A DNA stretch of 64,000 nucleotides. Source: Methanofollis sp. W23. GTDB taxonomy: Archaea; Halobacteriota; Methanomicrobia; Methanomicrobiales; Methanofollaceae. Positions 1-64,000 of the stretch are shown here, piece by piece. Each line of letters begins with the position of its first letter. Positions within the stretch are counted from its first letter, which is position 1. The notes under the pieces were generated by a model that searched no databases, was not told where the DNA came from, and was given only the letters and a program-made list of their open reading frames with translations. The stretch covers positions 2,190,140 to 2,254,139 of the forward strand of contig NZ_JAGGMN010000001.1 in the NCBI RefSeq assembly GCF_017875325.1. The letters run 5' to 3'. Made by a program: the position numbers and the translations under genes.

Positions 1-506
1 ATCAGCACCCCGCCAAGACAGATCTGCAGGAAGATCAGGAACGAGACCGCAGCCGCACTCCCCCCGAAGAGCGCCTGGGCTATCTCCATATCCGGACGCA
101 TAAATCCTCCAAAGAGGTTCGGCGCCGCCTCAAGAACGATCATGACGAAGATCAAGAGTTTCTGGAGCCCCATATACATGATCTGCCCGCGTGCTTCAGA
201 GGTATCGATCTGGATCAGATCCGCACCTTTCAGGAGCTGGAGCACGATGGACGCCGTCACGATCGGCCCAATACCCAAGTGCACAATTGACCCGCTCGCA
301 CCAGCAAGAAGGGCACGGAAGTACAGGAATGTGTCCTGGGAGCTGGGGTCGAGGCCAAAGACAGGAATATTGGTCAGGAAAAAGTACAGCAACAAAATTG
401 CAGCGGTCCACATCAACTTGTTCTTGAAGTGAACATGGCCTTCAGGAGACTTTACTGCGGGCATCGCCGCAAGCAAAGGCTCCATTCTATCCAGCAGATT
501 CCCCAT
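1..506 (-). CDS. secY: Preprotein translocase subunit SecY (N-terminal part, cut by window edge)
   Basis: Central channel of the Sec translocon in the cytoplasmic membrane, which exports or inserts proteins with signal sequences such as the surface proteins encoded further along. About 168 N-terminal residues are visible, starting MGNLLDRMEPLL. A first membrane helix follows near residues 28-48 and further hydrophobic segments come after it; the C-terminal part lies outside the window. It is the last gene of the ribosomal operon seen here, directly after rpl15, the usual archaeal position. The ATG was chosen because it opens the conserved N-terminus and follows a GGTGGG-like ribosome site. 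Confidence 0.95.
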   Translation of the reverse strand, partial: MGNLLDRMEPLLAAMPAVKSPEGHVHFKNKLMWTAAILLLYFFLTNIPVFGLDPSSQDTFLYFRALLAGASGSIVHLGIGPIVTASIVLQLLKGADLIQIDTSEARGQIMYMGLQKLLIFVMIVLEAAPNLFGGFMRPDMEIAQALFGGSAAAVSFLIFLQICLGGVL

Positions 507-536
507 GTGGTTCCCACCAAACAAAAAACGAGGGGC

Positions 537-962
537 TCAGTTGGTCAGAGCCTGACCGCCGGCCGCCTCGATCTTCTCTTTCGCCTGCGTTGAAAACGCC
601 GCTGCACTCACCTTCAGGGCATGGGTGACCCGCCCGCCACCAAGAACCTTCTCGACCCCGATCTCTGCAAGATCAAGGGCGATCAGGCCCTCGCTTTCCT
701 CGGCGATCCCGATCTGCACCAGGAACTCGACCATCTGATCGACGTCCCCGATGTCCAGCACCGGAACCTCAGCCTTGCCGACACTGGTAAACCCATGCTT
801 ACCATTGTGGATCTGGTTTGCAAGGAGGTAATGAGTCAGGCGGTGATCACGGTGTCCAGCCCGTCCTCTGCCACCACGGTTCCCGGCACCACGACGGTTC
901 TTGTGCGTTCCGCCACCGCAGGTCTTGGATCCGCGATATTTCGAGCGTGTATTCGTAGGCAT
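537..962 (-). CDS. rpl15: Large ribosomal subunit protein uL15 (L15)
   Basis: Ribosomal protein of the 50S subunit, 141 residues. The N-terminus is the typical Gly/Arg-rich extension (TRSKYRGSKTCGGGTHKNRRG) that threads into 23S rRNA, followed by the globular L15 domain. A GTG nine bases upstream would add three residues. I chose the ATG because the GAGGTG ribosome site lies six bases before it and overlaps the GTG. It sits between rpl30 and secY in the operon. Confidence 0.95.
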   Translation of the reverse strand: MPTNTRSKYRGSKTCGGGTHKNRRGAGNRGGRGRAGHRDHRLTHYLLANQIHNGKHGFTSVGKAEVPVLDIGDVDQMVEFLVQIGIAEESEGLIALDLAEIGVEKVLGGGRVTHALKVSAAAFSTQAKEKIEAAGGQALTN

Positions 963-967
963 CGCAT

Positions 968-1429
968 TCACCTCATCCTGTAGAGGAGGTCATTGATGTC
1001 CTCCCCATAGTTCCCGAGCGCCCCGCCCTGCTGGAAGGTGCGCTTGATCGTCCGGTAGCCCTTACGCGGCGGGTGAAGACGCAGAACAGGCTTCAGTTCA
1101 GGAATGTCCTGCATCGTCGCCTCACCCTTGCAGACCGCTGCCGCGAACTCTTCAATGCTCGCAAACTGGGAGTGGTCATGGACATACGCATCGGTAAGCC
1201 TGACATTCCCGGCCAGACGGCCCCGAGTGGAGAGAAGCGTCGCAATTGTCCGCTCGTCCACCTCGCCATAGGCGACATAGTCCTTGACCTTCCTGATCAT
1301 CCCCAGGTATGCCGGGGTGTCAGGGACCAGCACACAGTGGTTGATGTGGTGGAGACGGAGCATCTTGAGCGTGTCTTTGATATCGCGGCGCGTATTCACG
1401 ACGCCACGGACCTGCACGACTGCAAACAT
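968..1429 (-). CDS. rpl30: Large ribosomal subunit protein uL30 (L30)
   Basis: Archaeal long-form L30 of the 50S subunit, 153 residues against about 60 in bacteria. The opening [20 protein letters not shown] and the segment [13 protein letters not shown] are the conserved L30 core; the C-terminal extension with LHPPRKGYR is typical of archaeal/eukaryotic L7-type proteins. The start lies one base past the rps5 stop with a GGGGCAGAG ribosome site, so translation is probably coupled. Confidence 0.96.
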
Positions 1430-1430
1430 G

Positions 1431-2048
1431 TTACTCTGCCCCTCCGGTCCGGATCATATTCGTTGCCTTCAACGCATTGAAGGTCGCCTTGGCATAGTTG
1501 ATCGTCGTCCTGGTCTTCCCGCTTGAGAAAGCCCAGATATCCTTGACACCCGCGAAGTCGAGCACTTTCCTGCCGATTTCACCAGTGACCAGACCGATCC
1601 CCTGCGGAGCCGGCATCAGGGTGACCCTGACACTGCCAGCCTTGCCCTTGACCTGCACCGGGATCGAGTGTGTGGCTCCACACCCGCACTCCCAGCTCCC
1701 GCAGCCGCGGCGTACCTTGATGAGGTTGGTCTTTGCGTTATCAATTGCCTTTCGGATTGCGTTTCCGACCTGTGCATCCTTGGCCTGCCCCAGACCGATG
1801 TAGCCATCGTGGTTCCCGACGATGACCACAGCCCTGAATTTCACACGCCTGCCAGAGTCGGTCATCCGCTGGACCATCGAGATGTCAAGTACCTCGTCGT
1901 CCAGGTCAGGGAGGAAGGTATCGACGATCTGAGCCTCTTTAATTGGCTTCCCGCTATCGAGCACCTCGTCGATGCTCGCGATCTCGCCTGCCGCAACGGC
2001 ACGGCCAAGCCCGGTCAACGGGACCCAGGGTTCCTGTTCGTACGCCAT
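1431..2048 (-). CDS. rps5: Small ribosomal subunit protein uS5 (S5)
   Basis: Protein of the 30S decoding centre, 205 residues. The RNA-binding N-domain carries [18 protein letters not shown], and the C-domain carries the archaeal Cys-rich insert [15 protein letters not shown] and the [11 protein letters not shown] segment. The ATG follows a GGAGC ribosome site just past the rpl18 stop; the stop is one base from rpl30. It is a standard member of the spc part of the operon. Confidence 0.96.
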
Positions 2049-2049
2049 A

Positions 2050-2577
2050 TCACTCGAGCTCCTTCATGATGGCCTCTGCCACTTCTTCAACATTCTCGAC
2101 GAGGTTCCCGGCCCTTTCAGGAGCATATGCTGCAATCACCGAACCGCTGGTCCGCTCGTCGTCAGGGAGAATCTCCTCGCCATGCGGCACTTCCAGCCCC
2201 GCCTTGACTGCACCTTTCAGCGCAGCAAAGATCCGGGCACCAGACTGTGCACGCGCAAGCCCGATATCAAGAACTGCCTCATCGTAGCCTGCTGCAAGAG
2301 CTTTCTTCGCAAAGAGCATCCCGGTCAGGTAGGCTGCGGGGGTGCTCGACGTCGAGCCCTCATAGCCAAGACCAGTCAGTTCCTTGGAGTAGGCCGAGAT
2401 CAGGGTCTGATCTCCCTGCTCACCGGGCACCACCAGCTGACAGATGATCTGGCGGTTGGTCTTGCGGACGACCATCCGAGGAGTCTCGGAAAGAAGGAGT
2501 TTGATCCTTGCATGATAATCGGTCCGACCCTCTTTCCTCCTGCGGAATGGAACAAAATACCGTGCTCCGGTCGCCAT
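2050..2577 (-). CDS. rpl18: Large ribosomal subunit protein uL18 (L18)
   Basis: Binds 5S rRNA in the 50S central protuberance together with uL5. The 175 residues start [17 protein letters not shown], the usual archaeal/eukaryotic L5e-like opening, and include the conserved [14 protein letters not shown] strand. Adjacent genes are separated by only one or two bases (rpl19e upstream, rps5 downstream), consistent with one transcript. Confidence 0.96.
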
Positions 2578-2579
2578 AT

Positions 2580-3035
2580 TTATTCAACCCTCCCTTTCGT
2601 AATCATCTCAACATGGGTAATCAGGTGCGCCCGGCTCCTGAACTGGCCACCAGCCGCACGCCGATACAGACGGCGGTACGTCCGGCGGTCGATGGACCCG
2701 TCTTCCCGCATCTCGCGGAGCGTCGTCCTGATCGCCCGAATTCTCTGCATCCACTGGCTTTTCGACGGATTGCGGGCGCCAGCAGTACCTTTCCTCCGGC
2801 CATATCCTTTCTTGTGGCCGTACGAACGCTTGGCCGCCCTGACCCGTGCACGACCACGGCTGTTACCCTTTGCCGTGGCCGCCTTGATCACGCCCTCTTC
2901 GATGAGTTCCCTGATCTCGGCACGCGAGATCGCGCCCTCGATGTCAGAGAGACGTGCAGGATCGAACCTGATACGGTTGACCCCACAGTTGAGTACAGCC
3001 GCCGCAAGCCGTTTCTGAGCGGAAAGATCACTCAT
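2580..3035 (-). CDS. rpl19e: Large ribosomal subunit protein eL19 (L19e)
   Basis: Archaeal/eukaryotic-specific 50S protein, 151 residues. It begins MSDLSAQKRLAAAVLNCGVN and is followed by a very basic central region (RGRARVRAAKRSYGHKKGYGRRKG) that contacts rRNA. An upstream in-frame ATG would add 23 residues encoded inside the rpl32e tail. I reject it because the conserved L19e N-terminus starts here and a GGAGAGTG ribosome site lies just upstream. The start overlaps the rpl32e stop by eight bases. Confidence 0.95.
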   Translation of the reverse strand: MSDLSAQKRLAAAVLNCGVNRIRFDPARLSDIEGAISRAEIRELIEEGVIKAATAKGNSRGRARVRAAKRSYGHKKGYGRRKGTAGARNPSKSQWMQRIRAIRTTLREMREDGSIDRRTYRRLYRRAAGGQFRSRAHLITHVEMITKGRVE

Positions 3036-3474
3036 CTGCTTCACTCTCCTCAACGTCCTCTTCAGCAGCCTCTTCAACCGGTGCCTGCGAGAGGTCCTTT
3101 GCATTCAGCACTTTCAGCCCGGCTTCAAGGGCCTTCTGCTGGATCTCGATCCGCTTTCTCTTCCCGACGCCGCTCGCGATCCGCACCGCCTGCTCCTCAG
3201 GGTTGAGTCCCTCAAGTTCGGCAGGGTTGTTGACCAGCACCTCGAAATAGCCGCTTGGGTGCATGCCGCGCACCGCCACCGGGGAACCATATCCCGCCTG
3301 CGGGTGTGCGCCCTTTGCCTTGTACTGCCTCCGCTGCTTGCTGGTCAGACCACGGGGTTTCCTCCAGGTGTCCTTCAGTCTCCTCTTTGAGTGGAGACAC
3401 TGGCGGTGGAACGTGCATCCGGTCTTCTGGGACCGGACACGGATTAACCGAATCTTCTCGTCTACCATCTCCAT
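3028..3474 (-). CDS. rpl32e: Large ribosomal subunit protein eL32 (L32e)
   Basis: 50S protein found only in archaea and eukaryotes, 148 residues. The L32e core is visible as SQKTGCTFHRQCLHSKRRLK and WRKPRGLTSKQRRQYKAKG. The C-terminus is a long acidic tail (EEAAEEDVEESEADE), a feature also seen in uS3 of this operon. The chosen ATG shares one base with the rpl6 stop (TGATG); a GTG directly before it and an ATG six bases after are alternatives. Confidence 0.95.
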   Translation of the reverse strand: MEMVDEKIRLIRVRSQKTGCTFHRQCLHSKRRLKDTWRKPRGLTSKQRRQYKAKGAHPQAGYGSPVAVRGMHPSGYFEVLVNNPAELEGLNPEEQAVRIASGVGKRKRIEIQQKALEAGLKVLNAKDLSQAPVEEAAEEDVEESEADE

Positions 3475-3998
3475 CACGCCTTCTGCACAATGTAAATTCC
3501 GTCCTGGAAGACCCGCGTGTCGCGATTGCGGACTTTTGTCGCCCGCTCGATCTTCGCTGCAGTCGCCCCAACACGCTCTTTGTCGATACCGGTGAGAGTC
3601 AGTTCGTCATTGCCGACTTTGACCTCAACGCCAGGGAGGATCTTTGCAACCCTCGGCTGCTTCTCCCCGAGGAAGTTGTTGATAGAGAGGAGATCGCCCT
3701 GGAGTTTGATCTGGATCGGGAAGTGAGCATAGACCACTTTCATGTGGTACTCAAAGCCCATGCTGACACCATCAACCATATTCCGGATATGTGAGGCATA
3801 GGTGCCGATCATCGCGACGATGCGCTTCCTGGTTGATTCAGTGGAGACGATGACCTCATTGTCCTCAAGAACAATGGAGACGCCAGGGTAACGCATGTCA
3901 CGTGAGATCTCGCCCTTCTGGCCCTTCACCACGATGGTGAAGCCTTCGATCGAGACCGTGACCCCCTCAGGGATCGCTACTCTCTTCTCAGTTGTCAT
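3474..3998 (-). CDS. rpl6: Large ribosomal subunit protein uL6 (L6)
   Basis: 50S protein near the factor-binding site, 174 residues, with the duplicated L6 fold. The first repeat runs from VSIEGFTIVVKGQKGEI and the second from FLGEKQPRVAKILPGVEVKV. The C-terminal end NRDTRVFQDGIYIV is the archaeal signature. It lies between rps8 (11 bases upstream) and rpl32e (one-base overlap). Confidence 0.96.
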   Translation of the reverse strand: MTTEKRVAIPEGVTVSIEGFTIVVKGQKGEISRDMRYPGVSIVLEDNEVIVSTESTRKRIVAMIGTYASHIRNMVDGVSMGFEYHMKVVYAHFPIQIKLQGDLLSINNFLGEKQPRVAKILPGVEVKVGNDELTLTGIDKERVGATAAKIERATKVRNRDTRVFQDGIYIVQKA

Positions 3999-4009
3999 TC
4001 TCCTCCACC

Positions 4010-4402
4010 TCAGTATACATATCCCAGGAGTTCGCCGCCGATACCGTCACGGCGGGCCTGTTCATGTGACATGACGCCCTTCGACGTCGAGATCATGAGG
4101 AGCCCAAAGCCCTTTGCCGGGAGGTACCTCGTCTCCCACGACTCCATCTCTTCAAGAGTGGTGGCAAAGCGTGGGGAGATCGCACCACACCGGTTGATCC
4201 GACCGATGAGCGTGACCTCGAACTGACCGCCGCGGCCGTCCTCGATATATTCAAACTCGCCGATATACCCAGATTCCCGCATGATCCCAAGCATGGCGCC
4301 AAGGACCTTGCTCGCGGGCTCGACGATGACTGAGGACTTCCCGCCGTCGCTGGCGTTCTTGATGGCGCTCATCGCATCTGCAATTGTGTTCAGTCGTGCC
4401 AT
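4010..4402 (-). CDS. rps8: Small ribosomal subunit protein uS8 (S8)
   Basis: Primary 16S rRNA-binding protein of the 30S platform, 130 residues, the usual archaeal length. It opens [17 protein letters not shown], with the C-terminal signature [33 protein letters not shown]. It lies directly after the small rps14 gene in the conserved L5-S14-S8-L6 order. Confidence 0.97.
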
Positions 4403-4413
4403 TTCACTCCACC

Positions 4414-4572
4414 TCAGTTCATCTTCTTAAAGCCCATCTTGGGGGCCCACTCGCGGAAGCACTGCCGGCAGAACATGATATTGTACCTGCGGACAAGACC
4501 CTGCTTCCTGCCACAGATCTGGCACCTGTTTGCGCCGCGTCCGAAATTTTTCTTCTGTTCTTTGTCTGCCAT
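4414..4572 (-). CDS. rps14: Small ribosomal subunit protein uS14, zinc-binding type (S14)
   Basis: A 52-residue 30S protein, short enough to be missed by length cut-offs. The translation begins [20 protein letters not shown] and ends KMGFKKMN. Two CxxC pairs (CQIC and CRQC, about 15 residues apart) form the zinc site of the archaeal S14 type. It occupies the expected slot between rpl5 and rps8. Its ATG overlaps the rpl5 stop (ATGA), so translation is likely coupled. Confidence 0.96.
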
Positions 4573-5081
4573 CACTGCACCTCCATGCCATAGCGTTCGG
4601 TCATAAAGGCGACCGCCTCGTCACGGGTGACGGTCTGCTTGGCCGGAAGTTTTCGGCGTGCGATCATCCTGCGTGCGATCCTGACGCCGTTCTTCTCAAG
4701 GATGACATTGACGTCCATCCCATAGATCCCGATCTGCGGGTCATAGGACTGCCCCGGGAAATCGGTGTGCTCTTCGATACCAAAGGAGAAGTTGCCCTGA
4801 TTGTCAAAGGCAGAGGGAGAGAGTTTCCGACCGACGATGTCAAATGCAGTCTTAAAAAACTCTTCTGCTTTCTTGCCCCGCAGGGTCACCTTGGTACCGA
4901 TTGGTGCGCCTTTTCTGACCCCAAAGGCCGGCTGCGTCTTCTTTGCAATGGAACGCACCGGTTCGGCCCCGGTGACCGCGCGGATGATGTTCTCGCCATT
5001 GACAAGCCTCTCACCGCTCTCGCCGACACACATGTGCACGACGATCTTATCGATGTGAAGTTCCTGCATTGGATTTGTCAT
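4572..5081 (-). CDS. rpl5: Large ribosomal subunit protein uL5 (L5)
   Basis: 5S rRNA-binding protein of the 50S central protuberance, 169 residues. It shows the motif [12 protein letters not shown] near the N-terminus and the [14 protein letters not shown] segment in the second half. The start codon overlaps the stop of rps4e (ATGA) and its own stop overlaps the rps14 start, so the three genes are tightly coupled. Confidence 0.96.
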
Positions 5082-5803
5082 CAGGCCTCAATCCCCCATT
5101 CTGTGGTCGAAGACGCCTCACGACCGATCATGAAGATATACTCCTCGATCGTCTCGAACGATTCCTTGTTCTCGTCTTCAAGGATGACCCGGTTCGGGAT
5201 GCTGCCCGGCACCGTCTTGATCTCGGTGATCGAACCGATCCTGCCCGAGTGCTTCCCGCCGATGACCATTGCCATGTTCCCGACCGCAAAGGGGAAGTGG
5301 TCCACGATCTTGAACCGCTCCTCGCCCTCGCCGATGGTGAGGACGACCGAGTCCTTGGGCTTGTAGGTGTTGTCGGCAAGGACGTTGGCGCCATAGTTGA
5401 GGTTCAACTGGACCTTCCCGCCCTTGATGATCGTCTTGTTCCTGATCTTGCAGAGCCTGGTCTTGGCAGCCTCGGCGTCGATCTCGACCGAGACCTGGTG
5501 GCCGCGCTTGTCTATCAGGATCCGGTAGTGCTTGTCCATTTTCGGGATGGAGATGATATCAAAGATACCAAGCCCGATCTTGGAGTCGGTCACCGGTTTA
5601 CCGTTGACGATGACATCGCGCTGGTGGAGGATCCGCTTGACCTCCTTCATGTTCCTGGCCAGGCCCATTCCGTCTCTGAGCCAGACACCGATCGGCATGG
5701 CAGCCGCGTTGTGCGGGCCAGGGGAGGTTCTGGTGATGAACGTGTTCTCCTTCTTGGCGATCTGCCAGGCCATCGGCGCGGTCAGTCTCTTCAGATGTGA
5801 CAT
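5081..5803 (-). CDS. rps4e: Small ribosomal subunit protein eS4 (S4e)
   Basis: Archaeal/eukaryotic 30S protein, 240 residues. It carries the S4e N-terminal domain (MSHLKRLTAPMAWQIAKKENTF), an S4-type RNA-binding region around VKRILHQRDVIVNGK, and a KOW-like segment MAMVIGGKHSGRIGSI toward the C-terminus. It abuts rpl24 and overlaps rpl5 by one base. No anomaly seen. Confidence 0.96.
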   Translation of the reverse strand: MSHLKRLTAPMAWQIAKKENTFITRTSPGPHNAAAMPIGVWLRDGMGLARNMKEVKRILHQRDVIVNGKPVTDSKIGLGIFDIISIPKMDKHYRILIDKRGHQVSVEIDAEAAKTRLCKIRNKTIIKGGKVQLNLNYGANVLADNTYKPKDSVVLTIGEGEERFKIVDHFPFAVGNMAMVIGGKHSGRIGSITEIKTVPGSIPNRVILEDENKESFETIEEYIFMIGREASSTTEWGIEA

Positions 5804-6169
5804 TTACTTCCTCTCCTCCAGCTTTGCAACCCGGCGGGAGTCGTCGGTCTTGAATTTGGTGATCACGACATTGGAGGGATTCACCGGACGTGGGACCTCG
5901 GTCCCGTCGGTCTTGGCCACCGTCACGCCGTGCACCTCGATCATGCCCTTCTTTGTGTCCACGCTATCGACGACGCCTTCATTTCCGGCATGCTCGCCAC
6001 GGAGCACCAGCACCGTGTCGCCAGCGACGACGCGGGCGCGGCGCCTCTTGTATTCCTCACGGAGATCCCGGGAAAGGGGTGCCGAGAGGAACCTGCTCCG
6101 CTGATGGGTGGCTGCATTGTAGCGTATCTTACGCTGTTTTCTGGGCTGTTTGCTTGCAATCCGTACCAT
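5804..6169 (-). CDS. rpl24: Large ribosomal subunit protein uL24 (L24)
   Basis: Early-assembly 50S protein at the exit tunnel, 121 residues. The archaeal L24/L26e opening MVRIASKQPRKQRKIRYNA is followed by the KOW motif at VVAGDTVLVLRGEHAGNEGVV. A longer frame with 22 extra residues overlaps rpl14. I reject it because a GAGGTGTGG ribosome site precedes this internal ATG and homologues start here. Confidence 0.95.
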   Translation of the reverse strand: MVRIASKQPRKQRKIRYNAATHQRSRFLSAPLSRDLREEYKRRRARVVAGDTVLVLRGEHAGNEGVVDSVDTKKGMIEVHGVTVAKTDGTEVPRPVNPSNVVITKFKTDDSRRVAKLEERK

Positions 6170-6179
6170 GCACCACACC

Positions 6180-6578
6180 TCACACGATAATCGTCGCGGT
6201 GGACCCGATCTTCGGGAAACGCTCGGCGACCTCACGGGCCACCGGTCCCTTGATCTCGGTCCCCTTCGGTTCGCCGCGGTCGTCGACGATCACGGCAGCG
6301 TTGTCGTCAAAGCCGACCCGCAGGCCGTTCGGGCGGCGCATCTCTTTGCGCTGCCTGATGACAACTGCCTTCAGAAGTTTGCGCCGCATGTCGGGCGTAC
6401 CCTTCTTGACCGAGACTGTCGCCATGTCACCGAGACCCAGTTTCGGCTGACGCCTGCGGACACCGTGGTATCCGACCACTGAGACAATCTCGACGACCCT
6501 GGCACCGGTGTTGTCGGCACAGACAAGTCTGGTCCCGGTGTTGATCGCCCGTGGGATCTTGGACATCCGTGCTTTCAT
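6180..6578 (-). CDS. rpl14: Large ribosomal subunit protein uL14 (L14)
   Basis: 50S protein at the subunit interface, 132 residues. The very conserved core is clear: [20 protein letters not shown], then [28 protein letters not shown], ending with [18 protein letters not shown]. The ATG follows the rps17 stop with a GGTGAT ribosome site; MSKIP four codons later is a less likely alternative. Confidence 0.97.
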
Positions 6579-6579
6579 C

Positions 6580-6900
6580 TCAGATCACCTCGACCACAAC
6601 GAAGTTGGTTGTCTTGGACAGGGGCCGACACTCGGCGATCCTGACCATGTCACCAACCTTCACGTCGAAGCATTCCGGGAGGTGGGCGTGGTACCTGGAG
6701 GTACGCTTCTCGTACCTCTTGTATTTCCGCACATAGTGGAGGAAATCCCGTCCGATTACCACCGTTCCATTCATGCGGTCGCTCACGACCTTGCCGGTGA
6801 TCACCTGGCCGTGCACCGGCAGGGTGCCGTGAAACGGACAGTTCACGTCGCTGCACTCCTTCTCAGGAAGTGGGACGTTTAACCCAATATCTCTCGCCAT
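6580..6900 (-). CDS. rps17: Small ribosomal subunit protein uS17 (S17)
   Basis: Primary rRNA-binding 30S protein, 106 residues with the archaeal N-terminal extension [18 protein letters not shown] before the OB-fold. The OB-fold carries the S17 signature around [19 protein letters not shown]. It lies between rnp1 and rpl14 in the conserved order. Confidence 0.97.
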
Positions 6901-6910
6901 TCTCTATCCT

Positions 6911-7186
6911 CTATCTGGTTTTGCGCATGCTGATCCGTTTTTCAGGTCGTGCCACAAGGGCAGACCCTTCGACTTCGGCGCATACCCCGTCAGGGAGGGT
7001 GAAGAGAAAGACGGTGCCTTTCTTCTCCACCTTCTTCTCTCCCGTAGGGGTGAGGACCGCCAGCATATTGCGAGTCTCATCTACAATCCGGCCAGATACC
7101 CCGACATAGGTCGGGTTCCCGGCCTTCACCACAGAGACTGCAAGCCCGGTCAGTTCGTGCCGAAGGAGGGTCTGCGGTGTGATCAT
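6911..7186 (-). CDS. rnp1: Ribonuclease P protein component 1 (Rpp29/Pop4)
   Basis: Archaeal Rpp29, an Sm-like protein subunit of RNase P that helps mature tRNA 5' ends. 91 residues; the family core is visible as HELTGLAVSVVKAGNPTYVG, then GRIVDETRNMLAV, and the FLFTLPDGV strand. Its ATG overlaps the rpl29 stop (ATGA). Placement between rpl29 and rps17 is the standard archaeal location, although a SUI1 (aIF1) gene often lies between rpl29 and rnp1 in other archaea and is absent here. Confidence 0.95.
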   Translation of the reverse strand: MITPQTLLRHELTGLAVSVVKAGNPTYVGVSGRIVDETRNMLAVLTPTGEKKVEKKGTVFLFTLPDGVCAEVEGSALVARPEKRISMRKTR

Positions 7187-7395
7187 GCCTGGGTGACGGC
7201 CCTCCGTGCATTCTGCTCGGTCTGGATGCGGGCGATGGTCCGCCTGAGTTCCCTGATATGTCCAGGGTTCTCAGGCGCACCGCCTGCACTGACCTTGCCG
7301 CGAGCCTGCATCAGGTCGAGTTTCAGCTTCTCAAGCTGTTCGACCAGTTCTACGTCCGAGAGCTGGCGGACCTCATGTGCCCTGAAGATGGCCAT
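7183..7395 (-). CDS. rpl29: Large ribosomal subunit protein uL29 (L29)
   Basis: Small helical 50S protein near the tunnel exit, 70 residues, starting MAIFRAHEVRQLSDVELVEQL. It has the helical-hairpin signature PGHIRELRRTIARIQTEQN. The ATG follows the rps3 stop with no spacer, and the ribosome site GAGGAGCAG lies inside the end of rps3. Both features support coupled translation. Confidence 0.96.
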   Translation of the reverse strand: MAIFRAHEVRQLSDVELVEQLEKLKLDLMQARGKVSAGGAPENPGHIRELRRTIARIQTEQNARRAVTQA

Positions 7396-8124
7396 TTACT
7401 GCTCCTCCTCGACGAATTCTGCAGATTCTGGAACCTCTTCCTCGAATTCCTCGAGTTCGGCGTCGACATCCTCGCCGATGTCCTCGACGACTTCTGGCTC
7501 TGCCGTTTCAGTGACCTCGGCCACCGGTTTGGGCTCAAGCACTTCGAACTCGTCAGGGAGTTTGGCGTCGCCAGGGATGATCATGACCTGGACCCCGATG
7601 GTGCCCAGTTTCTTGACGGCCACGGCAAAACCCTTCTCGACGATGGTCTCGCTCGGTTCGCCGGCGTGCTTGACATGGCCCTCGATGAACTTCTGGACCC
7701 TTGACCTGGCCCCGGTTACCTTTCCTGACAGGACGATCTCGCACCCGAGTGCACCGGACTCCATGACACGGCGGATCGTGCTCGAACCAGCCTTCCTGAA
7801 GTACCAGCCGCGTTCAAGAGCCGTAGCAAGACGCTCGGCCATGATCTGGGCGTTGGTGTTCGGGTTCTCGACCTGCTGCACCTCGACCTGTGGAGAATCA
7901 AGGTCGAAGTTGGTCGCAAGGTCCTGGGTCAACTGCCGCACGACCTTACCGCCTTTCCCGATAACGATCCCGGGCTTCTCGGCGAAGATCGTGATCTGCG
8001 TTCCGAGCGGGGTGCGGACGATGTCCATCCCGCCGTAGCCGGCGCGCTTGAGTTCACGGTTGAGGAACTGCTCGATGCGTGCCTTGGTGACACCGTCACT
8101 CACAAACTTACGCTCTATTGCCAT
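7396..8124 (-). CDS. rps3: Small ribosomal subunit protein uS3 (S3)
   Basis: 30S protein at the mRNA entry channel, 242 residues. The KH domain shows the GxxG loop in GIVIGKGGKVVRQL, and the C-domain shows GCEIVLSGKVTGARSR. The C-terminus is an acidic tail rich in Glu (about the last 45 residues) found in some archaeal S3 proteins. It lies between rpl22 and rpl29. Confidence 0.97.
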   Translation of the reverse strand: MAIERKFVSDGVTKARIEQFLNRELKRAGYGGMDIVRTPLGTQITIFAEKPGIVIGKGGKVVRQLTQDLATNFDLDSPQVEVQQVENPNTNAQIMAERLATALERGWYFRKAGSSTIRRVMESGALGCEIVLSGKVTGARSRVQKFIEGHVKHAGEPSETIVEKGFAVAVKKLGTIGVQVMIIPGDAKLPDEFEVLEPKPVAEVTETAEPEVVEDIGEDVDAELEEFEEEVPESAEFVEEEQ

Positions 8125-8127
8125 GGT

Positions 8128-8595
8128 TCACTCAACCTCCTTCACGATCAGTTCGACGTTCACGCTCTCACGCATCTTCGGGGTCGCCCTGCCCATCGCA
8201 CGCGGGAAGATCGCACGCATCGCACGGCCGCGGTTGGCGGACGTGTGAACGATGACGAGTTTCTCGGGGTCAAGCCCGGCATACTCGGCGTTCTTCTTTG
8301 CCTGGTTGATGAGTTTGATAAACTCGCCAGAGGCCTTGACCGGGTAACGACCGGCGTCCCAGCCCGAGAGCCCCTTCTTGTGTGCTACGTCCATGTTGAA
8401 ACGCTTGAAGGGGATGGCCTTCTTCTTCGCGACGACTGCCTCCAGGTACTCGATGGCCGCATCGGCCTTCATGCCCCTGATATATCTGGCAATCTCGATG
8501 GAGTGTTTCGGGGAGATGGACAGTTCGTTCGCCTTTGCGCGCGCGATGTTCTCTCCCTTGACCTGCATTGAATATCCAGTCCGTGCCATTGCCAT
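8128..8595 (-). CDS. rpl22: Large ribosomal subunit protein uL22 (L22)
   Basis: 50S protein lining the exit tunnel, 155 residues. The archaeal L17e-type opening MARTGYSMQ is followed by the long beta-hairpin region, with the signature [21 protein letters not shown]. The chosen ATG shares one base with the rps19 stop; a second in-frame ATG six bases later gives MARTGY directly and is equally possible. Confidence 0.95.
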
Positions 8596-9008
8596 CACTT
8601 CAGGGGTACGTACTTGGAAGACCTGGTCGCACCGATACCGGCGGTACCGTGGTTGACTCTCCTTCTTGTCAGGGCGAATTCACCCAGATAGTGGAAGACC
8701 GCCTCAGGCTGGATCTCGACACTGACAAACTCCTTGCCATTGTAGATCTCGATCGTCTTGCCGACCATCTCGGGCATGATGACCATGTCACGCAGATGAG
8801 TGCGGATGTGGTCTTCCCCTTTCTTCACGTTGGCGAGGAGGGTCTCCTGATCCCGCGAGATCCCGCGGTTGAATTTGCGCCGTGCTCTGGCCGGCATCAG
8901 GGGGATCAGTTCACTTGTCCCCATCTGCTGGAGCTCCTCAATGGAGTAGCCGCGGTATTTAAACGCCTCCCGCCGCCGCGGAAGCCTTTTTTGTGTTTTT
9001 TTAGCCAT
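8595..9008 (-). CDS. rps19: Small ribosomal subunit protein uS19 (S19)
   Basis: 30S head protein, 137 residues. The S19 signature is seen as [22 protein letters not shown], then [16 protein letters not shown] near the C-terminus. The N-terminal extension ([19 protein letters not shown]) is archaeal/eukaryotic type. It precedes rpl22 with a one-base overlap. Confidence 0.97.
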
Positions 9009-9017
9009 TCAATCCCC

Positions 9018-9734
9018 TCACTTCTTCCATTTCCCAGTTCTGCGAGCAGCGATATGCCCCACTTTGCGGCCTGGAGAGGTGCCGCGGGATACTGTCTTCG
9101 GCCTGCCCGGGTGCTGGTGGCCACCGCCACCAAACGGGTGGTCGATGACGTTCATCTTCACACCCGACGATCTGGGCCACTTCTGGGCCTGCGATTTCAT
9201 CTTGTAATGCTTGTTCCCGGCCTTGGCGAAGGGTTTTTCACTGCGTCCCCCGCCTGCCACGATCCCGATCGTGGCCATGCACAGTTCGTGGAACCACTTC
9301 TGCTTGCCGCTGGGCATCTGGACTGCAACTTTGCCGGTGGTCTTGCCGACGACCATGGCCTGGACACCACTTGAGCGGACAAACTTGCCGCCGTCATTCG
9401 GCTTTGCCTCGATATTGCAGATATATGCACCGACCGGAATCCCCCGCAGGGGCAGGGTGTTGCCGTTCTGGACACCGGCCTCTGGCCCCCAGGAGATCTC
9501 GTCACCGACGCCCATACCCTCAGTCACAAGAGCGTAGACCTTCTTCCCGCCCTCAAGAGCGACACGGGCGATCGGGGCATGCCTTGCAGGATCATGCTCG
9601 ATATCGACGATCTCGCCCTTCACCGTCTCGGTGTTCGGACAGGCGTGTTTGAGGTCGGCCTTGTACTTGTGAGATGGTGCCCGGTAGGTCGGGCCACCCC
9701 GGCCGCGGTTCTGCTGAATAATTCTATGTCCCAT
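9018..9734 (-). CDS. rpl2: Large ribosomal subunit protein uL2 (L2)
   Basis: 50S protein needed for subunit joining and peptidyl transfer, 238 residues. It opens MGHRIIQQNRGRGGPTYRAP, has the SH3-like core around GGKKVYALVTEGMGVGDEI, and carries the C-terminal motif VIDHPFGGGGHQHPGRPKTV with the conserved histidine. Standard archaeal length and position. Confidence 0.98.
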   Translation of the reverse strand: MGHRIIQQNRGRGGPTYRAPSHKYKADLKHACPNTETVKGEIVDIEHDPARHAPIARVALEGGKKVYALVTEGMGVGDEISWGPEAGVQNGNTLPLRGIPVGAYICNIEAKPNDGGKFVRSSGVQAMVVGKTTGKVAVQMPSGKQKWFHELCMATIGIVAGGGRSEKPFAKAGNKHYKMKSQAQKWPRSSGVKMNVIDHPFGGGGHQHPGRPKTVSRGTSPGRKVGHIAARRTGKWKK

Positions 9735-9744
9735 CTACACCACC

Positions 9745-9993
9745 TTACATGACGCCAAGCCTGCTGAGAATTTCCTCAGCGGCGTTTTCGTTCTCGAAGT
9801 TGATGATGGCCTTCTTCTGACCCTTCATTGTCATCATGGTCCTGATCGACTTGACCGGCTGTTCGAAGGCCTTCTCGACCTCACGCATGATCTGGTCTTT
9901 GGAAGCGCCCTGCTCGACGAGAACCTGGATCTTGTTCTCGTTCTCGAGCATCATCATCGCTTTTTCCGTCACATACGGATGCTTGAGCACCAT
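9745..9993 (-). CDS. rpl23: Large ribosomal subunit protein uL23 (L23)
   Basis: 50S tunnel-exit protein and docking site for SRP, 82 residues. It opens MVLKHPYVTEKAMMMLE and ends IINFENENAAEEILSRLGVM, with the conserved VKSIRTMMTMKGQKKA strand between. It abuts rpl4 with no spacer. Confidence 0.97.
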   Translation of the reverse strand: MVLKHPYVTEKAMMMLENENKIQVLVEQGASKDQIMREVEKAFEQPVKSIRTMMTMKGQKKAIINFENENAAEEILSRLGVM

Positions 9994-10743
9994 TCACTCC
10001 ACCTCTTCCATCAGTTTGAGTGCGCTCTCAGACCAGATCGTCAGCCTGCCCGCCTGGGTACCAGGAGCGAGAAGCTCGACATCAAGGTCATAGACTGAGA
10101 TCGCATCGACACCAGCAAGGTTGGAGGCGGCACGAAGTGGTTCATCACCGGTCACGATCAGCACGCTCTTGCGCTGCTTGTACCGGCGCCCACGCATCTT
10201 ACCCCGTCCTGCACGGACCTTCTTGCTCTCTTTTGCCCGTTCGACATCGGCATAGAGCCCAAGGGCCTGAAGGGCGTTGATGATATCAGAAGTCTTCTGG
10301 AGCGCTTCGAAGGATTCGTCGACGACAAACGGGACGTCACCTTCAAACCGGTGACCACGGGCGGCGACGAGTTCCGGCACCATGGTAGCGGCGACTGCGG
10401 AACGCAGGGCCAACCATCTCTCCTGTTTGTTGATCTTTCTCTTCAAAACCTTTGCAGCCTTTGGCGGGTGGGCCGCACGGCCGCCCTTGGCCTGCGGGAT
10501 CTTGGCGGCTCTTGAGCCGTTCTTGATCCTGGGCAATTGTGCTACGCCGCGTCCTGACCCCCAGCTCTCGGCTGAACTCCTGATCCCGGCAAACGGGTTG
10601 GTGCCATGGGGCTGAAGCCTGATGCTCTGGGCAGCCAGTACCGCCTTCTTGATCAGGTCAGGCCGGTAGAGTTCATCGAAGACAACCGGGAGTTCAATCT
10701 CACGGACGACTGACCCGTCGGTTGATCTGACATTTGCTTTCAT
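9994..10743 (-). CDS. rpl4: Large ribosomal subunit protein uL4 (L4)
   Basis: 50S protein with an extended loop into the exit tunnel, 249 residues of the archaeal/eukaryotic L4 type. The loop is visible as WGSGRGVAQLPRIKNGSRAAK, and the C-terminal domain has KSVLIVTGDEPLRAASNLAGV. It lies between rpl3 and rpl23 with seven or fewer bases to either neighbour. Confidence 0.97.
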   Translation of the reverse strand: MKANVRSTDGSVVREIELPVVFDELYRPDLIKKAVLAAQSIRLQPHGTNPFAGIRSSAESWGSGRGVAQLPRIKNGSRAAKIPQAKGGRAAHPPKAAKVLKRKINKQERWLALRSAVAATMVPELVAARGHRFEGDVPFVVDESFEALQKTSDIINALQALGLYADVERAKESKKVRAGRGKMRGRRYKQRKSVLIVTGDEPLRAASNLAGVDAISVYDLDVELLAPGTQAGRLTIWSESALKLMEEVE

Positions 10744-10750
10744 CCGTTAT

Positions 10751-11764
10751 TCACCCCTGCTTGCTCTCCAGGCTGACATAGTTCACGGCCGGTGTCCTCA
10801 CTTCGTGTTCGCCCTGCCTGATTGCCGGGCGGATGCGCACGAGACGCTTGACCGGACCGGGGACTGAGCCCTTGACCATTATATACGAGTTCCTGACCAG
10901 TCCGTAGTGGAGGAATCCACCCTTGGGCACGATTTCAGTGCCGTCGGCGCTGGCCTTGAGGATCCGCTTGTTAAATTCGGTCCTCTGCTGATACCCCTTC
11001 TGGCCCATCTGCGGGACCTGCCACCTGACGTGGTGAGGATGCCACGGACCAAGGTTGCCGATGTGGCGCTTCTTGCCGCCGCGGGAGTGTTTTCCCTTCC
11101 TGACCTGGATACCCCAGCGCTTGACCGGACCCTCGGTACCCTTCCCCTTGGTAATAGCGGTGACGTCGATGTACTGCCCTTCTGTAACCAGAGAGAGCGG
11201 GTCGACCTCGGTGCCAAGGAGGGACGTCGCAAGGTTGAGGCGGTCTTCCATGGACCCGCCATCGATCCTGGTCTCCATCAGTTCTGGCACTTTCTTCGGG
11301 ACACCTGAGAGGGCCGCCGGCTGCGTGTACATCAGGGCAAAGATCTCGGTGACTTTCCCTGCCGCCACGGCCTCCTGGATAGCCTTGAGGGCCGCATCGC
11401 GGTCGTGTTCTTTTGGCAGCGTCATCCTCTTTGCGAGGGCGGCGTCAAGGTCTTCAGCCCAGACCTCAGTCAGCGGGTGTTTTCCATAAGAGTCGGCGAC
11501 ATAGGCGCGCACAGCCGCAACCTTCATGACCGGGACTTCGATGATGGTGACCGGCACCATGATCTCGCGCCCTTCGGTCGGGCTGTTCTTGTGGTCGTCA
11601 ACGCCGACGACGTGCGTCATACCAACCTTATACCCTGCAATCGCCTGCAGCATGGGTTCTCCTTCGTGCCGAGGCCAGGACTGGTACTTTGGTACCTGGC
11701 TCTTTGCCCGCTTGCGCGGACTGAAGGCAAGGGAACCCCTGCGCGGTCTGTGTATGTTCGGCAT
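10751..11764 (-). CDS. rpl3: Large ribosomal subunit protein uL3 (L3), first gene of the operon
   Basis: 50S assembly protein close to the peptidyl-transferase centre, 337 residues, the archaeal long form. It opens [21 protein letters not shown] and carries the key loop [21 protein letters not shown]. It heads the operon that runs down to secY. No TATA box lies close upstream; the nearest convincing one is about 600 bases away, across a heavily structured leader. Confidence 0.97.
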
Positions 11765-12342
11765 GTTCTAATCAATCCTCTGCGTTTGGTTCTCTCCGAG
11801 CTTGCAACTCTGTCACATCCCTGCCTTCTTTGAAGGGCAGGTATGCCAGATTCCCGCCGGGATTGCACAAACATCGCGAACCGGATCCCCACCAATTCTG
11901 TTCCCCTGAGGGGGAACGGACGATCGGGCGCGCTCTCCGCACAACAGGATCTTCTCCTGTTGCGGTGGTGTCGGGAGCGATGTGCCTTGGTGTGGTCTCC
12001 AATGTCTAGAGTCCATTCCGGTGTGCTCCGGAATTACCTCGTCTCGCGAAGAGATCCTGATCGTGTGCACGCCGGGTCAAAACCCGGACCGGGCTCGTCT
12101 GCACTGACGGAGGCCCATATGCAGTGATCAGATCCAGCGTCTGTCAGCTCCTTGGGACTGGGATGAGTCCTTCTCGGTCATGCCCCTATACCGGGGCAAC
12201 CGGGGCACTGCAGTCTGACCCAGAGTTTGGGGTGCAGGCCTGTTGTACTATCCGGCAAACGGTTACAGAATGGCCACTTCTACCACCATATGGCCATTGT
12301 TCTGTGTCCGGTTGCGCTGGATACCATCGTCTCCGGTTCTGT
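11765..12342 (-). ncRNA. Putative structured 5' leader (or separate RNA) of the ribosomal operon
   Basis: Non-coding stretch between the rpl3 start and a strong BRE/TATA, about 575 nt. In the minus-strand transcript I see these helices: an extended hairpin at 12249-12323 (TATCC/GGATA base, GCAACCGG/CCGTTTGC with one mismatch, ACAGA/TCTGT and ATGGCCA/TGGCCAT); CCGGGT/ACCCGG near 12075; TTCCGG/CCGGAA near 12025; ACAGGA/TCCTGT near 11950; GTTCCCC/GGGGAAC near 11900; a CCTGCC/GGCAGG stem near 11830; and GGACT/AGTCC near 12165. Open frames through it are short and lack the GC-rich third positions of neighbouring genes. I did not find the conserved RNase P (GAGGAAAGUCC-type) or SRP helix-8 motifs, so the function is unknown. 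Confidence 0.55.
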
Positions 12343-12351
12343 AATTATTCA

Positions 12352-12361
12352 TCAAATTTGA
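12352..12361. promoter_or_regulatory. Palindrome TCAAATTTGA at the ribosomal promoter (possible operator)
   Basis: Perfect 10-base palindrome between the TATA box and the predicted start site of the ribosomal leader. The same 10 bases form the core of the longer palindrome in front of mtd. A regulator bound here would block polymerase. No direct evidence of binding exists. Confidence 0.35.
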
Positions 12362-12376
12362 ATATAAAGGTTTGTG
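12361..12376 (-). promoter_or_regulatory. BRE/TATA promoter of the ribosomal operon leader
   Basis: On the minus strand the sequence reads CACAAACC followed by TTTATATT, an A-rich BRE plus a near-consensus archaeal TATA box. The transcript would start about 25 bases on, near 12340. It is the only convincing promoter upstream of rpl3. A 10-base palindrome, TCAAATTTGA, overlaps its downstream edge by one base. Confidence 0.65.
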
Positions 12377-12588
12377 ACCCCTGGGGGATCCATTCTCCTC
12401 TGGCATTGTCGGGAGCCAGGCACTTGTGGCAGGAGGGGAGAGAAGAGGGATCTTCTGGCCCCATACACATCCTCGTGATGTCCTCTAACCAGGGCGTGCC
12501 GCCGCCCCTGGGCGGTGAAGAGGGGAGGAAAAGGCGAGTGAGTCGCACACTCGTCCAGGAGATGTGAGGGATTTACAGGGCCGATCGT

Positions 12589-12993
12589 TCAGCTGAAGAA
12601 GAGATCCCCTTCCTGGTTGATGTAGACCTCGACGTCCTCCCTGACATAGCGCGCCCTGAACTTGCCAGGGTTGGATTCCTGGACGCGGTTGACCAGTTCG
12701 ATGGTATTGTACTTCACTTTAATACCATGTTTTTCCGCCTCCTGGAAGATCTCGGAGGCTGCTTCAATAAGGTCGGTCCCGGCCTTGATGGTGCAGAGAT
12801 GGTCTGAGTCAAGGGTGTACAGGAACTCAAGCGTCTCTCTTGCACGGCCAATATTTTCATATGCCGCCTTCTCGATGGTGCAGACATTCGCCTTGGAAGT
12901 CTGGATAATATCGGCGACCTGCTGCTGAGTGAGCCCCATCTTCCGGTACCGGAGTACTTCTTTCTGTCTGTCGGTGAGAAGCCCCTGTTTCAT
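12589..12993 (-). CDS. Tfx-family DNA-binding transcriptional regulator
   Basis: 134-residue protein of the Tfx family, first known from Methanothermobacter where it binds downstream of the fmdECB promoter (molybdenum formylmethanofuran dehydrogenase). Residues 1-50 form a helix-turn-helix: LTDRQKEVLRYRKMGLTQQQ, then VADIIQTSKANVCTIEKAAYENI. The C-terminal half is the Tfx-specific domain. It is divergent from mtd, so it may act on methanogenesis genes. A TTTATGAT box about 27 bases before the ATG suggests a leaderless or very short-leader transcript. Confidence 0.9.
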   Translation of the reverse strand: MKQGLLTDRQKEVLRYRKMGLTQQQVADIIQTSKANVCTIEKAAYENIGRARETLEFLYTLDSDHLCTIKAGTDLIEAASEIFQEAEKHGIKVKYNTIELVNRVQESNPGKFRARYVREDVEVYINQEGDLFFS

Positions 12994-13076
12994 TAGAGTA
13001 TAAATTTAACCTCATGTATCATAAACAATGTTCTTTAACCCCACGAGGATGGGAAGAAGGTCAGGGATTCACAATC

Positions 13077-13084
13077 TTTATATG
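13077..13084 (+). promoter_or_regulatory. TATA box of mtd
   Basis: TTTATATG, about 55 bases before the mtd ATG, predicting a start near 13108 and a leader of about 24 nt. A GAGAGGTG ribosome site lies just before the ATG. Confidence 0.6.
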
Positions 13085-13108
13085 AGAACTTGCCAATAGT
13101 TAGTTTGT

Positions 13109-13122
13109 TCTCAAATTTGAGA
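13109..13122. promoter_or_regulatory. 14-bp palindrome in the mtd leader
   Basis: TCTCAAATTTGAGA is a perfect inverted repeat at the predicted transcript start of mtd, and its right end runs into the ribosome binding site. It could be an operator or a small mRNA hairpin that masks the ribosome site. Its core is shared with the ribosomal promoter palindrome. Confidence 0.45.
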
Positions 13123-13131
13123 GGTGTATAG

Positions 13132-13974
13132 ATGGTAGTTAAAGTAGGAATTGCCAAACTGGGTAACATTGCCAGTGGCGTAATGGCAGAGCTCCTCCTT
13201 GACGAGCGTGCGGACCGTGAGGACATGCAGACGTTCATGGCGACGAGCGGGACCAAGCTCCAGCCAGAGGACATCGACCGTGTCGTCACCACCATGAAGG
13301 AATGGGTGCCAGACTTCTGTATTGTCGTCTCCCCGAACGGTATCCTCCCCGGACCGACCGGCGCCCGTGAGCAGCTTGCTGAGGCAGGCATCCCGTGCAT
13401 CGTCATCACCGACGACATCACCGGGAAGAAGGACCAGTTCGCCGCCCTGAAGGAGAGCCAGTTCGGCTACATCATCATGAAGGCTGACTCGATGATCGGT
13501 GCTCGTCGCGAGTTCCTCGACCCTGTCGAGATGGCCGACTTCAACGGCAACCTCGTCAAGGTGCTCGCCCTCACCGGTGCCTTCCGCAAGCTCCAGCTTG
13601 AACTCGACAAGGTCATCGACCAGGTCAAGGAAGGGAAGAAGGGTGCCGACCTCGTGCTCCCGAAGCTTGTCATGAACTCCGACAAGGCTGTCGCCGGCGA
13701 GTTCTCGAACCCGTACGCCCTTGCAAAGGCCCGTGCGGCCTACGAGATCGCCCAGGCGGTTGCCGGGGTCAATGTCAAGGGTTGCTTCATGACCAAGGGC
13801 TTTGAGAACTACGTCCCGATCGTGGCGTCCGCCCACGAGATGATGCGCGAGGCCGCATATCTCTGTGACGAGGCCCGTGAGATCGAGAAGGCCGGCGACG
13901 GCATCATCCGCAAGCCGCACAAGAAGGATGGCGTCATCGTCTCCAAGACGGCGCTCATCTCCAAGCCTGAGTAA
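13132..13974 (+). CDS. mtd: F420-dependent methylenetetrahydromethanopterin dehydrogenase (Mtd)
   Basis: Cytoplasmic methanogenesis enzyme that reduces methenyl-H4MPT to methylene-H4MPT with F420H2. The 280 residues match the full Mtd length. It opens [20 protein letters not shown] and includes [16 protein letters not shown] and [20 protein letters not shown]. Mer, the next enzyme of the pathway, lies about 2 kb away but on the other strand. Strong codon bias (C/G-ending) fits high expression. The ATG has a GAGAGGTG ribosome site four bases away. Confidence 0.98.
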
Positions 13975-13988
13975 AAATATCACACTTC

Positions 13989-13995
13989 TTTTTTT
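13989..13995 (+). terminator. T-run terminator of mtd
   Basis: Seven consecutive T (preceded by TTC) starting about 15 bases after the mtd stop; oligo-T stretches like this end archaeal transcripts. Confidence 0.55.
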
Positions 13996-15027
13996 CTGGC
14001 CCTGTTCGGTCGTAGGTTATGAGCAGGACCGACAGGGGTTTCGGGGCGGGGATATACGTCTACCTGAGCGATCTTTCCCTGGATGGGAACCCTGGCCCTA
14101 TGTAGCACTCAGGACCATGCCTCGCGCCGGGCGGACCTGAGGGGGAATTTCTCTGAGCGGTACCGGAGAGTGTCCCCCATGTCCCTGTAGAGACGACGAC
14201 GCCCCGCCCCCCTGATCACATCAGGTGGATGCCAGAGCCCGCCGTCTTTCTCGAACCCGTTTACACTCGTTCCTCAAAGCACCCCGCGTCATGGCGCCCT
14301 GGTGAGGTGCCAGAGAGATTCAAGCCCACAGAAACCCTCCAGACGACCATCTCTCCATGGGTATGGGAAGGCACGCCGATCAGAATGGCCGCCCCCAATC
14401 GTCGAATCTTCACCACCATCTCGCGCCGGGGGTGGCACTCCCCACAAGGAGGAGAGTGGGGGCAACGCATTGAAAAGAGAGCGATCGACGAGATATATTC
14501 ATCCAATATGTATGGCGGGCGTTCGCTTCATGAGCAAACTCTCCAAACCTGGATCTTCCTTCATCAGGAATCGTTGATTATATGGCTCTGTAGAAACTCT
14601 CACAAATTCCTGGTATGACCGTAACTCTCGCCCCCCCATATATTCGCGCCGGGGGCGCAGCCCCCTGACCCCAGGGATGAAGATAGGGCCGGGAAGGCAC
14701 AAGAGACACATATTTTGGGGTGCAGTCCTCGCCCTATCATATTGTGGGGGAACCGGGGGGCGGCCTGCCCAAGCCAAAGATAGTTGTCCTGAGGAATTCT
14801 ACAGAGCCAATCATATATGTTCTCAAATGTGCTCTCGCTCGTATCCTCGAGGACGAAGAGAGGATTTTTCTGAAGAGGGGCCTGTGTCGTTCACCCTCGA
14901 TCTTCCTGCCCGGTGTCGGGGAGAGCGGCCAGAAGAGGTGTGAGGATGATCTCCGGACTCCGGGGATAACGGGGGAGGCACCCCCCACAAAAACCGTCCA
15001 GAGGATCTCTACAGCCCCCTGACCCCC
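13996..15027. other. Intergenic mosaic between mtd and the GalT-like gene
   Basis: About 1 kb without a credible gene; the open frames are short and not conserved-looking. It contains a complete TIR-flanked element, a 29-base block (14365-14393) identical in reverse complement to one at 28984-29012, and GC-rich near-palindromic blocks such as 14646-14667. Confidence 0.6.
14584..14808. mobile_element. MITE-like element, copy 1 (complete, 225 bp)
   Basis: Begins GGCTCTGTAGAA and ends TTCTACAGAGCC, a perfect 12-base terminal inverted repeat. Inside is a GC-rich hairpin block and the recurring AGGGATGAAGATAGGGCCGG stretch. It has no coding capacity. No clear target-site duplication is visible beside the ends. 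Copies with the same ends occur in most long gaps of this window. Confidence 0.6.
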
Positions 15028-15957
15028 TTATTCCCTCCCCCCCATCTCACGAAAGACTGCTCCCAGGTGTTCAGGCAGGGTCATCACGACCGGTTCGAGA
15101 TGGAGGCGCTCCATAAAGGCCGAGTCGGTCCTTGCAGAGGAGTTGGGGTTGACCCGCGCAATGAGGGAGCAGAAGGCAGAAAAGTATTCAGCGTCTTCGG
15201 GGCGCCCAAAGTAGATCGCCATATTGAATGCTCGCGTGCCAAGGGCGCGGTAGCACCCGATCACCCGGAGGACGCCTCTGACCAGGGCAGAGATGGAAGC
15301 CCCGAGGTCAGCAAGGGTGGTTCCCGGCAGGATCCCCCGCACTTCTCGCTCGCCGAGCGGGACCGGGTTGGCAAACCAGACGATCCCATCATCTTCAAAG
15401 AGGAAACGCTCAGAGGCAGACTCGCGGTCGACAAGGTCGACCCAGTACGACCGGCCGTGCTCTCGGGAGTAGCGCCTGCTCTCCCGGATGTACCTCCCCT
15501 GGAGGTTGGTAGGCCCTGGATCGGCGATCCCCTGGAGGTGGGGATGGGCGATGCTTGCACCGGCAGAGGAGAGAAAGTTCCAGTTTATCGAGGCATACCC
15601 TCCGCGCCCGGAGAGGGCCTCTGAGATACCCATGAAGGCATCTTCAAGGTGTTTTTGAGAGAAGTGGTCGACGATATGGGCCCTGGTGATCACGGTCACC
15701 ACATGCCAGGAGGCAAAAGGGTAGAGGTTCGGGAAGGTCACACTCTCACCACACCAGATCCTGCCGCCGTCAGGGAAGGTGGGAGTCTCGTGTTCAACTC
15801 TCCCTGGACAGAAGGGACACTCTTCGTCCCTGGGAGGGAGATAGACAGGGGTGATGTCTCGCGTGATCCGTTCTGGCGAGAGCCGGGCAGTAAGACCGGT
15901 CAGGTCTTCCCGACGGACCTGGACGCGCCCGCCTGCATATTCTTCAACCGAAAACAT
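15028..15957 (-). CDS. Galactose-1-phosphate uridylyltransferase-like (GalT/HIT superfamily) protein
   Basis: 309-residue protein of the GalT/HIT nucleotidyltransferase family, which transfers nucleotidyl groups between sugar phosphates. A zinc-type CPFC motif near residue 48 and the active-site motif AHPHLQG support this. A further ATG 42 bases upstream would add MDLSHLASHDWTVG. I prefer the internal start because a TTTATCTC box sits about 34 bases before it and would lie inside the longer frame. Monocistronic, convergent with mtd. Exact sugar substrate unknown. Confidence 0.85.
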   Translation of the reverse strand: MFSVEEYAGGRVQVRREDLTGLTARLSPERITRDITPVYLPPRDEECPFCPGRVEHETPTFPDGGRIWCGESVTFPNLYPFASWHVVTVITRAHIVDHFSQKHLEDAFMGISEALSGRGGYASINWNFLSSAGASIAHPHLQGIADPGPTNLQGRYIRESRRYSREHGRSYWVDLVDRESASERFLFEDDGIVWFANPVPLGEREVRGILPGTTLADLGASISALVRGVLRVIGCYRALGTRAFNMAIYFGRPEDAEYFSAFCSLIARVNPNSSARTDSAFMERLHLEPVVMTLPEHLGAVFREMGGRE

Positions 15958-16052
15958 CCCTACAGTCCAGTCGTGGGAGGCCAGATGAGATAAATCCATC
16001 CAAAAGATTCAGGAAGAAGACTCAAAAAGAAGGAGGACGGGGAATTCCTCCG

Positions 16053-16089
16053 AAAAATAGGTTTATCGAGAACCCCTGTTGGGGGGTTC
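16053..16089 (-). terminator. Hairpin plus T-run terminator after mer
   Basis: On the minus strand GAACCCC pairs with GGGGTTC around a short loop, overlapping the mer stop codon, and a run of five T follows 12-17 bases downstream. Confidence 0.45.
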
Positions 16090-17080
16090 AGACGACGTAC
16101 TTGCCGAGCAGGCGGATCGAGTTGGTCATGTCGGGACCGAGTGGGGACCCGAAGATGATCTGCGTGACACCGGCTGCCCTGAGGTCTTCGCACTTCTGGG
16201 CGACCATGTCCGGGGTGCCTGCAATGGTGAAAGCGTCGATCTCGGCGTCAGTGACGAGGCCACCGACGGCCTTGAAGTCAAAGCGGCCGAGGGCCTCCTT
16301 GATCTTGGCGACGTTGTTCTGGTCGAGACCGTGGCGGTCAAGGAGTGCGGGCGGGGAGCCTGCAGCGATGAACGCAGCAACGATCTTCGCGGCGTTGCGG
16401 GCCTTCTTCTCGCTCTTGTCGATAGACATGGCGGTGTAGGCACCGACGTCGTGCTTCTTGCGGCCTGCGGCCTCCTGAGCCTTCTTGATGATCGGGATAG
16501 CGATCTCAAAGTCCTTGGGGTTGGAGGCGTTGATGAGGGAGCCCTCACCCATGGTCCCGGCGAGCTCGAGCATCTTGGGGCCCTGGGCACCGATGTACAC
16601 CGGGATACCCTTCTTCTTGCTTGGGAGCTGGACGCCGGTGAGTTTGGCACCGTCGTAGTCAAAGAACTCCATCTCGCCGGTCTTCTTGACCTCTTCACCG
16701 GAGCAGAGTGCACGGATCTGGGTGACACCTTCCCTCAGGCGGGAGACGGGTTTTGACCCCTCGATCGCGATCTTCGGGAGGGTCGAAAGGTCACCTGGGC
16801 CAATACCGAGGACGGCACGGCCGTCAGAGATCTCATTCAGGGTGCACATGAACGACGCGATGGACGCCGGAGTGTCGGTGAAGGTGTTCATGATACCTGG
16901 GCCCATCTTGATCGTGTCGGTGCTCATTGCGATAGCCGCCAGGGTCGGGTAGCAGTGGCGGTTGTTATAGTGGTTGGTGATCCACGCGTAGTCGATGTCC
17001 TTCGACTCCGCGAGCTTCACGTACTTGACAACCTGCTTTACGCTGATGTTGCCTGGCACAAATTCAATTCCATAACTCAA
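16088..17080 (-). CDS. mer: F420-dependent methylenetetrahydromethanopterin reductase (Mer)
   Basis: Reduces methylene-H4MPT to methyl-H4MPT with F420H2 in methanogenesis; a bacterial-luciferase-like TIM barrel in the cytoplasm. 330 residues, full length, with GIEFVPG at the start, ITNHYNNRHCYPTLAAIAM, and the binding-loop segment VLGIGPGDLSTL. The start codon is TTG. The only nearby ATG is in another frame and meets a stop at once, and a GAGGTG ribosome site lies seven bases before the TTG. Together with mtd it covers both F420-dependent C1 reductions. Confidence 0.97.
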   Translation of the reverse strand: MSYGIEFVPGNISVKQVVKYVKLAESKDIDYAWITNHYNNRHCYPTLAAIAMSTDTIKMGPGIMNTFTDTPASIASFMCTLNEISDGRAVLGIGPGDLSTLPKIAIEGSKPVSRLREGVTQIRALCSGEEVKKTGEMEFFDYDGAKLTGVQLPSKKKGIPVYIGAQGPKMLELAGTMGEGSLINASNPKDFEIAIPIIKKAQEAAGRKKHDVGAYTAMSIDKSEKKARNAAKIVAAFIAAGSPPALLDRHGLDQNNVAKIKEALGRFDFKAVGGLVTDAEIDAFTIAGTPDMVAQKCEDLRAAGVTQIIFGSPLGPDMTNSIRLLGKYVV

Positions 17081-17113
17081 GGCATTTCACCTCAGAGAGA
17101 GTAGTTATCGCAC

Positions 17114-17124
17114 AAAGATAAAAG
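17114..17124 (-). promoter_or_regulatory. TATA box of mer
   Basis: On the minus strand CTTTTATCTTT, about 40 bases before the TTG start codon. It predicts a leader of roughly 15 nt containing the GAGGTG ribosome site. Confidence 0.5.
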
Positions 17125-17339
17125 TATTGTCATTCACCCAGGAATGCTGGAGAAAAAAATGCATATGGATTCTTCATAGAAAAAAAAGAGATTAAAATGG
17201 GCCCATGGGATAGAGGGACCTGATCGACTCAAGATACCCAAAAGGAGAAGTATTTATGATCACCTGCCCAAATACCCACAATATGTATACTGCCCGGATG
17301 GTGACAGGGCCGCAGCCATACGGGGCGGAGCGGGTGTAG

Positions 17340-19253
17340 ATGCGAGTTCTGGCAATCGGTCTTGGAGGGGCGGGGAACAGAGTAGTCAACCGACTTTATG
17401 ACCATGACAGGCGCAGCAAGGTCTTTTGTATGAGCGCTCTTGCCATCGATCTTGATGCAAACACGCTTCTCCAGCTCGACACCCTGCCGTCTGAGGCGCA
17501 GGTCTTCTTCCCCCCGATCGACCCATCCAACCCCTATGATGTCGAAAGAAATGTCGATATCGAAGAGGTGATGACGAGGATCCAGCGGGTCGATACGGTG
17601 GAGATCGATGCGATCATGATCTTCGCGGGGCTTGGCGGGACGATGGTCGACCTGGTCCCTCTCATCATGCCCCAGATGCGAGAGACTTTTCTCGAACCGA
17701 TCTTTGCAGTGGTCACCCTCCCCCGCACGGAGGAAGGGAAGAAGCGTTCGGCAAAGGCAGCGGACGACCTTGAGATGATCCATGATCTCTTCGACGCCAC
17801 GATCGTCTTTGACAACGAGACCTGGTACCAGAAGATCAGGTCGTCTGATGCCAGGGCGATCACCGACCCCTTTGGTACCATCTCCTATACCAGGAACCCA
17901 AGGCTCGTAAATTCACTTCTCAACGAACAGATCGCAAGACGCATCGGTCTTCTGCTCAGGGCTGGCGAGTTCAACAACGAGGGGCTTGACGTCGGGGAAC
18001 TGGTCCTCGATGCAGGCGAGGTGCTCAACACCCTCACAGGAATGGGGACGGTCGCGGTCGGCTATGCGGTCGAACGTCTTCACTCAAGTCCCCTTGATGT
18101 CCTCAGTTTCTGGAAGACGGCCAGGCAATACATGGAGGGGTCGCATAAGAGGGCGGCGCGGATCGTCAAACTTGCAAAGAAGGCGATCTACGAGGAGATC
18201 TCGGTGCCCTGCGATCTCACCAGCGCAGAGAAGGCCCTGGTCCTGGTGGCGGGACCGAGCCAGGAACTGAGCCTCAAGGGTTTTGTGACAGTGAGAAAGT
18301 GGGTCGACCGGAGCATCGCCGGGCTTGAGATGCGGTCTGGCGACTACCCGGTGAAGAACACCAAGTTCGTGGGGATCATCATCGCCCTCTCTGGCGTGCA
18401 GAATGTGCCGAGGATCGAGGAGTTGAAGGTGTTGCGTGACGAGTACCGGCGGGAACTCGAGATCGAGGCGATGAACGCCGAGGCGGAAGCAGAGGCAGAG
18501 GCCAAAGCCCTGGTCAGCGCAGATGAACTTGAGGCGGAGAGCCGGTACTGGGAGGCACCAGGAGATCCGCTGGCGCCCCCGGTGGCATCGTCGCCAGGTG
18601 GAGACCGATATTCTATGCCTGAACAGTATGACGTCCCTGAGAGACATGATGAGATGCTCAACCTTGGCGGGGGAGGAAAGCCCAGGAAACGCAAAGATGA
18701 CGACGAGACACTCAAGATCAGTCTCTCAAGCGATCATCTTACGCAGAAAGACGACGATGACAGGGCGGTCATGGTCCCTGGTGTCGGGAAGCAGGCGCCC
18801 CGCGATATTACCAGGATGACGGCGATCGACCTCCCCCAGGCTCCGAAGGACTCGGCCCTCGGCGCGACTGTGAGTCACACATACCTGAAAAAACCAAAAG
18901 AGGTCGACTTCAGGGAGATCAAGATCGATGCGGTCCCGATGGCGAAGGACGAGGCGCTCACCGGCGAGCACATCCATCTCAGAGATACGGTGAGGCCGGC
19001 AAACGATGAGGTCTTCAAGGGGGGGGGCGTCAATCTCAAGGATGTTGTAAAAAAGGCGAAAGACGATATTCTGGACGGGAAAAAAGTCAAATTGTCTGAT
19101 TTTACAACTCCTGTTGACTCGGTCCTGCGCGGCGGAAAAATTTCCCCAAAAAAGGCCCCTAAGGAGATCGTACCTGGCAAAGGAAAGATCTCGGTCATCA
19201 AAAACGAAGAAGAAGAAGAAGAGCAGGCAGACGGGATCGACTGGATCACGTAG
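17340..19253 (+). CDS. Tubulin/FtsZ-family protein with long repetitive C-terminal tail
   Basis: 637 residues. The first ~375 resemble FtsZ/CetZ-type GTPases. GLGGAGNRVVNRL is the N-terminal nucleotide loop, GLGGTMVDLVPLI stands where FtsZ has GGGTGTG (so it is degenerate), and NNEGLDVGELVLDAGEVLN aligns with the T7 loop, keeping an Asp. An Ala/Glu-rich stretch (about 378-400) leads into a ~230-residue low-complexity tail. Residues about 500-615 hold five or six repeats of the form h-x-h-x-D-x-h-x-x-A-x-D-x-h-h-x-G, then an acidic end. Probably a cytoskeletal or scaffold protein; polymerisation and GTP hydrolysis are unproven. It ends eight bases inside the convergent NrpR gene. Confidence 0.8.
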   Translation: MRVLAIGLGGAGNRVVNRLYDHDRRSKVFCMSALAIDLDANTLLQLDTLPSEAQVFFPPIDPSNPYDVERNVDIEEVMTRIQRVDTVEIDAIMIFAGLGGTMVDLVPLIMPQMRETFLEPIFAVVTLPRTEEGKKRSAKAADDLEMIHDLFDATIVFDNETWYQKIRSSDARAITDPFGTISYTRNPRLVNSLLNEQIARRIGLLLRAGEFNNEGLDVGELVLDAGEVLNTLTGMGTVAVGYAVERLHSSPLDVLSFWKTARQYMEGSHKRAARIVKLAKKAIYEEISVPCDLTSAEKALVLVAGPSQELSLKGFVTVRKWVDRSIAGLEMRSGDYPVKNTKFVGIIIALSGVQNVPRIEELKVLRDEYRRELEIEAMNAEAEAEAEAKALVSADELEAESRYWEAPGDPLAPPVASSPGGDRYSMPEQYDVPERHDEMLNLGGGGKPRKRKDDDETLKISLSSDHLTQKDDDDRAVMVPGVGKQAPRDITRMTAIDLPQAPKDSALGATVSHTYLKKPKEVDFREIKIDAVPMAKDEALTGEHIHLRDTVRPANDEVFKGGGVNLKDVVKKAKDDILDGKKVKLSDFTTPVDSVLRGGKISPKKAPKEIVPGKGKISVIKNEEEEEEQADGIDWIT

Positions 19254-20199
19254 AGAGAATTCTTGAGAACGGGATGGTGCCTGCGCCGATCTCGGTTTTG
19301 ATCGCGCATCCCAGTTCGACTGCATGGCCGATGAGGTTCATGCTGGAATATGAGACGATCGAGAGCCGGTAGGGTTCTTTCGAGAGGTTGAACACTTTTT
19401 CTCCCATCTCAACAGGAAAGAGGAACCCGGCAGATCGCATGGCGGCGGCGATCTCTTCGACATAGGTCTGTGCCGGGAGCGGGACTTTTCTGACATTGGC
19501 AAGGGCTGTCCCGGTGCCGGTGGCGACATAGGCGGAGATCGAGGTGAGGCCGGCAGAGATGAAGAGTTGGAGGGGGTCGATGCTGGTCCCGCGGTAGGAG
19601 ACAAGGTCGGCAAACCCGGCAGGGCGGCCGTCATGGATGGCAAGTCTGCCCCCGTACTTCATCTCCACCGGAATGCCAAGGCGCTGGAGGACGCCGTCCA
19701 TGGTGACCGAGCAGACGGTGATGAACCCGGTGTGGCCGGGGGGGACGCGGGGGTCGTCGTCGACGAGGCGGTATGAACTGAAAAATCCGCACCTGGTCGA
19801 GAGTACGGCGTCATATGCCTGTTTCACCCGGTCGACCTCGGCGTCGGGGACGACCGAGAGGTTGTAGGCGACGTCGCCGGTGGAGGTGGTGGGGTCAAAG
19901 GTGGTCCTGACCGCAAGGCGTTCCAGTTTGGAGATGATGAACCCGATCCGCTCGCCGACAAGGGCGCTCTCGATCTCGGCGACGCCCCTGGGAGTGAGAA
20001 CCCGGCCGCGGTTGCCGACTTTTCTGGTGAACCCCATCTCGTCGAGGGAGCGGAGGTAGTACTGGACCGCACGGTCGGAGAGGACGAACCCATGTTCGGC
20101 CATCAGTTCAGAGAGCCTCTTGGCGCCCATCGGGTCGGGGTGCTCCTTGAGGATCCTGAGGATCTCGACATATTTGCGCTCGGTCCGGATCTGACTCAT
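19246..20199 (-). CDS. NrpR-type transcriptional repressor (HTH + NrpR/DUF128 domain)
   Basis: 317 residues. Residues ~1-75 are a winged helix (RKYVEILRILKEHPDPMGAK, then a recognition helix at SDRAVQYYLRSLDEMGF). The rest is one NrpR regulatory domain with GHTGFITVCSVTMDGVLQRLG. NrpR represses nitrogen-fixation and glnA genes in methanogens, with 2-oxoglutarate as inducer; here only one regulatory domain is present, so it would pair with itself or another subunit. Its ATG overlaps the stop of the upstream nucleotide-hydrolase gene (ATGA). No nif gene is in the window, so the target is unknown. Confidence 0.88.
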   Translation of the reverse strand: MSQIRTERKYVEILRILKEHPDPMGAKRLSELMAEHGFVLSDRAVQYYLRSLDEMGFTRKVGNRGRVLTPRGVAEIESALVGERIGFIISKLERLAVRTTFDPTTSTGDVAYNLSVVPDAEVDRVKQAYDAVLSTRCGFFSSYRLVDDDPRVPPGHTGFITVCSVTMDGVLQRLGIPVEMKYGGRLAIHDGRPAGFADLVSYRGTSIDPLQLFISAGLTSISAYVATGTGTALANVRKVPLPAQTYVEEIAAAMRSAGFLFPVEMGEKVFNLSKEPYRLSIVSYSSMNLIGHAVELGCAIKTEIGAGTIPFSRILST

Positions 20200-20633
20200 C
20201 TGGCTCCGACCACTCCTTCACTGTCCTGGTAGCGTCCGTGATAACATACGGCACCGTCGCCGACCTCGTGGAGGATCATCTGGACGACCCGTTCGCCTTC
20301 AGGGAGGACGACCTCTTCGGCACCCATGTTGACGAGGCAGAGAGTAAGTTGGCCCCTGAACCCTGGGTCGACAAAGCCGCCGCCAAGGAGCACCCCGCGT
20401 CTCGCGTACGAGGAGCGGCACCGGAGGGTGGCGGCAAGGTCGCCGGGGATCTCCACGTGTTCGAGGCTCGGGACCAGGGTCAGGGTGCCGGGCGCAAGAG
20501 CGATCTCCTCACCGGCCCGCAGGTCATAAGAGGCGGGCTGGAGGGAGGTGTCACTGAACGGGGTGATGACCAGCCGTCCCGCTTCCTCGGAGGTTCTCAG
20601 GCGCGACTGGATCTCAGCAGATGAGAGGATCAT
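20196..20633 (-). CDS. dCTP deaminase/dUTPase-family protein (probably dUTP diphosphatase)
   Basis: 145-residue member of the trimeric dUTPase/dCTP deaminase fold, which keeps dUTP low and supplies dUMP. Visible motifs are RCRSSYARRGVL (phosphate-binding loop) and GGFVDPGFRGQLTLCLVN, followed by GERVVQMILHEV. Deaminases have Glu in the TLE position (E138 in E. coli Dcd); here it is Cys, so deamination is doubtful and dUTP hydrolysis more likely. The internal ATG opening MILSSAEIQSRL was chosen over an upstream start that adds 23 unconserved residues. It is co-transcribed with the NrpR gene. Confidence 0.8.
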   Translation of the reverse strand: MILSSAEIQSRLRTSEEAGRLVITPFSDTSLQPASYDLRAGEEIALAPGTLTLVPSLEHVEIPGDLAATLRCRSSYARRGVLLGGGFVDPGFRGQLTLCLVNMGAEEVVLPEGERVVQMILHEVGDGAVCYHGRYQDSEGVVGAR

Positions 20634-20769
20634 TGTAGTAGTTGATGGTGCCGGAAAAGGCTTAATATCTTGTGATATGATATATAGCAGGACATAGCCC
20701 ATTTCTTCTTTCCGGCCGGCTCCTTTTCCAGACCGGCAAGAGGATCAGGGGGCACGACCCGTAGGTCAT

Positions 20770-20841
20770 GGACCCATGGGGTAGAGGATATCCTCCTGGG
20801 CTTCGAACCCAGGGACGCGGGTTCGATTCCCGCTGGGTCCG
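20770..20841 (+). tRNA. tRNA-Arg (anticodon UCG)
   Basis: 72-nt cloverleaf. Acceptor GGACCCA pairs with TGGGTCC and the discriminator is G. The anticodon stem CTGGG/CCCAG holds the loop CTTCGAA (anticodon TCG, reads CGA), and the T-arm is GCGGGTTCGATTCCCGC. No intron, CCA not encoded. It is followed at once by T-runs. Confidence 0.95.
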
Positions 20842-20858
20842 TTTTTGTGATTTTTTTT
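20842..20858 (+). terminator. T-run terminator after tRNA-Arg
   Basis: TTTTT then TTTTTTTT separated by GTGA, directly after the tRNA; typical archaeal oligo-T termination. Confidence 0.6.
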
Positions 20859-21581
20859 GGTTTTGTAGAAACGCATCCTTTTTCATCAGGTTTACTCTCC
20901 AGTTTTTCTCATGCACATGGGCCTGTCGCCCTGAGGACTCTCTCGGAGATCAGAGATCTTCTCGAACTCGCTATCGCTCGTTTTCCCCGAGCTTCATGGA
21001 TGGAGATCGAACCGGAAAGATAGATATGATGATCGTGAAGAGGGCACTGCCATCCTTGCCCCCATTAGAGGTGTGGGAATTTATGCTTGCCAGCACCCAT
21101 ATCCCAGAGATCAACACATTCCCCTGAATCCCCAATTTTCGAGAGTGCCCCTGGTGTGATGGAGGGAGGTAAAGAGAGAGCATATCACAAAACTCTCTCA
21201 GGGTGAAGATTTCCTCGAACCGAAACCGCATCTTTCCAGACCTCAGAATCATCCTCAACCAGGGAGTGTGCCGTCCCCCCCGGACCACGATAGAGCATGA
21301 AAGGCAGAATCGATGAGCATTACCATGACGAGTGCGTCGCAGTCCACGACCTATCATGTAGCAGGGGGTTCGGAGAGTATCACGCTCCCCAGAGAAATGG
21401 TCATCAGAAAAGTTCTACAAAGCCTACAAAACCATACTTCTCAAGTGGACGACTTCCATGAGATCCCATAAATCATCCAGAAAAACTTCACCAAACCCAA
21501 AAAAAGAGTTCTAGTCCTATATTATAAGCCTGAAAACAGTTCAGGGAAAAAGGATCGCTTCCCCCCATGAAATCGGCCCAT
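20859..21581. other. Intergenic region after tRNA-Arg
   Basis: About 720 bases without a credible gene. One half terminal repeat (TTCTACAAAGCC, 21413-21424) and a GCCGTCCCCCCCGGACCAC-type GC block are visible. Otherwise AT-mixed, possibly a decayed repeat. Confidence 0.5.
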
Positions 21582-24500
21582 TTATTCCATCTTTATGTAC
21601 GTTTTTTCATTCAAGAGTTTCCTGAGGTCAGCATCCGTGATACAATAACGCGAACCGGCATCCTCGGTGTCGGCCACGACTCTGATATCATAGAGAGTTA
21701 AGGGGAGATCTCTGATATCAAGTCTGGCCTCTTCGCGTTTCTCACCCTTCCCGGCAGTCCTGGTCCCGGCCTGGGCCCAGGATCCATGTTCCGAACGATA
21801 CTCGATCGTCTCGGTGACCGTGCTGTTCCCGGTGTAGTTGAGGGTCCAGGCGAGGTCCAGGTTCTGACGCGTGACTCCGGTCACCTCAAGATCTTGGAGG
21901 TCAAGGGAGGCGTTCCCGAGCGGGGTGTTGTTCAGCGCCCGCATCACGGTCAGGTAGGTGTTGGGGATCTTGAGATCGTCTTTCCCATCGTTGAAGGTCA
22001 ATACCGAGTTATTATCCAGGATTTTCACATTGCCGATGGCATCCGGGTTTGGCAGGACTTTCAGATGGAAGGTGGTCTGCCAGGTCTGGTTGAGTTTGAT
22101 GGTCCCGACGTTGAAGTACAACTCCCCTTTCGACCAGTTCTCTCTGTCATCATAGGTCTTCGGGTAGCCTTCAACACCATCCCCATTGAACCAGACCTTA
22201 TCTTCACGGGTGGAGGGGACGTATGAGAAGGCTTCGTTCCCAGGCACCGTCCACTCAGACGTGTTGGTGCTCACCGTGACATCTTTGAAGTCGAGGGCAA
22301 GCGTGGTGTTGACCCCGGCCTCCTCCCTGAGTTCGCCGGCGATCGAACGGTAAATCTCTTCAATGTTGGCCGCCGTGCCACTGTAGTATCGACCTGTCAG
22401 TATTTCCTCATCTATATTGACAGCAGTCGACTCTGCAAGCCTTTTGAGAGTCCCTGTTCCATCAGATGACAGATCATCATCATAACCGATCGCGTAGATC
22501 AGAACGCCATTATTCCTAGCATAAACCGATAAGTTCTGCTCGGCATCGGAGAGATCAGTGAAACTATAATATCCCCTCATGAGATCTCCATAGTCCTCAG
22601 GATTATCTATCGGAACCCAAACTTTCTCATAATGCCCCTTGAGGAAACTATCCCATACCCAATACTCACGCCAATAACCATCAGGGTCTCCCCGTGCCAG
22701 CGGGTCCCCATACCAGTTGTAGTCACCATCAGAGAGGAGAATCGCCGCTTTTATCGCACCAGGATCAACTTCCGAATTCCCTTCTCCACTCAGTTCTTTG
22801 ATCGCTCGGTATAGTCCATACCGTAGAGGGGTACCAGAGTCTGGAACAATACTGTCAAGTTCAGCCTTAACAAGAGAGTGATCCTCAGTGAGCGCCAGAT
22901 CTACAGTAGCATAATCGAGATATTGTTTAGGGACATCATACCAATTATCAGTATATGATTCTGGATCTCGAAACGATGACTCTCCAGGTTCATCTATCTG
23001 ATTATAATTCCCAGTGTTCCTGCCAAAAGTCACAAGGCCGACCTTGTCACCCTCATCCACAGAAGCAACAAATTCTTTTCCCGCTTCCCGCACTGAATGC
23101 ATCCGGTCAGGATCATTATGGAGCATACTTCCTGACCGATCAGTGCAGATTACAGCGTTCACTTTTTTCGGCTCCAGTTTGTACCCATTCCCGATCAACG
23201 TGATATTCACCTCAACGGTCTCGTTCCACGCCGCCTTCGGGGGGGTGACATTGGTGATGACACTGAGGTACGGGACATTGGTCCAATTCAAGTTCAGGGG
23301 TTCCTGATACGAATTCCACACCGCTTCTACCCAGCATCCAGCATGTGCCGTCGGATATCCATTGCCTGTGAACGACCCTGGCCAGAGAGGGGCGACGGCA
23401 TACCCGCGTTCATCGGTGTTCGCCGTTGTTGTATCCTCTTCCGTTCCCTCCCACTGCGGGAGTTCGACCTGGGTATCTCCATAGTGACTCTTAATAGTGA
23501 AGGTGACCGTCTCCCCCTCGACCGGGTTCCCTTTCGCGTCCATCACTTTCGCCATCACCTGGGCGGGTTTGGCATTCGGGACGTCACCGCTCGGCATCAT
23601 CTGGGGATAGGCGCTGAGGACCATCTGGACCGGTTCGGTGCTCGTGAACTCGACGACCTGGGTATCAGAGAGGCTCTCGTTTTCGAGGGTCTTTGCAGTG
23701 ATCGTCACCTCTCCCACCGAGTCCTTCGGACCATAACTGATCGCCGCCCGGCCGGCCCGGTTTGTGTGGATGGTCCGGTCCTCTTCTTTCTCCAATGAGG
23801 TGTTGACGACGATCGCAGTGCCGTTACAGGGGTTCCCGTATCGGTCCTGGACGAAGTACGTGATGACAAAGACACCCTCGCCATTTGCCGGAACCCATCG
23901 CTCGTCCGGGTCGACCACAGCGTTGAGTGTGTATGGGATCGGCTCTCCAATACCTAGTATCGTGAGGTACCGGTCTTTCACCGCCCCTGGCAGAGCGATA
24001 TACACGATGTTCTCCCCTGCCACCGTATCGGTCGTAAGAGGAGCGCGGACCTCCCCGCTTCCATCGACTTGAACGGTGATCTCCTTCTCTCCCCCTCCAA
24101 AGTGGGCACCATCATCCGGAGACCCCACATAGAATGTGACATTCTCAGCGCTGCGGCGGTCATCGATCAGGTTCCCATACTCATCCTCCATCGAGAGAGT
24201 GATCTCTGTCGTCGAACCGGCCGTGACCTCATCGTTGCACTCTATAGACTGGATCCGATATGGCGCCGCGTGATCGATCCCCACCTCACACTCGTCAGAG
24301 ACAGATCCGTCCCCCTCACCCCAGACCGCAGAGACCACCACATCCCCGCTCTTCGTCCCGGGGATAAATCTCGTCACCGCCTTCCCTTCGGCATCGGTCG
24401 CGAGCGTCGTCCGGGAAAACGAGCCCCGCGCCGGATCGCAGGAGAAGACGACCTCGGCCCCTGCCTGCGGATTGCTGCCATTCGTCACCGTCGCGGTCAC

Positions 24501-24647
24501 CACCGCCTCCCCGGGGTCGCCCGCGATCAGCCACGCGGTATCGGCCTCGACCGATATCTGCGGCCCCTCCCCGGCTGTGGCGGTCATGCAGATGATAAGG
24601 AGCCCGAGAAAAATGAACAGGCACCTGGTACGGGATACTTCGATCAT
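21582..24647 (-). CDS. Large secreted protein with Ig-like (Big_1-type) repeats and a von Willebrand factor A domain
   Basis: 1021 residues. An N-terminal signal peptide (basic start, then LFIFLGLLIICMTATAG) directs export. Several Ig-like invasin-type domains follow, for example TVTNGSNPQAGAEVVFSCDP. A vWA domain begins near residue 500 with the metal-site motif CTDRSGSM. The C-terminal third is beta-rich (DLEVTGVTRQNLDLAWTLNY). No C-terminal membrane helix or PGF-CTERM is seen, so it is probably released or held non-covalently. Its paralogue is the next gene upstream. A TATA box 26 bases before the ATG indicates a leaderless mRNA, which decides this start over one 96 bases upstream. Role: adhesion or cell-surface binding, inferred. 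Confidence 0.82.
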   Translation of the reverse strand: MIEVSRTRCLFIFLGLLIICMTATAGEGPQISVEADTAWLIAGDPGEAVVTATVTNGSNPQAGAEVVFSCDPARGSFSRTTLATDAEGKAVTRFIPGTKSGDVVVSAVWGEGDGSVSDECEVGIDHAAPYRIQSIECNDEVTAGSTTEITLSMEDEYGNLIDDRRSAENVTFYVGSPDDGAHFGGGEKEITVQVDGSGEVRAPLTTDTVAGENIVYIALPGAVKDRYLTILGIGEPIPYTLNAVVDPDERWVPANGEGVFVITYFVQDRYGNPCNGTAIVVNTSLEKEEDRTIHTNRAGRAAISYGPKDSVGEVTITAKTLENESLSDTQVVEFTSTEPVQMVLSAYPQMMPSGDVPNAKPAQVMAKVMDAKGNPVEGETVTFTIKSHYGDTQVELPQWEGTEEDTTTANTDERGYAVAPLWPGSFTGNGYPTAHAGCWVEAVWNSYQEPLNLNWTNVPYLSVITNVTPPKAAWNETVEVNITLIGNGYKLEPKKVNAVICTDRSGSMLHNDPDRMHSVREAGKEFVASVDEGDKVGLVTFGRNTGNYNQIDEPGESSFRDPESYTDNWYDVPKQYLDYATVDLALTEDHSLVKAELDSIVPDSGTPLRYGLYRAIKELSGEGNSEVDPGAIKAAILLSDGDYNWYGDPLARGDPDGYWREYWVWDSFLKGHYEKVWVPIDNPEDYGDLMRGYYSFTDLSDAEQNLSVYARNNGVLIYAIGYDDDLSSDGTGTLKRLAESTAVNIDEEILTGRYYSGTAANIEEIYRSIAGELREEAGVNTTLALDFKDVTVSTNTSEWTVPGNEAFSYVPSTREDKVWFNGDGVEGYPKTYDDRENWSKGELYFNVGTIKLNQTWQTTFHLKVLPNPDAIGNVKILDNNSVLTFNDGKDDLKIPNTYLTVMRALNNTPLGNASLDLQDLEVTGVTRQNLDLAWTLNYTGNSTVTETIEYRSEHGSWAQAGTRTAGKGEKREEARLDIRDLPLTLYDIRVVADTEDAGSRYCITDADLRKLLNEKTYIKME

Positions 24648-24666
24648 ATAACGATCAGATCGTCTT

Positions 24667-24679
24667 TTAATATATATAG
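24667..24679 (-). promoter_or_regulatory. TATA box of the vWA/Ig-like protein gene (leaderless)
   Basis: Minus-strand CTATATATATTAA centred 26 bases before the ATG, so transcription should start at or next to the start codon. Confidence 0.55.
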
Positions 24680-25477
24680 TTTCGCCAGAGCCGATGATCA
24701 TATGATCCTTTCTTTTCAAAAAATGAGGACTTAGAACCAACATCTCATGATATAATCAATTGAAGATATATCAGGAAAATTTCTGGATGAAAAAGAAGAT
24801 ATATGAGTCTTCAAAAATAATTCTCGACATACCAGACACCACGAAATGAAAAGGGACCGCCTCAGGATAACCCCTCGCATTTTTGGAAGGGAATCATCGC
24901 CCCCCCTCTCCCGGGGGGAGGATCCCCCTATGGACACGGGGCCCCGGGATGACATGGGCTCTGGAGAACGCGACCAGAGAGATCTGAGATGGCCTCTACA
25001 AAAAAGGGTTCTGTAGAAACCCTCACCCTTTATGGGTGCACGCGCGATTCTACCGTCTTCCCTCATGAATCCCACCAAGGGCGGCAAACCCCCAGCCCTC
25101 TGGGATGAAGATTGAGCCAGAAGGCATATTCGAACGCCCTGAAGGGGGATTGCCGTCCCTGACCTATCGTGGTGCGAGGGGTTGGAGGGGCGGCAAACCC
25201 ACAGTCCCCTGTGCGAGCGATTGGTGGCGGACGGCACTACGCTCTCCATGGTCATTGATGGTGCCCTCCCGGCCCCATCCTACAGGGCGGACCTCCAGTC
25301 TCCCGTGGATCTGCGATTTTTCAGTATGCGGCCGGAGGGAACCTGAGACGATCCACAGGTCTTTGAAAGCACCCCCGGCATGGTGATGAAAAAAGGGGGG
25401 TGATGCACATGTTCCCCCTCAATAGGGGGCGGGATCCTACAGAGCCGAAACACAAAAAAAGATCTGGGTCAGAGGGC
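24680..25477. other. Intergenic mosaic between the two vWA paralogues
   Basis: About 800 bases with no gene that I can support. It holds a composite repeat running from the half-repeat near 25007 to the inverted copy at 25446, plus GC-rich blocks such as CCCGGGGGGAGG near 24910. The stretch from 25007 to 25150 aligns by eye with 62374-62520. Confidence 0.55.
25007..25446. mobile_element. MITE-like element, copy 2 (composite, 440 bp)
   Basis: Left end GGTTCTGTAGAA (one mismatch to consensus), right end TCCTACAGAGCC (one mismatch). The left 140 bases closely follow the half-element at 62374. The larger size suggests two fused or nested copies. Non-coding. Confidence 0.45.
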
Positions 25478-28400
25478 CTATTCAAGCCTGATCTTGGTAG
25501 CGTCCCCGTTGCCGATGGCGATCCCGGCATCACCAAGATCAACCCAATCTTCCTTCTTCTCGGTGCACTTTGCAAGCACCCCAAAGGTATATCGGCCCGC
25601 AGGGAGGTCGCGGACATCAAGTATGGCAGTCTGCGCACCGACCTCTGCCGCAGTACACGGCGACAACGTCTTGATCGGGGTCCAGGAATGCCCATCATCA
25701 TCCGAATATTTCACTTCCTGCGTAACCGTCCCGGTCCCATTATAGTCAAGATCCCACCCCAGTGTGAGGAAGTCGGTGACCGGACCGGTGCCGACCCGGT
25801 GGAGGTTGGAGACATCGAGGTACACGTTCCCGAAGGCAGGATCAGTGCTGTTTGGACGGGCCGAGATGAAGGTGTCGGGGAGTTCAAGGTGATCGGCACC
25901 GCCATTAAAGGAGATGGTCGAGCCCGGCCCAAAGACATTGATGTTCCCCTCGGTCTTGACCTTGAGGCGGTACGACGTCGTCCAGGTCTGACCAAGTTTC
26001 ACAGTCCCGACATCAAAGTGAAGGGACTGGTCGTCCTGCCAGTCGGCGGTCTGGTCCTCGGTGTGCCGCGGGACCACCACCGCCCTACCGGTCTCATTCT
26101 CGATCCAGCTCTCGATGACCGTCGAGATGCCATCTGCATGGACATACTCAAAGACATCATCACCAGGCATCGAGGCCCCATTCACCTCGACATTCTTGAA
26201 TGAGAGATCGACGGAGGTGTCGACCCCGGCCTCGACCTTGAGTTCGCCGGCGATCCGCTCATAGATCCCTGCAAGTTCGTCGCCGCCAGGAGCATGTTCA
26301 TAGAACCCCCCGGTCAATGAGGCCAGTTCATTCATCGTGCCGGTGACAGTCTGACCAGGACTGTAGGCAAAGGTGATGGGATAGAGTTTTATTCCATTGT
26401 CCCTGGAAAATAGGCCCATATTCTGGTTTGTCCCCTCACCGTCAGAGCAGGTCCAGTAGGGATAGGTGTTCCATCGTCTCTCCCAGTATGAATAAATCCG
26501 CCTCTCATTATACTCGAGCGTCCCACCCAGACCATCATAATACCGATAGTCATTTGCCTCCAGTTCATTGCCTGAGAAGCGGTACGCCACATTGTACGGG
26601 TCTTTCCACCCGGTCCCATGCGCAAGTGGGCTGCCGTCATAGTTCCAGTCGCCGTCGGTCATGACGATCACTGCCTTCACAGCGTCGTCCCGTCCCTGCT
26701 CCTGAAGGAGCCTGACAGCCTCATAGATCCCGCGACGCAGTTGCGTCGCACCTCTCGCATCAAGATGATTCAGCCTATACTTGACATCTGAAAAATCATC
26801 AGTCAGACCTTTTTCAATGGTCGTTGAGGATGAAAAGGAAACAAGTCCCACCCGGTCGCGTCGCGAGTCCATCGCATCGATAAAGGATGAAGCAGCGTTT
26901 TTCGCACTGACCAACCTGACCTGTCCAGAACTGTCCTCCCACTGCATGCTCCCCGACTTATCGATGACCAGTACCACATCGATCGGTTCAGGCTGAAGGG
27001 CCCACCCGTCACCCTTGAGGTCAAGGTGCACATCGATCGTCTCGTTCACTGCGACCTGCCCGGACTCTGGGTCCACCCTGGTGGAGACCGAAAGGTAGGG
27101 GAAGTTCACCCACTTCAGAGCGATCTCCCTGGTGACCTCACCCCACTGTGCGGTGACCACCCCATTCCCGGTGGCGGCCGAACTGTAATCAGGGTCATCG
27201 CGGTCAGTGGTAAATCCGCCTGGCCTGAAGCACACGGTGGCATACCCGTTCTCGTCGGTGGTGGCCACAGTCTCAAGAAGGCCTGGGGTGTCTGTCATCT
27301 TGTATGACCCGGTGTCGACGGTGCCAAGCGAGAAGGTGACCGTCTCACCTGGGACCGGGTTACCCTTCACGTCGATCACCTTGGCCCGCACCTCGGCGGC
27401 ACCCCCAGGGTCAGGGTTCACGTCATAACTCGGCATCGTCTGAGGGTTGGCAGTGAGGAGCATGTCGGTCGGGGCGGTGTGGACAAACTCCACCACCGTC
27501 GTGCAGGAGACGGCGGGGTCTTCCTCCGAGACGGCAGTGATGGTTACAAGCCCTGCCATGTCCCTGGGCCCGAAGGTGACCTGGGCCTGACCTTCCGAGT
27601 TGGAGGTGGCTTTCACCTTGGTCCCGATGTCTGAAGTGATCGTTACGTTCTGGTTCCCGGCAGGGTTGCCGTACTGGTCCTTCATGGTGTAGGTGATGGT
27701 AAACCAGCTCTCCCCGTCGGCATAACAATAGGGAGGGGTTCCCCCAGGACTGACCGAGGCGGTGATCGAACTGGGGGCTCCATCCCCGATCCCGTAGAAG
27801 GTCAGGTAGAGATCTGCCACCGGGTCAGGGAGGTCGATATAGACGACGTTCTCACCGGCGGTACAGGCAGCCTTCAGTTCGGCCCTGACAAATCCGTCCG
27901 CACCCACCGGCAGGACAACATCATCGCTATACCCACTCCCATCAAAGAACCCGGCGGTCCCGTCCGGTGACCCGACAGAGAACCTGAAAGACTCTGCACC
28001 CCGGCGGGCATCGACCAGGTTGCCATACTCGTCCTCCAGCGAGAAGACGATCCCGGTCGTAGTGTCAACGCTCACCCTGCTCTCATAGTCAAGAGATCTC
28101 AGGCGGTAGGGGGGAGCATGGTCGATCTTCTGCTCATAGGAGCCCGAGACTTCAGCAGGCGTGCCTTCATTGTCATATGCGACCGTGGCGGTGATCTCGG
28201 CAACGCCGCTCGCGGTCCCCGGCGTGAAGATGGCCGTCGCCGTCCCGTCCGGGCCGGTGGTAGCGGTGAGCGGCGATAGAGTGCCTATGGCAGCGTCGCA
28301 GGAGAAGGTAACGCCCACCTCGGGGAGCGGATTTCCGTTGGCACCGGTCACCGTCGCACTCACGTCAGTCCCATTGTCGCTGCCAGTGACGACCCACTCG

Positions 28401-28504
28401 TCGGCAGAGGTGACGACGACCTGGGGAACCTCCCCCCCGGCTACGGCCCCGGTACAGAGGAGAAGGAACGCCACCAGGAACGTCCAGTATCGTATCTGAC
28501 CCAT
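25478..28504 (-). CDS. Large secreted protein with Ig-like (Big_1-type) repeats and a von Willebrand factor A domain (paralogue)
   Basis: 1008 residues, same architecture as the gene downstream. Signal peptide MGQIRYWTFLVAFLLLCTGAVAG, Ig-like domains (TVTGANGNPLPEVGVTFSCDA and others), and a vWA domain near residue 515 with VLVIDKSGSMQWEDS. The same C-terminal beta domain ends DLPAGRYTFGVLAKC. It also lacks a membrane anchor or sorting signal. The ATG was chosen for its GAGGATG ribosome site six bases away and for the signal peptide; an upstream frame adds 16 residues. The two genes are separate transcripts with a repeat-filled gap between them. Confidence 0.82.
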   Translation of the reverse strand: MGQIRYWTFLVAFLLLCTGAVAGGEVPQVVVTSADEWVVTGSDNGTDVSATVTGANGNPLPEVGVTFSCDAAIGTLSPLTATTGPDGTATAIFTPGTASGVAEITATVAYDNEGTPAEVSGSYEQKIDHAPPYRLRSLDYESRVSVDTTTGIVFSLEDEYGNLVDARRGAESFRFSVGSPDGTAGFFDGSGYSDDVVLPVGADGFVRAELKAACTAGENVVYIDLPDPVADLYLTFYGIGDGAPSSITASVSPGGTPPYCYADGESWFTITYTMKDQYGNPAGNQNVTITSDIGTKVKATSNSEGQAQVTFGPRDMAGLVTITAVSEEDPAVSCTTVVEFVHTAPTDMLLTANPQTMPSYDVNPDPGGAAEVRAKVIDVKGNPVPGETVTFSLGTVDTGSYKMTDTPGLLETVATTDENGYATVCFRPGGFTTDRDDPDYSSAATGNGVVTAQWGEVTREIALKWVNFPYLSVSTRVDPESGQVAVNETIDVHLDLKGDGWALQPEPIDVVLVIDKSGSMQWEDSSGQVRLVSAKNAASSFIDAMDSRRDRVGLVSFSSSTTIEKGLTDDFSDVKYRLNHLDARGATQLRRGIYEAVRLLQEQGRDDAVKAVIVMTDGDWNYDGSPLAHGTGWKDPYNVAYRFSGNELEANDYRYYDGLGGTLEYNERRIYSYWERRWNTYPYWTCSDGEGTNQNMGLFSRDNGIKLYPITFAYSPGQTVTGTMNELASLTGGFYEHAPGGDELAGIYERIAGELKVEAGVDTSVDLSFKNVEVNGASMPGDDVFEYVHADGISTVIESWIENETGRAVVVPRHTEDQTADWQDDQSLHFDVGTVKLGQTWTTSYRLKVKTEGNINVFGPGSTISFNGGADHLELPDTFISARPNSTDPAFGNVYLDVSNLHRVGTGPVTDFLTLGWDLDYNGTGTVTQEVKYSDDDGHSWTPIKTLSPCTAAEVGAQTAILDVRDLPAGRYTFGVLAKCTEKKEDWVDLGDAGIAIGNGDATKIRLE

Positions 28505-28540
28505 AATCATCCTCAAGGTACGTACACTTTCAGCCCCCCC

Positions 28541-28549
28541 ATATAAAGG
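28541..28549 (-). promoter_or_regulatory. TATA box of the second vWA/Ig-like protein gene
   Basis: Minus-strand CCTTTATAT about 40 bases before the chosen ATG, giving a leader of about 15 nt that includes GAGGATG. Confidence 0.5.
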
Positions 28550-29664
28550 CATTCATTTTATAAATCATCTCATAAAATATTATTTTAAGGAAGTAATTGA
28601 TTTTAATCCGTAGAATTGATCACAATAATGTTTTGCGTAAGATCAAAAGAGATCATCATTATATAGCATAACCAATCCTTAGAAGGATTCCTCGCGCCAG
28701 GGCCGCCCCTGCCACAATCAATACGGGAAGGTGGGTGATGTACTCCGCCTCAAGGAGAGGGGGGAGGGAAATTTCTAAAGATCGGAGCCCGCAGAATCAG
28801 ACATGAACCCTGGGCCCAGGCATACACGATAACAATCTCTCTTCGCGTGCTTTCTCTCTCTTTTCAAGACTGAAGAATCGATGAAGACTTCGTCCAATTC
28901 GCCGCCCCCGCCCCTCCTCTCCACAGCGGGTCCGGGAGGGGCAACCCCCCGGCGCGAGATGATGGGAGACGTCCTGAGATGAGGGCGGCCATTCTGATCG
29001 GCGTGCCTTCCCGCATAATCATGTCTGGGGAGAGCGCCGCCCCGACCCCCAATGAAGATAGGGATGGGAAGAGAGAGGGATCTGCATCTGTGTATCGTCC
29101 CTGAAGCAATCTGGCAAATCCAAACCAGCACGGAGACACGAAAAAATGATCTTCAAGATCATTTTCATGGTAAACCCCCTGGATGGCTCTCTGTGACGGG
29201 ACCGGCCGCCACACGATCTCCTCGTCACCGTCGTCTCCTCTTCCATCTAAAATTCGTCTTCATTTTAGGGACCAAGGGAAACCACGCCTACAGCGCGTTC
29301 GAGAGGGAAAGCCGATTGAATCATGTGCACACAGGAACTTGAACTGTTGAAGGGATCCTCCTGAGCCAAAAATCAGCCCTGTCCTTCCGGGCCACATGCC
29401 GCCCCTGAGAAGATCCCTAGTCCTCACGAACCTCCGGGGCATACAGTACAGAGACACATGATTCGCGCTCGCACCTGAAACAGGTGAAGATACTTACAGG
29501 GCCCCGAAAAAAAGAGAGAAAAGATTGGATCTGTAGAAAATCTCACCTCTTCTTGGTTCAAGCATGATGCAGCCGCTCTCCCCTATCTTCGTGCAGGGGG
29601 TCCGGGGGGCGGCCAGCCCCCCGGCAAAGAGAACCATCAAGATGATTTCTACAATACCAAAAAA
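28550..29664. other. Intergenic mosaic upstream of the vWA protein gene
   Basis: About 1.1 kb, no supported gene. Contents: a divergent copy of the 50-base end module (28776-28826), the 29-base block (28984-29012) repeated at 14365 and nearly at 62103, the module containing GATCATTTTCATGGTAAACC (29145-29175), and MITE-like copy 3. Confidence 0.6.
29527..29658. mobile_element. MITE-like element, copy 3 (132 bp)
   Basis: Left end GGATCTGTAGAA, right end TTCTACAATACC. The interior resembles the reverse complement of the copy at 42793-42916 over its whole length. Its right end stops six bases from the stop codon of the PEGA-type protein gene, so it forms that gene's immediate 3' flank. Confidence 0.55.
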
Positions 29665-31083
29665 TTAGAACTGCCGGCGCCTTGTCGGCGGACGGCGGCC
29701 AGGCTGGCGGCGGTTCGGGAGATCGACCCGACCGGTGGCGACCGCACCGGCGATGACCACCACGACCACCACGATGACAAGGATGATGACGATGGCACCC
29801 AGAGGCAGGCCATGGGGCTCAAGGGTGAGGACCACCGACTCGCCAGAGGACCCTGCCGTCACCGCGGTCTCCTGCATGACCTGCCGGTAGCCGTCCATCG
29901 ATCCTGTGATATTGTAGGTCCCTGGAGCAAGATCGAGGGCGATCTGCCCGGTAGAGGAGGTCGTACCCGCCTCGGCACCATTCACGCAGATCTTCACCTC
30001 GCCCATCGGTTCATGGGAGGGGTTCTCGACCAGCACCGAGACCGGGACCGTCGCACGCCCGAGCTCAAAGATCAGGTCAGGAGTCCCTTCCCCGATCTTC
30101 CTGGTCTCTTTCTGGGCGACATAGCCAGGGGCACTCACCTCAAAGGTGTGGGTGCCGGCGACGACAGTGTCGAGGTCGATCCTGCCAAAGGAGTCGGTCA
30201 CCCCGATGTCCTTCCCGTCGACAACGACTTTTGCTCCGGAGACCGGGGTCTTCTCGGCGTCAAAGACCGAGAGGATGAGCGAAGTGGTGGACTTGGTAAG
30301 GGCGATCTCCTCGACGACCGCATCGTCTCCCAGGTAGATCTCCTTGCTGTACGTCGAATATGAGGGGTGGGTCACCTCGACATCATAATACCCGTCGCCG
30401 TCCAGGACGGTGGTGGCCACGCCCTCGCTGCCGGTCGTGCCCACAGCCTTCCCGTCGACCTTCACGCTGGCCCCTACGATCGGGGACTCGCTCCGGTCGT
30501 CCACGATCCTGAAGGCAAACCTGTTCTCAGGGTAGAGCCAGTACTGGAGGGTCAGGGCGTCCCGGTCTATGTCGATCTCGCGAGTGATCTCCATATAATC
30601 GTCGGCATCGATCTCGATCCGGTATTCTTCCCTGTCTTCGACCTCAAAGACCACTCGGCCCGAGGAATCGGTCCTTTCATAGTCGTCGAAGGAGGTCGAT
30701 ATACCGATGAGATCGACCCGCGCACTCTTGACCGGGAGGACTGTGAGGGCGTCGTAGACCATGATCTCAAGGTCCAGGCTCCCCGGGTCCATTCTGACGA
30801 CGACCGAACGTTCGTCTTCGTCGATACGGTCGTCCCAGTCATCATATCCGGCTTTCGTCACCTTAAGAGTGTACCGGTTCCTGCCGTCGTACTCATATGA
30901 GAACTCGCCGTCTGAATTGGTCTTGCCCTCATAATGGCCGTCGACATAGACCGACGCACCTCGGATGTACGACCCGTCGTCTGCGTCCTTTACCGTGATA
31001 TCGACGTCAGTGGCCTGCACCGCACTGCAGATCAGTGCGAGGGCCATGACCCCGATGATGAGATAGGTGAATCTCGACCTCAT
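29665..31083 (-). CDS. PEGA/carboxypeptidase-regulatory-like repeat surface protein with C-terminal membrane anchor
   Basis: 472 residues. Signal peptide MRSRFTYLIIGVMALALICS, then about five beta-sandwich repeats of the PEGA/CarboxypepD-reg type (patterns GASVYVDGHYEGKTNSDGEF, GASVKVDGKAVGTTGSEGVA, GAKVVVDGKDIGVTDSFGRI, VKICVNGAEAGTTSSTGQIA). One membrane helix follows (LGAIVIILVIVVVVVVIAGA) and an Arg/Pro-rich cytoplasmic tail ends RRRQF. Probably a cell-surface binding or structural protein. The ATG lies one base past the AMP phosphorylase stop and uses a GGAG site inside that gene, so the two are translated from one mRNA; why is unclear. A GTG 24 bases upstream is a weaker start. Confidence 0.8.
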   Translation of the reverse strand: MRSRFTYLIIGVMALALICSAVQATDVDITVKDADDGSYIRGASVYVDGHYEGKTNSDGEFSYEYDGRNRYTLKVTKAGYDDWDDRIDEDERSVVVRMDPGSLDLEIMVYDALTVLPVKSARVDLIGISTSFDDYERTDSSGRVVFEVEDREEYRIEIDADDYMEITREIDIDRDALTLQYWLYPENRFAFRIVDDRSESPIVGASVKVDGKAVGTTGSEGVATTVLDGDGYYDVEVTHPSYSTYSKEIYLGDDAVVEEIALTKSTTSLILSVFDAEKTPVSGAKVVVDGKDIGVTDSFGRIDLDTVVAGTHTFEVSAPGYVAQKETRKIGEGTPDLIFELGRATVPVSVLVENPSHEPMGEVKICVNGAEAGTTSSTGQIALDLAPGTYNITGSMDGYRQVMQETAVTAGSSGESVVLTLEPHGLPLGAIVIILVIVVVVVVIAGAVATGRVDLPNRRQPGRRPPTRRRQF

Positions 31084-31084
31084 G

Positions 31085-32635
31085 TTACTCTCCATACTGG
31101 TGTCCACCTCGTGTTGTCCAGTGCCGACCGGGCACGCGGTCGAGGAGCATCCCCTCGACGACGACCGGCATCAACCGGCGTCCTTCTTCGAGCGCCTTCT
31201 GGAGGCGCCATTTCCGGTCTGCATAGACGGTAAAGATCGGTTCGCCGGCCCGCACGCGTGTTCCCTTCTTCGCATGGATGCAGATGCCTGCACCCTGGTC
31301 CTGGGGGGCGCCGGCGGCCCTGGCAAGGCTGATCAATGCCCTGTTGTTCAGTTCGATCACGTACCCGGTGGTGGGGGCGTTTACCACGTACTGGTACGTG
31401 CCAGGAATTATATCATCTGCGGTCACTTTCGGGTCTCCGCCCTGGACCTCGATGATCTCCTTCATCTTGGCAAGGGCCTTGCCGGAGGAGAGGATCTCCT
31501 GGGCCACCGCGTAGCCCTGGCCTGGCGCCGCCTTCCCTGCCATCTCCAGGATGATCCCAGCGATAGAGAGACTCTTCTGAATAAGTGAACTCGGCTCGGT
31601 CGCCCCTTCGAGGACTGAGAGGGCCTCGTGCACCTCGACCTTCGGGCCGATGGTATGCCCGACAAGAGACTCGCCATAGGTGAGGGCGCATTCCACCTGC
31701 ATCCCGAGGCGTTCACCGAGTTCGATGAACTCGCGGGAGAGGCGCCGCCCCTCTTCGGCGGTCGGGACCTTGGTCTGCGCCCCGACAGGGATGTCGATCG
31801 CCACCAGGTTTGCCCCGACCGCGTACTTCTTGGCCATCACCGAGGCGAGCATCTGGCCCCTGGCGTCGATCTTGAAGGGGTACTCGACGGTGATGAACCG
31901 GTCGTCGGCAGGGGCAATGTTCGTCGCCCCGCCCCAGACGATGACGCCCCCGACCTTCTCGGTCATCTGCTGCACCTCGGCGGCGGAGAAACTCACCGGG
32001 GCAAGCACTTCCATGAGGTCGGCGGTGCCGCCGGCGCCGGTGATCGCCCGCGAACTGGTCTTTGGGATCTTGAGGCCAGCGGCGGCGACGACCGGGACGA
32101 CCAGCAGGGTGATCTTGTTGCCCGGCACCCCGCCGATGGAGTGTTTGTCCACGATCGGGTACGAGGGGAAACTGAGTTGTTCGCCGGTCTCCACCATCGC
32201 CCTGGTGAGGTACTCCACCTCGTCCATGTCGAGGGGGTTGGTGTAGGTGGAGACGATGTAGGCGGTGAGTTCGCTGGGGGAGAGGTCGTCGGCGACGACG
32301 TCCCTTATAATCGCGTAGGTCTCCTCTTTGTTCAGGCGCTGGCCGTCCATCTTCTTCTTGATGTAGGCAAGGCTTGCAGGGCGGTCGGCGACCCGCACCT
32401 CCACGTCGGCGCCGTCGAGGACGTCGACCCGCACCTGGGTCGGGCGGTAGACCCCGATCGTGCCTGGCCCGAGGATGGTGGCGGTGGTGTCCACGAAGGC
32501 CGAGACCGTCTCCCCGGTGGCCAGGTTCTTCACCTCCACGCGGTCGCCGTCCCGCACGCTGATCTCCCGGGCGTCGGCGGTGTTGAGGAGGACGCCGCGG
32601 TTCCCGATGTCGATCAGCCTGGTCGTGAGTTTCAT
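31085..32635 (-). CDS. deoA: AMP phosphorylase (thymidine phosphorylase family)
   Basis: Archaeal AMP phosphorylase, which converts AMP and phosphate to adenine and ribose-1,5-bisphosphate, feeding the isomerase and type III RuBisCO nucleotide-salvage route. 516 residues with the archaeal-specific N-terminal domain (~1-85), then the phosphorylase core with [20 protein letters not shown] and [22 protein letters not shown]. The C-terminal biotin-like domain is near [14 protein letters not shown]. Neither the isomerase nor RuBisCO is in the window. Confidence 0.93.
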
Positions 32636-32736
32636 GAGTAGAGAATCAGTCTCCGCTCTCTAAAGGGTATCGACCTGCATCTCTGGAGAGGAGATCAGGG
32701 GTGCGAGAAAAAAGTGTCAGAAGAAACAGAGTGTGC

Positions 32737-32743
32737 AAAAAAA
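32737..32743 (-). terminator. T-run terminator of the S-layer-type gene
   Basis: Minus-strand CCCCCC followed by seven T, about 15 bases after the stop codon; a second T-run follows near 32710. Confidence 0.55.
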
Positions 32744-32758
32744 GGGGGGAAATTAAGA

Positions 32759-35251
32759 TTAGTTCCTACGCATGACCAGGAACGCAACTGCACCAAGGCC
32801 GACAAGGGCCACGAGTGCACCAAAGCCTGGGGTCGGCGGAGCCGTGGTCTCAGGGGCAGTGGTGGTCACATCGGCCGGAGCCGTGGTGGTTACGCTCGGG
32901 GTGGTCTCGGTCTCGACTGGCGAGACAGGACCCTCGATCATGTTGAAGGTCGAGCTTGCGGTCACGTCAGCGTCGATGGACTCGACGGTGACAGTATACT
33001 GGTCAGGCTTGAAGTCAGAGGCATCGACTTCGTAGGACCAGGTGTTGATCCCGTCGCCCTTCTCAACCGTCACAGTGCCGGTGGAGGACGCAAAGCCGGT
33101 ACCCTCAGTCTTCTTGGCAGGACCAAAGGAAGCGCCGCTCACTTCAACCTGCAGGTCGTCGCCGACCGCGAGGTTGGTGGTGCCGCTGATGGTGAACTTG
33201 GTGCCGATCGACTGGTCGCCGACAGGCTCAATGGCGATGACCGCAGCGGCTACATCGAAGGAGACCTTCCTGTAGGTGTCATCACAGTACGGTGAGTTGA
33301 GAGCGTCAACCAGTGCATTTGCAGCTTCGGAAGCGGAAAGCTTGCCGAGGTTGACAAAGCTACCGGTGGCGTCCCTGATCACGTACGTGCCCTTTTCAGG
33401 AGCAGGCCGGACATTGAACTCACGGTCAGTCATCGGGTGCTGGACCACGAGGAAGTACTGCCCGGTGGCAAGGGACTCGGTGTTCTCGAACTCAAACTCG
33501 AAGGTGCCGTCGTCCTCAACAGACTCAGACTCGCCGAGGTTGCGGTAGTTCTTCCCGAAGATCCAGATCCTGACGTTGTCAGGCTTACCCTCGGCGACAC
33601 CGCTCACGGTGAGGTCGTCGCCCTGGGCAACCGTGCTGGCCACGTCGTCAAGGGTGAGGAACGGCTGGTCCAGACGGACGTTGAAGGTTGCGTACTTGAC
33701 ACCCTTCAGGTTGTTCTTGGTGACTGCCAATCCGTTGTCGGCAACACCCCTGCTGGCTGCGTAGACGTTGTACGCACCGGCGTCAAGGATGCCGCCAGTG
33801 ATTGCGGAGGTATCCCAGCGGTATTCCCAGGTGTCGTCGCCCTCAACCTCGCGCTCCAGGTAATCGCCATTGCTGGCGTAGGCATCGAGGTTAACAAGTG
33901 ACACACCGTTCTCGTCACCGAGGTTCGGACCGGTCATGAAGAGGAAGACCTTGTCGTTGTCGGTGTTGGTGCCTGAGAGCTTGATCTCCTCACCAAGGTA
34001 GTAGGTGCCTGAGCCCTCTGCGGTGATGGTGACCTCACCCTCTTCGATCTTCACCTTGATATCGTCGTACTTGGAAGAGTCGTCAGGGTTGACGACCTTG
34101 ATGGTGTACGACTTGTCGTCGGTGTAGGTGTAGGTGTTGAAACCGATGGTCCTCTGACCGCCGGCGTTGGTCTTAATGACCGCAGCGGTGTTGGCCGGGT
34201 AGTGGGTACCGTTGGTGGCGCGCTCCCTGTCGGCAAGCTTTGCAGAAGCAGGGTCATCGCCATTGACATTCTTGAGATCGTCGGTGAAGTTCTCGTTGAT
34301 ACCAAGAACATCCACGCTCGGCTGACCAGCCTTGATCATCGGGTACAGGTTGTCAGCAACGCTGGCGTCCTTGATGTACAGGAAGTATGGAGTCTTCGAG
34401 TTGCCAGTGACAGTCACGGAGAAGTCGTTGTTCCTCACAACATTCTCCTTGTTGGCCTCAATGGAGAGGTCGACAGTGGAGACGGTGAAGGTAGCCTCTG
34501 TGGAATCTGCCGCATACTGATCAAAGCCGAGAGGTTCGGTCCAGACAGCCTTGACTGCATAGGTCTGAGCAGTCAGATCCTTGAGGTAGATGCCGTCAGC
34601 AGAGTCCGTACCATCGTAATCGGTGGAGTTCCCCACGTACAGCAACTGCTGAGTCACATCGACATCTTTAAGATCCTGATCGTAGCCGTCATGCGGGATC
34701 ACCGTGATGGTGGACCCGTCATCCTCTCCCTTCAGTTCAACCTTGAGGTTGAAGTAGTTGGCAGGGACGTTCGCATTGTGCGTAGACCCGACCTTCCCGG
34801 TGTCGACCTTGAAGAAGACCTGGTTGTCCTTGGTCACGGTCTTGCCTGCGACCGAGGACGACTTGTCGTTTGCAAGAACGACATCGACCTTCAGCGTGGG
34901 CTTCTCGAAGTAGAGCTTATAGCCCTTCTGCAGGGTTCCATTGTCGACGAAATAGGTGCCGAAGTAGCTGTCCTTGAAGTCAGCTCCCTGCAGGTTGGTC
35001 GTGATCTTGCCATCTACGACTTTAAAATCATTGATCTCCTCTGGAGCATCAAAGTCGTTGTCCTTGATCCTTACCACACGGTTAATCGTCCCAACTTCTT
35101 CTGGGAAGTCAAGGGTGAGTTCAGCCCCATTTTCTTCCGCAAAGAAGGTGTCACCATTGGTGAGATTCCTCGCGGCGCCCGGTGCTACAAGCAGGGCAGC
35201 TGCGACGAGGAAGACGGCGGCGATCACCATCATCTTTGAAGTACTCTTCAT
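32759..35251 (-). CDS. Probable S-layer surface glycoprotein with PGF-CTERM sorting signal
   Basis: 830 residues. A signal peptide (KMMVIAAVFLVAAALLVAPGAA) is followed by NLTNGDTFFAEENGAELTL, a start seen in methanogen surface-layer proteins. Several beta-rich domains follow, then a Thr-rich linker (TETTPSVTTTAPADVTTTAP), and last PTPGFGALVALVGLGAVAFL-VMRRN, a PGF-CTERM tripartite signal processed by archaeosortase A with lipid attachment. Several N-x-S/T sequons are present. Strong ribosome site AAGGAGG seven bases before the ATG, TATA about 125 bases upstream and a T-run terminator suggest a highly expressed single gene. Role as the main S-layer subunit is inferred. Confidence 0.85.
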   Translation of the reverse strand: MKSTSKMMVIAAVFLVAAALLVAPGAARNLTNGDTFFAEENGAELTLDFPEEVGTINRVVRIKDNDFDAPEEINDFKVVDGKITTNLQGADFKDSYFGTYFVDNGTLQKGYKLYFEKPTLKVDVVLANDKSSSVAGKTVTKDNQVFFKVDTGKVGSTHNANVPANYFNLKVELKGEDDGSTITVIPHDGYDQDLKDVDVTQQLLYVGNSTDYDGTDSADGIYLKDLTAQTYAVKAVWTEPLGFDQYAADSTEATFTVSTVDLSIEANKENVVRNNDFSVTVTGNSKTPYFLYIKDASVADNLYPMIKAGQPSVDVLGINENFTDDLKNVNGDDPASAKLADRERATNGTHYPANTAAVIKTNAGGQRTIGFNTYTYTDDKSYTIKVVNPDDSSKYDDIKVKIEEGEVTITAEGSGTYYLGEEIKLSGTNTDNDKVFLFMTGPNLGDENGVSLVNLDAYASNGDYLEREVEGDDTWEYRWDTSAITGGILDAGAYNVYAASRGVADNGLAVTKNNLKGVKYATFNVRLDQPFLTLDDVASTVAQGDDLTVSGVAEGKPDNVRIWIFGKNYRNLGESESVEDDGTFEFEFENTESLATGQYFLVVQHPMTDREFNVRPAPEKGTYVIRDATGSFVNLGKLSASEAANALVDALNSPYCDDTYRKVSFDVAAAVIAIEPVGDQSIGTKFTISGTTNLAVGDDLQVEVSGASFGPAKKTEGTGFASSTGTVTVEKGDGINTWSYEVDASDFKPDQYTVTVESIDADVTASSTFNMIEGPVSPVETETTPSVTTTAPADVTTTAPETTAPPTPGFGALVALVGLGAVAFLVMRRN

Positions 35252-35257
35252 GCAATT

Positions 35258-35264
35258 CCTCCTT
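35258..35264 (-). promoter_or_regulatory. Strong ribosome binding site of the S-layer-type gene
   Basis: AAGGAGG on the minus strand, six bases from the ATG; the strongest such site seen in the window and it fixes the start. Confidence 0.6.
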
Positions 35265-35373
35265 AATGTGAAACGTGGTGAGCATAATTATCCTTCTTCG
35301 ACAGGTGTCGAATTCGGATTCACCATGCCCAATACTCCGATTGCCGGAATATACGACATTATTAGGGTAACAC

Positions 35374-35390
35374 TTAATATATCCTTTGTG
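35374..35390 (-). promoter_or_regulatory. BRE/TATA of the S-layer-type gene
   Basis: Minus-strand CACAAAGG then ATATATTAA. The predicted start is near 35350, which gives an untranslated leader of about 100 nt. Confidence 0.5.
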
Positions 35391-36827
35391 GTCGGGCCCG
35401 CATGATGACGGGCGTCAGACGCACCAGGATTGCGCAAATTCAAATTTATCAGAGAATATATGAATTTCCATGCGGCAGCATCGTGCCAGGCACCGACATG
35501 CCTAGCGTGACCCTGGCGCAGGGAGAGGGGAGAGCAGGATACCAGAGCCGAGGGTGTCCCTGCCCCTTGATAGGGAAGATCATACGTTCCCCGCACCACG
35601 AGAGCGCATGCATGCACCCATGATCATTTCTCCTGTTTCCCATAGAAGGGGATGACGATGCCGGGAGAGATATACCCGGTCTTCAAACTGGTGGGAATCC
35701 CCGCGCCCATATTCTGGCAAAAACTTTCTTGACTCCCTCTATTGGATCACTCCCCATGCTGATCAGATACTCCCTGAGATCATCCTCGACCATCTGGAAG
35801 AAAGAGGACTATAGGGATCTGAGATAGATGAAGAGGCCATCCCAAAATTCTCCTACCTTACCGTTGCAGAAGAGAGCGGGGGGAGATGGGTGAGAGATCT
35901 TCATCCCCCGCGCGCAAAGAAGCACCCCTGACCTTTCCTCACGATCGCACCAGGAGCACATCGAAACACTTCGTGTTTCTCATGTTCGCTGTCGCTCACA
36001 TCTCGACGATCAGAGATCGTCTCAACCTCGTTCTCACCCGTCTCTCCCGTGATGACGACGAGGAGGGGGAGACATCTTTGATGGTCCCGAGGAGGAAATT
36101 CCCGTCTTCCTCCTTATCTTTTCTGGGGTGTGAAGCGCGAGCAGACATGAGATCATCTCAGATTTTCGAGTAGACGAGAGGGCTGAGAAGTTCCCCAGCA
36201 GAAAAAAACATTCAGCCCTGTAGAAATCTTCACTTCTTTTGGTTTGAGTATGATTCAACCACCTTCCCCCCATCTTCTCACCAGGGGCGGGTGCTGCCCT
36301 GACCCCGGAGATGAAGACAGGGTCAGGAGAGCAGAGAACCATTCTGAATGAGGGGGGGGTCCATCCCATTTGTGTAGGACTCAACGGGATCTGGTCAATT
36401 CAAATGCTGATGCAGACCAAAAGAGATGATCGCCTGGATCATTTTCATGGTAAACCCTTACCCCCGCCTTCTCCAATCGATCGCGCCGGGGCGCCGCGCC
36501 CCCGGCAGAGAGCATCGCCAGGAGAATTTCTACAGAACCAAAGATTGCTCCATCATAAAGACCGGCCGCCTGCCTCTCCTGATGTGGAGGGAAGGGGAGT
36601 GGGGCCGGGGCAAGACGATATGCACCCCCCTGTCCCCGCGGCGCGTCACCGCCGCCCGACCCCCGCACACTCCCACGGCCTACAGGCCCCTGATATGGAA
36701 AAATTACCCAGAAATCCCGTTTGATCCCCCTCGTCGACCCGGCATCCATGGTGCGCCCCTGACAACAGGGAGGGCGGGCCCGGCCGTCACCTTTTTCTTT
36801 TGTGACGTAGAACTCATAGAAGCCCAT
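35391..36827. other. Intergenic mosaic between the S-layer-type gene and tRNA-Gln
   Basis: About 1.4 kb without a supported gene. It contains MITE-like copy 4, the GATCATTTTCATGGTAAACC module (36437-36456), and GC-rich hairpins (for example 36484-36504). The left third (35400-36200) shows no clear repeat. Confidence 0.55.
36214..36539. mobile_element. MITE-like element, copy 4 (326 bp)
   Basis: Left end AGCCCTGTAGAA and right end TTCTACAGAACC, each within two mismatches of the consensus. The left part (TTGGTTTGAGTATGATTCAA) matches copies 3 and 5. The right part carries the ATTTTCATGGTAAACC module and a GCGCCGGGGCGCCGCGCCCC hairpin. Confidence 0.5.
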
Positions 36828-36900
36828 AGCCCGGTAGTGTAGTGGTCAATCATGGAGGACCCTGGATCCTCCGACAGCAGTTCGAATCTGCTCCGGGCTA
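36828..36900 (+). tRNA. tRNA-Gln (anticodon CUG)
   Basis: 73 nt. Acceptor AGCCCGG/CCGGGCT with discriminator A; D-arm GTGT...TCAT; anticodon stem GAGGA/TCCTC with loop CCCTGGA; T-arm AGCAG-TTCGAAT-CTGCT. The anticodon CUG and the A1 start match archaeal tRNA-Gln. Position 33 reads C instead of the nearly universal U. Confidence 0.9.
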
Positions 36901-36947
36901 CTCCTTTTCCGACAGACTGATGCGTGAGCCAGTGCTAAGAGTGAGGC

Positions 36948-37784
36948 ATGAAACGGCTGTATCTGGTCGGGGCCGGGGTCCGCTCTGACGACGAGAAGAC
37001 ATTCCCCGCCCTGGCAGCGATGTATCATGCAGGCGAGATCGACCATATCCAGGTCCAGATCAACCCGGAAGAACAGCGGACTTTCAGGCAGCATATCGAG
37101 ACGATCGCCTCGGGCGGGGTCAAGATCGTCATCCATGCCCCTCACCACGGCCACGGACTCAACCCCTGCGCGCCGACGGCCTACGAGACCTGGAGCGAGG
37201 CCGATGCACAGGCCTGGATCGAACTCGCCCTTGCAGAGACGGCCGAGGCCGCGGACCTGACCGGGGCGGAGACGATCGTCCTCCACCCCGGGCGGTACCT
37301 GCCTGGCAGACGAGAAGAGGCGGCGGCGACCTTCGAGACCTTCCTTGACGAATACTTCGACCCCAGGTTTGTGCTCGAAAACCTCCCGTCAGTCCACACC
37401 GACTACCCCCTCCTCGGCAACACCGCCGACGACCTGAAGGCCCTGGGCGGGGGGCGAATACGCGGCTACTGCCTCGACTTTGCCCACCTCTTCTGCACGG
37501 CAAATTATCTCAGGGTCCCGTACGCAGACCTCCTCGCCCCCTTCGCCGACCTACCCCTCCGCCTCTTCCACCTTTCCAACAGCAGAAAAAACTCGATCAC
37601 CGACGAACACCTCGCCCTCGACCACCCCGACGGGGGCCTCAACTTCACCGAGGTCATCCCCTTCATCGCCGCGCACCCCGAGATCGAGACAAGCCTGGAA
37701 TACAAGGAGAACGACCCCAGGGTCTATGTGAAGCAACTCAGGGCCTTTGACACCCTGTACCGGTTACATACCCGGTCCCGTTAA
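36948..37784 (+). CDS. Xylose-isomerase-like TIM-barrel protein (AP endonuclease family 2 type)
   Basis: 278 residues of the endonuclease IV/sugar isomerase-like TIM-barrel fold. Metal-ligand-type residues are seen in VIHAPHHGHGLN, ETIVLHPGRY, FVLENLPS, GYCLDFAHLF, LFHLSNSR and ETSLEYKEND, in the order expected for the family. It may be a DNA-repair AP endonuclease or a sugar-phosphate isomerase; the sequence alone does not decide. It lies 47 bases after tRNA-Gln and stands alone. Confidence 0.75.
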   Translation: MKRLYLVGAGVRSDDEKTFPALAAMYHAGEIDHIQVQINPEEQRTFRQHIETIASGGVKIVIHAPHHGHGLNPCAPTAYETWSEADAQAWIELALAETAEAADLTGAETIVLHPGRYLPGRREEAAATFETFLDEYFDPRFVLENLPSVHTDYPLLGNTADDLKALGGGRIRGYCLDFAHLFCTANYLRVPYADLLAPFADLPLRLFHLSNSRKNSITDEHLALDHPDGGLNFTEVIPFIAAHPEIETSLEYKENDPRVYVKQLRAFDTLYRLHTRSR

Positions 37785-39085
37785 ACCGGGAAGCACCTAC
37801 CAGGGGCATCCTGGTACCAGACTACAGGGCCACCCTTCCCTCATCTTCAATAACCCCTCATTAACCTTATTTTCGAGAACGGCCACCCCAAACGAGGGTC
37901 ATATCAGGCAGACCTGCGATCCCGGAGATATGAAGCCATTTCATGAAATACCACGAGATCCGCCGGACCTCTCCACCTCCTGGAGACCTGCAAATGCGAG
38001 ATAGAAGGGAAACATCAGATCCACCAGAACAGAGGATCTACGAGCCGCGAGACTTCCTGGAAATCGGCGCGATTCTATGCGAGATATGGAGATGTTTCCC
38101 GAAAACAGGGATTCTGTAGAATAGGGCATGAACGCCTGGCCCACGCATACGCGATGAAAATTCTTGGTGGTCTCCGGGTTATGAATCCTTACTCTCTCTT
38201 CGAAGCAGGAAGCACATGGGACCACCAGTTCATTGCCGCCTACACCCATCTTCGTCGTGGGGAGACGACCCGAGGGGGTCGACAAGTAAGATTCTCCGAT
38301 GAGGGCGGCCGATCTGATCGACGTGCCTTCCTTCCTACAGGCTTGCGCCAGGGGCAGCGCCCCCGGCCGAAGAAGGGGGAAGGCGGGTGACACACTTTCT
38401 CCCCACACGAGAGGTGCGGGTTTACCATGAAAATGATCCTGAAGATCATATCTCCTGGATTATAGAAGGGTTTGAATCCACCATACACCTTCGGGACTAA
38501 TACGCAGAGTGCAGATCCATCTCCTGCATGATCAGCCCTCTTCCTTCCCGCCCCTATCGTCATCCCTGGGGTCCGGGGGCAGCGCCCCCGGCACGAGGGT
38601 ATGGGAAGATGTGATGATCATGGGTGCCGCCCCCAATCGCAGAACCTTCATTGCCGTCTCGCGCCGGGGGGTTGCACCCCCCGAACCCCCCACGAAGAAG
38701 ATATGCAGGGGGCGGCGATGAAACCGGATCTTCCAGATCCCCAATCGCGAGGAGAAAGATCCTCTTAAACTCTGTAGCGCTGCTCAGAACGATTTTCATC
38801 GCGTATGCTTGAACCCCATGTTCATGCCCGATTCTACAGAGCTTGAATATGAAAGATGGTAGACAAAGAGGGCATCCCAAAACCCCTCTGGCCCAGAAAA
38901 ATAAGTAGATTGAGGTTCTGAAGCACGATCTCGTGCAAGAGAGGGGTGCCGCCCCTCGATCTCTGCGATGATGATTGAAGTGGGGGAGGCAGAGGAATGG
39001 CCAGCCAGAAAAAATCCCGGTCCTGATGATTGATCGTGCCAGGGATACTTTTGAGATATGGTCAGAGCCTGCAGAAGAAAAAAGA
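37785..39085. repeat. Intergenic mosaic of dispersed repeat modules
   Basis: About 1.3 kb, no supported gene. Two inverted copies of the 50-base end module lie at its ends (38110-38160 forward, 38795-38843 reversed), so it could be a long element of about 730 bp. Between them are the TTTACCATGAAAATGATCCT module (38421-38447), a relative of the 29-base block (38300-38328) and a perfect GC hairpin (CCGGGGGC/GCCCCCGG, 38573-38591). Confidence 0.55.
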
Positions 39086-39814
39086 TCAGGCCAGGAAGGC
39101 CGCGAGCACCCCACTGAGAAAGACCCCGTCGAAAGTGCCCGCGCCCCCGATACTTACCATCGGGGCGCCGAGTTCTCCAAGCCGTCTGAGGTTGAGAAGG
39201 TCGGCGCCGATGAGCGTCCCGAGCGTCCCCGAGATATAGGCGATCACCGGCGCCGCGATCACCGCCGCATCCCCCCCGCCCGCAAAGAGCGCAAGGACAA
39301 GGGCGACGATGAGGGCGGTCAGCGGCGGGACAAAGAACGGCGTGGCGATCCCAAGTCCAGGCACCGGGCGGGCCACCCAATGTGTGACCAGGGTGACGAC
39401 CAGCACCCCGATCAGGGCGAGGAAAAAGACCGTGGCCCCACCAGGGATGAGCAGCGCACGCCCCAGAAGATAGACCGAGACCAGGAGGGGGATCAGCGCC
39501 CCGCCAAGGTTGATCGCCACCGTCGTCTCGGGCGCGACCTCGGGGATCTGGTAGACCCAGCCATAGAGAGGACTGTAGGTCTTCTCCATCCGCACCGGCC
39601 CGCCGGTCCTGAGCGTGGTCAGCGGGATATTGACCAGGCTCCCGACCAGCGTGAGAAAGAGGAGGAGAAGCACCGCCCCCGGGGGGAAACCCAGTTTTGC
39701 AAAGGCCGAACCGATGAGACTGAGGAAGAGGAACGGGATCAGGAGGAGGAGAACAAGAAAGAGAAAACCGATCATCAGCAGGCTGAACGGGTTGAAGAAA
39801 CACCTGCGGGCCAT
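39086..39814 (-). CDS. DUF1614 family integral membrane protein
   Basis: 242 residues with about seven hydrophobic segments. The family signature is visible as ISGTLGTLIGADLLNLRRLG followed by SIGGAGTFDGVFLSGVLAAF. It has a paralogue near the end of the window with the same signature. The function of the family is not known. It starts 21 bases after the fibrillarin stop, so it is probably the third gene of the nop5-flpA transcript. Confidence 0.85.
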   Translation of the reverse strand: MARRCFFNPFSLLMIGFLFLVLLLLIPFLFLSLIGSAFAKLGFPPGAVLLLLFLTLVGSLVNIPLTTLRTGGPVRMEKTYSPLYGWVYQIPEVAPETTVAINLGGALIPLLVSVYLLGRALLIPGGATVFFLALIGVLVVTLVTHWVARPVPGLGIATPFFVPPLTALIVALVLALFAGGGDAAVIAAPVIAYISGTLGTLIGADLLNLRRLGELGAPMVSIGGAGTFDGVFLSGVLAAFLA

Positions 39815-39835
39815 GAAGAAGAGAAGGTGGAGATC

Positions 39836-40441
39836 TTATTTCAGGGCTTCGCAGATGATGGCCGCATGGTCATGATGGTAGGGCTCAAGCCACCGCACCT
39901 CCTTCACCGCAAGCCCGCCCTCCTCCAGGGCGCGGACCGTCTCGTCCGCGACCTCCTTCGGGCTCTTCCTGATGTCCACGCTCCTGGTCTTGAGCATCAG
40001 GATGAAGGTCCCGCCAGGACGGAGGAAGGGAAGGTTTGCAAGGGCGATCCGCACCTGGTCAGGCTGGGCCACATCCTGGTAGACGAGGTCCACCTTCTCG
40101 ACGACCCCCTGGTAGAATTTTGGACGCCCGGCATCGGCCATGATCGGGATGATATTCTTCCTGCGCCGGCAGACCTCGAGGAGATCCTGCACCGGGCGGG
40201 GAGCGAACTCCACCGCATAGACCACCTCTACATAGTCGGCGACATGGGAGACCGTCGTGCCATTGGCCGCGCCGAGGTACAGCACCCGCATATCTGCGGT
40301 GAGGTCGAAAGCGCCTCCCAGCATCGCATAGGCCGCAAACTTCGAGCGGTACGGATCCCAGACCCGGTACTCCCCGACTGTCCGCTCCCCGTACACCCCG
40401 CCTTCGCCCTGCGAGACCAGAGCACCGTCGAGCCAGATCAT
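39836..40441 (-). CDS. flpA: Fibrillarin-like rRNA/tRNA 2'-O-methyltransferase
   Basis: Catalytic subunit of the archaeal C/D-box sRNP, which methylates ribose 2'-OH in rRNA and tRNA using S-adenosylmethionine. 201 residues. VWDPYRSKFAAYAMLGG and the SAM-binding VLYLGAANGTTVSHVAD are diagnostic, with the KDKH-type catalytic residues expected around VDLVYQDVAQPDQ and FILMLKTRSVD. The start overlaps the nop5 stop (ATGA), so the partners are co-translated. Confidence 0.95.
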   Translation of the reverse strand: MIWLDGALVSQGEGGVYGERTVGEYRVWDPYRSKFAAYAMLGGAFDLTADMRVLYLGAANGTTVSHVADYVEVVYAVEFAPRPVQDLLEVCRRRKNIIPIMADAGRPKFYQGVVEKVDLVYQDVAQPDQVRIALANLPFLRPGGTFILMLKTRSVDIRKSPKEVADETVRALEEGGLAVKEVRWLEPYHHDHAAIICEALK

Positions 40442-41283
40442 GCCGACTCTCCCGCGGCATCGACCCGCGCCTGCGCCTTCTCAAGAAATGCCTCGTCCAC
40501 CTCGCCGCGGTAATAATCGATCCGCGCCGCGATGACCAGTTTGGCAGCAAGCACCCTGGCCACCCGCCCTCTGAGGTCCTTTCGGGCATTGTGGACGCGC
40601 CGGTGCTGGAAGATCACCCCGTGTTTCGGGGAGGGGGCGCTCCCCCTGATATGGGAGAATAGGGCCGAGCGCGCCCCGAGCACCTGCACCGTCGCCGCAG
40701 GCATCCTGGAAAGAGAGGAAAGACCCCCGGCAGCGGCCATCACCCTGGCCGCGACCAGGCCGCCGACAAGCGCGCTCATGTTCGGGAGGACGACATCCGC
40801 CCGCCTGGAGACGTCACGCGCCAGGCGCCGGCGCATCTCTCCAAGCCCCTGGATCTCCCGGCCCACCTGGCGCAATGGCGGGGAACGGCTCCGCATGATC
40901 CGGCCGGTCAGGGCCTTCCCGCCCCGGCGGTATTTCCTGGTGAACCCCGGGTCGATGACGGCCTGCCAGTCCACCGCGCGCTCGATGAGGAGATTGATGA
41001 TATGGTCGACCTCGTCGAGAGTCCTGACCATCTGGAGGAGTTCGACGTCCTTTTCTGAGAATTCCTCCGCGACCCGCTCCCTGGCCAGGGCAATGCAGGC
41101 GCCCCTGAGAGAGGCGAGATAGGCCTCCCGGTCGGGAACAGCCCCGGATTCCTCGGCCAGTCTCCATTCAGGGATAAGGAGGTCAGGACCAAGGGTCCGG
41201 ATCCGTCCTGCAAGGGCCTCGGGGTCAGACCCGGCCAGATCCCACCGGCCTTCGTCGAGGTCCCCGAACCAGTAGCGCTCCAT
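40438..41283 (-). CDS. Nop5/Nop56-related C/D-box sRNP core protein
   Basis: 281 residues. Scaffold of the C/D-box sRNP that bridges fibrillarin, L7Ae and the guide RNA. The coiled-coil region lies near LLQMVRTLDEVDHIINLLIE. The Nop domain is clear: DVVLPNMSALVGGLVAARVM, then STVQ-like AATVQVLGARSALFSHIRGS and PKHGVIFQHRRVHNA. The N-terminal domain is short, and the protein lacks the long Lys-rich tail of eukaryotic forms. First gene of the operon with flpA. Confidence 0.93.
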   Translation of the reverse strand: MERYWFGDLDEGRWDLAGSDPEALAGRIRTLGPDLLIPEWRLAEESGAVPDREAYLASLRGACIALARERVAEEFSEKDVELLQMVRTLDEVDHIINLLIERAVDWQAVIDPGFTRKYRRGGKALTGRIMRSRSPPLRQVGREIQGLGEMRRRLARDVSRRADVVLPNMSALVGGLVAARVMAAAGGLSSLSRMPAATVQVLGARSALFSHIRGSAPSPKHGVIFQHRRVHNARKDLRGRVARVLAAKLVIAARIDYYRGEVDEAFLEKAQARVDAAGESA

Positions 41284-41441
41284 AGTACAAGTGTGGGCAG
41301 GCAGGGAGTATTAACCTAACAGGCGCGAGCCCTGTTCAGGTCGGGAACAGTACAAGAGGATCCAGACCTGACCGCCCCTTCACAGGAACAACCTAATAGC
41401 AGGCGCGAAAGACCACTACGGACAAGGAATACTGACAGATC

Positions 41442-42368
41442 ATGATCATCGAAGCCATCATCTTCATTGTCGGCATCATTCTTCTGGTCAAAGGTGCGGA
41501 CTATTTTGTCGGCGGAGGGAGCGGACTTGCCGCGCGTTTCGGTGTCTCTGTAGCGACCATCGGGTTCACGGTCATCGCCTTCGGGACCTCGCTCCCCGAG
41601 TTCGTGGTGAGCATAAATGCCATCATCGCCAATGACGGCGGGATCGCTCTCGGCAACGTACTCGGCAGCAACATCGCAAACATCGCCCTGGTCCTCGCCC
41701 TCTGCGCGGTCATCAACCCGAAGATTGTCGGGAGCCGGGCGACTTCAGGACTGATGGTCAGGGAGACCGGGCTGATGCTCGCGGCCACCGTGCTCTTCCT
41801 TCTCCTTGCCATGAGAGGGACGCTCGATATGCTGGCCGGGGGCGTGATGCTCATCGCCTTTGTCGCCATCCTTACGGTCCTCTGGCGAAGCGGGGGGGCC
41901 GAGTCCGACAGCGAAGAGGTCGAGTCACACGGGAGAAAGGACATCGCCCTCACCATCGGCGGACTGATCGCCGTGATCATCGGGGCGCAGCTCGTCGTCG
42001 ACACCTCGGTGGCGATCGCCACCTCCCTTGGGGTGCCCACCTTCATCATCGGGCTCTCGATGGTGGCGATCGGCACCTCTCTCCCAGAACTTGCGACTTC
42101 GCTCGTGGCGATCATGAAGGGCGAGGGCGGGATCTCGGTCGGGAACATCCTTGGCAGCAACATCTTCAACCTCCTCCTCGTGATGGGGGTCGGGGCACTC
42201 ATCTCCCCGATCCTGATCGGGAGTCTCACCGACGTGCTCGTCACCCTGGCCTTTTCCGCAGCGGTCATCCCCCTCTTCCTCTTCGGTGACCGGCTGACCA
42301 GGGTCTGGGGGGCCGGGCTCCTCGTGGCATATGCCCTCTATATCGCCTCGATCTTCGGGCTGCTCTGA
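41442..42368 (+). CDS. Calcium/sodium antiporter (CaCA family, YrbG-like)
   Basis: 308-residue membrane exchanger with about ten helices that probably expels Ca2+ in exchange for Na+. The two inverted alpha repeats are plain: VIAFGTSLPEFVVSINAI with ALGNVLGSNIANIALVL, and VAIGTSLPELATSLVAI with SVGNILGSNIFNLLLVM. The acidic residue in each GTSLPE motif binds the ion. Single gene, divergent from nop5. Confidence 0.93.
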   Translation: MIIEAIIFIVGIILLVKGADYFVGGGSGLAARFGVSVATIGFTVIAFGTSLPEFVVSINAIIANDGGIALGNVLGSNIANIALVLALCAVINPKIVGSRATSGLMVRETGLMLAATVLFLLLAMRGTLDMLAGGVMLIAFVAILTVLWRSGGAESDSEEVESHGRKDIALTIGGLIAVIIGAQLVVDTSVAIATSLGVPTFIIGLSMVAIGTSLPELATSLVAIMKGEGGISVGNILGSNIFNLLLVMGVGALISPILIGSLTDVLVTLAFSAAVIPLFLFGDRLTRVWGAGLLVAYALYIASIFGLL

Positions 42369-43108
42369 ATGGCGCCGTGGTGGACTCTCATAGAACCACT
42401 CTGGAAAACCATCTCTGCATGGGATCGGCGCCCGCGCGAAGAGAGAAAGAAGGGGCGGCGAGGGTGGGACTCCTGCCTCTCTTCCTTTCGTGACGTGAAT
42501 GACAGGAGATGACCTCTCCACCGCTCGGCGGTGATAAAAAAAGTTCTTCGCATATACCCAGACCAGGGCCTTGTAGAATTCGGCATCACCCCCTCACTCA
42601 CGCATACGCGATTGAACATGATCATGGATCTCCTGCTCGTGTACTGATCCGGGTTCTTCCTTCTGAGCACGACACCACGCGGCAACATCATCGAATGACC
42701 ACACCTGCCTATCCTCGTCGTGGGGGGTCCTGGGGGGGGCACAGCCCCCTGACTCTCCGGACCACGATGAGGACGAGAAGGCAGAATAGATGGACTGTGT
42801 AGAATACCTCTAGATAGCCATCTCGGCGGGGGGGGCTCGCCGCCCCCGGCGACAAGATAGGGGGAGGCGGCTGCATCATACTCGAACCAAGAAAAAATGA
42901 GGATTTCTACAGAGCCAATAGATGACCATAACAAACAGGGGCAATGGCATGGGACACCCACCCACAGAGATCCCTGTCCAGAGGAGACCCCTACACACCC
43001 TGAAGATCAATAGGGATTTTCCCTCCCTGAAACCCCCCACAACGTATAATCAAACCGTCCAGAGTGATGGCCAATCACGTGGGCCCTACAGAACCAATTC
43101 TCCAGAAA
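42369..43108. repeat. Intergenic mosaic after the antiporter gene
   Basis: About 740 bases without a supported gene. Holds a divergent 50-base end module (42565-42615), a GC block near 42725-42755, MITE-like copy 5 and a half terminal repeat near 43083. Confidence 0.55.
42793..42916. mobile_element. MITE-like element, copy 5 (124 bp)
   Basis: Ends GACTGTGTAGAA and TTCTACAGAGCC. Read on the minus strand its interior (TTGGTTCGAGTATGATGCAG, then a GC-rich hairpin) matches copy 3 nearly base for base in order. This shows that a short ~125-130-bp form exists. Confidence 0.55.
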
Positions 43109-44341
43109 TTAAAAGACCACCACCCCGAGAGAGGAGAGGATGACCGGGAGCATCACCGCCCCCATGCAGGAGACCCTCCTCACCTGGACGAGCGCCGGTA
43201 CGGTCCCGACCAGGGTCGCCGCCGCCAGGACAAAGAGCCCAAAGGGACCGCAGAGGAGAAATGAGAGCGCGGTGACCGAGAGGACCACCGCAGTGTGGAG
43301 GGGGCGGAGCCTCACTCTGGCAAAGAGTGCCGCCGCCCCCGAACAATAGAGCGTGAGGAGATAGGCGATCGTCGCGGCGAGGGCAGCGACGAGAAGGAGG
43401 AGCGAGAGCGGAGGGAGGTCGAAGGCGGCGAGGGCGACCATCACCCCGTTTCGTGTTCTGCCAAGGGCGTACAGCGCCGACAGTCCGAGGAAGGCGTTGG
43501 CGGTGTTCGCGGCGCTGGTGGCAAGCAGATATCCCCGTCGGTCCTGGCCATAGTCGATGACCGAGGCGAGGAGGGCATTGGCGGTCGCATTCGAGAGTCC
43601 TGGAAGCCATCCGACGACCGCCCCCGCCACCGAGCCAGTGAAGGTGCAGCGGAGCACCTCTTGTCTCTCAGGGTACGAGACCGGTGCGGCCTGGGCGGGC
43701 ATCCGACCCCCAGTCGCGGAGAGGATGACCGCCACCCCAAAGAGCCCTGAGAGGAGGGGCATCAGGACCGAGGTGCCCCCGTGCCAGGCAAGAAAGGAAT
43801 ACCTGAAGACAAAAAGCCCGAGAAAACCTGAGACCAGGAAGACCGCGGCCGACCACTCTGGCGACTCCGAGAAGACGACCAATGAGCAGGCGACGACGAT
43901 GAGGAGGAGCCCGATCCCCCAGTCAATCGCGGGCTGCAGGAGTGGGAGGAGGCCGAGGAAGAGGAGCGAGAGGGGGAGAGCCCAGGCGACGGCGCTGGCG
44001 CTCCCGAGCGCGGAGACCCGGACCGCCTCCGCACCCCGCCCCTCCATACAGAGGGCATGGGCAGGGAGGACCATCACCGCGGTGTCCGCGTCAGGCACCC
44101 CAAGGAAGGTGGAGGGGACGCAGTCCAGGAAGGTGTGGGTGATGAGGGCGGCGACGAGGGCGGCAGCAAGGGGGACGGTCCCCAGGGCGCCGGCCAGGAG
44201 CGGGGAGACGGAGAGGAGGAAGGCGGCCATGGTATTGACGTGCACGCCAGGCACCAATCCGCTGACCACGCCCAGCACGACCCCCACCAGGGTTCCGATG
44301 AGGAGGGAGACAACCACAGAGCAGACTCGGGGGCCACCCAT
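43109..44341 (-). CDS. TctA-like (DUF112/tripartite tricarboxylate transporter permease-type) membrane protein
   Basis: 410 residues, about ten or more membrane helices. The N-terminal GTLVGVVLGVVSGLVPGVHVNT and internal GAVVGWLPGLSNATANALL are the two repeated PG-loop motifs of the TctA family. Archaeal members lack the TctB/TctC partners, and none is nearby, so the substrate is unknown. I took the first ATG before the hydrophobic segment; a longer frame adds 30 polar residues overlapping the divergent hemD promoter region. Confidence 0.82.
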   Translation of the reverse strand: MGGPRVCSVVVSLLIGTLVGVVLGVVSGLVPGVHVNTMAAFLLSVSPLLAGALGTVPLAAALVAALITHTFLDCVPSTFLGVPDADTAVMVLPAHALCMEGRGAEAVRVSALGSASAVAWALPLSLLFLGLLPLLQPAIDWGIGLLLIVVACSLVVFSESPEWSAAVFLVSGFLGLFVFRYSFLAWHGGTSVLMPLLSGLFGVAVILSATGGRMPAQAAPVSYPERQEVLRCTFTGSVAGAVVGWLPGLSNATANALLASVIDYGQDRRGYLLATSAANTANAFLGLSALYALGRTRNGVMVALAAFDLPPLSLLLLVAALAATIAYLLTLYCSGAAALFARVRLRPLHTAVVLSVTALSFLLCGPFGLFVLAAATLVGTVPALVQVRRVSCMGAVMLPVILSSLGVVVF

Positions 44342-44401
44342 ATATAGTTCCCGACCCTGGAGGGAAATGGTGATATCTCCGCCGCACTGATCATTCCTTC
44401 G

Positions 44402-45100
44402 ATGTTGATCGCGATCACCAGGCTCCCTCAAAAGGCGGGGAGGGACGCCGCCCTCTGTGCCGAATTAGGTCATGAGTGTTATACTGTCTCGCCGCTCAGG
44501 GCCGAACTCATCGAAGACGCTATCGCCCGGTTTGTGGCAGAGGCGAACCGAGGCGCCTTCGACTGTATCTTTTTCACCAGCGCCCTCCCGGCAGAGGTCA
44601 TCGCTCCCAGACTCTCGCTCCCCGAGACAGTGAGAGTCGTCGCCATCGGGCCGCAGACGGCGCGGACCCTTGCACAACATGCGATCAAGGCCGAGACCCT
44701 CCCGTCCTTCTATTCAGCAGACTTCGCCCCGTACCTGGGCGCGTGGCTGGCAGGGCGGCGGGTCGGGATCCCGCGGGCCGCCGTCCCGAACCCCGGGCTT
44801 CTGGACGCGATCAGGACCGCGGGCGGGGAGGCGTGCGAGTACCCCTCCTATCATCTTGTCCCTTCAGGCGAGAGCCTTGAGACCGAGCGGGCCGACGTGG
44901 TCCTCTTCACCAGCGCCTCCTCGTTCAGGGAAGCGGTATGGACACGCCGCACCGGCCAGAGCGTCGCCGCCATCGGCCGGGTCACGGCCGCGGCGATGGA
45001 GGAAAGCGGGGTCTCCCCTGACGTCGTCGGCGACGGGTCTCTTTCCGGCACACTTGCTGCCCTGAACAGGTGGACCGAGGAGATGAAGCACCATGCCTGA
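44402..45100 (+). CDS. hemD: Uroporphyrinogen-III synthase
   Basis: Cyclises hydroxymethylbilane to uroporphyrinogen III, the common precursor of coenzyme F430, cobamides and haem-like tetrapyrroles. 232 residues, two alpha/beta domains. Typical segments are CIFFTSALPAEVI, VVAIGPQTARTL, VVLFTSASSFREAV and VAAIGRVTAAAMEESG. Sequence conservation in the family is low but the pattern is clear. It overlaps the cbf5 start by eight bases. Confidence 0.9.
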   Translation: MLIAITRLPQKAGRDAALCAELGHECYTVSPLRAELIEDAIARFVAEANRGAFDCIFFTSALPAEVIAPRLSLPETVRVVAIGPQTARTLAQHAIKAETLPSFYSADFAPYLGAWLAGRRVGIPRAAVPNPGLLDAIRTAGGEACEYPSYHLVPSGESLETERADVVLFTSASSFREAVWTRRTGQSVAAIGRVTAAAMEESGVSPDVVGDGSLSGTLAALNRWTEEMKHHA

Positions 45101-46028
45101 ACGCCGGCGAGTGCCAGGCACCCCTGCCGCCGGACTTGTCGTCATCGACAAACCGCAGGGACCCTCCAGCCACCAGGTCGCCGCCTGGGTCGGGAAGATG
45201 CTCGGTGTCCAGGTCGGGCATGCCGGTACCCTGGACCCAATGGTCTCAGGGGTGCTGGTGGTCATGATCGGCCCGGCGGCACGGCTTGCCCCGGTCCTCC
45301 TCAAAGAGCGCAAGGAGTATGTCTGCGCCATGCGCCTCCACGGCGACGTCCCCGGGGAGGTGGTCGATGCCGCCGCAAAGGAGTTTGTCGGTCGGGTCTA
45401 CCAGCGCCCACCGCGACGGAGCGCGGTGAAACGGAACCTGCGGATCAGAAAGATCTACGAACTCGAGGTTCTTGACATGGACGGGAGGCTTGTCCTCTTC
45501 AGAGTGGTCTGTGACGCGGGGACGTACATCAGGTCCCTCTGCCACCACCTGGGCCTGGCCCTCGGGACCGGGGCCCACATGCAGGAACTCCGCCGGACCA
45601 GGTCAGGGAATTTCACCGAAGAGGAGGCATACTCCCTCCATGACCTCAGGGACGCTGCTGAGGCCGCACACGGAGGGGACACCGCCGCGCTCGAGGCCCT
45701 GATCCTCCCGGCCGCCGCCGGGACCGGCGACCTGCCCAGGGTCGTGGTGCGGGAGACCGCGGTCGACGCCCTCTGCCATGGGGCGTCCCTCGCCGGGGTG
45801 GGCGTGCGCTCAAAGACGAAGTACAAAAAAGGTGCGATGGTCGCGGTCTTCACCGAGAAGGACGAACTGGTCGCCCTTGGCGAAGCCCTCGTCGACTCCT
45901 CCGCCTACGAACCCGGGCAGACCGGCCTCGTCGTCGCCCCTAAGACCGTGATGATGCCCCCAGGCACCTACCCCTCCCACTGGACTCGCAGGCCGCCGGA
46001 GAAAAAGGATACCATTAAAACACCCTGA
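45093..46028 (+). CDS. truB: tRNA/rRNA pseudouridine synthase Cbf5 (TruB family, with PUA domain)
   Basis: Catalytic subunit of H/ACA guide-RNA complexes; it also can make pseudouridine-55 in tRNA. 311 residues. Catalytic Asp in GHAGTLDPMVSGVL; KERKEYVCAMRLHGD and CDAGTYIRSLCHHLGLALG are further TruB motifs. The C-terminal PUA domain runs from about residue 225 (CHGASLAGVGV, then KKGAMVAVFTEKDELVALG). Co-transcribed with hemD. With Nop5/fibrillarin in the same window, both guide-RNA modification systems are represented. Confidence 0.94.
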   Translation: MPERRRVPGTPAAGLVVIDKPQGPSSHQVAAWVGKMLGVQVGHAGTLDPMVSGVLVVMIGPAARLAPVLLKERKEYVCAMRLHGDVPGEVVDAAAKEFVGRVYQRPPRRSAVKRNLRIRKIYELEVLDMDGRLVLFRVVCDAGTYIRSLCHHLGLALGTGAHMQELRRTRSGNFTEEEAYSLHDLRDAAEAAHGGDTAALEALILPAAAGTGDLPRVVVRETAVDALCHGASLAGVGVRSKTKYKKGAMVAVFTEKDELVALGEALVDSSAYEPGQTGLVVAPKTVMMPPGTYPSHWTRRPPEKKDTIKTP

Positions 46029-46049
46029 TACAAATAGAATAAGGCACGA

Positions 46050-46134
46050 GCTGAGGTAGTCTAGCGGTAGGGCGCGGGCCTGGAAAGCCCGTGGGGCGTT
46101 GAGCCCCTCGGGAGTTCAAATCTCCCCCTCAGCG
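46050..46134 (+). tRNA. tRNA-Ser (anticodon GGA)
   Basis: 85-nt class II tRNA. Acceptor GCTGAGG/CCTCAGC with discriminator G; anticodon stem CGGGC/GCCCG with loop CTGGAAA (anticodon GGA, reads UCC/UCU). The long variable arm is GGGGCGTTGAGCCCC and the T-arm GGGAGTTCAAATCTCCC. No intron, no encoded CCA. T-runs (TCTTTGTTTTTG) follow directly. Confidence 0.95.
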
Positions 46135-46793
46135 TCTTTGTTTTTGTAGAGATCCTTGATGATACTCTTTCCATAAGGATCTGATGAAATTTCGACTTTG
46201 TAGATTCAGATATGAACCAAGACACGCCTCACGCATACGTGATGAAGATGTCTCGTCGTTCGATCTCTCTTTTTCAAGACTGAAGAACCGGCGGGGATCG
46301 TGTTCAATCACCGCCCCCCACATATCCTCATCGTGGGGGTCCGGGGAGTGCAACCCCCCGGCGCGAGATGGCAGGGAATATTCAACACTTGAAGACGGCC
46401 GATAACCCAGAAGAAGTTTCTCTCCTCCGTGTATGGCCCTCAATAGGATTTCTTAACAAGCAATCTTCAGGATCATTTTCATGGAGCATACCCCTACACT
46501 CTCTTGAGGGAACATCTCCTCGAACTGAAGCGTCTCCTTCCAGAAATTCTGAACCATCCTCCTCCAAGAGATACACCCCTAGCACGAAGAGGAGTAAAGG
46601 TGATTGACTCACGCTCGCACCTGAGATCAGAGATCTCACAATTCCAAGATCTCTACCCTGAAAGAACCAAGAAGACCTGAAGATCTCTGCATTCAGGTGA
46701 GAGTGGCCACCCCCTCCAGACCGTGACCATATCCCTGAGGCGCCGCGACCTATATCAGAGGGCACCCCCTCACCAGGGTGAGGGCCATGATCT
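46135..46793. repeat. Intergenic mosaic after tRNA-Ser
   Basis: About 660 bases. Starts with a T-run that likely ends the tRNA transcript. Then come a copy of the 50-base end module (46198-46248), a GGGGGTCCGGGGAGTGCAAC GC block and the GGATCATTTTCATGG module (46467-46486). No supported gene. Confidence 0.55.
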
Positions 46794-47696
46794 ATGTCGT
46801 CCACACTCTGCGCCCTGATCAGGCTGGGCCGTCTTCCTTTCGTCCTCGGAGGGGTCGTCCTCTTTGCCTATGGGGTGCTGGTCGCCGGGTTGACAGAGCC
46901 GTCTCCTGTCCCGGCCAGACTCCTCCTCGGCTGCCTGATCCTTGCGGCCGGACAACTCTCGGTCTCCTATTCCAACGACTACTTTGACCGCCGGACCGAT
47001 GCCCTCGGGAAGAGAACCCATATCTCTGGCGGGAGCGGCGTGCTTGGTGAACGCCCCGACCTCGCACCGGCGGCCAGGTGGATCGCCCTTGGCCTGATCG
47101 TCGCCTCTCTTCTCCTTGCCCTCTACTACATCCTCCTTTATCCCGCCCCCTGGTACTTCCTCCTCTTTGTCCTGTCTGGAAACCTCATCGGATGGTATTA
47201 CACCGCCCCGCCGCTCGCCCTTGCATATCATGGGGGCGGTGAGGTGGCGACCATGCTCACCTTCGGTCTCTTCATGCCAGGGATGGGCTACCTCACGGCG
47301 ACCGGAGAGTTCAACCTCTTCTTTTTTGCAACCATTCTCCCTCTTTTCTTCCTGGGGCTTGCCTTCATCATCACCGTCGAACTCCCTGACATGGAGGCGG
47401 ACCATGCCGCAGGGAAACAGACGCTGGTCGCCTCCTTGGGGAGGAAGAAGGCACAGGTCATAGCCATCTTTGCCTGCGCCCTTGCATCCCTTCTTTTCTT
47501 CATGGCAGGACCAGTCCACCAGGTTTTCTGGATGATCACCCTCCTCTCACTCGTCCCGCTCACACTCACGGCCGTCACACTCCGGGCGTGTCCGCCGGAC
47601 CGTGACGGCGCCGTCTCTGGTGCAGGACTGACCATGGCGGGACTTGTCGTCTTCCTGATTGGTGCCGACACTCTCCTGCTCTTCTCACTCCCCTGA
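46794..47696 (+). CDS. UbiA-family prenyltransferase (MenA-like)
   Basis: 300-residue membrane enzyme with about eight helices that attaches a polyprenyl chain to an aromatic or glycerol-type acceptor. The first Asp-rich motif is NDYFDRRTDALG and the second is ELPDMEADHAAGKQTL, where the family binds Mg2+-pyrophosphate. An upstream ATG six codons earlier does not exist in frame; this ATG is the first. Substrate unknown; candidates include quinone-like or lipid biosynthesis. Confidence 0.88.
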   Translation: MSSTLCALIRLGRLPFVLGGVVLFAYGVLVAGLTEPSPVPARLLLGCLILAAGQLSVSYSNDYFDRRTDALGKRTHISGGSGVLGERPDLAPAARWIALGLIVASLLLALYYILLYPAPWYFLLFVLSGNLIGWYYTAPPLALAYHGGGEVATMLTFGLFMPGMGYLTATGEFNLFFFATILPLFFLGLAFIITVELPDMEADHAAGKQTLVASLGRKKAQVIAIFACALASLLFFMAGPVHQVFWMITLLSLVPLTLTAVTLRACPPDRDGAVSGAGLTMAGLVVFLIGADTLLLFSLP

Positions 47697-48050
47697 CCCT
47701 CCAGCACCTTCCCAGAGCCCAAAACGGTTTTTCTCGGTGTCCTCGCAGACCGCCAGGAATCCCATGCCTGGCACCTCGGTCTTCCCGGTGAGCACCTGTC
47801 CGCCCAGGTCGACGACCCTCTGGAGATATGCCTCGATGGAGGGGACGTCGATATAGATCATCATCTGCTGGTCAGGCGCCTCCCGCCTGAAGAGGTCCCC
47901 CCCGACCTCGCCGCCAGTCTCGACCATCCAGAAGTCTTCCTTGAACTCTGCCGGGAATGGCCTGACTTTCCAGCCGAAAAGAGACTGGTAAAATTTCTTC
48001 GCCCGGCCGGTGTCGGCCGCAGGGATCTCAAACCATGTGACGGTGGGCAT
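47685..48050 (-). CDS. VOC (glyoxalase/dioxygenase) family protein
   Basis: 121 residues. One vicinal-oxygen-chelate module: WFEIPAADTGRAKKFYQSLFGW, then MMIYIDVPSIEAYLQRVVDLGG and VPGMGFLAVCEDTEKNRFGLW. Such small proteins act as dimers with a metal site; the substrate is not predictable. A longer frame of 168 residues was rejected because the conserved fold begins at this ATG. It overlaps the convergent prenyltransferase gene by 12 bases. Confidence 0.85.
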   Translation of the reverse strand: MPTVTWFEIPAADTGRAKKFYQSLFGWKVRPFPAEFKEDFWMVETGGEVGGDLFRREAPDQQMMIYIDVPSIEAYLQRVVDLGGQVLTGKTEVPGMGFLAVCEDTEKNRFGLWEGAGGSGE

Positions 48051-49332
48051 GGACCTGAGTCTGCCGAATCTATGATAGTCTTTCTCATGAACCTGTTCTA
48101 TCAGGATAGGACCAAGGACGGCAACGCACCCGTCATGGTCGTCATGCTGCCTTCGAGACCTCATCGAGGTCCTGGGGGGCCCAGGCGGCACTCCCCCCAG
48201 GTGCGAGGATGCAGGAAGGCGTGATGACCTGACGTGCCGCCCTCAATCACAGGATCCTACCATCTCCCGCGGGGGAGAGCCACGGACTCCCGAAAAATGG
48301 GGAAGATGGGTGAGAATGCACAATGGACAGACATAATGATGGGGTTGCCGTCATCGACCCCTCTCCAGACGTGGAGTTCAGGAGAAAAGCGGAGAGAGTT
48401 GAAAATGTTGGCTTTGGAGAAATCCTCTGGATCGTTCTCTTCGCCGGGGGCTTGGCCGCCCCCCGGGCCCCCCACGAACACGATTGGTCGTGGACGGCAA
48501 TCCCTCTTCAGGGAGTTTGAATATGCCTTCCCGGCGGGAACATGGGGGAAGGCGGATACATCACGCTCACACCAGGATACGCAAGGGTTTCTACAAAACC
48601 AAAATATTTCGAATTTTCGGCTCTGTAGAATCAGACATAAACTCACGCTCAAGAATACAAGATGAAAACAATCATGAGTCTCCTACTTGTGTACTGAACC
48701 GGTGTTCCTCCTTCAGAGCACGACACCACTCGGGACGAACATCGAATGGCCGCACCCGCCTATCTTCGTCGTGGGGGATCCGGGGGCAGCACGCCCCTCC
48801 CCACAGAGATTCATCAAGAGGAATTCTATAAACTCGATATTTTTAATATGAGGTCATCCCAAAACTCTCCGGTCCTCATCCTCACCGATTGATAGCGATG
48901 GATGACAATGAAGAGATCCCAGTTTTTTCATCGCGCACCCATGCATTCGTCGCCTTCCCACCTCTTTGGCCGGGGGAGCTGCCCCCGGACCCCAGGGATG
49001 GCGATGGGGGCGGGAAGGCAGAGAAAAGATCATGAAGACGGGACGCAATCCGCCACCAATCTTCATCGACGGGGAGTCCGGGGGGCGGCAAGCCCCCGGT
49101 CGATGAGAGCTTTTAGAATTTCTGGAAGCAAGCACTTCAGTTCAAGGAGATCTTCAACCAGAGAGTTTTGGGATATGCTCTATTTTTATTCTGTATGCCT
49201 GAGCCCAAAGTTCATGCCGAATTCTACAGATCCCCAAAATATCTCTGGAACACGCCTACAACTGAGCAGGCCAGGAATAGTCGCGAACGAGAGGGAAGGG
49301 GGCGACGAGAGAAGCATCCCACCCCCACGATC
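48051..49332. repeat. Intergenic mosaic between the VOC and M20 genes
   Basis: About 1.3 kb without a supported gene. It contains a relative of the 29-base block (48215-48240), a half repeat TTTCTACAAAACC (48588-48600), MITE-like copy 6, a GC hairpin (CCGGGGG/CCCCCGG, 48970-48988) and a final half repeat TTCTACAGATCC near 49220. Confidence 0.55.
48619..48835. mobile_element. MITE-like element, copy 6 (217 bp, decayed right end)
   Basis: Left end is a perfect GGCTCTGTAGAA, followed by the ATCAGACATAAACTC form of the 50-base end module. The right end TTCTATAAACTC has four changes. Non-coding. Confidence 0.4.
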
Positions 49333-50559
49333 TTATCCAGACCTCTCCTGATCCTTCCCGACGCAGGTGAGGGCGGAGGCGACAAGGGTGAGCGTCGCGC
49401 TCCTGATCGCGTTGGTCTGCTCAGGGGCAAAATGTGATGAGTGGAGGTACGGCCCTGGTTGCCCCCCGACCATCGTTCCGAACCTGAAGTAGACAAGCGG
49501 CACCCCCTCCTGCCCATAGATGGCGAAGTCCTCGCTCCCTGAAAGAGGCGCGATCTCAATGGCCTTCCCCTCGCCGAGCACCTCTTCTGCTGCCGCAGCG
49601 CACCGGCTGGTAAGTCCAGCGTCGGTGACCAGCGGAGGGACCGACTCGTCGATGACCGTGACGACCGGCATCAGATCCTCGGGGACGCCGGCGGCCCTGG
49701 CGACCCCGGTCGTGACCCGGCGGACGGCCTCAAGCCCCTGATCCCTGACCGTGCTGTGATGATAGCGCAGGTTCACCTTCATCGTCACCTCGTCAGGGAT
49801 GGTGTTGTGCTTGCTCCCTCCATGGACCGCAGCGATGGTGAGCACGAAGAACTCATTCGGGTCGATCTCCCTGGACCTGATCGTCTGGAGGGCGAGGACC
49901 ATCTGGGCGGCGATGACGACCGGGTCTCTTGCCTGGTCAGGATGGGCGGCATGCCCCCCGATCCCCCTGACGACGATGTCGATCGACTCGCCCCCGGCAG
50001 AGAGGACGCCGCTCCGTGTCCCGACCGTCCCGGCCGGGATGTCTGGACCGGCATGGACGGCGACCGCACACACGGGACGGGGGAACCTGGTAAAAAGCCC
50101 GTCCCTGAGCATCGCCCGCGCCCCTGCCACAGTCTCCTCGGCGGGTTGGCCCACAAAGAGGAGCGTCCCAGACCATGCCTCCCGTATCCCGACAAGCACC
50201 CCTGCCGCCCCGACAAGAGAGGTCATGTTGAGGTCATGGGCGCAGGCATGCATCACGCCAGGGCGCCTGCTTGCATAGGGGAGCCCGGTCTCCTCCTGGA
50301 CCGGCAGGGCGTCCATATCGGCCCTGAGCATCACGACCGGTCCCGGCCCGTTCTCAAGCACCCCGACGACCCCATGGCCGCCGATCTCAGAGGTGACAGA
50401 GATGCCCGCAGCCTCCAGTTCTGCGGCAAGCAACTCTGCAGTCTGCTCCTCTCCCCCTGAAAGTTCGGGTTCGGCATGGAGGTCCTGGTAGAGGGCGACG
50501 AGTGCCGGGAGTTTGCGGCCGACCAGATCGTCGATCTCTGTTCGTATCTCTTCACGCAC
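49333..50559 (-). CDS. M20-family amidohydrolase/peptidase
   Basis: 408 residues, zinc hydrolase related to N-acyl-amino-acid amidohydrolases. Metal-site motifs: MLRADMDALPVQEETGLPY, MHACAHDLNMTSLVGAA, VGQPAEETVAGARAML and a C-terminal SGSEDFAIYGQEGVPLVYF. Usual family members read HACGHDxH at the second motif; here G is A and the last H is N, though the Cys and His metal ligands are kept. Start is GTG, supported by a GGTGAT site and the lack of an in-frame ATG. Single gene; substrate unknown. Confidence 0.88.
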   Translation of the reverse strand: MREEIRTEIDDLVGRKLPALVALYQDLHAEPELSGGEEQTAELLAAELEAAGISVTSEIGGHGVVGVLENGPGPVVMLRADMDALPVQEETGLPYASRRPGVMHACAHDLNMTSLVGAAGVLVGIREAWSGTLLFVGQPAEETVAGARAMLRDGLFTRFPRPVCAVAVHAGPDIPAGTVGTRSGVLSAGGESIDIVVRGIGGHAAHPDQARDPVVIAAQMVLALQTIRSREIDPNEFFVLTIAAVHGGSKHNTIPDEVTMKVNLRYHHSTVRDQGLEAVRRVTTGVARAAGVPEDLMPVVTVIDESVPPLVTDAGLTSRCAAAAEEVLGEGKAIEIAPLSGSEDFAIYGQEGVPLVYFRFGTMVGGQPGPYLHSSHFAPEQTNAIRSATLTLVASALTCVGKDQERSG

Positions 50560-51279
50560 CTGTCATCACCATCCTCCCCTTGTCATGGATGGCTAATATA
50601 GTACTTCTGATCGGCGCCCGTGAAGGTTCATCCTCCTGAACCCGCCCGCCGCACCACCTCGACGAGACTGAGGGGCCTGACATCTCGGTCATCGAAGACG
50701 AGAACATCACTGTCCACGGTGCAGAGGCGGGTTCCCCTGGGTGACCACAACCATCAGCCCTTCCTCAGCTCTCCTTACTTCCAGGACCAAGACTTCTGCT
50801 GGACGATCGAACTCCTGGTGTGGTCTCAGGCGAAGGTCAGGATCTTCTGGACCGATCGGCACCGGCATGATTGTCCTCAACGCCGACCTGAAGACGGACC
50901 ACCTGATCATCATGCCTTCTTCGCCTCACGCCGGGGGGTGCACCCTCCTGCCCCCCCCCACGACGAGGACAGGGGCGGGGCGGCGAAGGAACACAATCTT
51001 CACCTGCACTTCAGTCTCGAAAAAGAGCGATCAAGTAAGGAGAGATGTGCATCCCATATGCCAGAGGCGTGAACTCGCCTCATACTGAATTCTACACCTC
51101 GCTACAGAACCGACATTTCCAAAGAGTGTGAATGTCAAATGCCACGTCATTCCTGCACCATGAGGATCAGAGATCATCTCACCTCCTCCTGAGCCACATC
51201 TGCGTGACCTCATCACCCTGACTCAAGGGGAAATCTCTATCTCCCGGGCCCCCATCCAACCCCCTCGAGGTGGGAAGAT
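50560..51279. other. Intergenic region between M20 and DUF523 genes
   Basis: About 720 bases, no supported gene. Contains a GC block (CGCCGGGGGGTGCACCCTCC near 50930) and a decayed 50-base end module in reverse (51045-51117, with CATCCCATATGCC and TTCTACACC). Confidence 0.5.
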
Positions 51280-52284
51280 ATGCAGACCTTTGCGCGGCCA
51301 AGGGTGGTGGTGAGCAGGTGCATCGAGTTCGACCACTGCCGGTGGAATGGGGACATGATCAGGAGCGAGGTGGTGGGGCGGATGAACGCGCACGTCGAGT
51401 TTGTGCCGGTCTGCGCCGAGGCGGAGATCGGGCTCGGGATCCCGAGAGAGCCGGTCAGGCTGGTGGGGGAGGGCGACGAGGTCAGGCTGGTGCAGCACGA
51501 GACCGGACGGGACGTGACCGAAATGATGACCGGGTTTGCCGCCGCGTTCCTCGACGACCTGGGCGAGGTGGACGGGTTTCTTCTCAAGTCCAGGTCGCCT
51601 TCATGCGGGATCAAAGGGGTGAAAATCTACTCGTCGATGAAGGGCGGCGCCTCCAGAGGGACGAGGGCCGGGCTCTTCGCGGAGGCGGTGCTCTCACGCC
51701 ACCCTGACCTCCCGGTCGAGGACGAGGGGAGGCTGCGGAACCGGCGGATCAGAGAGCACTTCCTGATCAGGCTCTTCACCCTTGCCGGGTTCAGGGAGGC
51801 ACGGGCGCACGGCGACCTCCAGGCCCTCTCTGAGTTTCACGCCAGGAACAAATTTCTCCTGATGGCATATAGCCAGAAAGAACTCCAGACCCTCGGGAAT
51901 GTGGTGGCAAACCAGGAATCGCAGCCGTTCGAAGAGGTTGTCGCGACCTATGAACGTCATCTCAGGGCCGCCCTGAAAAATCCCCCAAAGGCCACCTCAC
52001 GGACCAATGTCCTCTTCCATGCCCTGGGATATTTCAAAGACTCTCTCTCTCCAGAAGAGAAGGCCTTCTTCCTGGAGACCGTCGAGCACTACCGGAAGAA
52101 CGAGGTGACCATCTGCCCGAACCTGACCATCCTGCGCTCATGGATCGTGAGGTTCGGGATCGACTACCTCGCAGAGCAGACCTTCTTCTCCCCCCTGCCC
52201 CCAGGGCTGATGGAGGTTCCGCCCGACCTTTCGCAGGACCAGCGCGACTACTGGAAGGAGGAGAAAGGGAGGCCAGGACTGTGA
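51280..52284 (+). CDS. DUF523 and DUF1722 domain protein (YbgA-like fusion)
   Basis: 334 residues. The N-terminal DUF523 domain (~1-150) shows VVVSRCIEFDHCRWNGDM, FVPVCAEAEIGLGIPREPV and LLKSRSPSCGIKGVK, with conserved cysteines. The C-terminal DUF1722 domain (~190-310) shows FHARNKFLLMAYSQKELQTL. Fused forms occur in bacteria and archaea, sometimes beside photolyases; the function is not established. GAGGTG ribosome site before the ATG. The stop overlaps the next gene's GTG start. Confidence 0.88.
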   Translation: MQTFARPRVVVSRCIEFDHCRWNGDMIRSEVVGRMNAHVEFVPVCAEAEIGLGIPREPVRLVGEGDEVRLVQHETGRDVTEMMTGFAAAFLDDLGEVDGFLLKSRSPSCGIKGVKIYSSMKGGASRGTRAGLFAEAVLSRHPDLPVEDEGRLRNRRIREHFLIRLFTLAGFREARAHGDLQALSEFHARNKFLLMAYSQKELQTLGNVVANQESQPFEEVVATYERHLRAALKNPPKATSRTNVLFHALGYFKDSLSPEEKAFFLETVEHYRKNEVTICPNLTILRSWIVRFGIDYLAEQTFFSPLPPGLMEVPPDLSQDQRDYWKEEKGRPGL

Positions 52285-52697
52285 GACCTGGCCCGGCCCT
52301 GACCTGTCTTGTGGGCACCGTCGTCGTGGTCGCACTCGTCTCGGGGTGTCTTGGAGAGCCAGACGGCTCGCTCCCCCCGCCGGTCGAGTTCATCCCTGAA
52401 GTGACCGGTGGCGGCACAGGGGACGGGCTCATCATCAGGTATTACCCCAACACCACCGAACCCGCCTCATACTCGGTCACCTTCGAGATCAAGGTGGCCG
52501 GGGAGGTCACCGACGCCGTGGCCGGAGAGAGCTTCTCCGGCATCTCGGCCGCCCACCCGATCGAACTCCCGCCCGTGCCGGCAGGCGCAGGCGACGAGGT
52601 GAGGGTGCAGGTCACCATCTTCGACGAGTACGGCCGGATCGTGCACACCGAGACCACCACCTTCCTCGCCGGCGAGGAACTTCAGGTGACGACCTGA
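52281..52697 (+). CDS. Small predicted lipoprotein, function unknown
   Basis: 138 residues from a GTG that overlaps the preceding stop (GTGA). Hydrophobic signal segment LVGTVVVVALVSGCLG ends in a lipobox-like Cys near residue 24, then a Pro-rich linker and a beta-rich domain (YSVTFEIKVAGEVTD, then DEVRVQVTIFDEYGR). It is probably anchored outside the membrane. Third positions are strongly G/C, as in neighbouring genes, so it is real. I recognise no family. It overlaps the convergent rhodanese gene by 16 bases. Confidence 0.72.
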   Translation: MRPGPALTCLVGTVVVVALVSGCLGEPDGSLPPPVEFIPEVTGGGTGDGLIIRYYPNTTEPASYSVTFEIKVAGEVTDAVAGESFSGISAAHPIELPPVPAGAGDEVRVQVTIFDEYGRIVHTETTTFLAGEELQVTT

Positions 52698-53086
52698 TAT
52701 TCGGCCGCCTTCCAGGCGGTGATCCCCTCCTCCATATTATACACCTCGTCACACCCTTCTTCGACCATCACCGACGCCGCCCCCGCACTTCTCACGCCGG
52801 TCCGGCAGTAGACCAGGCAGGTCGCCCCTCTCTCGAAGGCCCTGACCTCGTCCCTGAATGCCGGGTCATACCAGTCGAGATTGACCGCGCCCTCGATGTG
52901 CCCGGCGGCAAACTCTTCAGGCGTCCTGACGTCCAGGAGCACGAACCCCGGGTCCCCCGCACGTTCCTGGATGAGGGCATGGGCCTCGTCGACCGAGAGG
53001 TCGGTCCATGCCGTCCCCATACAGCCTCCCGCACCGAGGGCCAGCGCAAGGAGGAGCAGGGGGAGGGCCTGATACTGATCTGGCAT
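52682..53086 (-). CDS. Rhodanese-domain lipoprotein
   Basis: 134 residues. Signal segment LPLLLLALALGAGGCMG with a lipobox-like Cys, then one rhodanese domain: LLDVRTPEEFAAGHIEGAVN and the active-site loop CLVYCRTGVRS, where the second Cys would carry sulfur. Predicted to be tethered on the outer face of the membrane. It lies 33 bases after the ABC permease stop, same strand, so probably the third gene of that operon. Confidence 0.85.
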   Translation of the reverse strand: MPDQYQALPLLLLALALGAGGCMGTAWTDLSVDEAHALIQERAGDPGFVLLDVRTPEEFAAGHIEGAVNLDWYDPAFRDEVRAFERGATCLVYCRTGVRSAGAASVMVEEGCDEVYNMEEGITAWKAAEYQVVT

Positions 53087-53119
53087 GGAGGAGGATCTCC
53101 CGGCCCTGATATAAATCAT

Positions 53120-53887
53120 TCAGGTTGACTCGCTCCGCTCAAAGGACCAGGCGCCAAGGGCAAGAAGCAGAAGAAAGAACCCGGTGAGGATGACGGCGTC
53201 GGTCATCAAGGGAAATGAGGAGACGCCGGTAAGAACACCGCGCAGCCCGTCCACCCCATAGGTCAGGGGATCGGCGTACGAGAGCGGCTGGACCCAGAGA
53301 GGGAGGTTCTCGACCGGGAAGAGCGCACCTGAGAGGAAGAAGATCGGGAAGACGACGAAGTTCATCACCAGGGTGAACCCGTGGATGTCCTTCATGTTCG
53401 AGGCGAAGATCAACCCCATCGAGATGAAGGTGGTGGAGATGAGGAGCATGAAGAGCGCCGCGGCCAGGAAGGCGAAGAACCCGGGGTACGAGAAGCCCAT
53501 CAGCCCTGAGAGAAGAAGGATCAGAACCCCCTGGAGGAGCGAGGTCGTCGCCCCGCCGGCCGTCCTGCCAAGGACGATCGAGATCCTGCTCACCGGGGCG
53601 ACCATGATCTCTTTTAAAAACCCGAACTCCCTGTCCCAGAGCACCGAGATCCCGGCAAAGGTCGAGGAGAAGAGGAGGGTCATGCCGACGATCCCGGGGA
53701 CCAGGTAGGTGATGTAGTCGATGCCCTCAGGGATCCCGGGGACCGTGCTGGTCCGAAACCCGAACCCGAGGAAGGCCATGAAGAAGAGTGGCATCCCGAG
53801 CGTCCCGACGACCCTGGACTTCGCCCTGAAGAAGCGCTTCATCTCCCTGAGCCAGAGAACATAGATCGCGGTGACCTCGCGGTTCAT
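53120..53887 (-). CDS. ABC-2 type transporter permease
   Basis: 255 residues with six membrane helices. ABC-2 signature regions are visible: TYLVPGIVGMTLLFSSTFAG, then FGFLKEIMVAPVSRISIVLG, and NFVVFPIFFLSGALFPVENLP near the end. It forms an exporter with the ATPase encoded just upstream, of the daunorubicin-resistance/Nod-factor type. Two ATGs are not in question; the first gives the cytosolic N-terminus. Confidence 0.92.
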   Translation of the reverse strand: MNREVTAIYVLWLREMKRFFRAKSRVVGTLGMPLFFMAFLGFGFRTSTVPGIPEGIDYITYLVPGIVGMTLLFSSTFAGISVLWDREFGFLKEIMVAPVSRISIVLGRTAGGATTSLLQGVLILLLSGLMGFSYPGFFAFLAAALFMLLISTTFISMGLIFASNMKDIHGFTLVMNFVVFPIFFLSGALFPVENLPLWVQPLSYADPLTYGVDGLRGVLTGVSSFPLMTDAVILTGFFLLLLALGAWSFERSEST

Positions 53888-53888
53888 C

Positions 53889-54827
53889 TCAGGCCTCCCG
53901 GATCGTCCTGCCGGTCACATGAAGAAAGACGTCTTCAAGGCTCGGTTGTCTGAGATTCACCGAGACGATCTCCAGTCTTTCGGCCGCCGCCATCGCCACG
54001 AGGGCCGCCACCCGCCGGTCCCCTTCTTCCACCACAATGGAGATGGTCTGGCCGGCGCCTCCCACCTGCCTGACCCAGGGCTCCTCGTGCAACCGATTTT
54101 TAAACCCCGCATCGTCCCCCTCGACCCCGAGGGTGATGAGGTCGCCGCCCAGCGAGGTCTTGAGCGCCTCAGGGGTATCGAGGACGCTGATCTTTCCGTG
54201 GTCGATGATGGCCACCCGGTCGCAGAGGTAGTCGGCCTCCTCCATATAGTGGGTGGTCAGGACCACCGTCACCCCCTCGTCGCGGTTGAGTGCCTCGACA
54301 TATTCCCAGATGCGGCGGCGGGTCTGTGCATCCAGGCCGAGGGTCGGTTCGTCGAGGAAGAGGACTTTCGGGCGCTGGATCAGGCCTCGGGCGATCTCGA
54401 GCCGGCGCTTCATTCCGCCAGAATACTCTGAGACCAGGTCGTCGGCCCGGTCGTCGAGTTCGACGAGCCCGAGCACCGCCGCGATCCGGTCCTCTCGCGC
54501 CTGCCGCGGGATCCCGTACATCATCGCGTGAAAGTCGAGGTTCTCCCTGGCGGTGAGGTTGGTGTCGAGGGCCGGTTCCTGGAAGACGACCCCGATCTGC
54601 TGGCGGACCCGGTCCCTTTCAGTGGCGATGTCGGCGCCGCCGACGGTGGCCCGCCCCCCGGTCGGCGAGAGGAGGGTGGTGAGCATGTTGATGGTCGTGG
54701 TCTTGCCCGCACCGTTCGGCCCGAGCAACCCGAAGATCTCGCCGTCCTCCACGGTAAACGAGATCCCGTCGACGGCGACAACCTCGTCGAAGGTTCTGGT
54801 GAGCCCTTCCACCTGGATCGTGGCCAT
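53889..54827 (-). CDS. ABC transporter ATP-binding protein (DrrA-like)
   Basis: 312 residues. Walker A GLLGPNGAGKTTTIN, Q-loop IGVVFQEPALD, signature YSGGMKRRLEIARG, Walker B KVLFLDEPTLGLD and switch His in LTTHYMEEADY. A C-terminal ~90-residue regulatory region follows, as in DrrA. Energises export with the adjacent permease; cargo may be a drug, lipid or antibiotic-like compound. The internal ATG before IQVEGLTRTFDEV was chosen over a longer frame. Confidence 0.93.
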   Translation of the reverse strand: MATIQVEGLTRTFDEVVAVDGISFTVEDGEIFGLLGPNGAGKTTTINMLTTLLSPTGGRATVGGADIATERDRVRQQIGVVFQEPALDTNLTARENLDFHAMMYGIPRQAREDRIAAVLGLVELDDRADDLVSEYSGGMKRRLEIARGLIQRPKVLFLDEPTLGLDAQTRRRIWEYVEALNRDEGVTVVLTTHYMEEADYLCDRVAIIDHGKISVLDTPEALKTSLGGDLITLGVEGDDAGFKNRLHEEPWVRQVGGAGQTISIVVEEGDRRVAALVAMAAAERLEIVSVNLRQPSLEDVFLHVTGRTIREA

Positions 54828-55601
54828 AAGATTACTTCTTCCCCCACCGGTCAAAGTATTTTTTGATGAGCGCGGCACGCACGGTGATGCCCCCCTCATC
54901 CCAGGGAGCAGATCTCAGAAATATATAGTGCCTGTACACTCTGAAGGGCCAATACGGACCTTCCAGGAAATGTTCAGATCATATCTCTGTCCGGGCAGTG
55001 CTACCTCCCTGACCCTCTGGATGAAGAGTGGGCCAGGAAGGCAGCGAGAAGCCATGAAGACGGGATGCGATCCTCCGCCAATCTTCATCAGCAGGAATCC
55101 CCTGGGGACGGCACGCTCCCCGGTGGAGAGGATAGGGTTCTGAATTTCAGGAAGGAAAGACTTCGGTTCAAGGCGAGGGTCGGGCCTCAGAAGCTGTGGG
55201 ATATGGTCTGTAGAAATCCTCCTCGTTCCCGGTCCCCCCTGCGCACCAAAAGGTCGAGGACGGCAGCACTCTCATCATAGCCGTCCATTCTCCCTTCCCG
55301 ACCCCACCGTCATCCCGGGGATCAGGGGGGCACTCGCCCGGTGGGGGCTATGGGAAGGCATGATGATCCGACGCCCCGCCGTCTCGCCCCGGGGGTGCAC
55401 CCCCCTGACCCCCCCCCACGACGAAGAGAAGCGGGAACGGCGAGTGAACACGATCCTCACCTGCTCTTCAGTCTTGAGAAAAAGAGAGACCACGTGACAA
55501 GAAATTTTCATCCCATATGCGTGAACCCGAAGGTTCATGCCAGATTCTACAGAGCCGAGTTTCGAAAAAGCCAAATATTATTTTCCCGTCCCTTATGCAT
55601 A
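54828..55601. repeat. Intergenic mosaic between ABC ATPase and HdeD-like genes
   Basis: About 770 bases without a supported gene. It contains MITE-like copy 7 and GC blocks (55315-55350, 55385-55415). Just before 55602 an AAATATTATT box could serve a leaderless transcript for the next gene. Confidence 0.55.
55204..55556. mobile_element. MITE-like element, copy 7 (353 bp)
   Basis: Left end TGGTCTGTAGAA, right end TTCTACAGAGCC (perfect). The right 50 bases are the reversed end module with GGTTCATGCCAGATTCTAC. GC-rich centre with no coding frame. Confidence 0.5.
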
Positions 55602-56168
55602 ATGGAAGAATTCGAGATGGAAGTTGTAGAGATCAACCCCAGAGAATGGGGGTCCTTTGTCATACGGGGAGTGGCCGCGGTCCTCTTTGGGGTGGCGGTC
55701 CTCTTCTGGACCGAGATCACCCTCGAACTCCTGATGATACTCTTCGGGCTCCTGGTGATCGTCTACGGCATCACACTTGCGGCCTACGGGTCTACGCGAC
55801 CGGTCGGGGAGACGAACACGACACTGACCCTGCTCATGGGCGTGCTCGTCGTCGCCCTGGGGGTCGTCGCCGTCGCGATGCCATACCTCGTGGCGGCCCT
55901 CATCGTGACGGTGATGGGTGCGCTCGCACTTGTCATCGGGGCCGCTGACCTCGGGCTCGCCATCTTCTCGATGAAAGGACACTCCCACCGGGGCCTCCTC
56001 GCACTCTCCGGAATCCTCTCGATCATCCTCGGCCTGTTCTTCCTGGTCTATCCCCTGCTTGGCGGGATGCTCCTGGTCGCCCTGTACCTCGGCGTCTTCG
56101 CCATCCTCTCAGGGGTGCTCTCGATCGCCGTCGGGATCGCCCTCAGGGGGGAGGCAAAAGAGACCTGA
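55602..56168 (+). CDS. HdeD-family (DUF308) membrane protein
   Basis: 188 residues with six membrane helices in three pairs, the HdeD pattern: VIRGVAAVLFGVAVLFW, MILFGLLVIVYGITLAAYG, and LGGMLLVALYLGVFAILSGV. HdeD is linked to acid or stress tolerance in bacteria; the archaeal role is unknown. A longer frame reaching into the upstream repeat was rejected. The ATG lies about 25 bases after an AT-rich TATA-like box, which suggests a leaderless message. Confidence 0.85.
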   Translation: MEEFEMEVVEINPREWGSFVIRGVAAVLFGVAVLFWTEITLELLMILFGLLVIVYGITLAAYGSTRPVGETNTTLTLLMGVLVVALGVVAVAMPYLVAALIVTVMGALALVIGAADLGLAIFSMKGHSHRGLLALSGILSIILGLFFLVYPLLGGMLLVALYLGVFAILSGVLSIAVGIALRGEAKET

Positions 56169-57163
56169 CACTCTTTTCTGGATCTCTGAACTCCTCCTGA
56201 CGGATCGCTCTGCCAGAGAACTACCCTCCAACAACTTCAGGTCATCTCATCTTTCTTCCAATCGCATTTCGAAGAACGAGAATATTCTCAAGACCTGGCC
56301 CTGTAGAACCCTTATCTATTCTCGGTGCACGCGCGATTCAACCGCCTCTCCCCGTCTTTTCGCCGGGGGCGAGTGCCGCCCAGACCTCCGGGATGAAGAG
56401 AGGCCCAAGAAGGCACACTCAATCGCCATGAAGAGCGTAATGCCGTTCACCCCTTTCTTCGCGCAGGGGACCGGGGGGGCCGGCCAAGCCCCCCGCCAAA
56501 GATAACTGTCCGGAGGATTTCTACAGAGCCCAAGATCTCTCCTTTCGCACCCCACAGAGGAGTGAGAGAGGAGGGCAGACCCCCGCGAAGAGAATTATCC
56601 AGAGGTGTCACCATGAAAAAGATCCTGAAGATCATCTCTCCAGGTTCCCCTAATGGTTTAAATCCACCAGATCCCTTCAAGAGCGATACAATGATTGCAG
56701 ATATATCTCCTGAATGATCAAACCTCTGCCTTCCCTACCTCATCATAGTTCCCAGGGGCGCTCACGGTCGCCCCCCGGCGCGAACATGGAGGAAAGCATA
56801 TCAATCTGATCCGCCCCCCTTCAATCACAGAATGTCCTCCTTCATCCTGGCGCCATGGGTGCGCCCCCTTGACCCCCACACAAAGGGGAGAGGCGGGGGC
56901 GGCCATTCGGGGATCGTCCCCGCGTGGTGTGATCCAGATACCCAGGAGTCCCACGACCAGGTTCATTGCGTATGAGTGAATCCAGAGTTCATGCCAGACT
57001 CTACAGTGCCATCATCCAGGGACTGTTCCCCTCTCCTGTCCATCGACGAAGGGGGCCACATCGCCCCCCGAGATCTCTTCACGGCCAGGGAAAGCATTTT
57101 ATTGCAATCTCTGGATAGAGGGGTACGGTTACAGGCCTTCTGCATGGCCTGAGCGGGGGGACA
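56169..57163. repeat. Intergenic mosaic between HdeD-like and GH57 genes
   Basis: About 1 kb, no supported gene. Contains MITE-like copy 8, the TCACCATGAAAAAGATCCTG module (56610-56635) and a reversed 50-base end module (56958-57007). A weak TATA (GCATTTTATTGC, 57094-57105) may serve the carbohydrate operon. Confidence 0.55.
56297..56530. mobile_element. MITE-like element, copy 8 (234 bp)
   Basis: Left end GGCCCTGTAGAA (one mismatch), right end TTCTACAGAGCC (perfect). Same module order as copy 1: GGGATGAAGAGAGG block, then GGGGGGGCCGGCCAAGCCCC hairpin, then AAAGATAACTGTCCGGAGGA. Length is close to copy 1 (225 bp), so these two represent a medium-size class. Confidence 0.58.
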
Positions 57164-58606
57164 ATGGCCAGGCTCTGTCTTGGTTTTGAGGTACACCAGC
57201 CGTTCCGTCTCAATCCTGAATTCAGACCTGAGATGGCGAAGGGACGGCGAGACCTGGAGAAGTATTACTTTGCTCCATCGAACCAGGAGAACCTCGGCCG
57301 CGTGGCCGAACGGTGTTACCTCCCGGCGACCGAGATCCTGCTCGACGCCCTGGACGACGGGTTGCGGTGCGCCCTCTCCTTTTCAGGGACGGTTCTCGAA
57401 CAACTCGAACGCTGGAGCCCTGACACCCTCGCCCTCTTCGCCGAGGCGGGACGTCACCCTCACACCGAGGTCCTGGCCCAGACTTATTATCATAGCCTGG
57501 TCGGGTTCTTTGAGGAGCCCACCGAATTTGTCGGGCAGGTGCAGATGCATGCCAGGCTGATGGAAGACCTCTTCGGGAAAAAACCTCGGGTGGCCGAGAA
57601 TACCGAGTTCGCCCTGAACAATACCCTTGCCGCCGCCGTCCGCGACCTCGGGTACCTGGCTGTGTACACCGAAGGGGCCGGGTGGGTGCTCGGGGAACAG
57701 AGCCCCAACGAACCCTACACCTGCCAGGGGCTCCAGGTCCTGATGCGCAACTGCCCGCTCTCAGACGATATCGGGTTTCGGTTCTCATGGGAGGCATGGG
57801 ATAAGTATCCGCTCGCTCCTGAGACCTATGCCTGGTGGGTCGCCGCCTCGCCAGGCACCTGCGCCCATGTCTTCCTCGACTACGAGACCTTCGGCGAGCA
57901 CCACCAGGCCGGGACCGGGATCTTCACCTTCCTCGAAGATCTCTACCCGGCCCTGGAGGACGCCGGGGTTGCCTGCCTCCTCCCCTCCGAGGCCGCGGCT
58001 CTCCCGTCCGCCGGCGACCTGGATCTCCCGTGGATGGTCTCCTGGGCCGACATGGAGAAGGACGGGTCGGCCTGGCTCGGCAACCCGCGGCAGAGGAGCG
58101 CGTTCTTCGCCCTCGAACAGGCCCAGGCACGGACACGGCGCCCTGACCTCTGGCGATACTTCGGGACGAGCGACCACTTCTATTATCTCTCCTCAAAAGA
58201 CGGGGCCTGCGGGGACGTGCACACCTATTTCTGTCCAGACGACCTGGACGGCCAGACCGGGGCCTACGAGGTCTACATGCGCGTGCTCTCGCACCTCGAC
58301 TCCCGCAGCCTCCCGCGTGGACGGCAGGCGCTCGCCTCGGTCCCGGCAGAGAAGGCCTTCCACTTCTTCTTTCCTGACGGAAGTTACACCGGACGATCGG
58401 CCCACAGCCTCCTTGAGTTCTGGCGCATCCTCCCTGAGATCCCTGAGGTGTCGGTCCTCTGGCACCTCCACCGCGGCGACTATGCCAGATGGCTGGAGGG
58501 CGTTTTTGGAGAGCGGCGCCTGGCACACGCCGTCGCCGCATGCCTCACGCCAGGAGAGGTCAGGGACACCGTAGAGCGGAGGTGGTCTGAACTATGCAGA
58601 GACTGA
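57164..58606 (+). CDS. Glycoside hydrolase family 57 (alpha-amylase/glucanotransferase type)
   Basis: 480 residues. GH57 motifs: LGFEVHQPF at the N-terminus (region 1), ALSFSGTVLEQL, TEVLAQTYYHSL, ENTEFALNN, and FLDYETFGEHH near residue 245. Acts on alpha-1,4-glucans such as glycogen as hydrolase, glucanotransferase or branching enzyme; not secreted, no signal peptide. First gene of an operon with a glycosyltransferase (13-base overlap), a kinase and a phosphatase, which points to intracellular glucan or oligosaccharide metabolism. Confidence 0.9.
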   Translation: MARLCLGFEVHQPFRLNPEFRPEMAKGRRDLEKYYFAPSNQENLGRVAERCYLPATEILLDALDDGLRCALSFSGTVLEQLERWSPDTLALFAEAGRHPHTEVLAQTYYHSLVGFFEEPTEFVGQVQMHARLMEDLFGKKPRVAENTEFALNNTLAAAVRDLGYLAVYTEGAGWVLGEQSPNEPYTCQGLQVLMRNCPLSDDIGFRFSWEAWDKYPLAPETYAWWVAASPGTCAHVFLDYETFGEHHQAGTGIFTFLEDLYPALEDAGVACLLPSEAAALPSAGDLDLPWMVSWADMEKDGSAWLGNPRQRSAFFALEQAQARTRRPDLWRYFGTSDHFYYLSSKDGACGDVHTYFCPDDLDGQTGAYEVYMRVLSHLDSRSLPRGRQALASVPAEKAFHFFFPDGSYTGRSAHSLLEFWRILPEIPEVSVLWHLHRGDYARWLEGVFGERRLAHAVAACLTPGEVRDTVERRWSELCRD

Positions 58607-59724
58607 AGATCGCCGTCTTCTGCTGGGAATCGCTCCACGGCCTCAGGGTCGGCGGACTCGCCCCCGCGGCGACCAATCTTGCCGAGGCCCTTGCCCGCGG
58701 CCATGAGGTCCATTTCTTTACCAGGGGGGAAGGGCCAGACAAGAAGAACGGGGTCATATATCACTACTGCGACCCGAAGGGTGCGAACATCGTTGAGTTC
58801 TGCCGTGACCTCTCGATGCGCTCTCTCCGCCTCTTCAAGAAGGCCGACTCCCCGCCCTTCGACCTCCTCCACTTCCATGACTGGCATTTCGTGGAAGCCC
58901 TCCATCGTCTCAAGAACCGCAAGACCGTCCTCTCCTTTCACTCCACCGAATATGGAAGAAACGGGAACAAGAAGGGAGGATGGTGGGAGTTTCGCGAGAT
59001 CTCAGGGAAGGAGTGGTATGGGGCCTATATTGCCGGACGGGTGGTCACGGTCTCAGAGACCCTGCGGCGCGAGGTGATGGACCTGTACCATGTGCCCCAC
59101 TGGAAGGTGGACGTGGTCAGGAACGGGATCGACCCCGAGCACTATGGCCGCGGGGTCGACCGGGGCGAGGTGAAGCAGGAGTACGGGATCCATCCCTATG
59201 CCCCTCTGGTCTTCTTCGGCGGGCGTCTGGTCTACCAGAAGGGGCCTGACCTCCTTGTCAAGGCGATCCCTTCGGTCCTGAAGAATCGGTGGGACACGCA
59301 GTTCGTCTTTGCCGGGGAAGGCGACATGCGCCACTGGCTCGACCGCCGCCTCAGGGACGCCCCGGCGCAGGTCCTCGGCTACGTGGAGGAACCTGAATTT
59401 GTCAGGCTCCTCAATGCCGCGGATATCGTCGCCATCCCAAGCAGAAACGAACCCTTCGGGCTGATCCTCACCGAGGCATGGAGTGCCGAACGGTGTGTCG
59501 TCGCCTCAGATGTCGGCGGGCTTTCCGAGAATATCGAGCACTTCGTGGACGGGGTGAAGGTGCCGGTCTCGTCGCGGGGGGTCGCCGACGGGATCAATGC
59601 CGTGATCGGCGACCATGACCTCTGCACCACGCTTGGACGGCGGGGGCGGGAGAAGGTGGAGCGGGAGTTCAGGTGGGACGCCGTGGCCGGGAAGATGCTT
59701 GAGGTCTACCAGAAGGTGCTCTGA
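58594..59724 (+). CDS. Glycosyltransferase family 4 protein (glycogen-synthase-like)
   Basis: 376 residues, GT-B fold. N-terminal donor-independent half has VGGLAPAATNLAEALARGHE; linker LLHFHDWHF; C-terminal nucleotide-sugar half has VFFGGRLVYQKGPDLLVKAI and the E-x7-E motif in SRNEPFGLILTEAWSAE. Likely transfers glucose from a nucleotide sugar. Overlaps the GH57 gene and is followed with no gap by the kinase gene. Confidence 0.92.
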   Translation: MQRLKIAVFCWESLHGLRVGGLAPAATNLAEALARGHEVHFFTRGEGPDKKNGVIYHYCDPKGANIVEFCRDLSMRSLRLFKKADSPPFDLLHFHDWHFVEALHRLKNRKTVLSFHSTEYGRNGNKKGGWWEFREISGKEWYGAYIAGRVVTVSETLRREVMDLYHVPHWKVDVVRNGIDPEHYGRGVDRGEVKQEYGIHPYAPLVFFGGRLVYQKGPDLLVKAIPSVLKNRWDTQFVFAGEGDMRHWLDRRLRDAPAQVLGYVEEPEFVRLLNAADIVAIPSRNEPFGLILTEAWSAERCVVASDVGGLSENIEHFVDGVKVPVSSRGVADGINAVIGDHDLCTTLGRRGREKVEREFRWDAVAGKMLEVYQKVL

Positions 59725-60675
59725 ATGGAAGGGAGGCACGGGACGAGAAAAATAATATCGCCAGGTGATCCCTTCAGGGACTGGGTGGTCTCCCTCTTCG
59801 ACGGCCAGGTCCGCGACCCCGCCTGTTGCCTGACGGTCTCGCAGATCAGGCCGGCGTCGCACATGGTCTGTCGGTGCACCTCTGATGGAGGGGATCTGGA
59901 CGTCGTCGTCAAGTTCTTCGCCGAACCGACCGGGAAAATTCGCGAGTACGACCCAGAACGGGCGATGAAAAGGGAGTACCGTATGCTCAAAAAAGCGCAG
60001 AAGGCCGGGGTGCCGGTCGCGCAACCGCTCGCGGTGAACAGGACCTTCAAGTGCGCCCTGGTCACCGCCTATGTCCCAGGCACCCCTCTCGGAGTCCATA
60101 TCACAGACTGCTCGTCCCTCTACTCCAGGCTCTCGGCAGTGGCCGGAGTGATGCGACTCCTCCATGCCAGGAGATCGTCGTCATATGAGAAGGCGAGAGA
60201 GTTCTCGACCTTTCACGACGTCCTCGACCAGGTCGAACTCTCCCAACGGAAGCGGGGGCGTTTCAACGACCTGCTCGGGGCATGGTGGCACTCGGGAGAC
60301 CTCGACCGGCGCCGCGGATGCATGATCCACCGCGACGCCACCCCGGCAAATTATCTTTTCCAGGGCGAGCAGGTGACGGCCATCGACTTCGAGAGTGCCT
60401 GGACGCGTGCCCATCCGGTCCACGACCTCGGGGTGTTCTGCGCCGAGATGAAATCTCTCTTCAGGGAACAGTATGGCGACCCCAGTGCCGCCGAGCCATA
60501 TATCGGTCATCTTCTCAGGGAGTACGCTGGTTCGTCGGCCGAGTTCGAGGGAGTCGTTGCGGCGCTCCCGTTCTTCATGGCCCTTGGCTACCTGCGGACT
60601 GCCAGGCTGGACCTCGGCGAGAAGGACCAGCGCTGGCTGATCAAGGAGGCTGAACGATGTTTGAGACGCCCGTAG
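59725..60675 (+). CDS. Aminoglycoside-phosphotransferase (APH)-fold kinase
   Basis: 316 residues. Kinase N-lobe VVVKFFAEPTGKIREYDPERA with the ATP-binding Lys, YRMLKKAQKAGVPVAQPLAV, hinge ALVTAYVPGTPLG, catalytic loop MIHRDATPANYLF near residue 203, and the metal-binding VTAIDFESAW. APH-fold kinases phosphorylate small molecules, including sugars (maltokinase) and choline, or occasionally proteins. Position in a glucan operon favours a sugar substrate; this is inference. Its end overlaps the HAD gene by 19 bases. Confidence 0.85.
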   Translation: MEGRHGTRKIISPGDPFRDWVVSLFDGQVRDPACCLTVSQIRPASHMVCRCTSDGGDLDVVVKFFAEPTGKIREYDPERAMKREYRMLKKAQKAGVPVAQPLAVNRTFKCALVTAYVPGTPLGVHITDCSSLYSRLSAVAGVMRLLHARRSSSYEKAREFSTFHDVLDQVELSQRKRGRFNDLLGAWWHSGDLDRRRGCMIHRDATPANYLFQGEQVTAIDFESAWTRAHPVHDLGVFCAEMKSLFREQYGDPSAAEPYIGHLLREYAGSSAEFEGVVAALPFFMALGYLRTARLDLGEKDQRWLIKEAERCLRRP

Positions 60676-61328
60676 ACCTTGAAAGAGTCGAAGGGGTACT
60701 CTTCGACTGTTATGATACCCTGCTCGATGTCAGCACCGATGAGCGGAGCCTTGACCCGTACCGCCATCTCAGCGCCTGGGCGGCGTACCAGGGGGTGCGC
60801 ATCACCCCTGAGACACTGCGCAAGGAATACCGGCGGCGGGTGGCGGAGGCGATGGAGGCGGTCGACGAGGAGTATCCTGACGTGAGGGTGGAGGAGGTCT
60901 TTGCCGGGATCTGCCAGGACTATGCGATCTGGCCGGTCGAATTCGCCGACCTCGGCGTCCACTTTGCCAGGTCATTCAGGGCGGCGACTGCCAGAAAGAT
61001 CTGTGCTTTCCCGAGGACCCGTCACCTCCTCTCGGCCTTCGACGGCTATCGTCTGGGCGTCGTCTCCAATGGGCAGCGAGTCTTCTCTGAGATCGAACTG
61101 CGGATGTTTGGGCTCTATCCGTTCTTCGATGCCGTCGTCTTCTCCTCAGATATCAGGTGCAAGAAACCGGACAGACGGATCTTCTATGTCGCCCTGGACC
61201 GGCTCGGGATCAAGCCGCACGAGGCGCTCTTTATCGGCGACTCGGAGAAAAATGATATTTTCCCGTCACGAGAACTCGGGATGCAAGCCCTTCATATCAA
61301 AGAGGCCTGGGCACTCTTTGCGGTGTGA
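60657..61328 (+). CDS. HAD-superfamily hydrolase (phosphatase)
   Basis: 223 residues, HAD subfamily I with helical cap. Motif I FDCYDTLLDV (nucleophile Asp), motif II VVSNGQ, motif III Lys in RCKKPDRRIFYVAL, motif IV LFIGDSEKNDIF. Dephosphorylates a small phospho-compound. As last gene of the GH57/GT4/kinase operon it may undo or finish a sugar-phosphate step. Confidence 0.9.
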   Translation: MFETPVDLERVEGVLFDCYDTLLDVSTDERSLDPYRHLSAWAAYQGVRITPETLRKEYRRRVAEAMEAVDEEYPDVRVEEVFAGICQDYAIWPVEFADLGVHFARSFRAATARKICAFPRTRHLLSAFDGYRLGVVSNGQRVFSEIELRMFGLYPFFDAVVFSSDIRCKKPDRRIFYVALDRLGIKPHEALFIGDSEKNDIFPSRELGMQALHIKEAWALFAV

Positions 61329-62638
61329 AGATCTCCTGGATCTGGAGAAATCCTCATAGATCTGTCGGAGTACCCTTCTGATCACGGGCTTCCCCCGTCG
61401 ACCGCGCTGGGGGGTGCACCCCCGGACCACCGCCATACGAGAGAGCCGAAGATGGCAAATCTCTCTTCAAGTCTATCGGTCCTGCTTTCCCCGCACAACC
61501 GTGATCCCGGGGGCCCGGGCGGCACTCGCCCCCGGCACAAGGGCGTGGGAAGGCACGGCGATCTGAATGGCTCCCCCTCATCGGAGAGGCATTCCCTCAC
61601 ACTCGCACCTGGAAACAGCACGCCCTATAGACCATACGATGATTTTTTCCGATATGCGTGCTGGATTCACCCCTGGTTTCCATCTTCGCACCACCTTCGC
61701 ACCATGGCGGTGGAAAGATCAGATGAGACAGAATGGCGATCGATCTGGATTTCACACATGATAGAGCAGTACACGCGTGTATATACTGATCTTTGCACCG
61801 GAATGGAAGAACACAGAGCATGACCGATGAAGACATGGCTGTGTTTCCTGTTGTGGTGCAAACGATTTTCTATTCCTGCATGCCTGAGGTGAATTCTAAA
61901 AAGAACGACCTCAAGGGGGCTGATCGGTTTCCCCCTCCCAGGTGCGAAGTACCAGGGCCCATGCAAAAATGAAAGACCGGGGGAAGGGGGGCCTGAGACG
62001 AACTCTGATCTCTGTAGAATCCCCCATGAAGTGAACGCCCGCCTCAAAGATATAGGATGAAAGCGAGTGGAGGTCTCCTGGTCGTGCACTGATCCATGCT
62101 GAGGGCGGCCATTCTGATCGGCATGCCTTCTCACATCATCCTGCCAGGGGCGAGTGCCGCCTGATCCCCGGGATGAAGAGGGGGCCGCAAAGCAGAACAA
62201 GCAACTGTGACGAGAGTGCTGCCGTCCACGGCCTATCATGTCGCGGGGGCCCAGGAGGCGGCCAGCCCCCCGGCACGAGATAGGGGAGAAGATCCGACAA
62301 TTGAGGGTGGCCGACCACTCCGAGGAAATTTCTTTCCCTCGCGTATCAGCCTCAATAGGATTTGATAAATTCAGGCCCTGTAGAAAATCTCACCCTTTAA
62401 AGGTGCAGGCGTGATACTCCCGCCTTCCCTCATGAATCGCGCCGGGGGCGCTGCCCCCGGACCCCCGGGATGAAGAATGGGCCGGGAAGACACATCCGAA
62501 ATCCCTGAAGAGGGAGTGCCGCCCTCGTCATGGTCCCTGGGGGGCCAGGGAGTCATGTTCACACCAGGGACCGATGAGGGTTTACTATGAGCATATCCCA
62601 CACATTTCCTTGGCACGATCAATCATCAGAGAGAACAT
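61329..62638. repeat. Intergenic mosaic between HAD and DUF1614 genes
   Basis: About 1.3 kb without a supported gene. Includes GC blocks (61400-61425, 61505-61540), a block at 62103-62131 differing at only two or so positions from the 29-base block at 28984, a divergent end module (62010-62060), a half MITE-like element, and a perfect hairpin (CCGGGGGC/GCCCCCGG, 62442-62460). Confidence 0.55.
62374..62530. mobile_element. MITE-like element, half copy 9
   Basis: Starts GGCCCTGTAGAA and follows the left 140 bases of copy 2 at 25007 in order (TCACCCTTTA, GGTGCA, CCTTCCCTCATGAATC, GGGATGAAGA, CCCTGAAG). No right terminal repeat is recognised. Confidence 0.45.
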
Positions 62639-63346
62639 TCATTCCCGACGCACCGTCCCGGCATCCTTCTGTGACCGCCTGATCCGGCGGGTGGCCAGAG
62701 TGGCCAGGAAGACCGCGAGGATCCCGGTGAGAAAAATCCCGTCAAAGACTCCGGCACCGCCGATGGAAAGCATCGCAGTTTCACCACCAGCGATCGTCTC
62801 GATCGTCCCTGGCGTTGCAAGGTTGAGGAAGTCGGCCCCGATGAGGGTGCCCACCGTCCCACCGATATAGGCGGCACCCGCCGCAGAAGGGCCCGCCCAG
62901 GTAAAGAGGATCCCTGCGGCCGCCCCCACAAGCGGGGCGACATAGAATGGCATCAGGATCCCCTGGCCCTCGACCGGGAAGGAGAAGAGGTACGAGGCCA
63001 CGCTCACCACCGCCACCGAGAGGACGGCCGGCATGAGGTTCATCCTCCGCTTGACCAGGATCTCGGCAGAGAGCACGACCGGGATAAGACATCCCCCGAC
63101 ATTCACCGCAAGGGTCACCCCGTCTATCGTCGCCAGCGGGATATCGATGAAACTCCCGATAAGGGCGCCGAAGGTCATAAAGAACGCGTGGGAGATCTTA
63201 ATGCCCGCGAGTTCGAAGGCCTCCTCGCTGACGAGGATGAAGAGGTAGAGGAGGAGGACCGGCACCATGACCACCGCGAGGAGCATGATCTCGTCTGCCG
63301 AGAGTATCGGGATGAGGGCGACGCCCGGAACCCTGCTCAGGATCAT
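62639..63346 (-). CDS. DUF1614 family integral membrane protein (paralogue)
   Basis: 235 residues, about six or seven membrane helices. Shares with the first copy the block IGGTVGTLIGADFLNLATPG and SIGGAGVFDGIFLTGILAVF. Start ATG chosen for the GGAG site six bases upstream (a GTG sits directly before it). Stands alone between two repeat-filled gaps. Function of the family is unknown; the two copies differ in their N-terminal halves. Confidence 0.85.
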   Translation of the reverse strand: MILSRVPGVALIPILSADEIMLLAVVMVPVLLLYLFILVSEEAFELAGIKISHAFFMTFGALIGSFIDIPLATIDGVTLAVNVGGCLIPVVLSAEILVKRRMNLMPAVLSVAVVSVASYLFSFPVEGQGILMPFYVAPLVGAAAGILFTWAGPSAAGAAYIGGTVGTLIGADFLNLATPGTIETIAGGETAMLSIGGAGVFDGIFLTGILAVFLATLATRRIRRSQKDAGTVRRE

Positions 63347-64000
63347 CACCGTCTCCTGCCCCCCAGAGGTGATAATACCTCGCCCTCATGTGAACGCATT
63401 TCAGGAGACCCTCATCAGGACCATGCCGCCCCCTTTCCGCTTTAATCAGACCCACTGAGACCTGGTGGACGCAAGCAAGAATGGAGACAAGACGATGGAC
63501 GATGAAGGTCTTTCAATTGAGGGCGGCACCTCTGATCGGCTGTACCTTCCCTCATCTTCACGTCCAGGACTCTTCGATTGCCTGTGGTCTCAAGCTCAGT
63601 ATCACCCCCACCTCAAAGATCATAGATCGTCTCCAACCCACAGAGTGCGCATAAGATGACCGAAGATCTCAGGAAGACAGTGGCCTGCAGGATCTACCTC
63701 TCCTGGGGGATTACCATGAAAATTTCCAGAAAATTGTCTGTCCATGTTTGTACGAGAATTTGATCCCACCACGCACGCCTGTGACTGATACACAGATGAA
63801 AGAGGTCTGTAGAATCAGCTCTGTAGAAACCCTCTGGATCTCTCTCTGTGGCAGGGGGCTGGCCACCCCCGAAACCCCCACGTGAAGATAAGCGTTGGAC
63901 GGCATTACGCTCTTCATGGCGATTGAGTGTGCCTTCCCGGCCCAATCAACGTTCTTGAAGAGGGTAATACAGTCTTCGAATAATCGTGTGGTGGGGGTCC
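63347..64000. repeat. Intergenic mosaic at the right window edge
   Basis: About 650 bases, no supported gene up to the window end. It contains a relative of the 29-base block (63521-63550), the GGATTACCATGAAAATTTCC module (63708-63725), and two tandem terminal-repeat copies (CTGTAGAATC and CTCTGTAGAAACC) at about 63807 and 63820. The second probably opens another element that continues past the edge. Confidence 0.5.

What the first reader, a model, noticed from the sequence alone, without database searches (positions are those of the whole stretch)
11765..12376. About 575 nt of highly folded leader in front of the ribosomal operon
Seen: the only good BRE/TATA upstream of rpl3 is at 12361-12376, and the DNA between holds at least seven strong hairpins, including a 75-nt extended one at 12249-12323. 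No credible frame crosses it. Known: bacterial S10 operons are controlled by L4 binding a leader; no equivalent is established to my knowledge for the archaeal operon. Inference: a cis-regulatory leader or a stable RNA processed from it.
Basis: partly seen in the sequence, partly recalled or inferred. Interest (0 to 1): 0.6.

Follow-up and report, generated by a model that had tools for sequence, protein, structure and literature searches.

The report
Gene-fossil RNA leader before ribosomal operon
The long folded stretch in front of this archaeon's ribosomal-protein operon is a regulatory RNA that in related archaea lies inside a neighbouring methyltransferase gene, and here the RNA has outlived that gene.

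Summary
A 576-nt leader runs from a conserved TATA box (12361-12368) to rpl3 (11764); it is unusually foldable (z -5.0), and no credible frame crosses it. It is neither RNase P nor SRP RNA.

Its core (12033-12181, minus strand) is a diverged homologue of Rfam RF03135, "L4-Archaeoglobi", a ribosomal-protein leader rated borderline by its discoverers. The window scores 29.2 bits, below the 34.5-bit cut-off. A covariance model built without Methanofollis finds the core at E 2e-18 as the only real hit in the window. That core is in 203 of 232 Methanomicrobiales genomes and covaries strongly.

The unexpected part is its origin. Outside this order, all 122 listed RF03135 hits lie inside the coding sequence of the SPOUT methyltransferase gene (PF02598), just before rpl3 where examined. 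Only 4 of 232 Methanomicrobiales keep that gene, again with the RNA inside it. In the others it has eroded, leaving two recognisable islands: promoter/5' UTR and the RNA. Where the gene survives, synonymous codons are most conserved over the RNA.

So this is a regulatory RNA nested in a protein gene that repeatedly outlived it. The methyltransferase therefore cannot be its necessary ligand. Feedback by L4 remains the best guess, untested.

The parts
12361..12376 (-). Operon promoter: TATA element TTTATATT (12361-12368) with upstream BRE-like bases
   Evidence: Invariant TATA in 12 of 12 Methanofollis; aligns with the promoter of the intact methyltransferase gene in MTase-bearing relatives
11765..12340 (-). 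576-nt leader of the rpl3-rpl4-rpl23-rpl2 operon, from the expected start site to the rpl3 start codon
   Evidence: Fold z -4.98; conserved in the genus. Start site inferred from the TATA box, not measured
12249..12323 (-). Extended 75-nt hairpin; seen only in Methanofollis among the leaders inspected; few double changes
   Evidence: other genera differ here
12033..12181 (-). Order-wide RNA core (models R1/R2): a 5' hairpin, then a four-helix element
   Evidence: R2, built without Methanofollis, 81.3 bits, E 1.7e-18; R1 in 203 of 232 order genomes; covariation
12057..12131 (-). Segment matching Rfam RF03135 L4-Archaeoglobi, whole model 1-85
   Evidence: 29.2 bits, E 0.0021, gathering score 34.5
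12015..12034 (-). 3' hairpin ATTCCGGAGCACACCGGAAT
   Evidence: 7 pairs, one with a change on both sides in 4 of 12 Methanofollis; like hairpin in 68 of 148 MTase-less leaders
11777..11780 (-). Shine-Dalgarno-like GAGG before rpl3 (GAGGATTGAT; similar in most loci of the order)
   Evidence: Sequence
10751..11764 (-). rpl3 (ribosomal protein L3), first gene of the operon
   Evidence: PF00297, E 8.9e-91
9994..10743 (-). rpl4 (ribosomal protein L4), the presumed ligand
   Evidence: PF00573, E 7e-36
9745..9993 (-). rpl23
   Evidence: PF00276
9018..9734 (-). rpl2
   Evidence: PF03947, PF00181

Best explanation
The stretch is the 5' leader of the archaeal S10-type operon. Its core is a structured cis-regulatory RNA homologous to the L4-Archaeoglobi leader. 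Shown here: the RNA lies inside the coding sequence of a SPOUT RNA-methyltransferase gene (PF02598) in other lineages of the phylum; in most Methanomicrobiales, this one included, that gene has decayed, and the promoter/5' UTR and the RNA are the parts still recognisable. Inferred: the RNA senses a free ribosomal protein made by the operon, most likely L4, and binding lowers output of the rpl3-rpl4-rpl23-rpl2 message. About 270 nt separate the core from the rpl3 start, and in relatives the RNA sits inside a translated gene, so simple hiding of the rpl3 ribosome-binding site is less likely than premature stop of transcription or destabilised message. No terminator-like site was found in the leader, so this last step is open.
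For: RF03135 match in the right place and strand; held-out model R2 hits 12 of 12 Methanofollis at 76-84 bits. R1 finds the RNA in 203 of 232 order genomes, 131 of 135 of the near-complete ones. Covariation on 97 MTase-less sequences: 89.8% of cells paired, 24 of 31 pairs with double changes, 0 of 500 shuffles as good; on the unfitted MAFFT alignment of 32: 81.4%, 19 of 31 pairs. PF02598 in 4 of 232 order genomes, and those 4 carry the RNA within it. All 122 listed RF03135 hits outside the order lie inside the PF02598 match. A profile of the intact gene hits 114 of 148 MTase-less leaders, almost only at promoter/5' UTR and RNA. Synonymous codon conservation is highest over the RNA in three separate groups.
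Against: The window's own RF03135 score is below Rfam's cut-off, and RF03135 under strict filters misses all 12 Methanofollis. No 6-mer is conserved at 85% in the order alignment, so I could show no imitation of 23S rRNA. No terminator-like site in the leader. No expression, binding or transcript data were available. The L4 assignment rests on Eckert and Weinberg's analogy with bacteria ('Prior' basis, rated '?').
Confidence: 0.72

Rival explanations
1. The structure reflects only the coding constraint of the methyltransferase; there is no functional RNA, and the Methanofollis stretch is a neutral pseudogene.
For: RF03135 hits outside the order all lie in coding sequence, where codon constraint can imitate RNA conservation; several strictly conserved bases match conserved residues such as WVDVG (protein printed).
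Against: In genomes without the gene the element keeps covarying stems while the rest of the gene is unrecognisable; synonymous sites are also over-conserved over the RNA in coding genomes.
Confidence: 0.04
2. The RNA is a feedback leader whose ligand is another product of the operon (L3, L23 or L2), not L4.
For: rpl3 is the first gene, followed by rpl4, rpl23 and rpl2; Eckert and Weinberg warn that ligand guesses for multi-gene operons are uncertain.
Against: L4 is the established ligand of a bacterial leader (stated; that it is the S10-operon leader is recalled).
Confidence: 0.25
3. The RNA was the methyltransferase's own feedback or substrate site and has another or residual role now.
For: Where both occur the RNA lies inside the enzyme's gene; the RNA-positive genomes listed outside the order also carry the gene.
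Against: In the order 203 of 232 genomes have the RNA and only 4 the gene, with covariation kept.
Confidence: 0.06
4. The leader is processed into a stable trans-acting RNA.
For: Long, very stable fold with a genus-conserved 5' hairpin.
Against: Linkage to rpl3 in 97 of 99 loci given; no Rfam family matches other than the leader; RNase P and SRP lie elsewhere.
Confidence: 0.08

Closest known systems
L4-Archaeoglobi ribosomal leader, Rfam RF03135 (Eckert and Weinberg 2020, PMC7247131)
   Same: Same place before rpl3-rpl4-rpl23-rpl2, same helix plan (P1 CUGA/UCAG, GGGY/GCCC helix, variable hairpin), whole-model match at 12057-12131
   Different: Window scores below the cut-off; the conserved element is about twice as long (5' hairpin, GGAUCUGA/UCAGGAUCU flanks, 3' hairpin); it is non-coding here and coding elsewhere; the paper lists it for Archaeoglobi only
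Bacterial S10-operon leader bound by L4 (E. coli)
   Same: Leader of the homologous operon, likely the same ligand (recalled; a bacterial L4 leader is mentioned)
   Different: No structural likeness tested; not nested in a coding gene (recalled)
Archaeal S15 and eL15 ribosomal leaders (same paper)
   Same: Archaeal autogenous leader candidates
   Different: Different operons and structures; Eckert and Weinberg report no meaningful similarity among their motifs except the S15 pair
Methyltrn_RNA_3, PF02598 SPOUT RNA methyltransferase gene
   Same: Its intact gene contains the RNA in relatives
   Different: No PF02598 match remains in Methanofollis

Membership tests
Rfam RF03135 L4-Archaeoglobi | Window sequence scores at or above the curated gathering score (34.5 bits) | tested here: not met
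   29.2 bits, E 0.0021. I therefore call it a diverged homologue, not a listed member
Rfam RF03135 L4-Archaeoglobi | Same secondary structure over the whole model | tested here: met
   Positions 1-85 of 85 matched; six positions are marked as non-standard pairs; the same helices in the minimum-energy fold
Rfam RF03135 L4-Archaeoglobi | Homology to sequences that pass the cut-off | tested here: met
   R2, built without Methanofollis or coding sequences, hits 12 of 12 Methanofollis and 4 of 4 MTase-bearing relatives; those four score 57.7-58.8 bits with RF03135
Rfam RF03135 L4-Archaeoglobi | Location upstream of the rplC-rplD operon | tested here: met
   the model matched 97 of 99 rpl3-upstream loci given
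Rfam RF03135 L4-Archaeoglobi | Binds L4 and represses the operon | not testable with these tools
   No binding or expression data; predicted only in the source paper
Archaeal RNase P RNA RF00373 | Covariance-model match here | tested here: not met
   No match in the leader; the gene is at G000:C1:1114136, outside the window
Archaeal SRP RNA RF01857 | Covariance-model match here | tested here: not met
   No match in the leader; best match at G000:C1:2474390, outside the window
PF02598 methyltransferase gene | Recognisable protein product | tested here: not met
   No PF02598 match in the whole genome; tblastn of two MTase proteins finds nothing in the window

The most novel reading that the evidence does not exclude
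Across the Halobacteriota a ribosomal-protein feedback RNA is written inside the codons of the operon's first gene, a SPOUT RNA methyltransferase. In Methanomicrobiales that gene was lost several times, and each lineage examined kept the RNA, turning a protein gene into a purely regulatory leader. The nested RNA is thus more indispensable than the protein that carries it, and the losses are a natural experiment that separates RNA selection from protein selection.
Probability: 0.8. Interest if true: 0.72.

Novelty: new variant of a known kind. Interest (0 to 1): 0.62.

Why it matters
An archaeal L4 leader candidate rated borderline in 2020 gains strong covariation support from many genomes and a much wider range. 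It also gives a clear case of a regulatory RNA overlapping a protein gene and surviving that gene's loss, which shows how leaders can arise from genes and how codons can carry two messages. Haloferax volcanii has both the RNA match and the gene (controls), so the idea can be tested in a genetically tractable archaeon.

Tried and rejected
RNase P and SRP: excluded. Whole-window Rfam at gathering thresholds shows only tRNAs, which would have hidden the leader; the E-value mode found it.

Imitation of 23S rRNA: the leader often has GGGCUGACAG and the genome's 23S has GGGGGUGACAG at about position 340, near the L4 site (recalled). No 6-mer is conserved at 85% in the order alignment, so I dropped it. 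Patterns first used to find the 23S gene failed; RF02540 found it.

Kink-turn in the GGGU-GGA-CGUU/AACG-A-GCCC loop: the order of G and A does not fit the consensus I recall; dropped. Conserved upstream reading frame (ATGAGGTTATCC in Methanoregula): absent in Methanoculleus. Long-range CCGAG/CUCGG pairing closing the Methanofollis leader: invariant, so no evidence for or against. Terminator in the leader: none; the only terminator-like site lies upstream of the promoter. A TATA plus GGAAGCC element was counted in 97 of 148 leaders against 22-23 in controls, but 0 of 12 Methanofollis fit that pattern.

Rows set aside: of 156 distinct upstream regions, 8 (MTase-bearing or outgroup) were left out of the 148. 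Core regexes or rescue patterns found 143 of those 148. R1 was run on 99 of the order's loci and on all 232 genomes. In the synonymous test 16 of 52 frames were chosen by length alone.

Full report
WHAT IS THERE. The window comes from a Methanofollis-like genome: named relatives of its rpl3 are Methanofollis, and 11 further genomes of the same genus code were compared. On the minus strand lie TATA TTTATATT (12368-12361), a 576-nt stretch without a credible gene, and then rpl3, rpl4, rpl23 and rpl2. The stretch folds far better than shuffles (z -4.98, 0 of 100). It is conserved in the genus with few double changes, and I saw no equivalent in the other genera shown.

KNOWN RNA OR NOT. At gathering thresholds Rfam gives only tRNAs. 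The permissive scan of 11700-12600 gives a single match, RF03135 L4-Archaeoglobi, over the whole model at 12131-12057, 29.2 bits, E 0.0021, cut-off 34.5. RNase P and SRP RNAs are elsewhere. RF03135 comes from Eckert and Weinberg 2020 (PMC7247131; I read the outline and sections 5, 7 and 12 and searched passages). They list it for Archaeoglobi, ligand L4 by analogy, rated '?' (borderline). Rfam 15 lists three additional covarying pairs for it (passage).

HOW WIDE. RF03135 matches 126 of 232 genomes of the order at E 0.001, 116 over the cut-off, but no Methanofollis under the strict filters used there. I built model R1 from 32 sequences without the methyltransferase gene, four of them Methanofollis. 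It finds 97 of 99 order loci given and 203 of 232 genomes, 131 of 135 of the near-complete ones. As a held-out test, R2 was built from 28 sequences with no Methanofollis. It finds 12 of 12 Methanofollis at 76-84 bits. In the 64-kb window it gives 12033-12181 at 81.3 bits and one noise hit of 8.5 bits.

COVARIATION. On the 97 matches (alignment fitted to the model): 89.8% of cells paired, 24 of 31 pairs with a change on both sides, 469 such cells against 138 in shuffles, 0 of 500; slid structures reach at most 132. On the MAFFT alignment of 32, not fitted: 81.4%, 19 of 31 pairs, 0 of 500 for four measures and 5 of 500 for the fifth. Three of the five P1 pairs never vary and say nothing. The Methanospirillum-like group has GUGA/UCAC for CUGA/UCAG (sequence). 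Against: the core alone does not fold better than shuffles (z -0.07).

THE METHYLTRANSFERASE. In an Archaeoglobus MAG (L123) and a Methanohalarchaeum MAG (L125) the DNA just before rpl3 is a gene of PF02598, a SPOUT RNA methyltransferase. Across the phylum RF03135 matches 166 of 294 genomes and PF02598 145 of 294. Of the RF03135 hits outside the order that one search lists, 122 of 122 lie within the PF02598 match, and 116 of 122 have a length of 1 mod 3 (the other six, all of one group, are 84 nt); in the order, 80 hits from MTase-less genomes spread over 42, 20 and 18 in the three classes. That spread is partly one genus with one length. Some genomes have the gene without an RNA match, for example G253, G302, G331, G354 and G360 (compare).

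GENE LOSS, RNA KEPT. In the order PF02598 occurs in 4 of 232 genomes (2 of 135 near-complete), and in none of 12 Methanofollis. Those four carry the RNA inside the gene: R1 scores 122-127 bits there although trained on gene-less sequences only. Aligning the Methanofollis leader with these genes shows collinearity from the TATA box through the 5' UTR, a gap over the N-terminal half, then the RNA and the 3' hairpin. A DNA profile of the four genes (TATA at 199, start codon 258, RNA P1 627-722, 3' hairpin 743, stop 1095) hits 114 of 148 MTase-less leaders. Coverage is 76 loci around 200-225, 103-112 loci over 600-725, 0 loci from 350 to 500 and 0-1 from 800 on. The other 34 of 148 show no hit. 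On an rpl3 tree MTase-bearing and MTase-less species are mixed in two well-supported groups. A loss-only count gives 9 losses on the tree as found, and at least 6, 4 or 3 if forks under 80, 90 or 95% support are collapsed; family f6 is not on that tree, and some branches are long.

CODONS WITH TWO MESSAGES. In genomes that keep the gene I compared synonymous codon identity with expectation per amino acid. Over the RNA and elsewhere it is 1.15 and 0.96 (30 haloarchaea), 1.31 and 0.92 (18 others), 1.29 and 0.89 (4 Methanomicrobiales). Windows of equal width that reach the RNA value: 8 of 231, 8 of 152 and 5 of 177; in all three groups the best window starts within six columns of the RNA start. 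Windows overlap and species are related, so these are not probabilities. The same structure on 52 coding sequences has 19 of 31 pairs with double changes, again on a fitted alignment.

HOW IT WORKS. Shown: a conserved, structured, cis-linked RNA in a long leader, independent of the protein that once overlapped it. Inferred: feedback by a ribosomal protein of the operon. The methyltransferase is ruled out as a necessary ligand, since most of the order lacks it. L4 is the best guess by analogy. The last step (termination, decay or translation) is open: no terminator-like site lies in the leader, and the core ends about 270 nt before the start codon.

NOVELTY. The family is known; its spread, its extended core, its nesting in a protein gene and its survival of gene loss are the new points. 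Searches listed no paper that describes them, judging by titles and abstract starts; the supplement of PMC7247131 was not readable here and may mention coding overlap.

Noticed in passing
window 12589-12993 (-): TFX-family DNA-binding protein (PF14601) gene directly upstream of the operon promoter, same strand; a similar frame ends upstream of the leader in other Methanofollis.
   Followed up: partly
window 13132-13974 (+): mtd, methylene-tetrahydromethanopterin dehydrogenase (PF01993), divergent from the TFX gene.
   Followed up: partly
G273:C122:6144-6844: PF02598 match broken by a TAA and split in two in one genome of family f7: possibly another loss in progress outside the order.
   Followed up: no
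G100:C2:407764-407870 and G091:C52:3557-3663: Second, weaker RF03135 matches (32.6 and 30.0 bits, 107 nt) in two Methanoculleus-group genomes, away from their main match.
   Followed up: no
G224:C67:49564-49703: A second R1 match of 85.9 bits in one genome, on another contig than its rpl3; could be a duplicated leader or contamination.
   Followed up: no
L149, L143, L091, L059 leaders: GGAAGCCGATATGAGGTTATCC soon after the TATA box in Methanoregula-type leaders; could start a short upstream reading frame (MRLS...).
   Followed up: partly
window 12177-12173 with 11800-11796 (-): CCGAG at the core start can pair with CUCGG just before rpl3 in all 12 Methanofollis; invariant, so untested.
   Followed up: partly

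Follow-up and report, generated by a model that had tools for sequence, protein, structure and literature searches.

Many of the gaps between genes in a 64,000-nucleotide stretch of the Methanofollis sp. W23 chromosome (hereafter, the window) contain intervals that start and end with the same short sequence, GGCTCTGTAGAA, in inverted orientation. This raises the question of whether these intervals are mobile elements and, if so, what moved them. The initial annotation had suggested a family resembling miniature inverted-repeat transposable elements (MITEs) with shared inverted ends. The family is real, and larger than was stated there. In the whole genome (2.91 Mb in two contigs, 99.7% complete), GGCTCTGTAGAA was found exactly at 265 sites, compared to none for the reversed control, and with up to two mismatches at 1,229 sites, compared to 208 in the control. 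Within the window, 82 sites differ from GGCTCTGTAGAA by three mismatches or fewer (44 ± 6 in shuffled sequence), a number reached by none of 100 shuffles.

Canonical elements are 225-236 bp long, typically about 232 bp, with an A end that starts GGCTCTGTAGAAACCCTCAC... and a B end that starts GGCTCTGTAGAAATCCTCTTGATG... In the family consensus, the terminal inverted repeats extend over 17-18 bp, consisting of GGCTCTGTAGAA followed by A/T, C/T and CCTC. A short class of 119-132 bp is missing the middle, between two G/C-rich stretches; the 120-132 bp class consists of internal-deletion derivatives of canonical elements. Longer elements are mosaics with a C end (GGCTCTGTAGAATCGGGCATGAACCC) and common inner modules. 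The C ends match the A and B ends, and those of the insertion sequence (IS) described below, only in the outer 12-13 bp. Two profile models, one made from 28 canonical copies and one from 39 C-type ends, gave 331 and 74 matches, respectively, in a 464-kb sample of the genome, whereas the reversed sequence gave no match. The matches merged into 305 repeat loci, none of which lies mainly within a predicted gene. The sample was picked partly near known copies, and its densities are therefore biased upwards. It contained 84 unnested end pairs, which, when scaled by the share of ends in the sample (89/265 exact, or 255/1,229 with up to two mismatches), give an estimate of about 250-400 complete elements genome-wide, plus many fragments. 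In the window, the two profiles yielded 41 merged loci covering 4,945 bp (none in the reversed sequence), the main features being the following:

12455-12582, minus strand: partial canonical element comprising the A-end half (profile E=3e-6).
14584-14808, plus strand: copy 1, full-length canonical MITE of 225 bp with its A end on the left and its B end on the right (profile E=1.3e-54); flanks GATTATAT/AATCATAT, 6/8 matching.
20859-21424, plus strand: repeat cluster beginning 17 bp past tRNA-Arg; its 21262-21424 part corresponds to the final two thirds of a canonical element.
25007-25446, plus strand: mosaic, in which the A end and the initial 200 bp of a canonical element are fused to another end; no target duplication (4/8).
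29527-29658, plus strand: short form of 132 bp whose right end has 3 mismatches; flanks AAAAGATT/AAAAAATT, 7/8.
36214-36539, plus strand: A/B element, 326 bp, with about 95 bp of other DNA added; flanks AAACATTC/AAAGATTG, 6/8.
38110-38843, no strand assigned: C-type ends on both sides (GGCTCTGTAGAAT..GGCATGAAC), 734 bp, with canonical-type core pieces inside.
42369-43109, no strand assigned: 740-bp interval between convergent genes; contains the 42793 element as well as a C-type end.
42793-42916, minus strand: short form (124 bp) arising by internal deletion, flanked by a perfect 8-bp duplication of the target, AATAGATG.
48410-48600, minus strand: MITE, 191 bp, shortened internally (profile E=3e-34); flanks AAAATGTT/AAAATATT, 7/8.
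48619-49233, no strand assigned: C-type mosaic bounded by C ends (48619 and 49233); inside are a B-type end near 48835 and a canonical core (48909-49123).
55204-55556, minus strand: mosaic of a canonical B end (55204) and a C end (55556), lacking a target duplication (2/8).
56297-56530, plus strand: canonical full-length MITE, 234 bp (profile E=2.9e-49); flanks CAAGACCT/CAAGATCT, 7/8.
61339-61593, minus strand: canonical-type copy with degraded ends (profile E=4.5e-21).
62374-62551, plus strand: half copy, A end present and B end gone (profile E=5.5e-33).
63818-63957, minus strand: half copy with no partner end within the next chromosomal kilobase.

The inverted ends of copy 1 are perfect over 12 bp, as originally described, and close relatives of it lie elsewhere in the genome at C1:73349 (88%) and C1:1155002 (85%). 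Among the eight intervals first listed, 14584-14808, 29527-29658, 36214-36539, 42793-42916 and 56297-56530 are well formed (flanks matching at 6, 7, 6, 8 and 7 of 8 positions), while 25007-25446, 48619-48835 and 55204-55556 are either mosaics or ends paired by chance, with unconvincing duplications (4, 5 and 2 of 8). The half copy noted at 62374 was correctly recognized, but that inventory overlooked the elements at 48410-48600 and 61339-61593, the C-type ones, such as 38110-38843, and many fragments. The first part of the window (3-11653) holds about 23 almost gapless minus-strand genes, apparently a ribosomal-protein cluster by size and order only. This gene run is free of repeats, the nearest fragment being that at 12455-12582.

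The initial annotation had proposed a search for target duplications and empty sites, and both were found. For 102 end pairs in the sample, the mean identity between flanking 8-mers was 0.567, compared to 0.332 for shuffled partners, and 17 of the 102 had perfect 8-bp duplications, where about 0.42 were expected. No comparable excess was seen among these pairs at other lengths (2-7 and 9-12 bp). Over all loci, 74 distinct elements had at least 7/8 duplicated bases, 48 of them perfect. The target consensus, S-A-A-W-W-T-T-S, is AT-rich; it was counted on both strands and is thus symmetric by construction.

A precise empty site was found for the MITE at C1:1458575-1458803 (L007 1501-1729), which is bordered by GTTTTTTT on both sides. 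In Methanofollis sp. STE_20 (L121), the corresponding sequence contains a single GTTTTTTT, and its flanks, 94% identical over 158 bp, are not interrupted. There, the target site lies within an open 366-codon APH-family phosphotransferase gene, which is split by the MITE in the W23 genome. The same element is 99.1% identical to that at C1:646168, with perfect duplications at both, indicating that movement was recent. Nested insertions with uninterrupted counterparts elsewhere were found at L102 10074-10197, L003 1501-1727 and L102 648-1300. Furthermore, hybrids were bordered by perfect 8-bp duplications at L096 13312-13936 (C/B), L103 19273-19848 (A/C) and L101 4182-4431. Since hybrids with a C end carry perfect duplications, the outer 12 bp apparently suffice for recognition. 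The elements are short (typically about 120-235 bp), multicopy and devoid of a transposase gene, and are true MITEs.

The transposase that fits these ends was found in relatives, encoded by IS elements of 954-1,010 bp with MITE-like ends of 17-18 bp, perfect 8-bp duplications and an IS5-family transposase gene. The duplications are CGAAAATC (L039), GAACAATC (L065), GATTAACC (L084) and TGTCATTA (L144). The transposase scored 217.5 bits with NF033579 (cut-off 140) and 73 bits with PF01609 (cut-off 23). In five transposase sequences, D128, D201 and Y250-R253-E257-K264 are invariant, the latter forming the Y-(2)-R-(3)-E-(6)-K signature of the IS5 family. An 8-bp target duplication is a feature of the ISH1 subgroup of this family; the partner copies have such duplications, and their placement in a subgroup would need the ISfinder reference sequences. 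Intact copies of the IS were found in another Methanofollis species, in other genomes of the order Methanomicrobiales and in Methanosarcinaceae. The copy in the other Methanofollis species (L065, genome G005) has the ends GGCTCTGTAGAA and GGCCCTGTAGAA and an unbroken 305-aa gene, and a genome of another family (G020) has several intact copies. Other members of the genus have copies that are frameshifted or fragmentary (L039 and L071), or intact transposase genes with a variant end (GGCTTYGTTGAA, in G003). Similarity between the MITE and the IS is confined to the ends, and the MITE is thus not a simple internal deletion of it.

A similar element is present on the plasmid pMETHO01 of Methanomethylovorans hollandica. 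This IS5 copy (METHO_RS12915, WP_015313961.1) is about 1 kb long, with one exact GGCTCTGTAGAA end and one with a single mismatch. Its transposase is 54.5% identical to the query transposase, and among its counterparts in other methanogens, one (L144) has a perfect 8-bp duplication. It differs from the W23 MITE in being autonomous, coding for its transposase, and in its unrelated interior. Within the genus, the four relatives with the most exact ends have 356, 102 (G005), 69 and 41 of them, and the remaining relatives 0-16. When a genome collection was scanned with the source record left out, STE_20 was the sole named genome matching the 24-bp B end. Across the phylum, the 18-bp end, GGCTCTGTAGAAAYCCTC, is present in 58 of 393 genomes, mainly in one other family, where it reaches 42 copies; this family is presumably Methanosarcinaceae, because the named pMETHO01 match belongs there. 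A genome of that family has a short derivative of its own (L143), 193 bp long, with a perfect duplication. The MITE was not found in plasmid and phage records, nor the 18-bp end in viral contigs. In another relative (G114; L139 1170-4334), an IS5 copy with the perfect 8-bp duplication CAAAACAT has its transposase gene interrupted by about 2.2 kb of other DNA. In IS copies of the relative G047 (L067 675-711 and L088 1477-1513), the left terminal repeat is followed immediately by an inverted stretch, possibly forming a tip hairpin of about 37 bp.

Taken together, it is very probable that the intervals constitute a large MITE family moved by an IS5-family transposase, with an IS of matching ends. 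An IS5-family DDE transposase from the roughly 1-kb IS would act on the matching MITE ends and insert the elements into AT-rich 8-bp targets, which would be duplicated in the process. C ends pair with A, B or C ends, and mosaics would arise by nested insertion and by movement of hybrid units. The initial annotation had already described non-autonomous elements moved in trans. This is supported by the duplications, the empty site, the nesting, the near-identical copies and the autonomous IS in relatives, and, judging from sequence, mobilization of the MITEs in trans by the transposase of the partner is the likely route. It had, however, placed the transposase elsewhere in the same genome, where we found no intact IS5_2 transposase in the two contigs. 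Only a fossil is left at C1:1034.5 kb, an internally deleted piece of the IS transposase in which FYSWRTGKTRKRFLK is fused directly to ARRYWYQVKEIK, followed by an intact right end. Since the genome is nearly complete, the driver of the latest insertions was thus not seen.

We considered the possibility that a different, still active resident transposase, recognizing the same outer end, moves the copies. The near-identical copies and the species-specific insertion imply recent activity, yet there is no intact IS5_2 gene, and the C-type ends match the IS over only 12-13 bp. However, the length of the duplication and the sequence of the ends are equal to those of the IS5 element in relatives, and the families searched offered no candidate. 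IS1595 and IS6/IS240, suggested by 8-bp duplications together with GG- ends, are absent, with no PF12762 or PF13610 match in the genome. PF01609 gave a single decayed gene (C1:20983-21840), which was rejected as the driver because it falls outside the IS5_2 group and the ends that flank it have no duplication in common. We regard a different resident transposase as unlikely. It was presumably the IS5_2 transposase, rather than another of equal specificity, that moved the W23 copies, and the IS transposase was presumably lost from this genome recently. The C-type ends on both sides of the decayed gene are of a variant type, GGCTCTGTTGAA (L089 374-3161; C1 ~19856-22643), and a second, related end family may exist. 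Intact IS5 copies with T at the variant position of GGCTCTGTTGAA were found in the relatives G003 and G005.

The distribution of the repeats relative to genes bears on whether they might instead be structured intergenic sequences, terminator-like or REP/BIME-like, that are maintained by the host and are not mobile. All 89 exact ends in the 464-kb sample were intergenic, even though coding sequence makes up 67% of it; genes were called with a simple hexamer-based procedure, and those disrupted by an insertion would tend to escape it. Repeats make up 32% of the intergenic DNA between convergent genes, compared to 17% between co-directional and 15% between divergent genes, which speaks for such a reading. 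A complete element is a long, GC-rich imperfect palindrome, and the predicted RNA folding is strong (z = -6.9 for one copy). However, a compensatory change, in which both sides changed and the pair was kept, was seen in just 3 of 35 predicted pairs (28 copies), and no Rfam family was matched. With covariation almost nil, conserved RNA structure was discarded as a separate explanation. A host-maintained structure as the origin of the repeats is refuted by the 8-bp duplications, the nesting and the empty site inside a gene, and we consider it highly improbable, while a secondary host role is possible. That all copies lie between genes, as first claimed, holds within the window, but not genome-wide, given the gene interrupted at C1:1458575-1458803. 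A chance pairing of a common 12-mer, to which the three of eight proposed pairs without a target duplication might point, is refuted by the exact-site and profile counts and has next to no probability.

The MITE family also leaves its mark on the spacing of genes. In the window, the Na/Ca exchanger gene ends at 42368 and the TctA gene lies at 43109, 740 bp away. In two relatives these genes abut (0 bp), and in a further two they are separated by 12-14 bp; thus, the 740 bp are lineage-specific. The intergenic interval that holds copy 1 measures 1,054 bp in W23, compared to about 285-1,018 bp in relatives; copy 1 was absent from the orthologous place in all relatives examined. One might speculate, although we hold it to be rather doubtful, that much Methanofollis intergenic DNA derives from one modular, freely recombining set of elements with IS5 ends, in which any two ends are mobile together when inverted, and that this set outlived its transposase here and shapes gene boundaries, being denser between convergent genes.

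Archaeal MITEs of the IS5 family have been described, with the partners ISMac15 (252 bp, 12 copies), ISMba19 (147 bp, 5 copies), ISMma12 (140 bp, 24 copies) and IsMbu10 (185 bp, 5 copies) (Kamoun et al. 2013, PMC3852290). Like those in W23, they are short and non-coding, with IS5 ends of 15-17 bp and similarity to the partner limited to the ends. As far as tabulated descriptions can be compared, they differ in number and target, with 5-24 copies and duplications of 0-3 bp, compared to hundreds of copies and 8 bp in W23. Across 30 archaeal genomes with newly tabulated MITEs, the maximum is 34 copies (PMC3852290), and our estimate of 250-400 is far above this. Bacterial ERIC sequences reach up to 711 copies in Photorhabdus (PMC10969869). 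ERIC, Chunjie and Correia elements resemble the W23 MITEs in being intergenic, palindromic and high-copy, with shortened forms, but have other ends and other hosts, whereas the W23 MITE has an identified autonomous partner with matching ends. A literature search with the literal 12-mer returned one unrelated match, a cancer paper, and nothing specific was found on Methanofollis insertion sequences. Thus, MITEs of this kind are known, but the W23 family appears to be undescribed in the literature searched, in which subscription journals are sparse.

The interest of the family lies in its copy number for an archaeon and in the loss of the local driver. It represents a large MITE expansion in a methanogen for which both the broken local remnant of the driver and its living relatives have been identified. 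The MITEs account for differences in intergenic length among Methanofollis species, as in the 740 bp found here where two relatives have none, and provide a natural system for MITE amplification and for how long movement lasts after the transposase has been lost.
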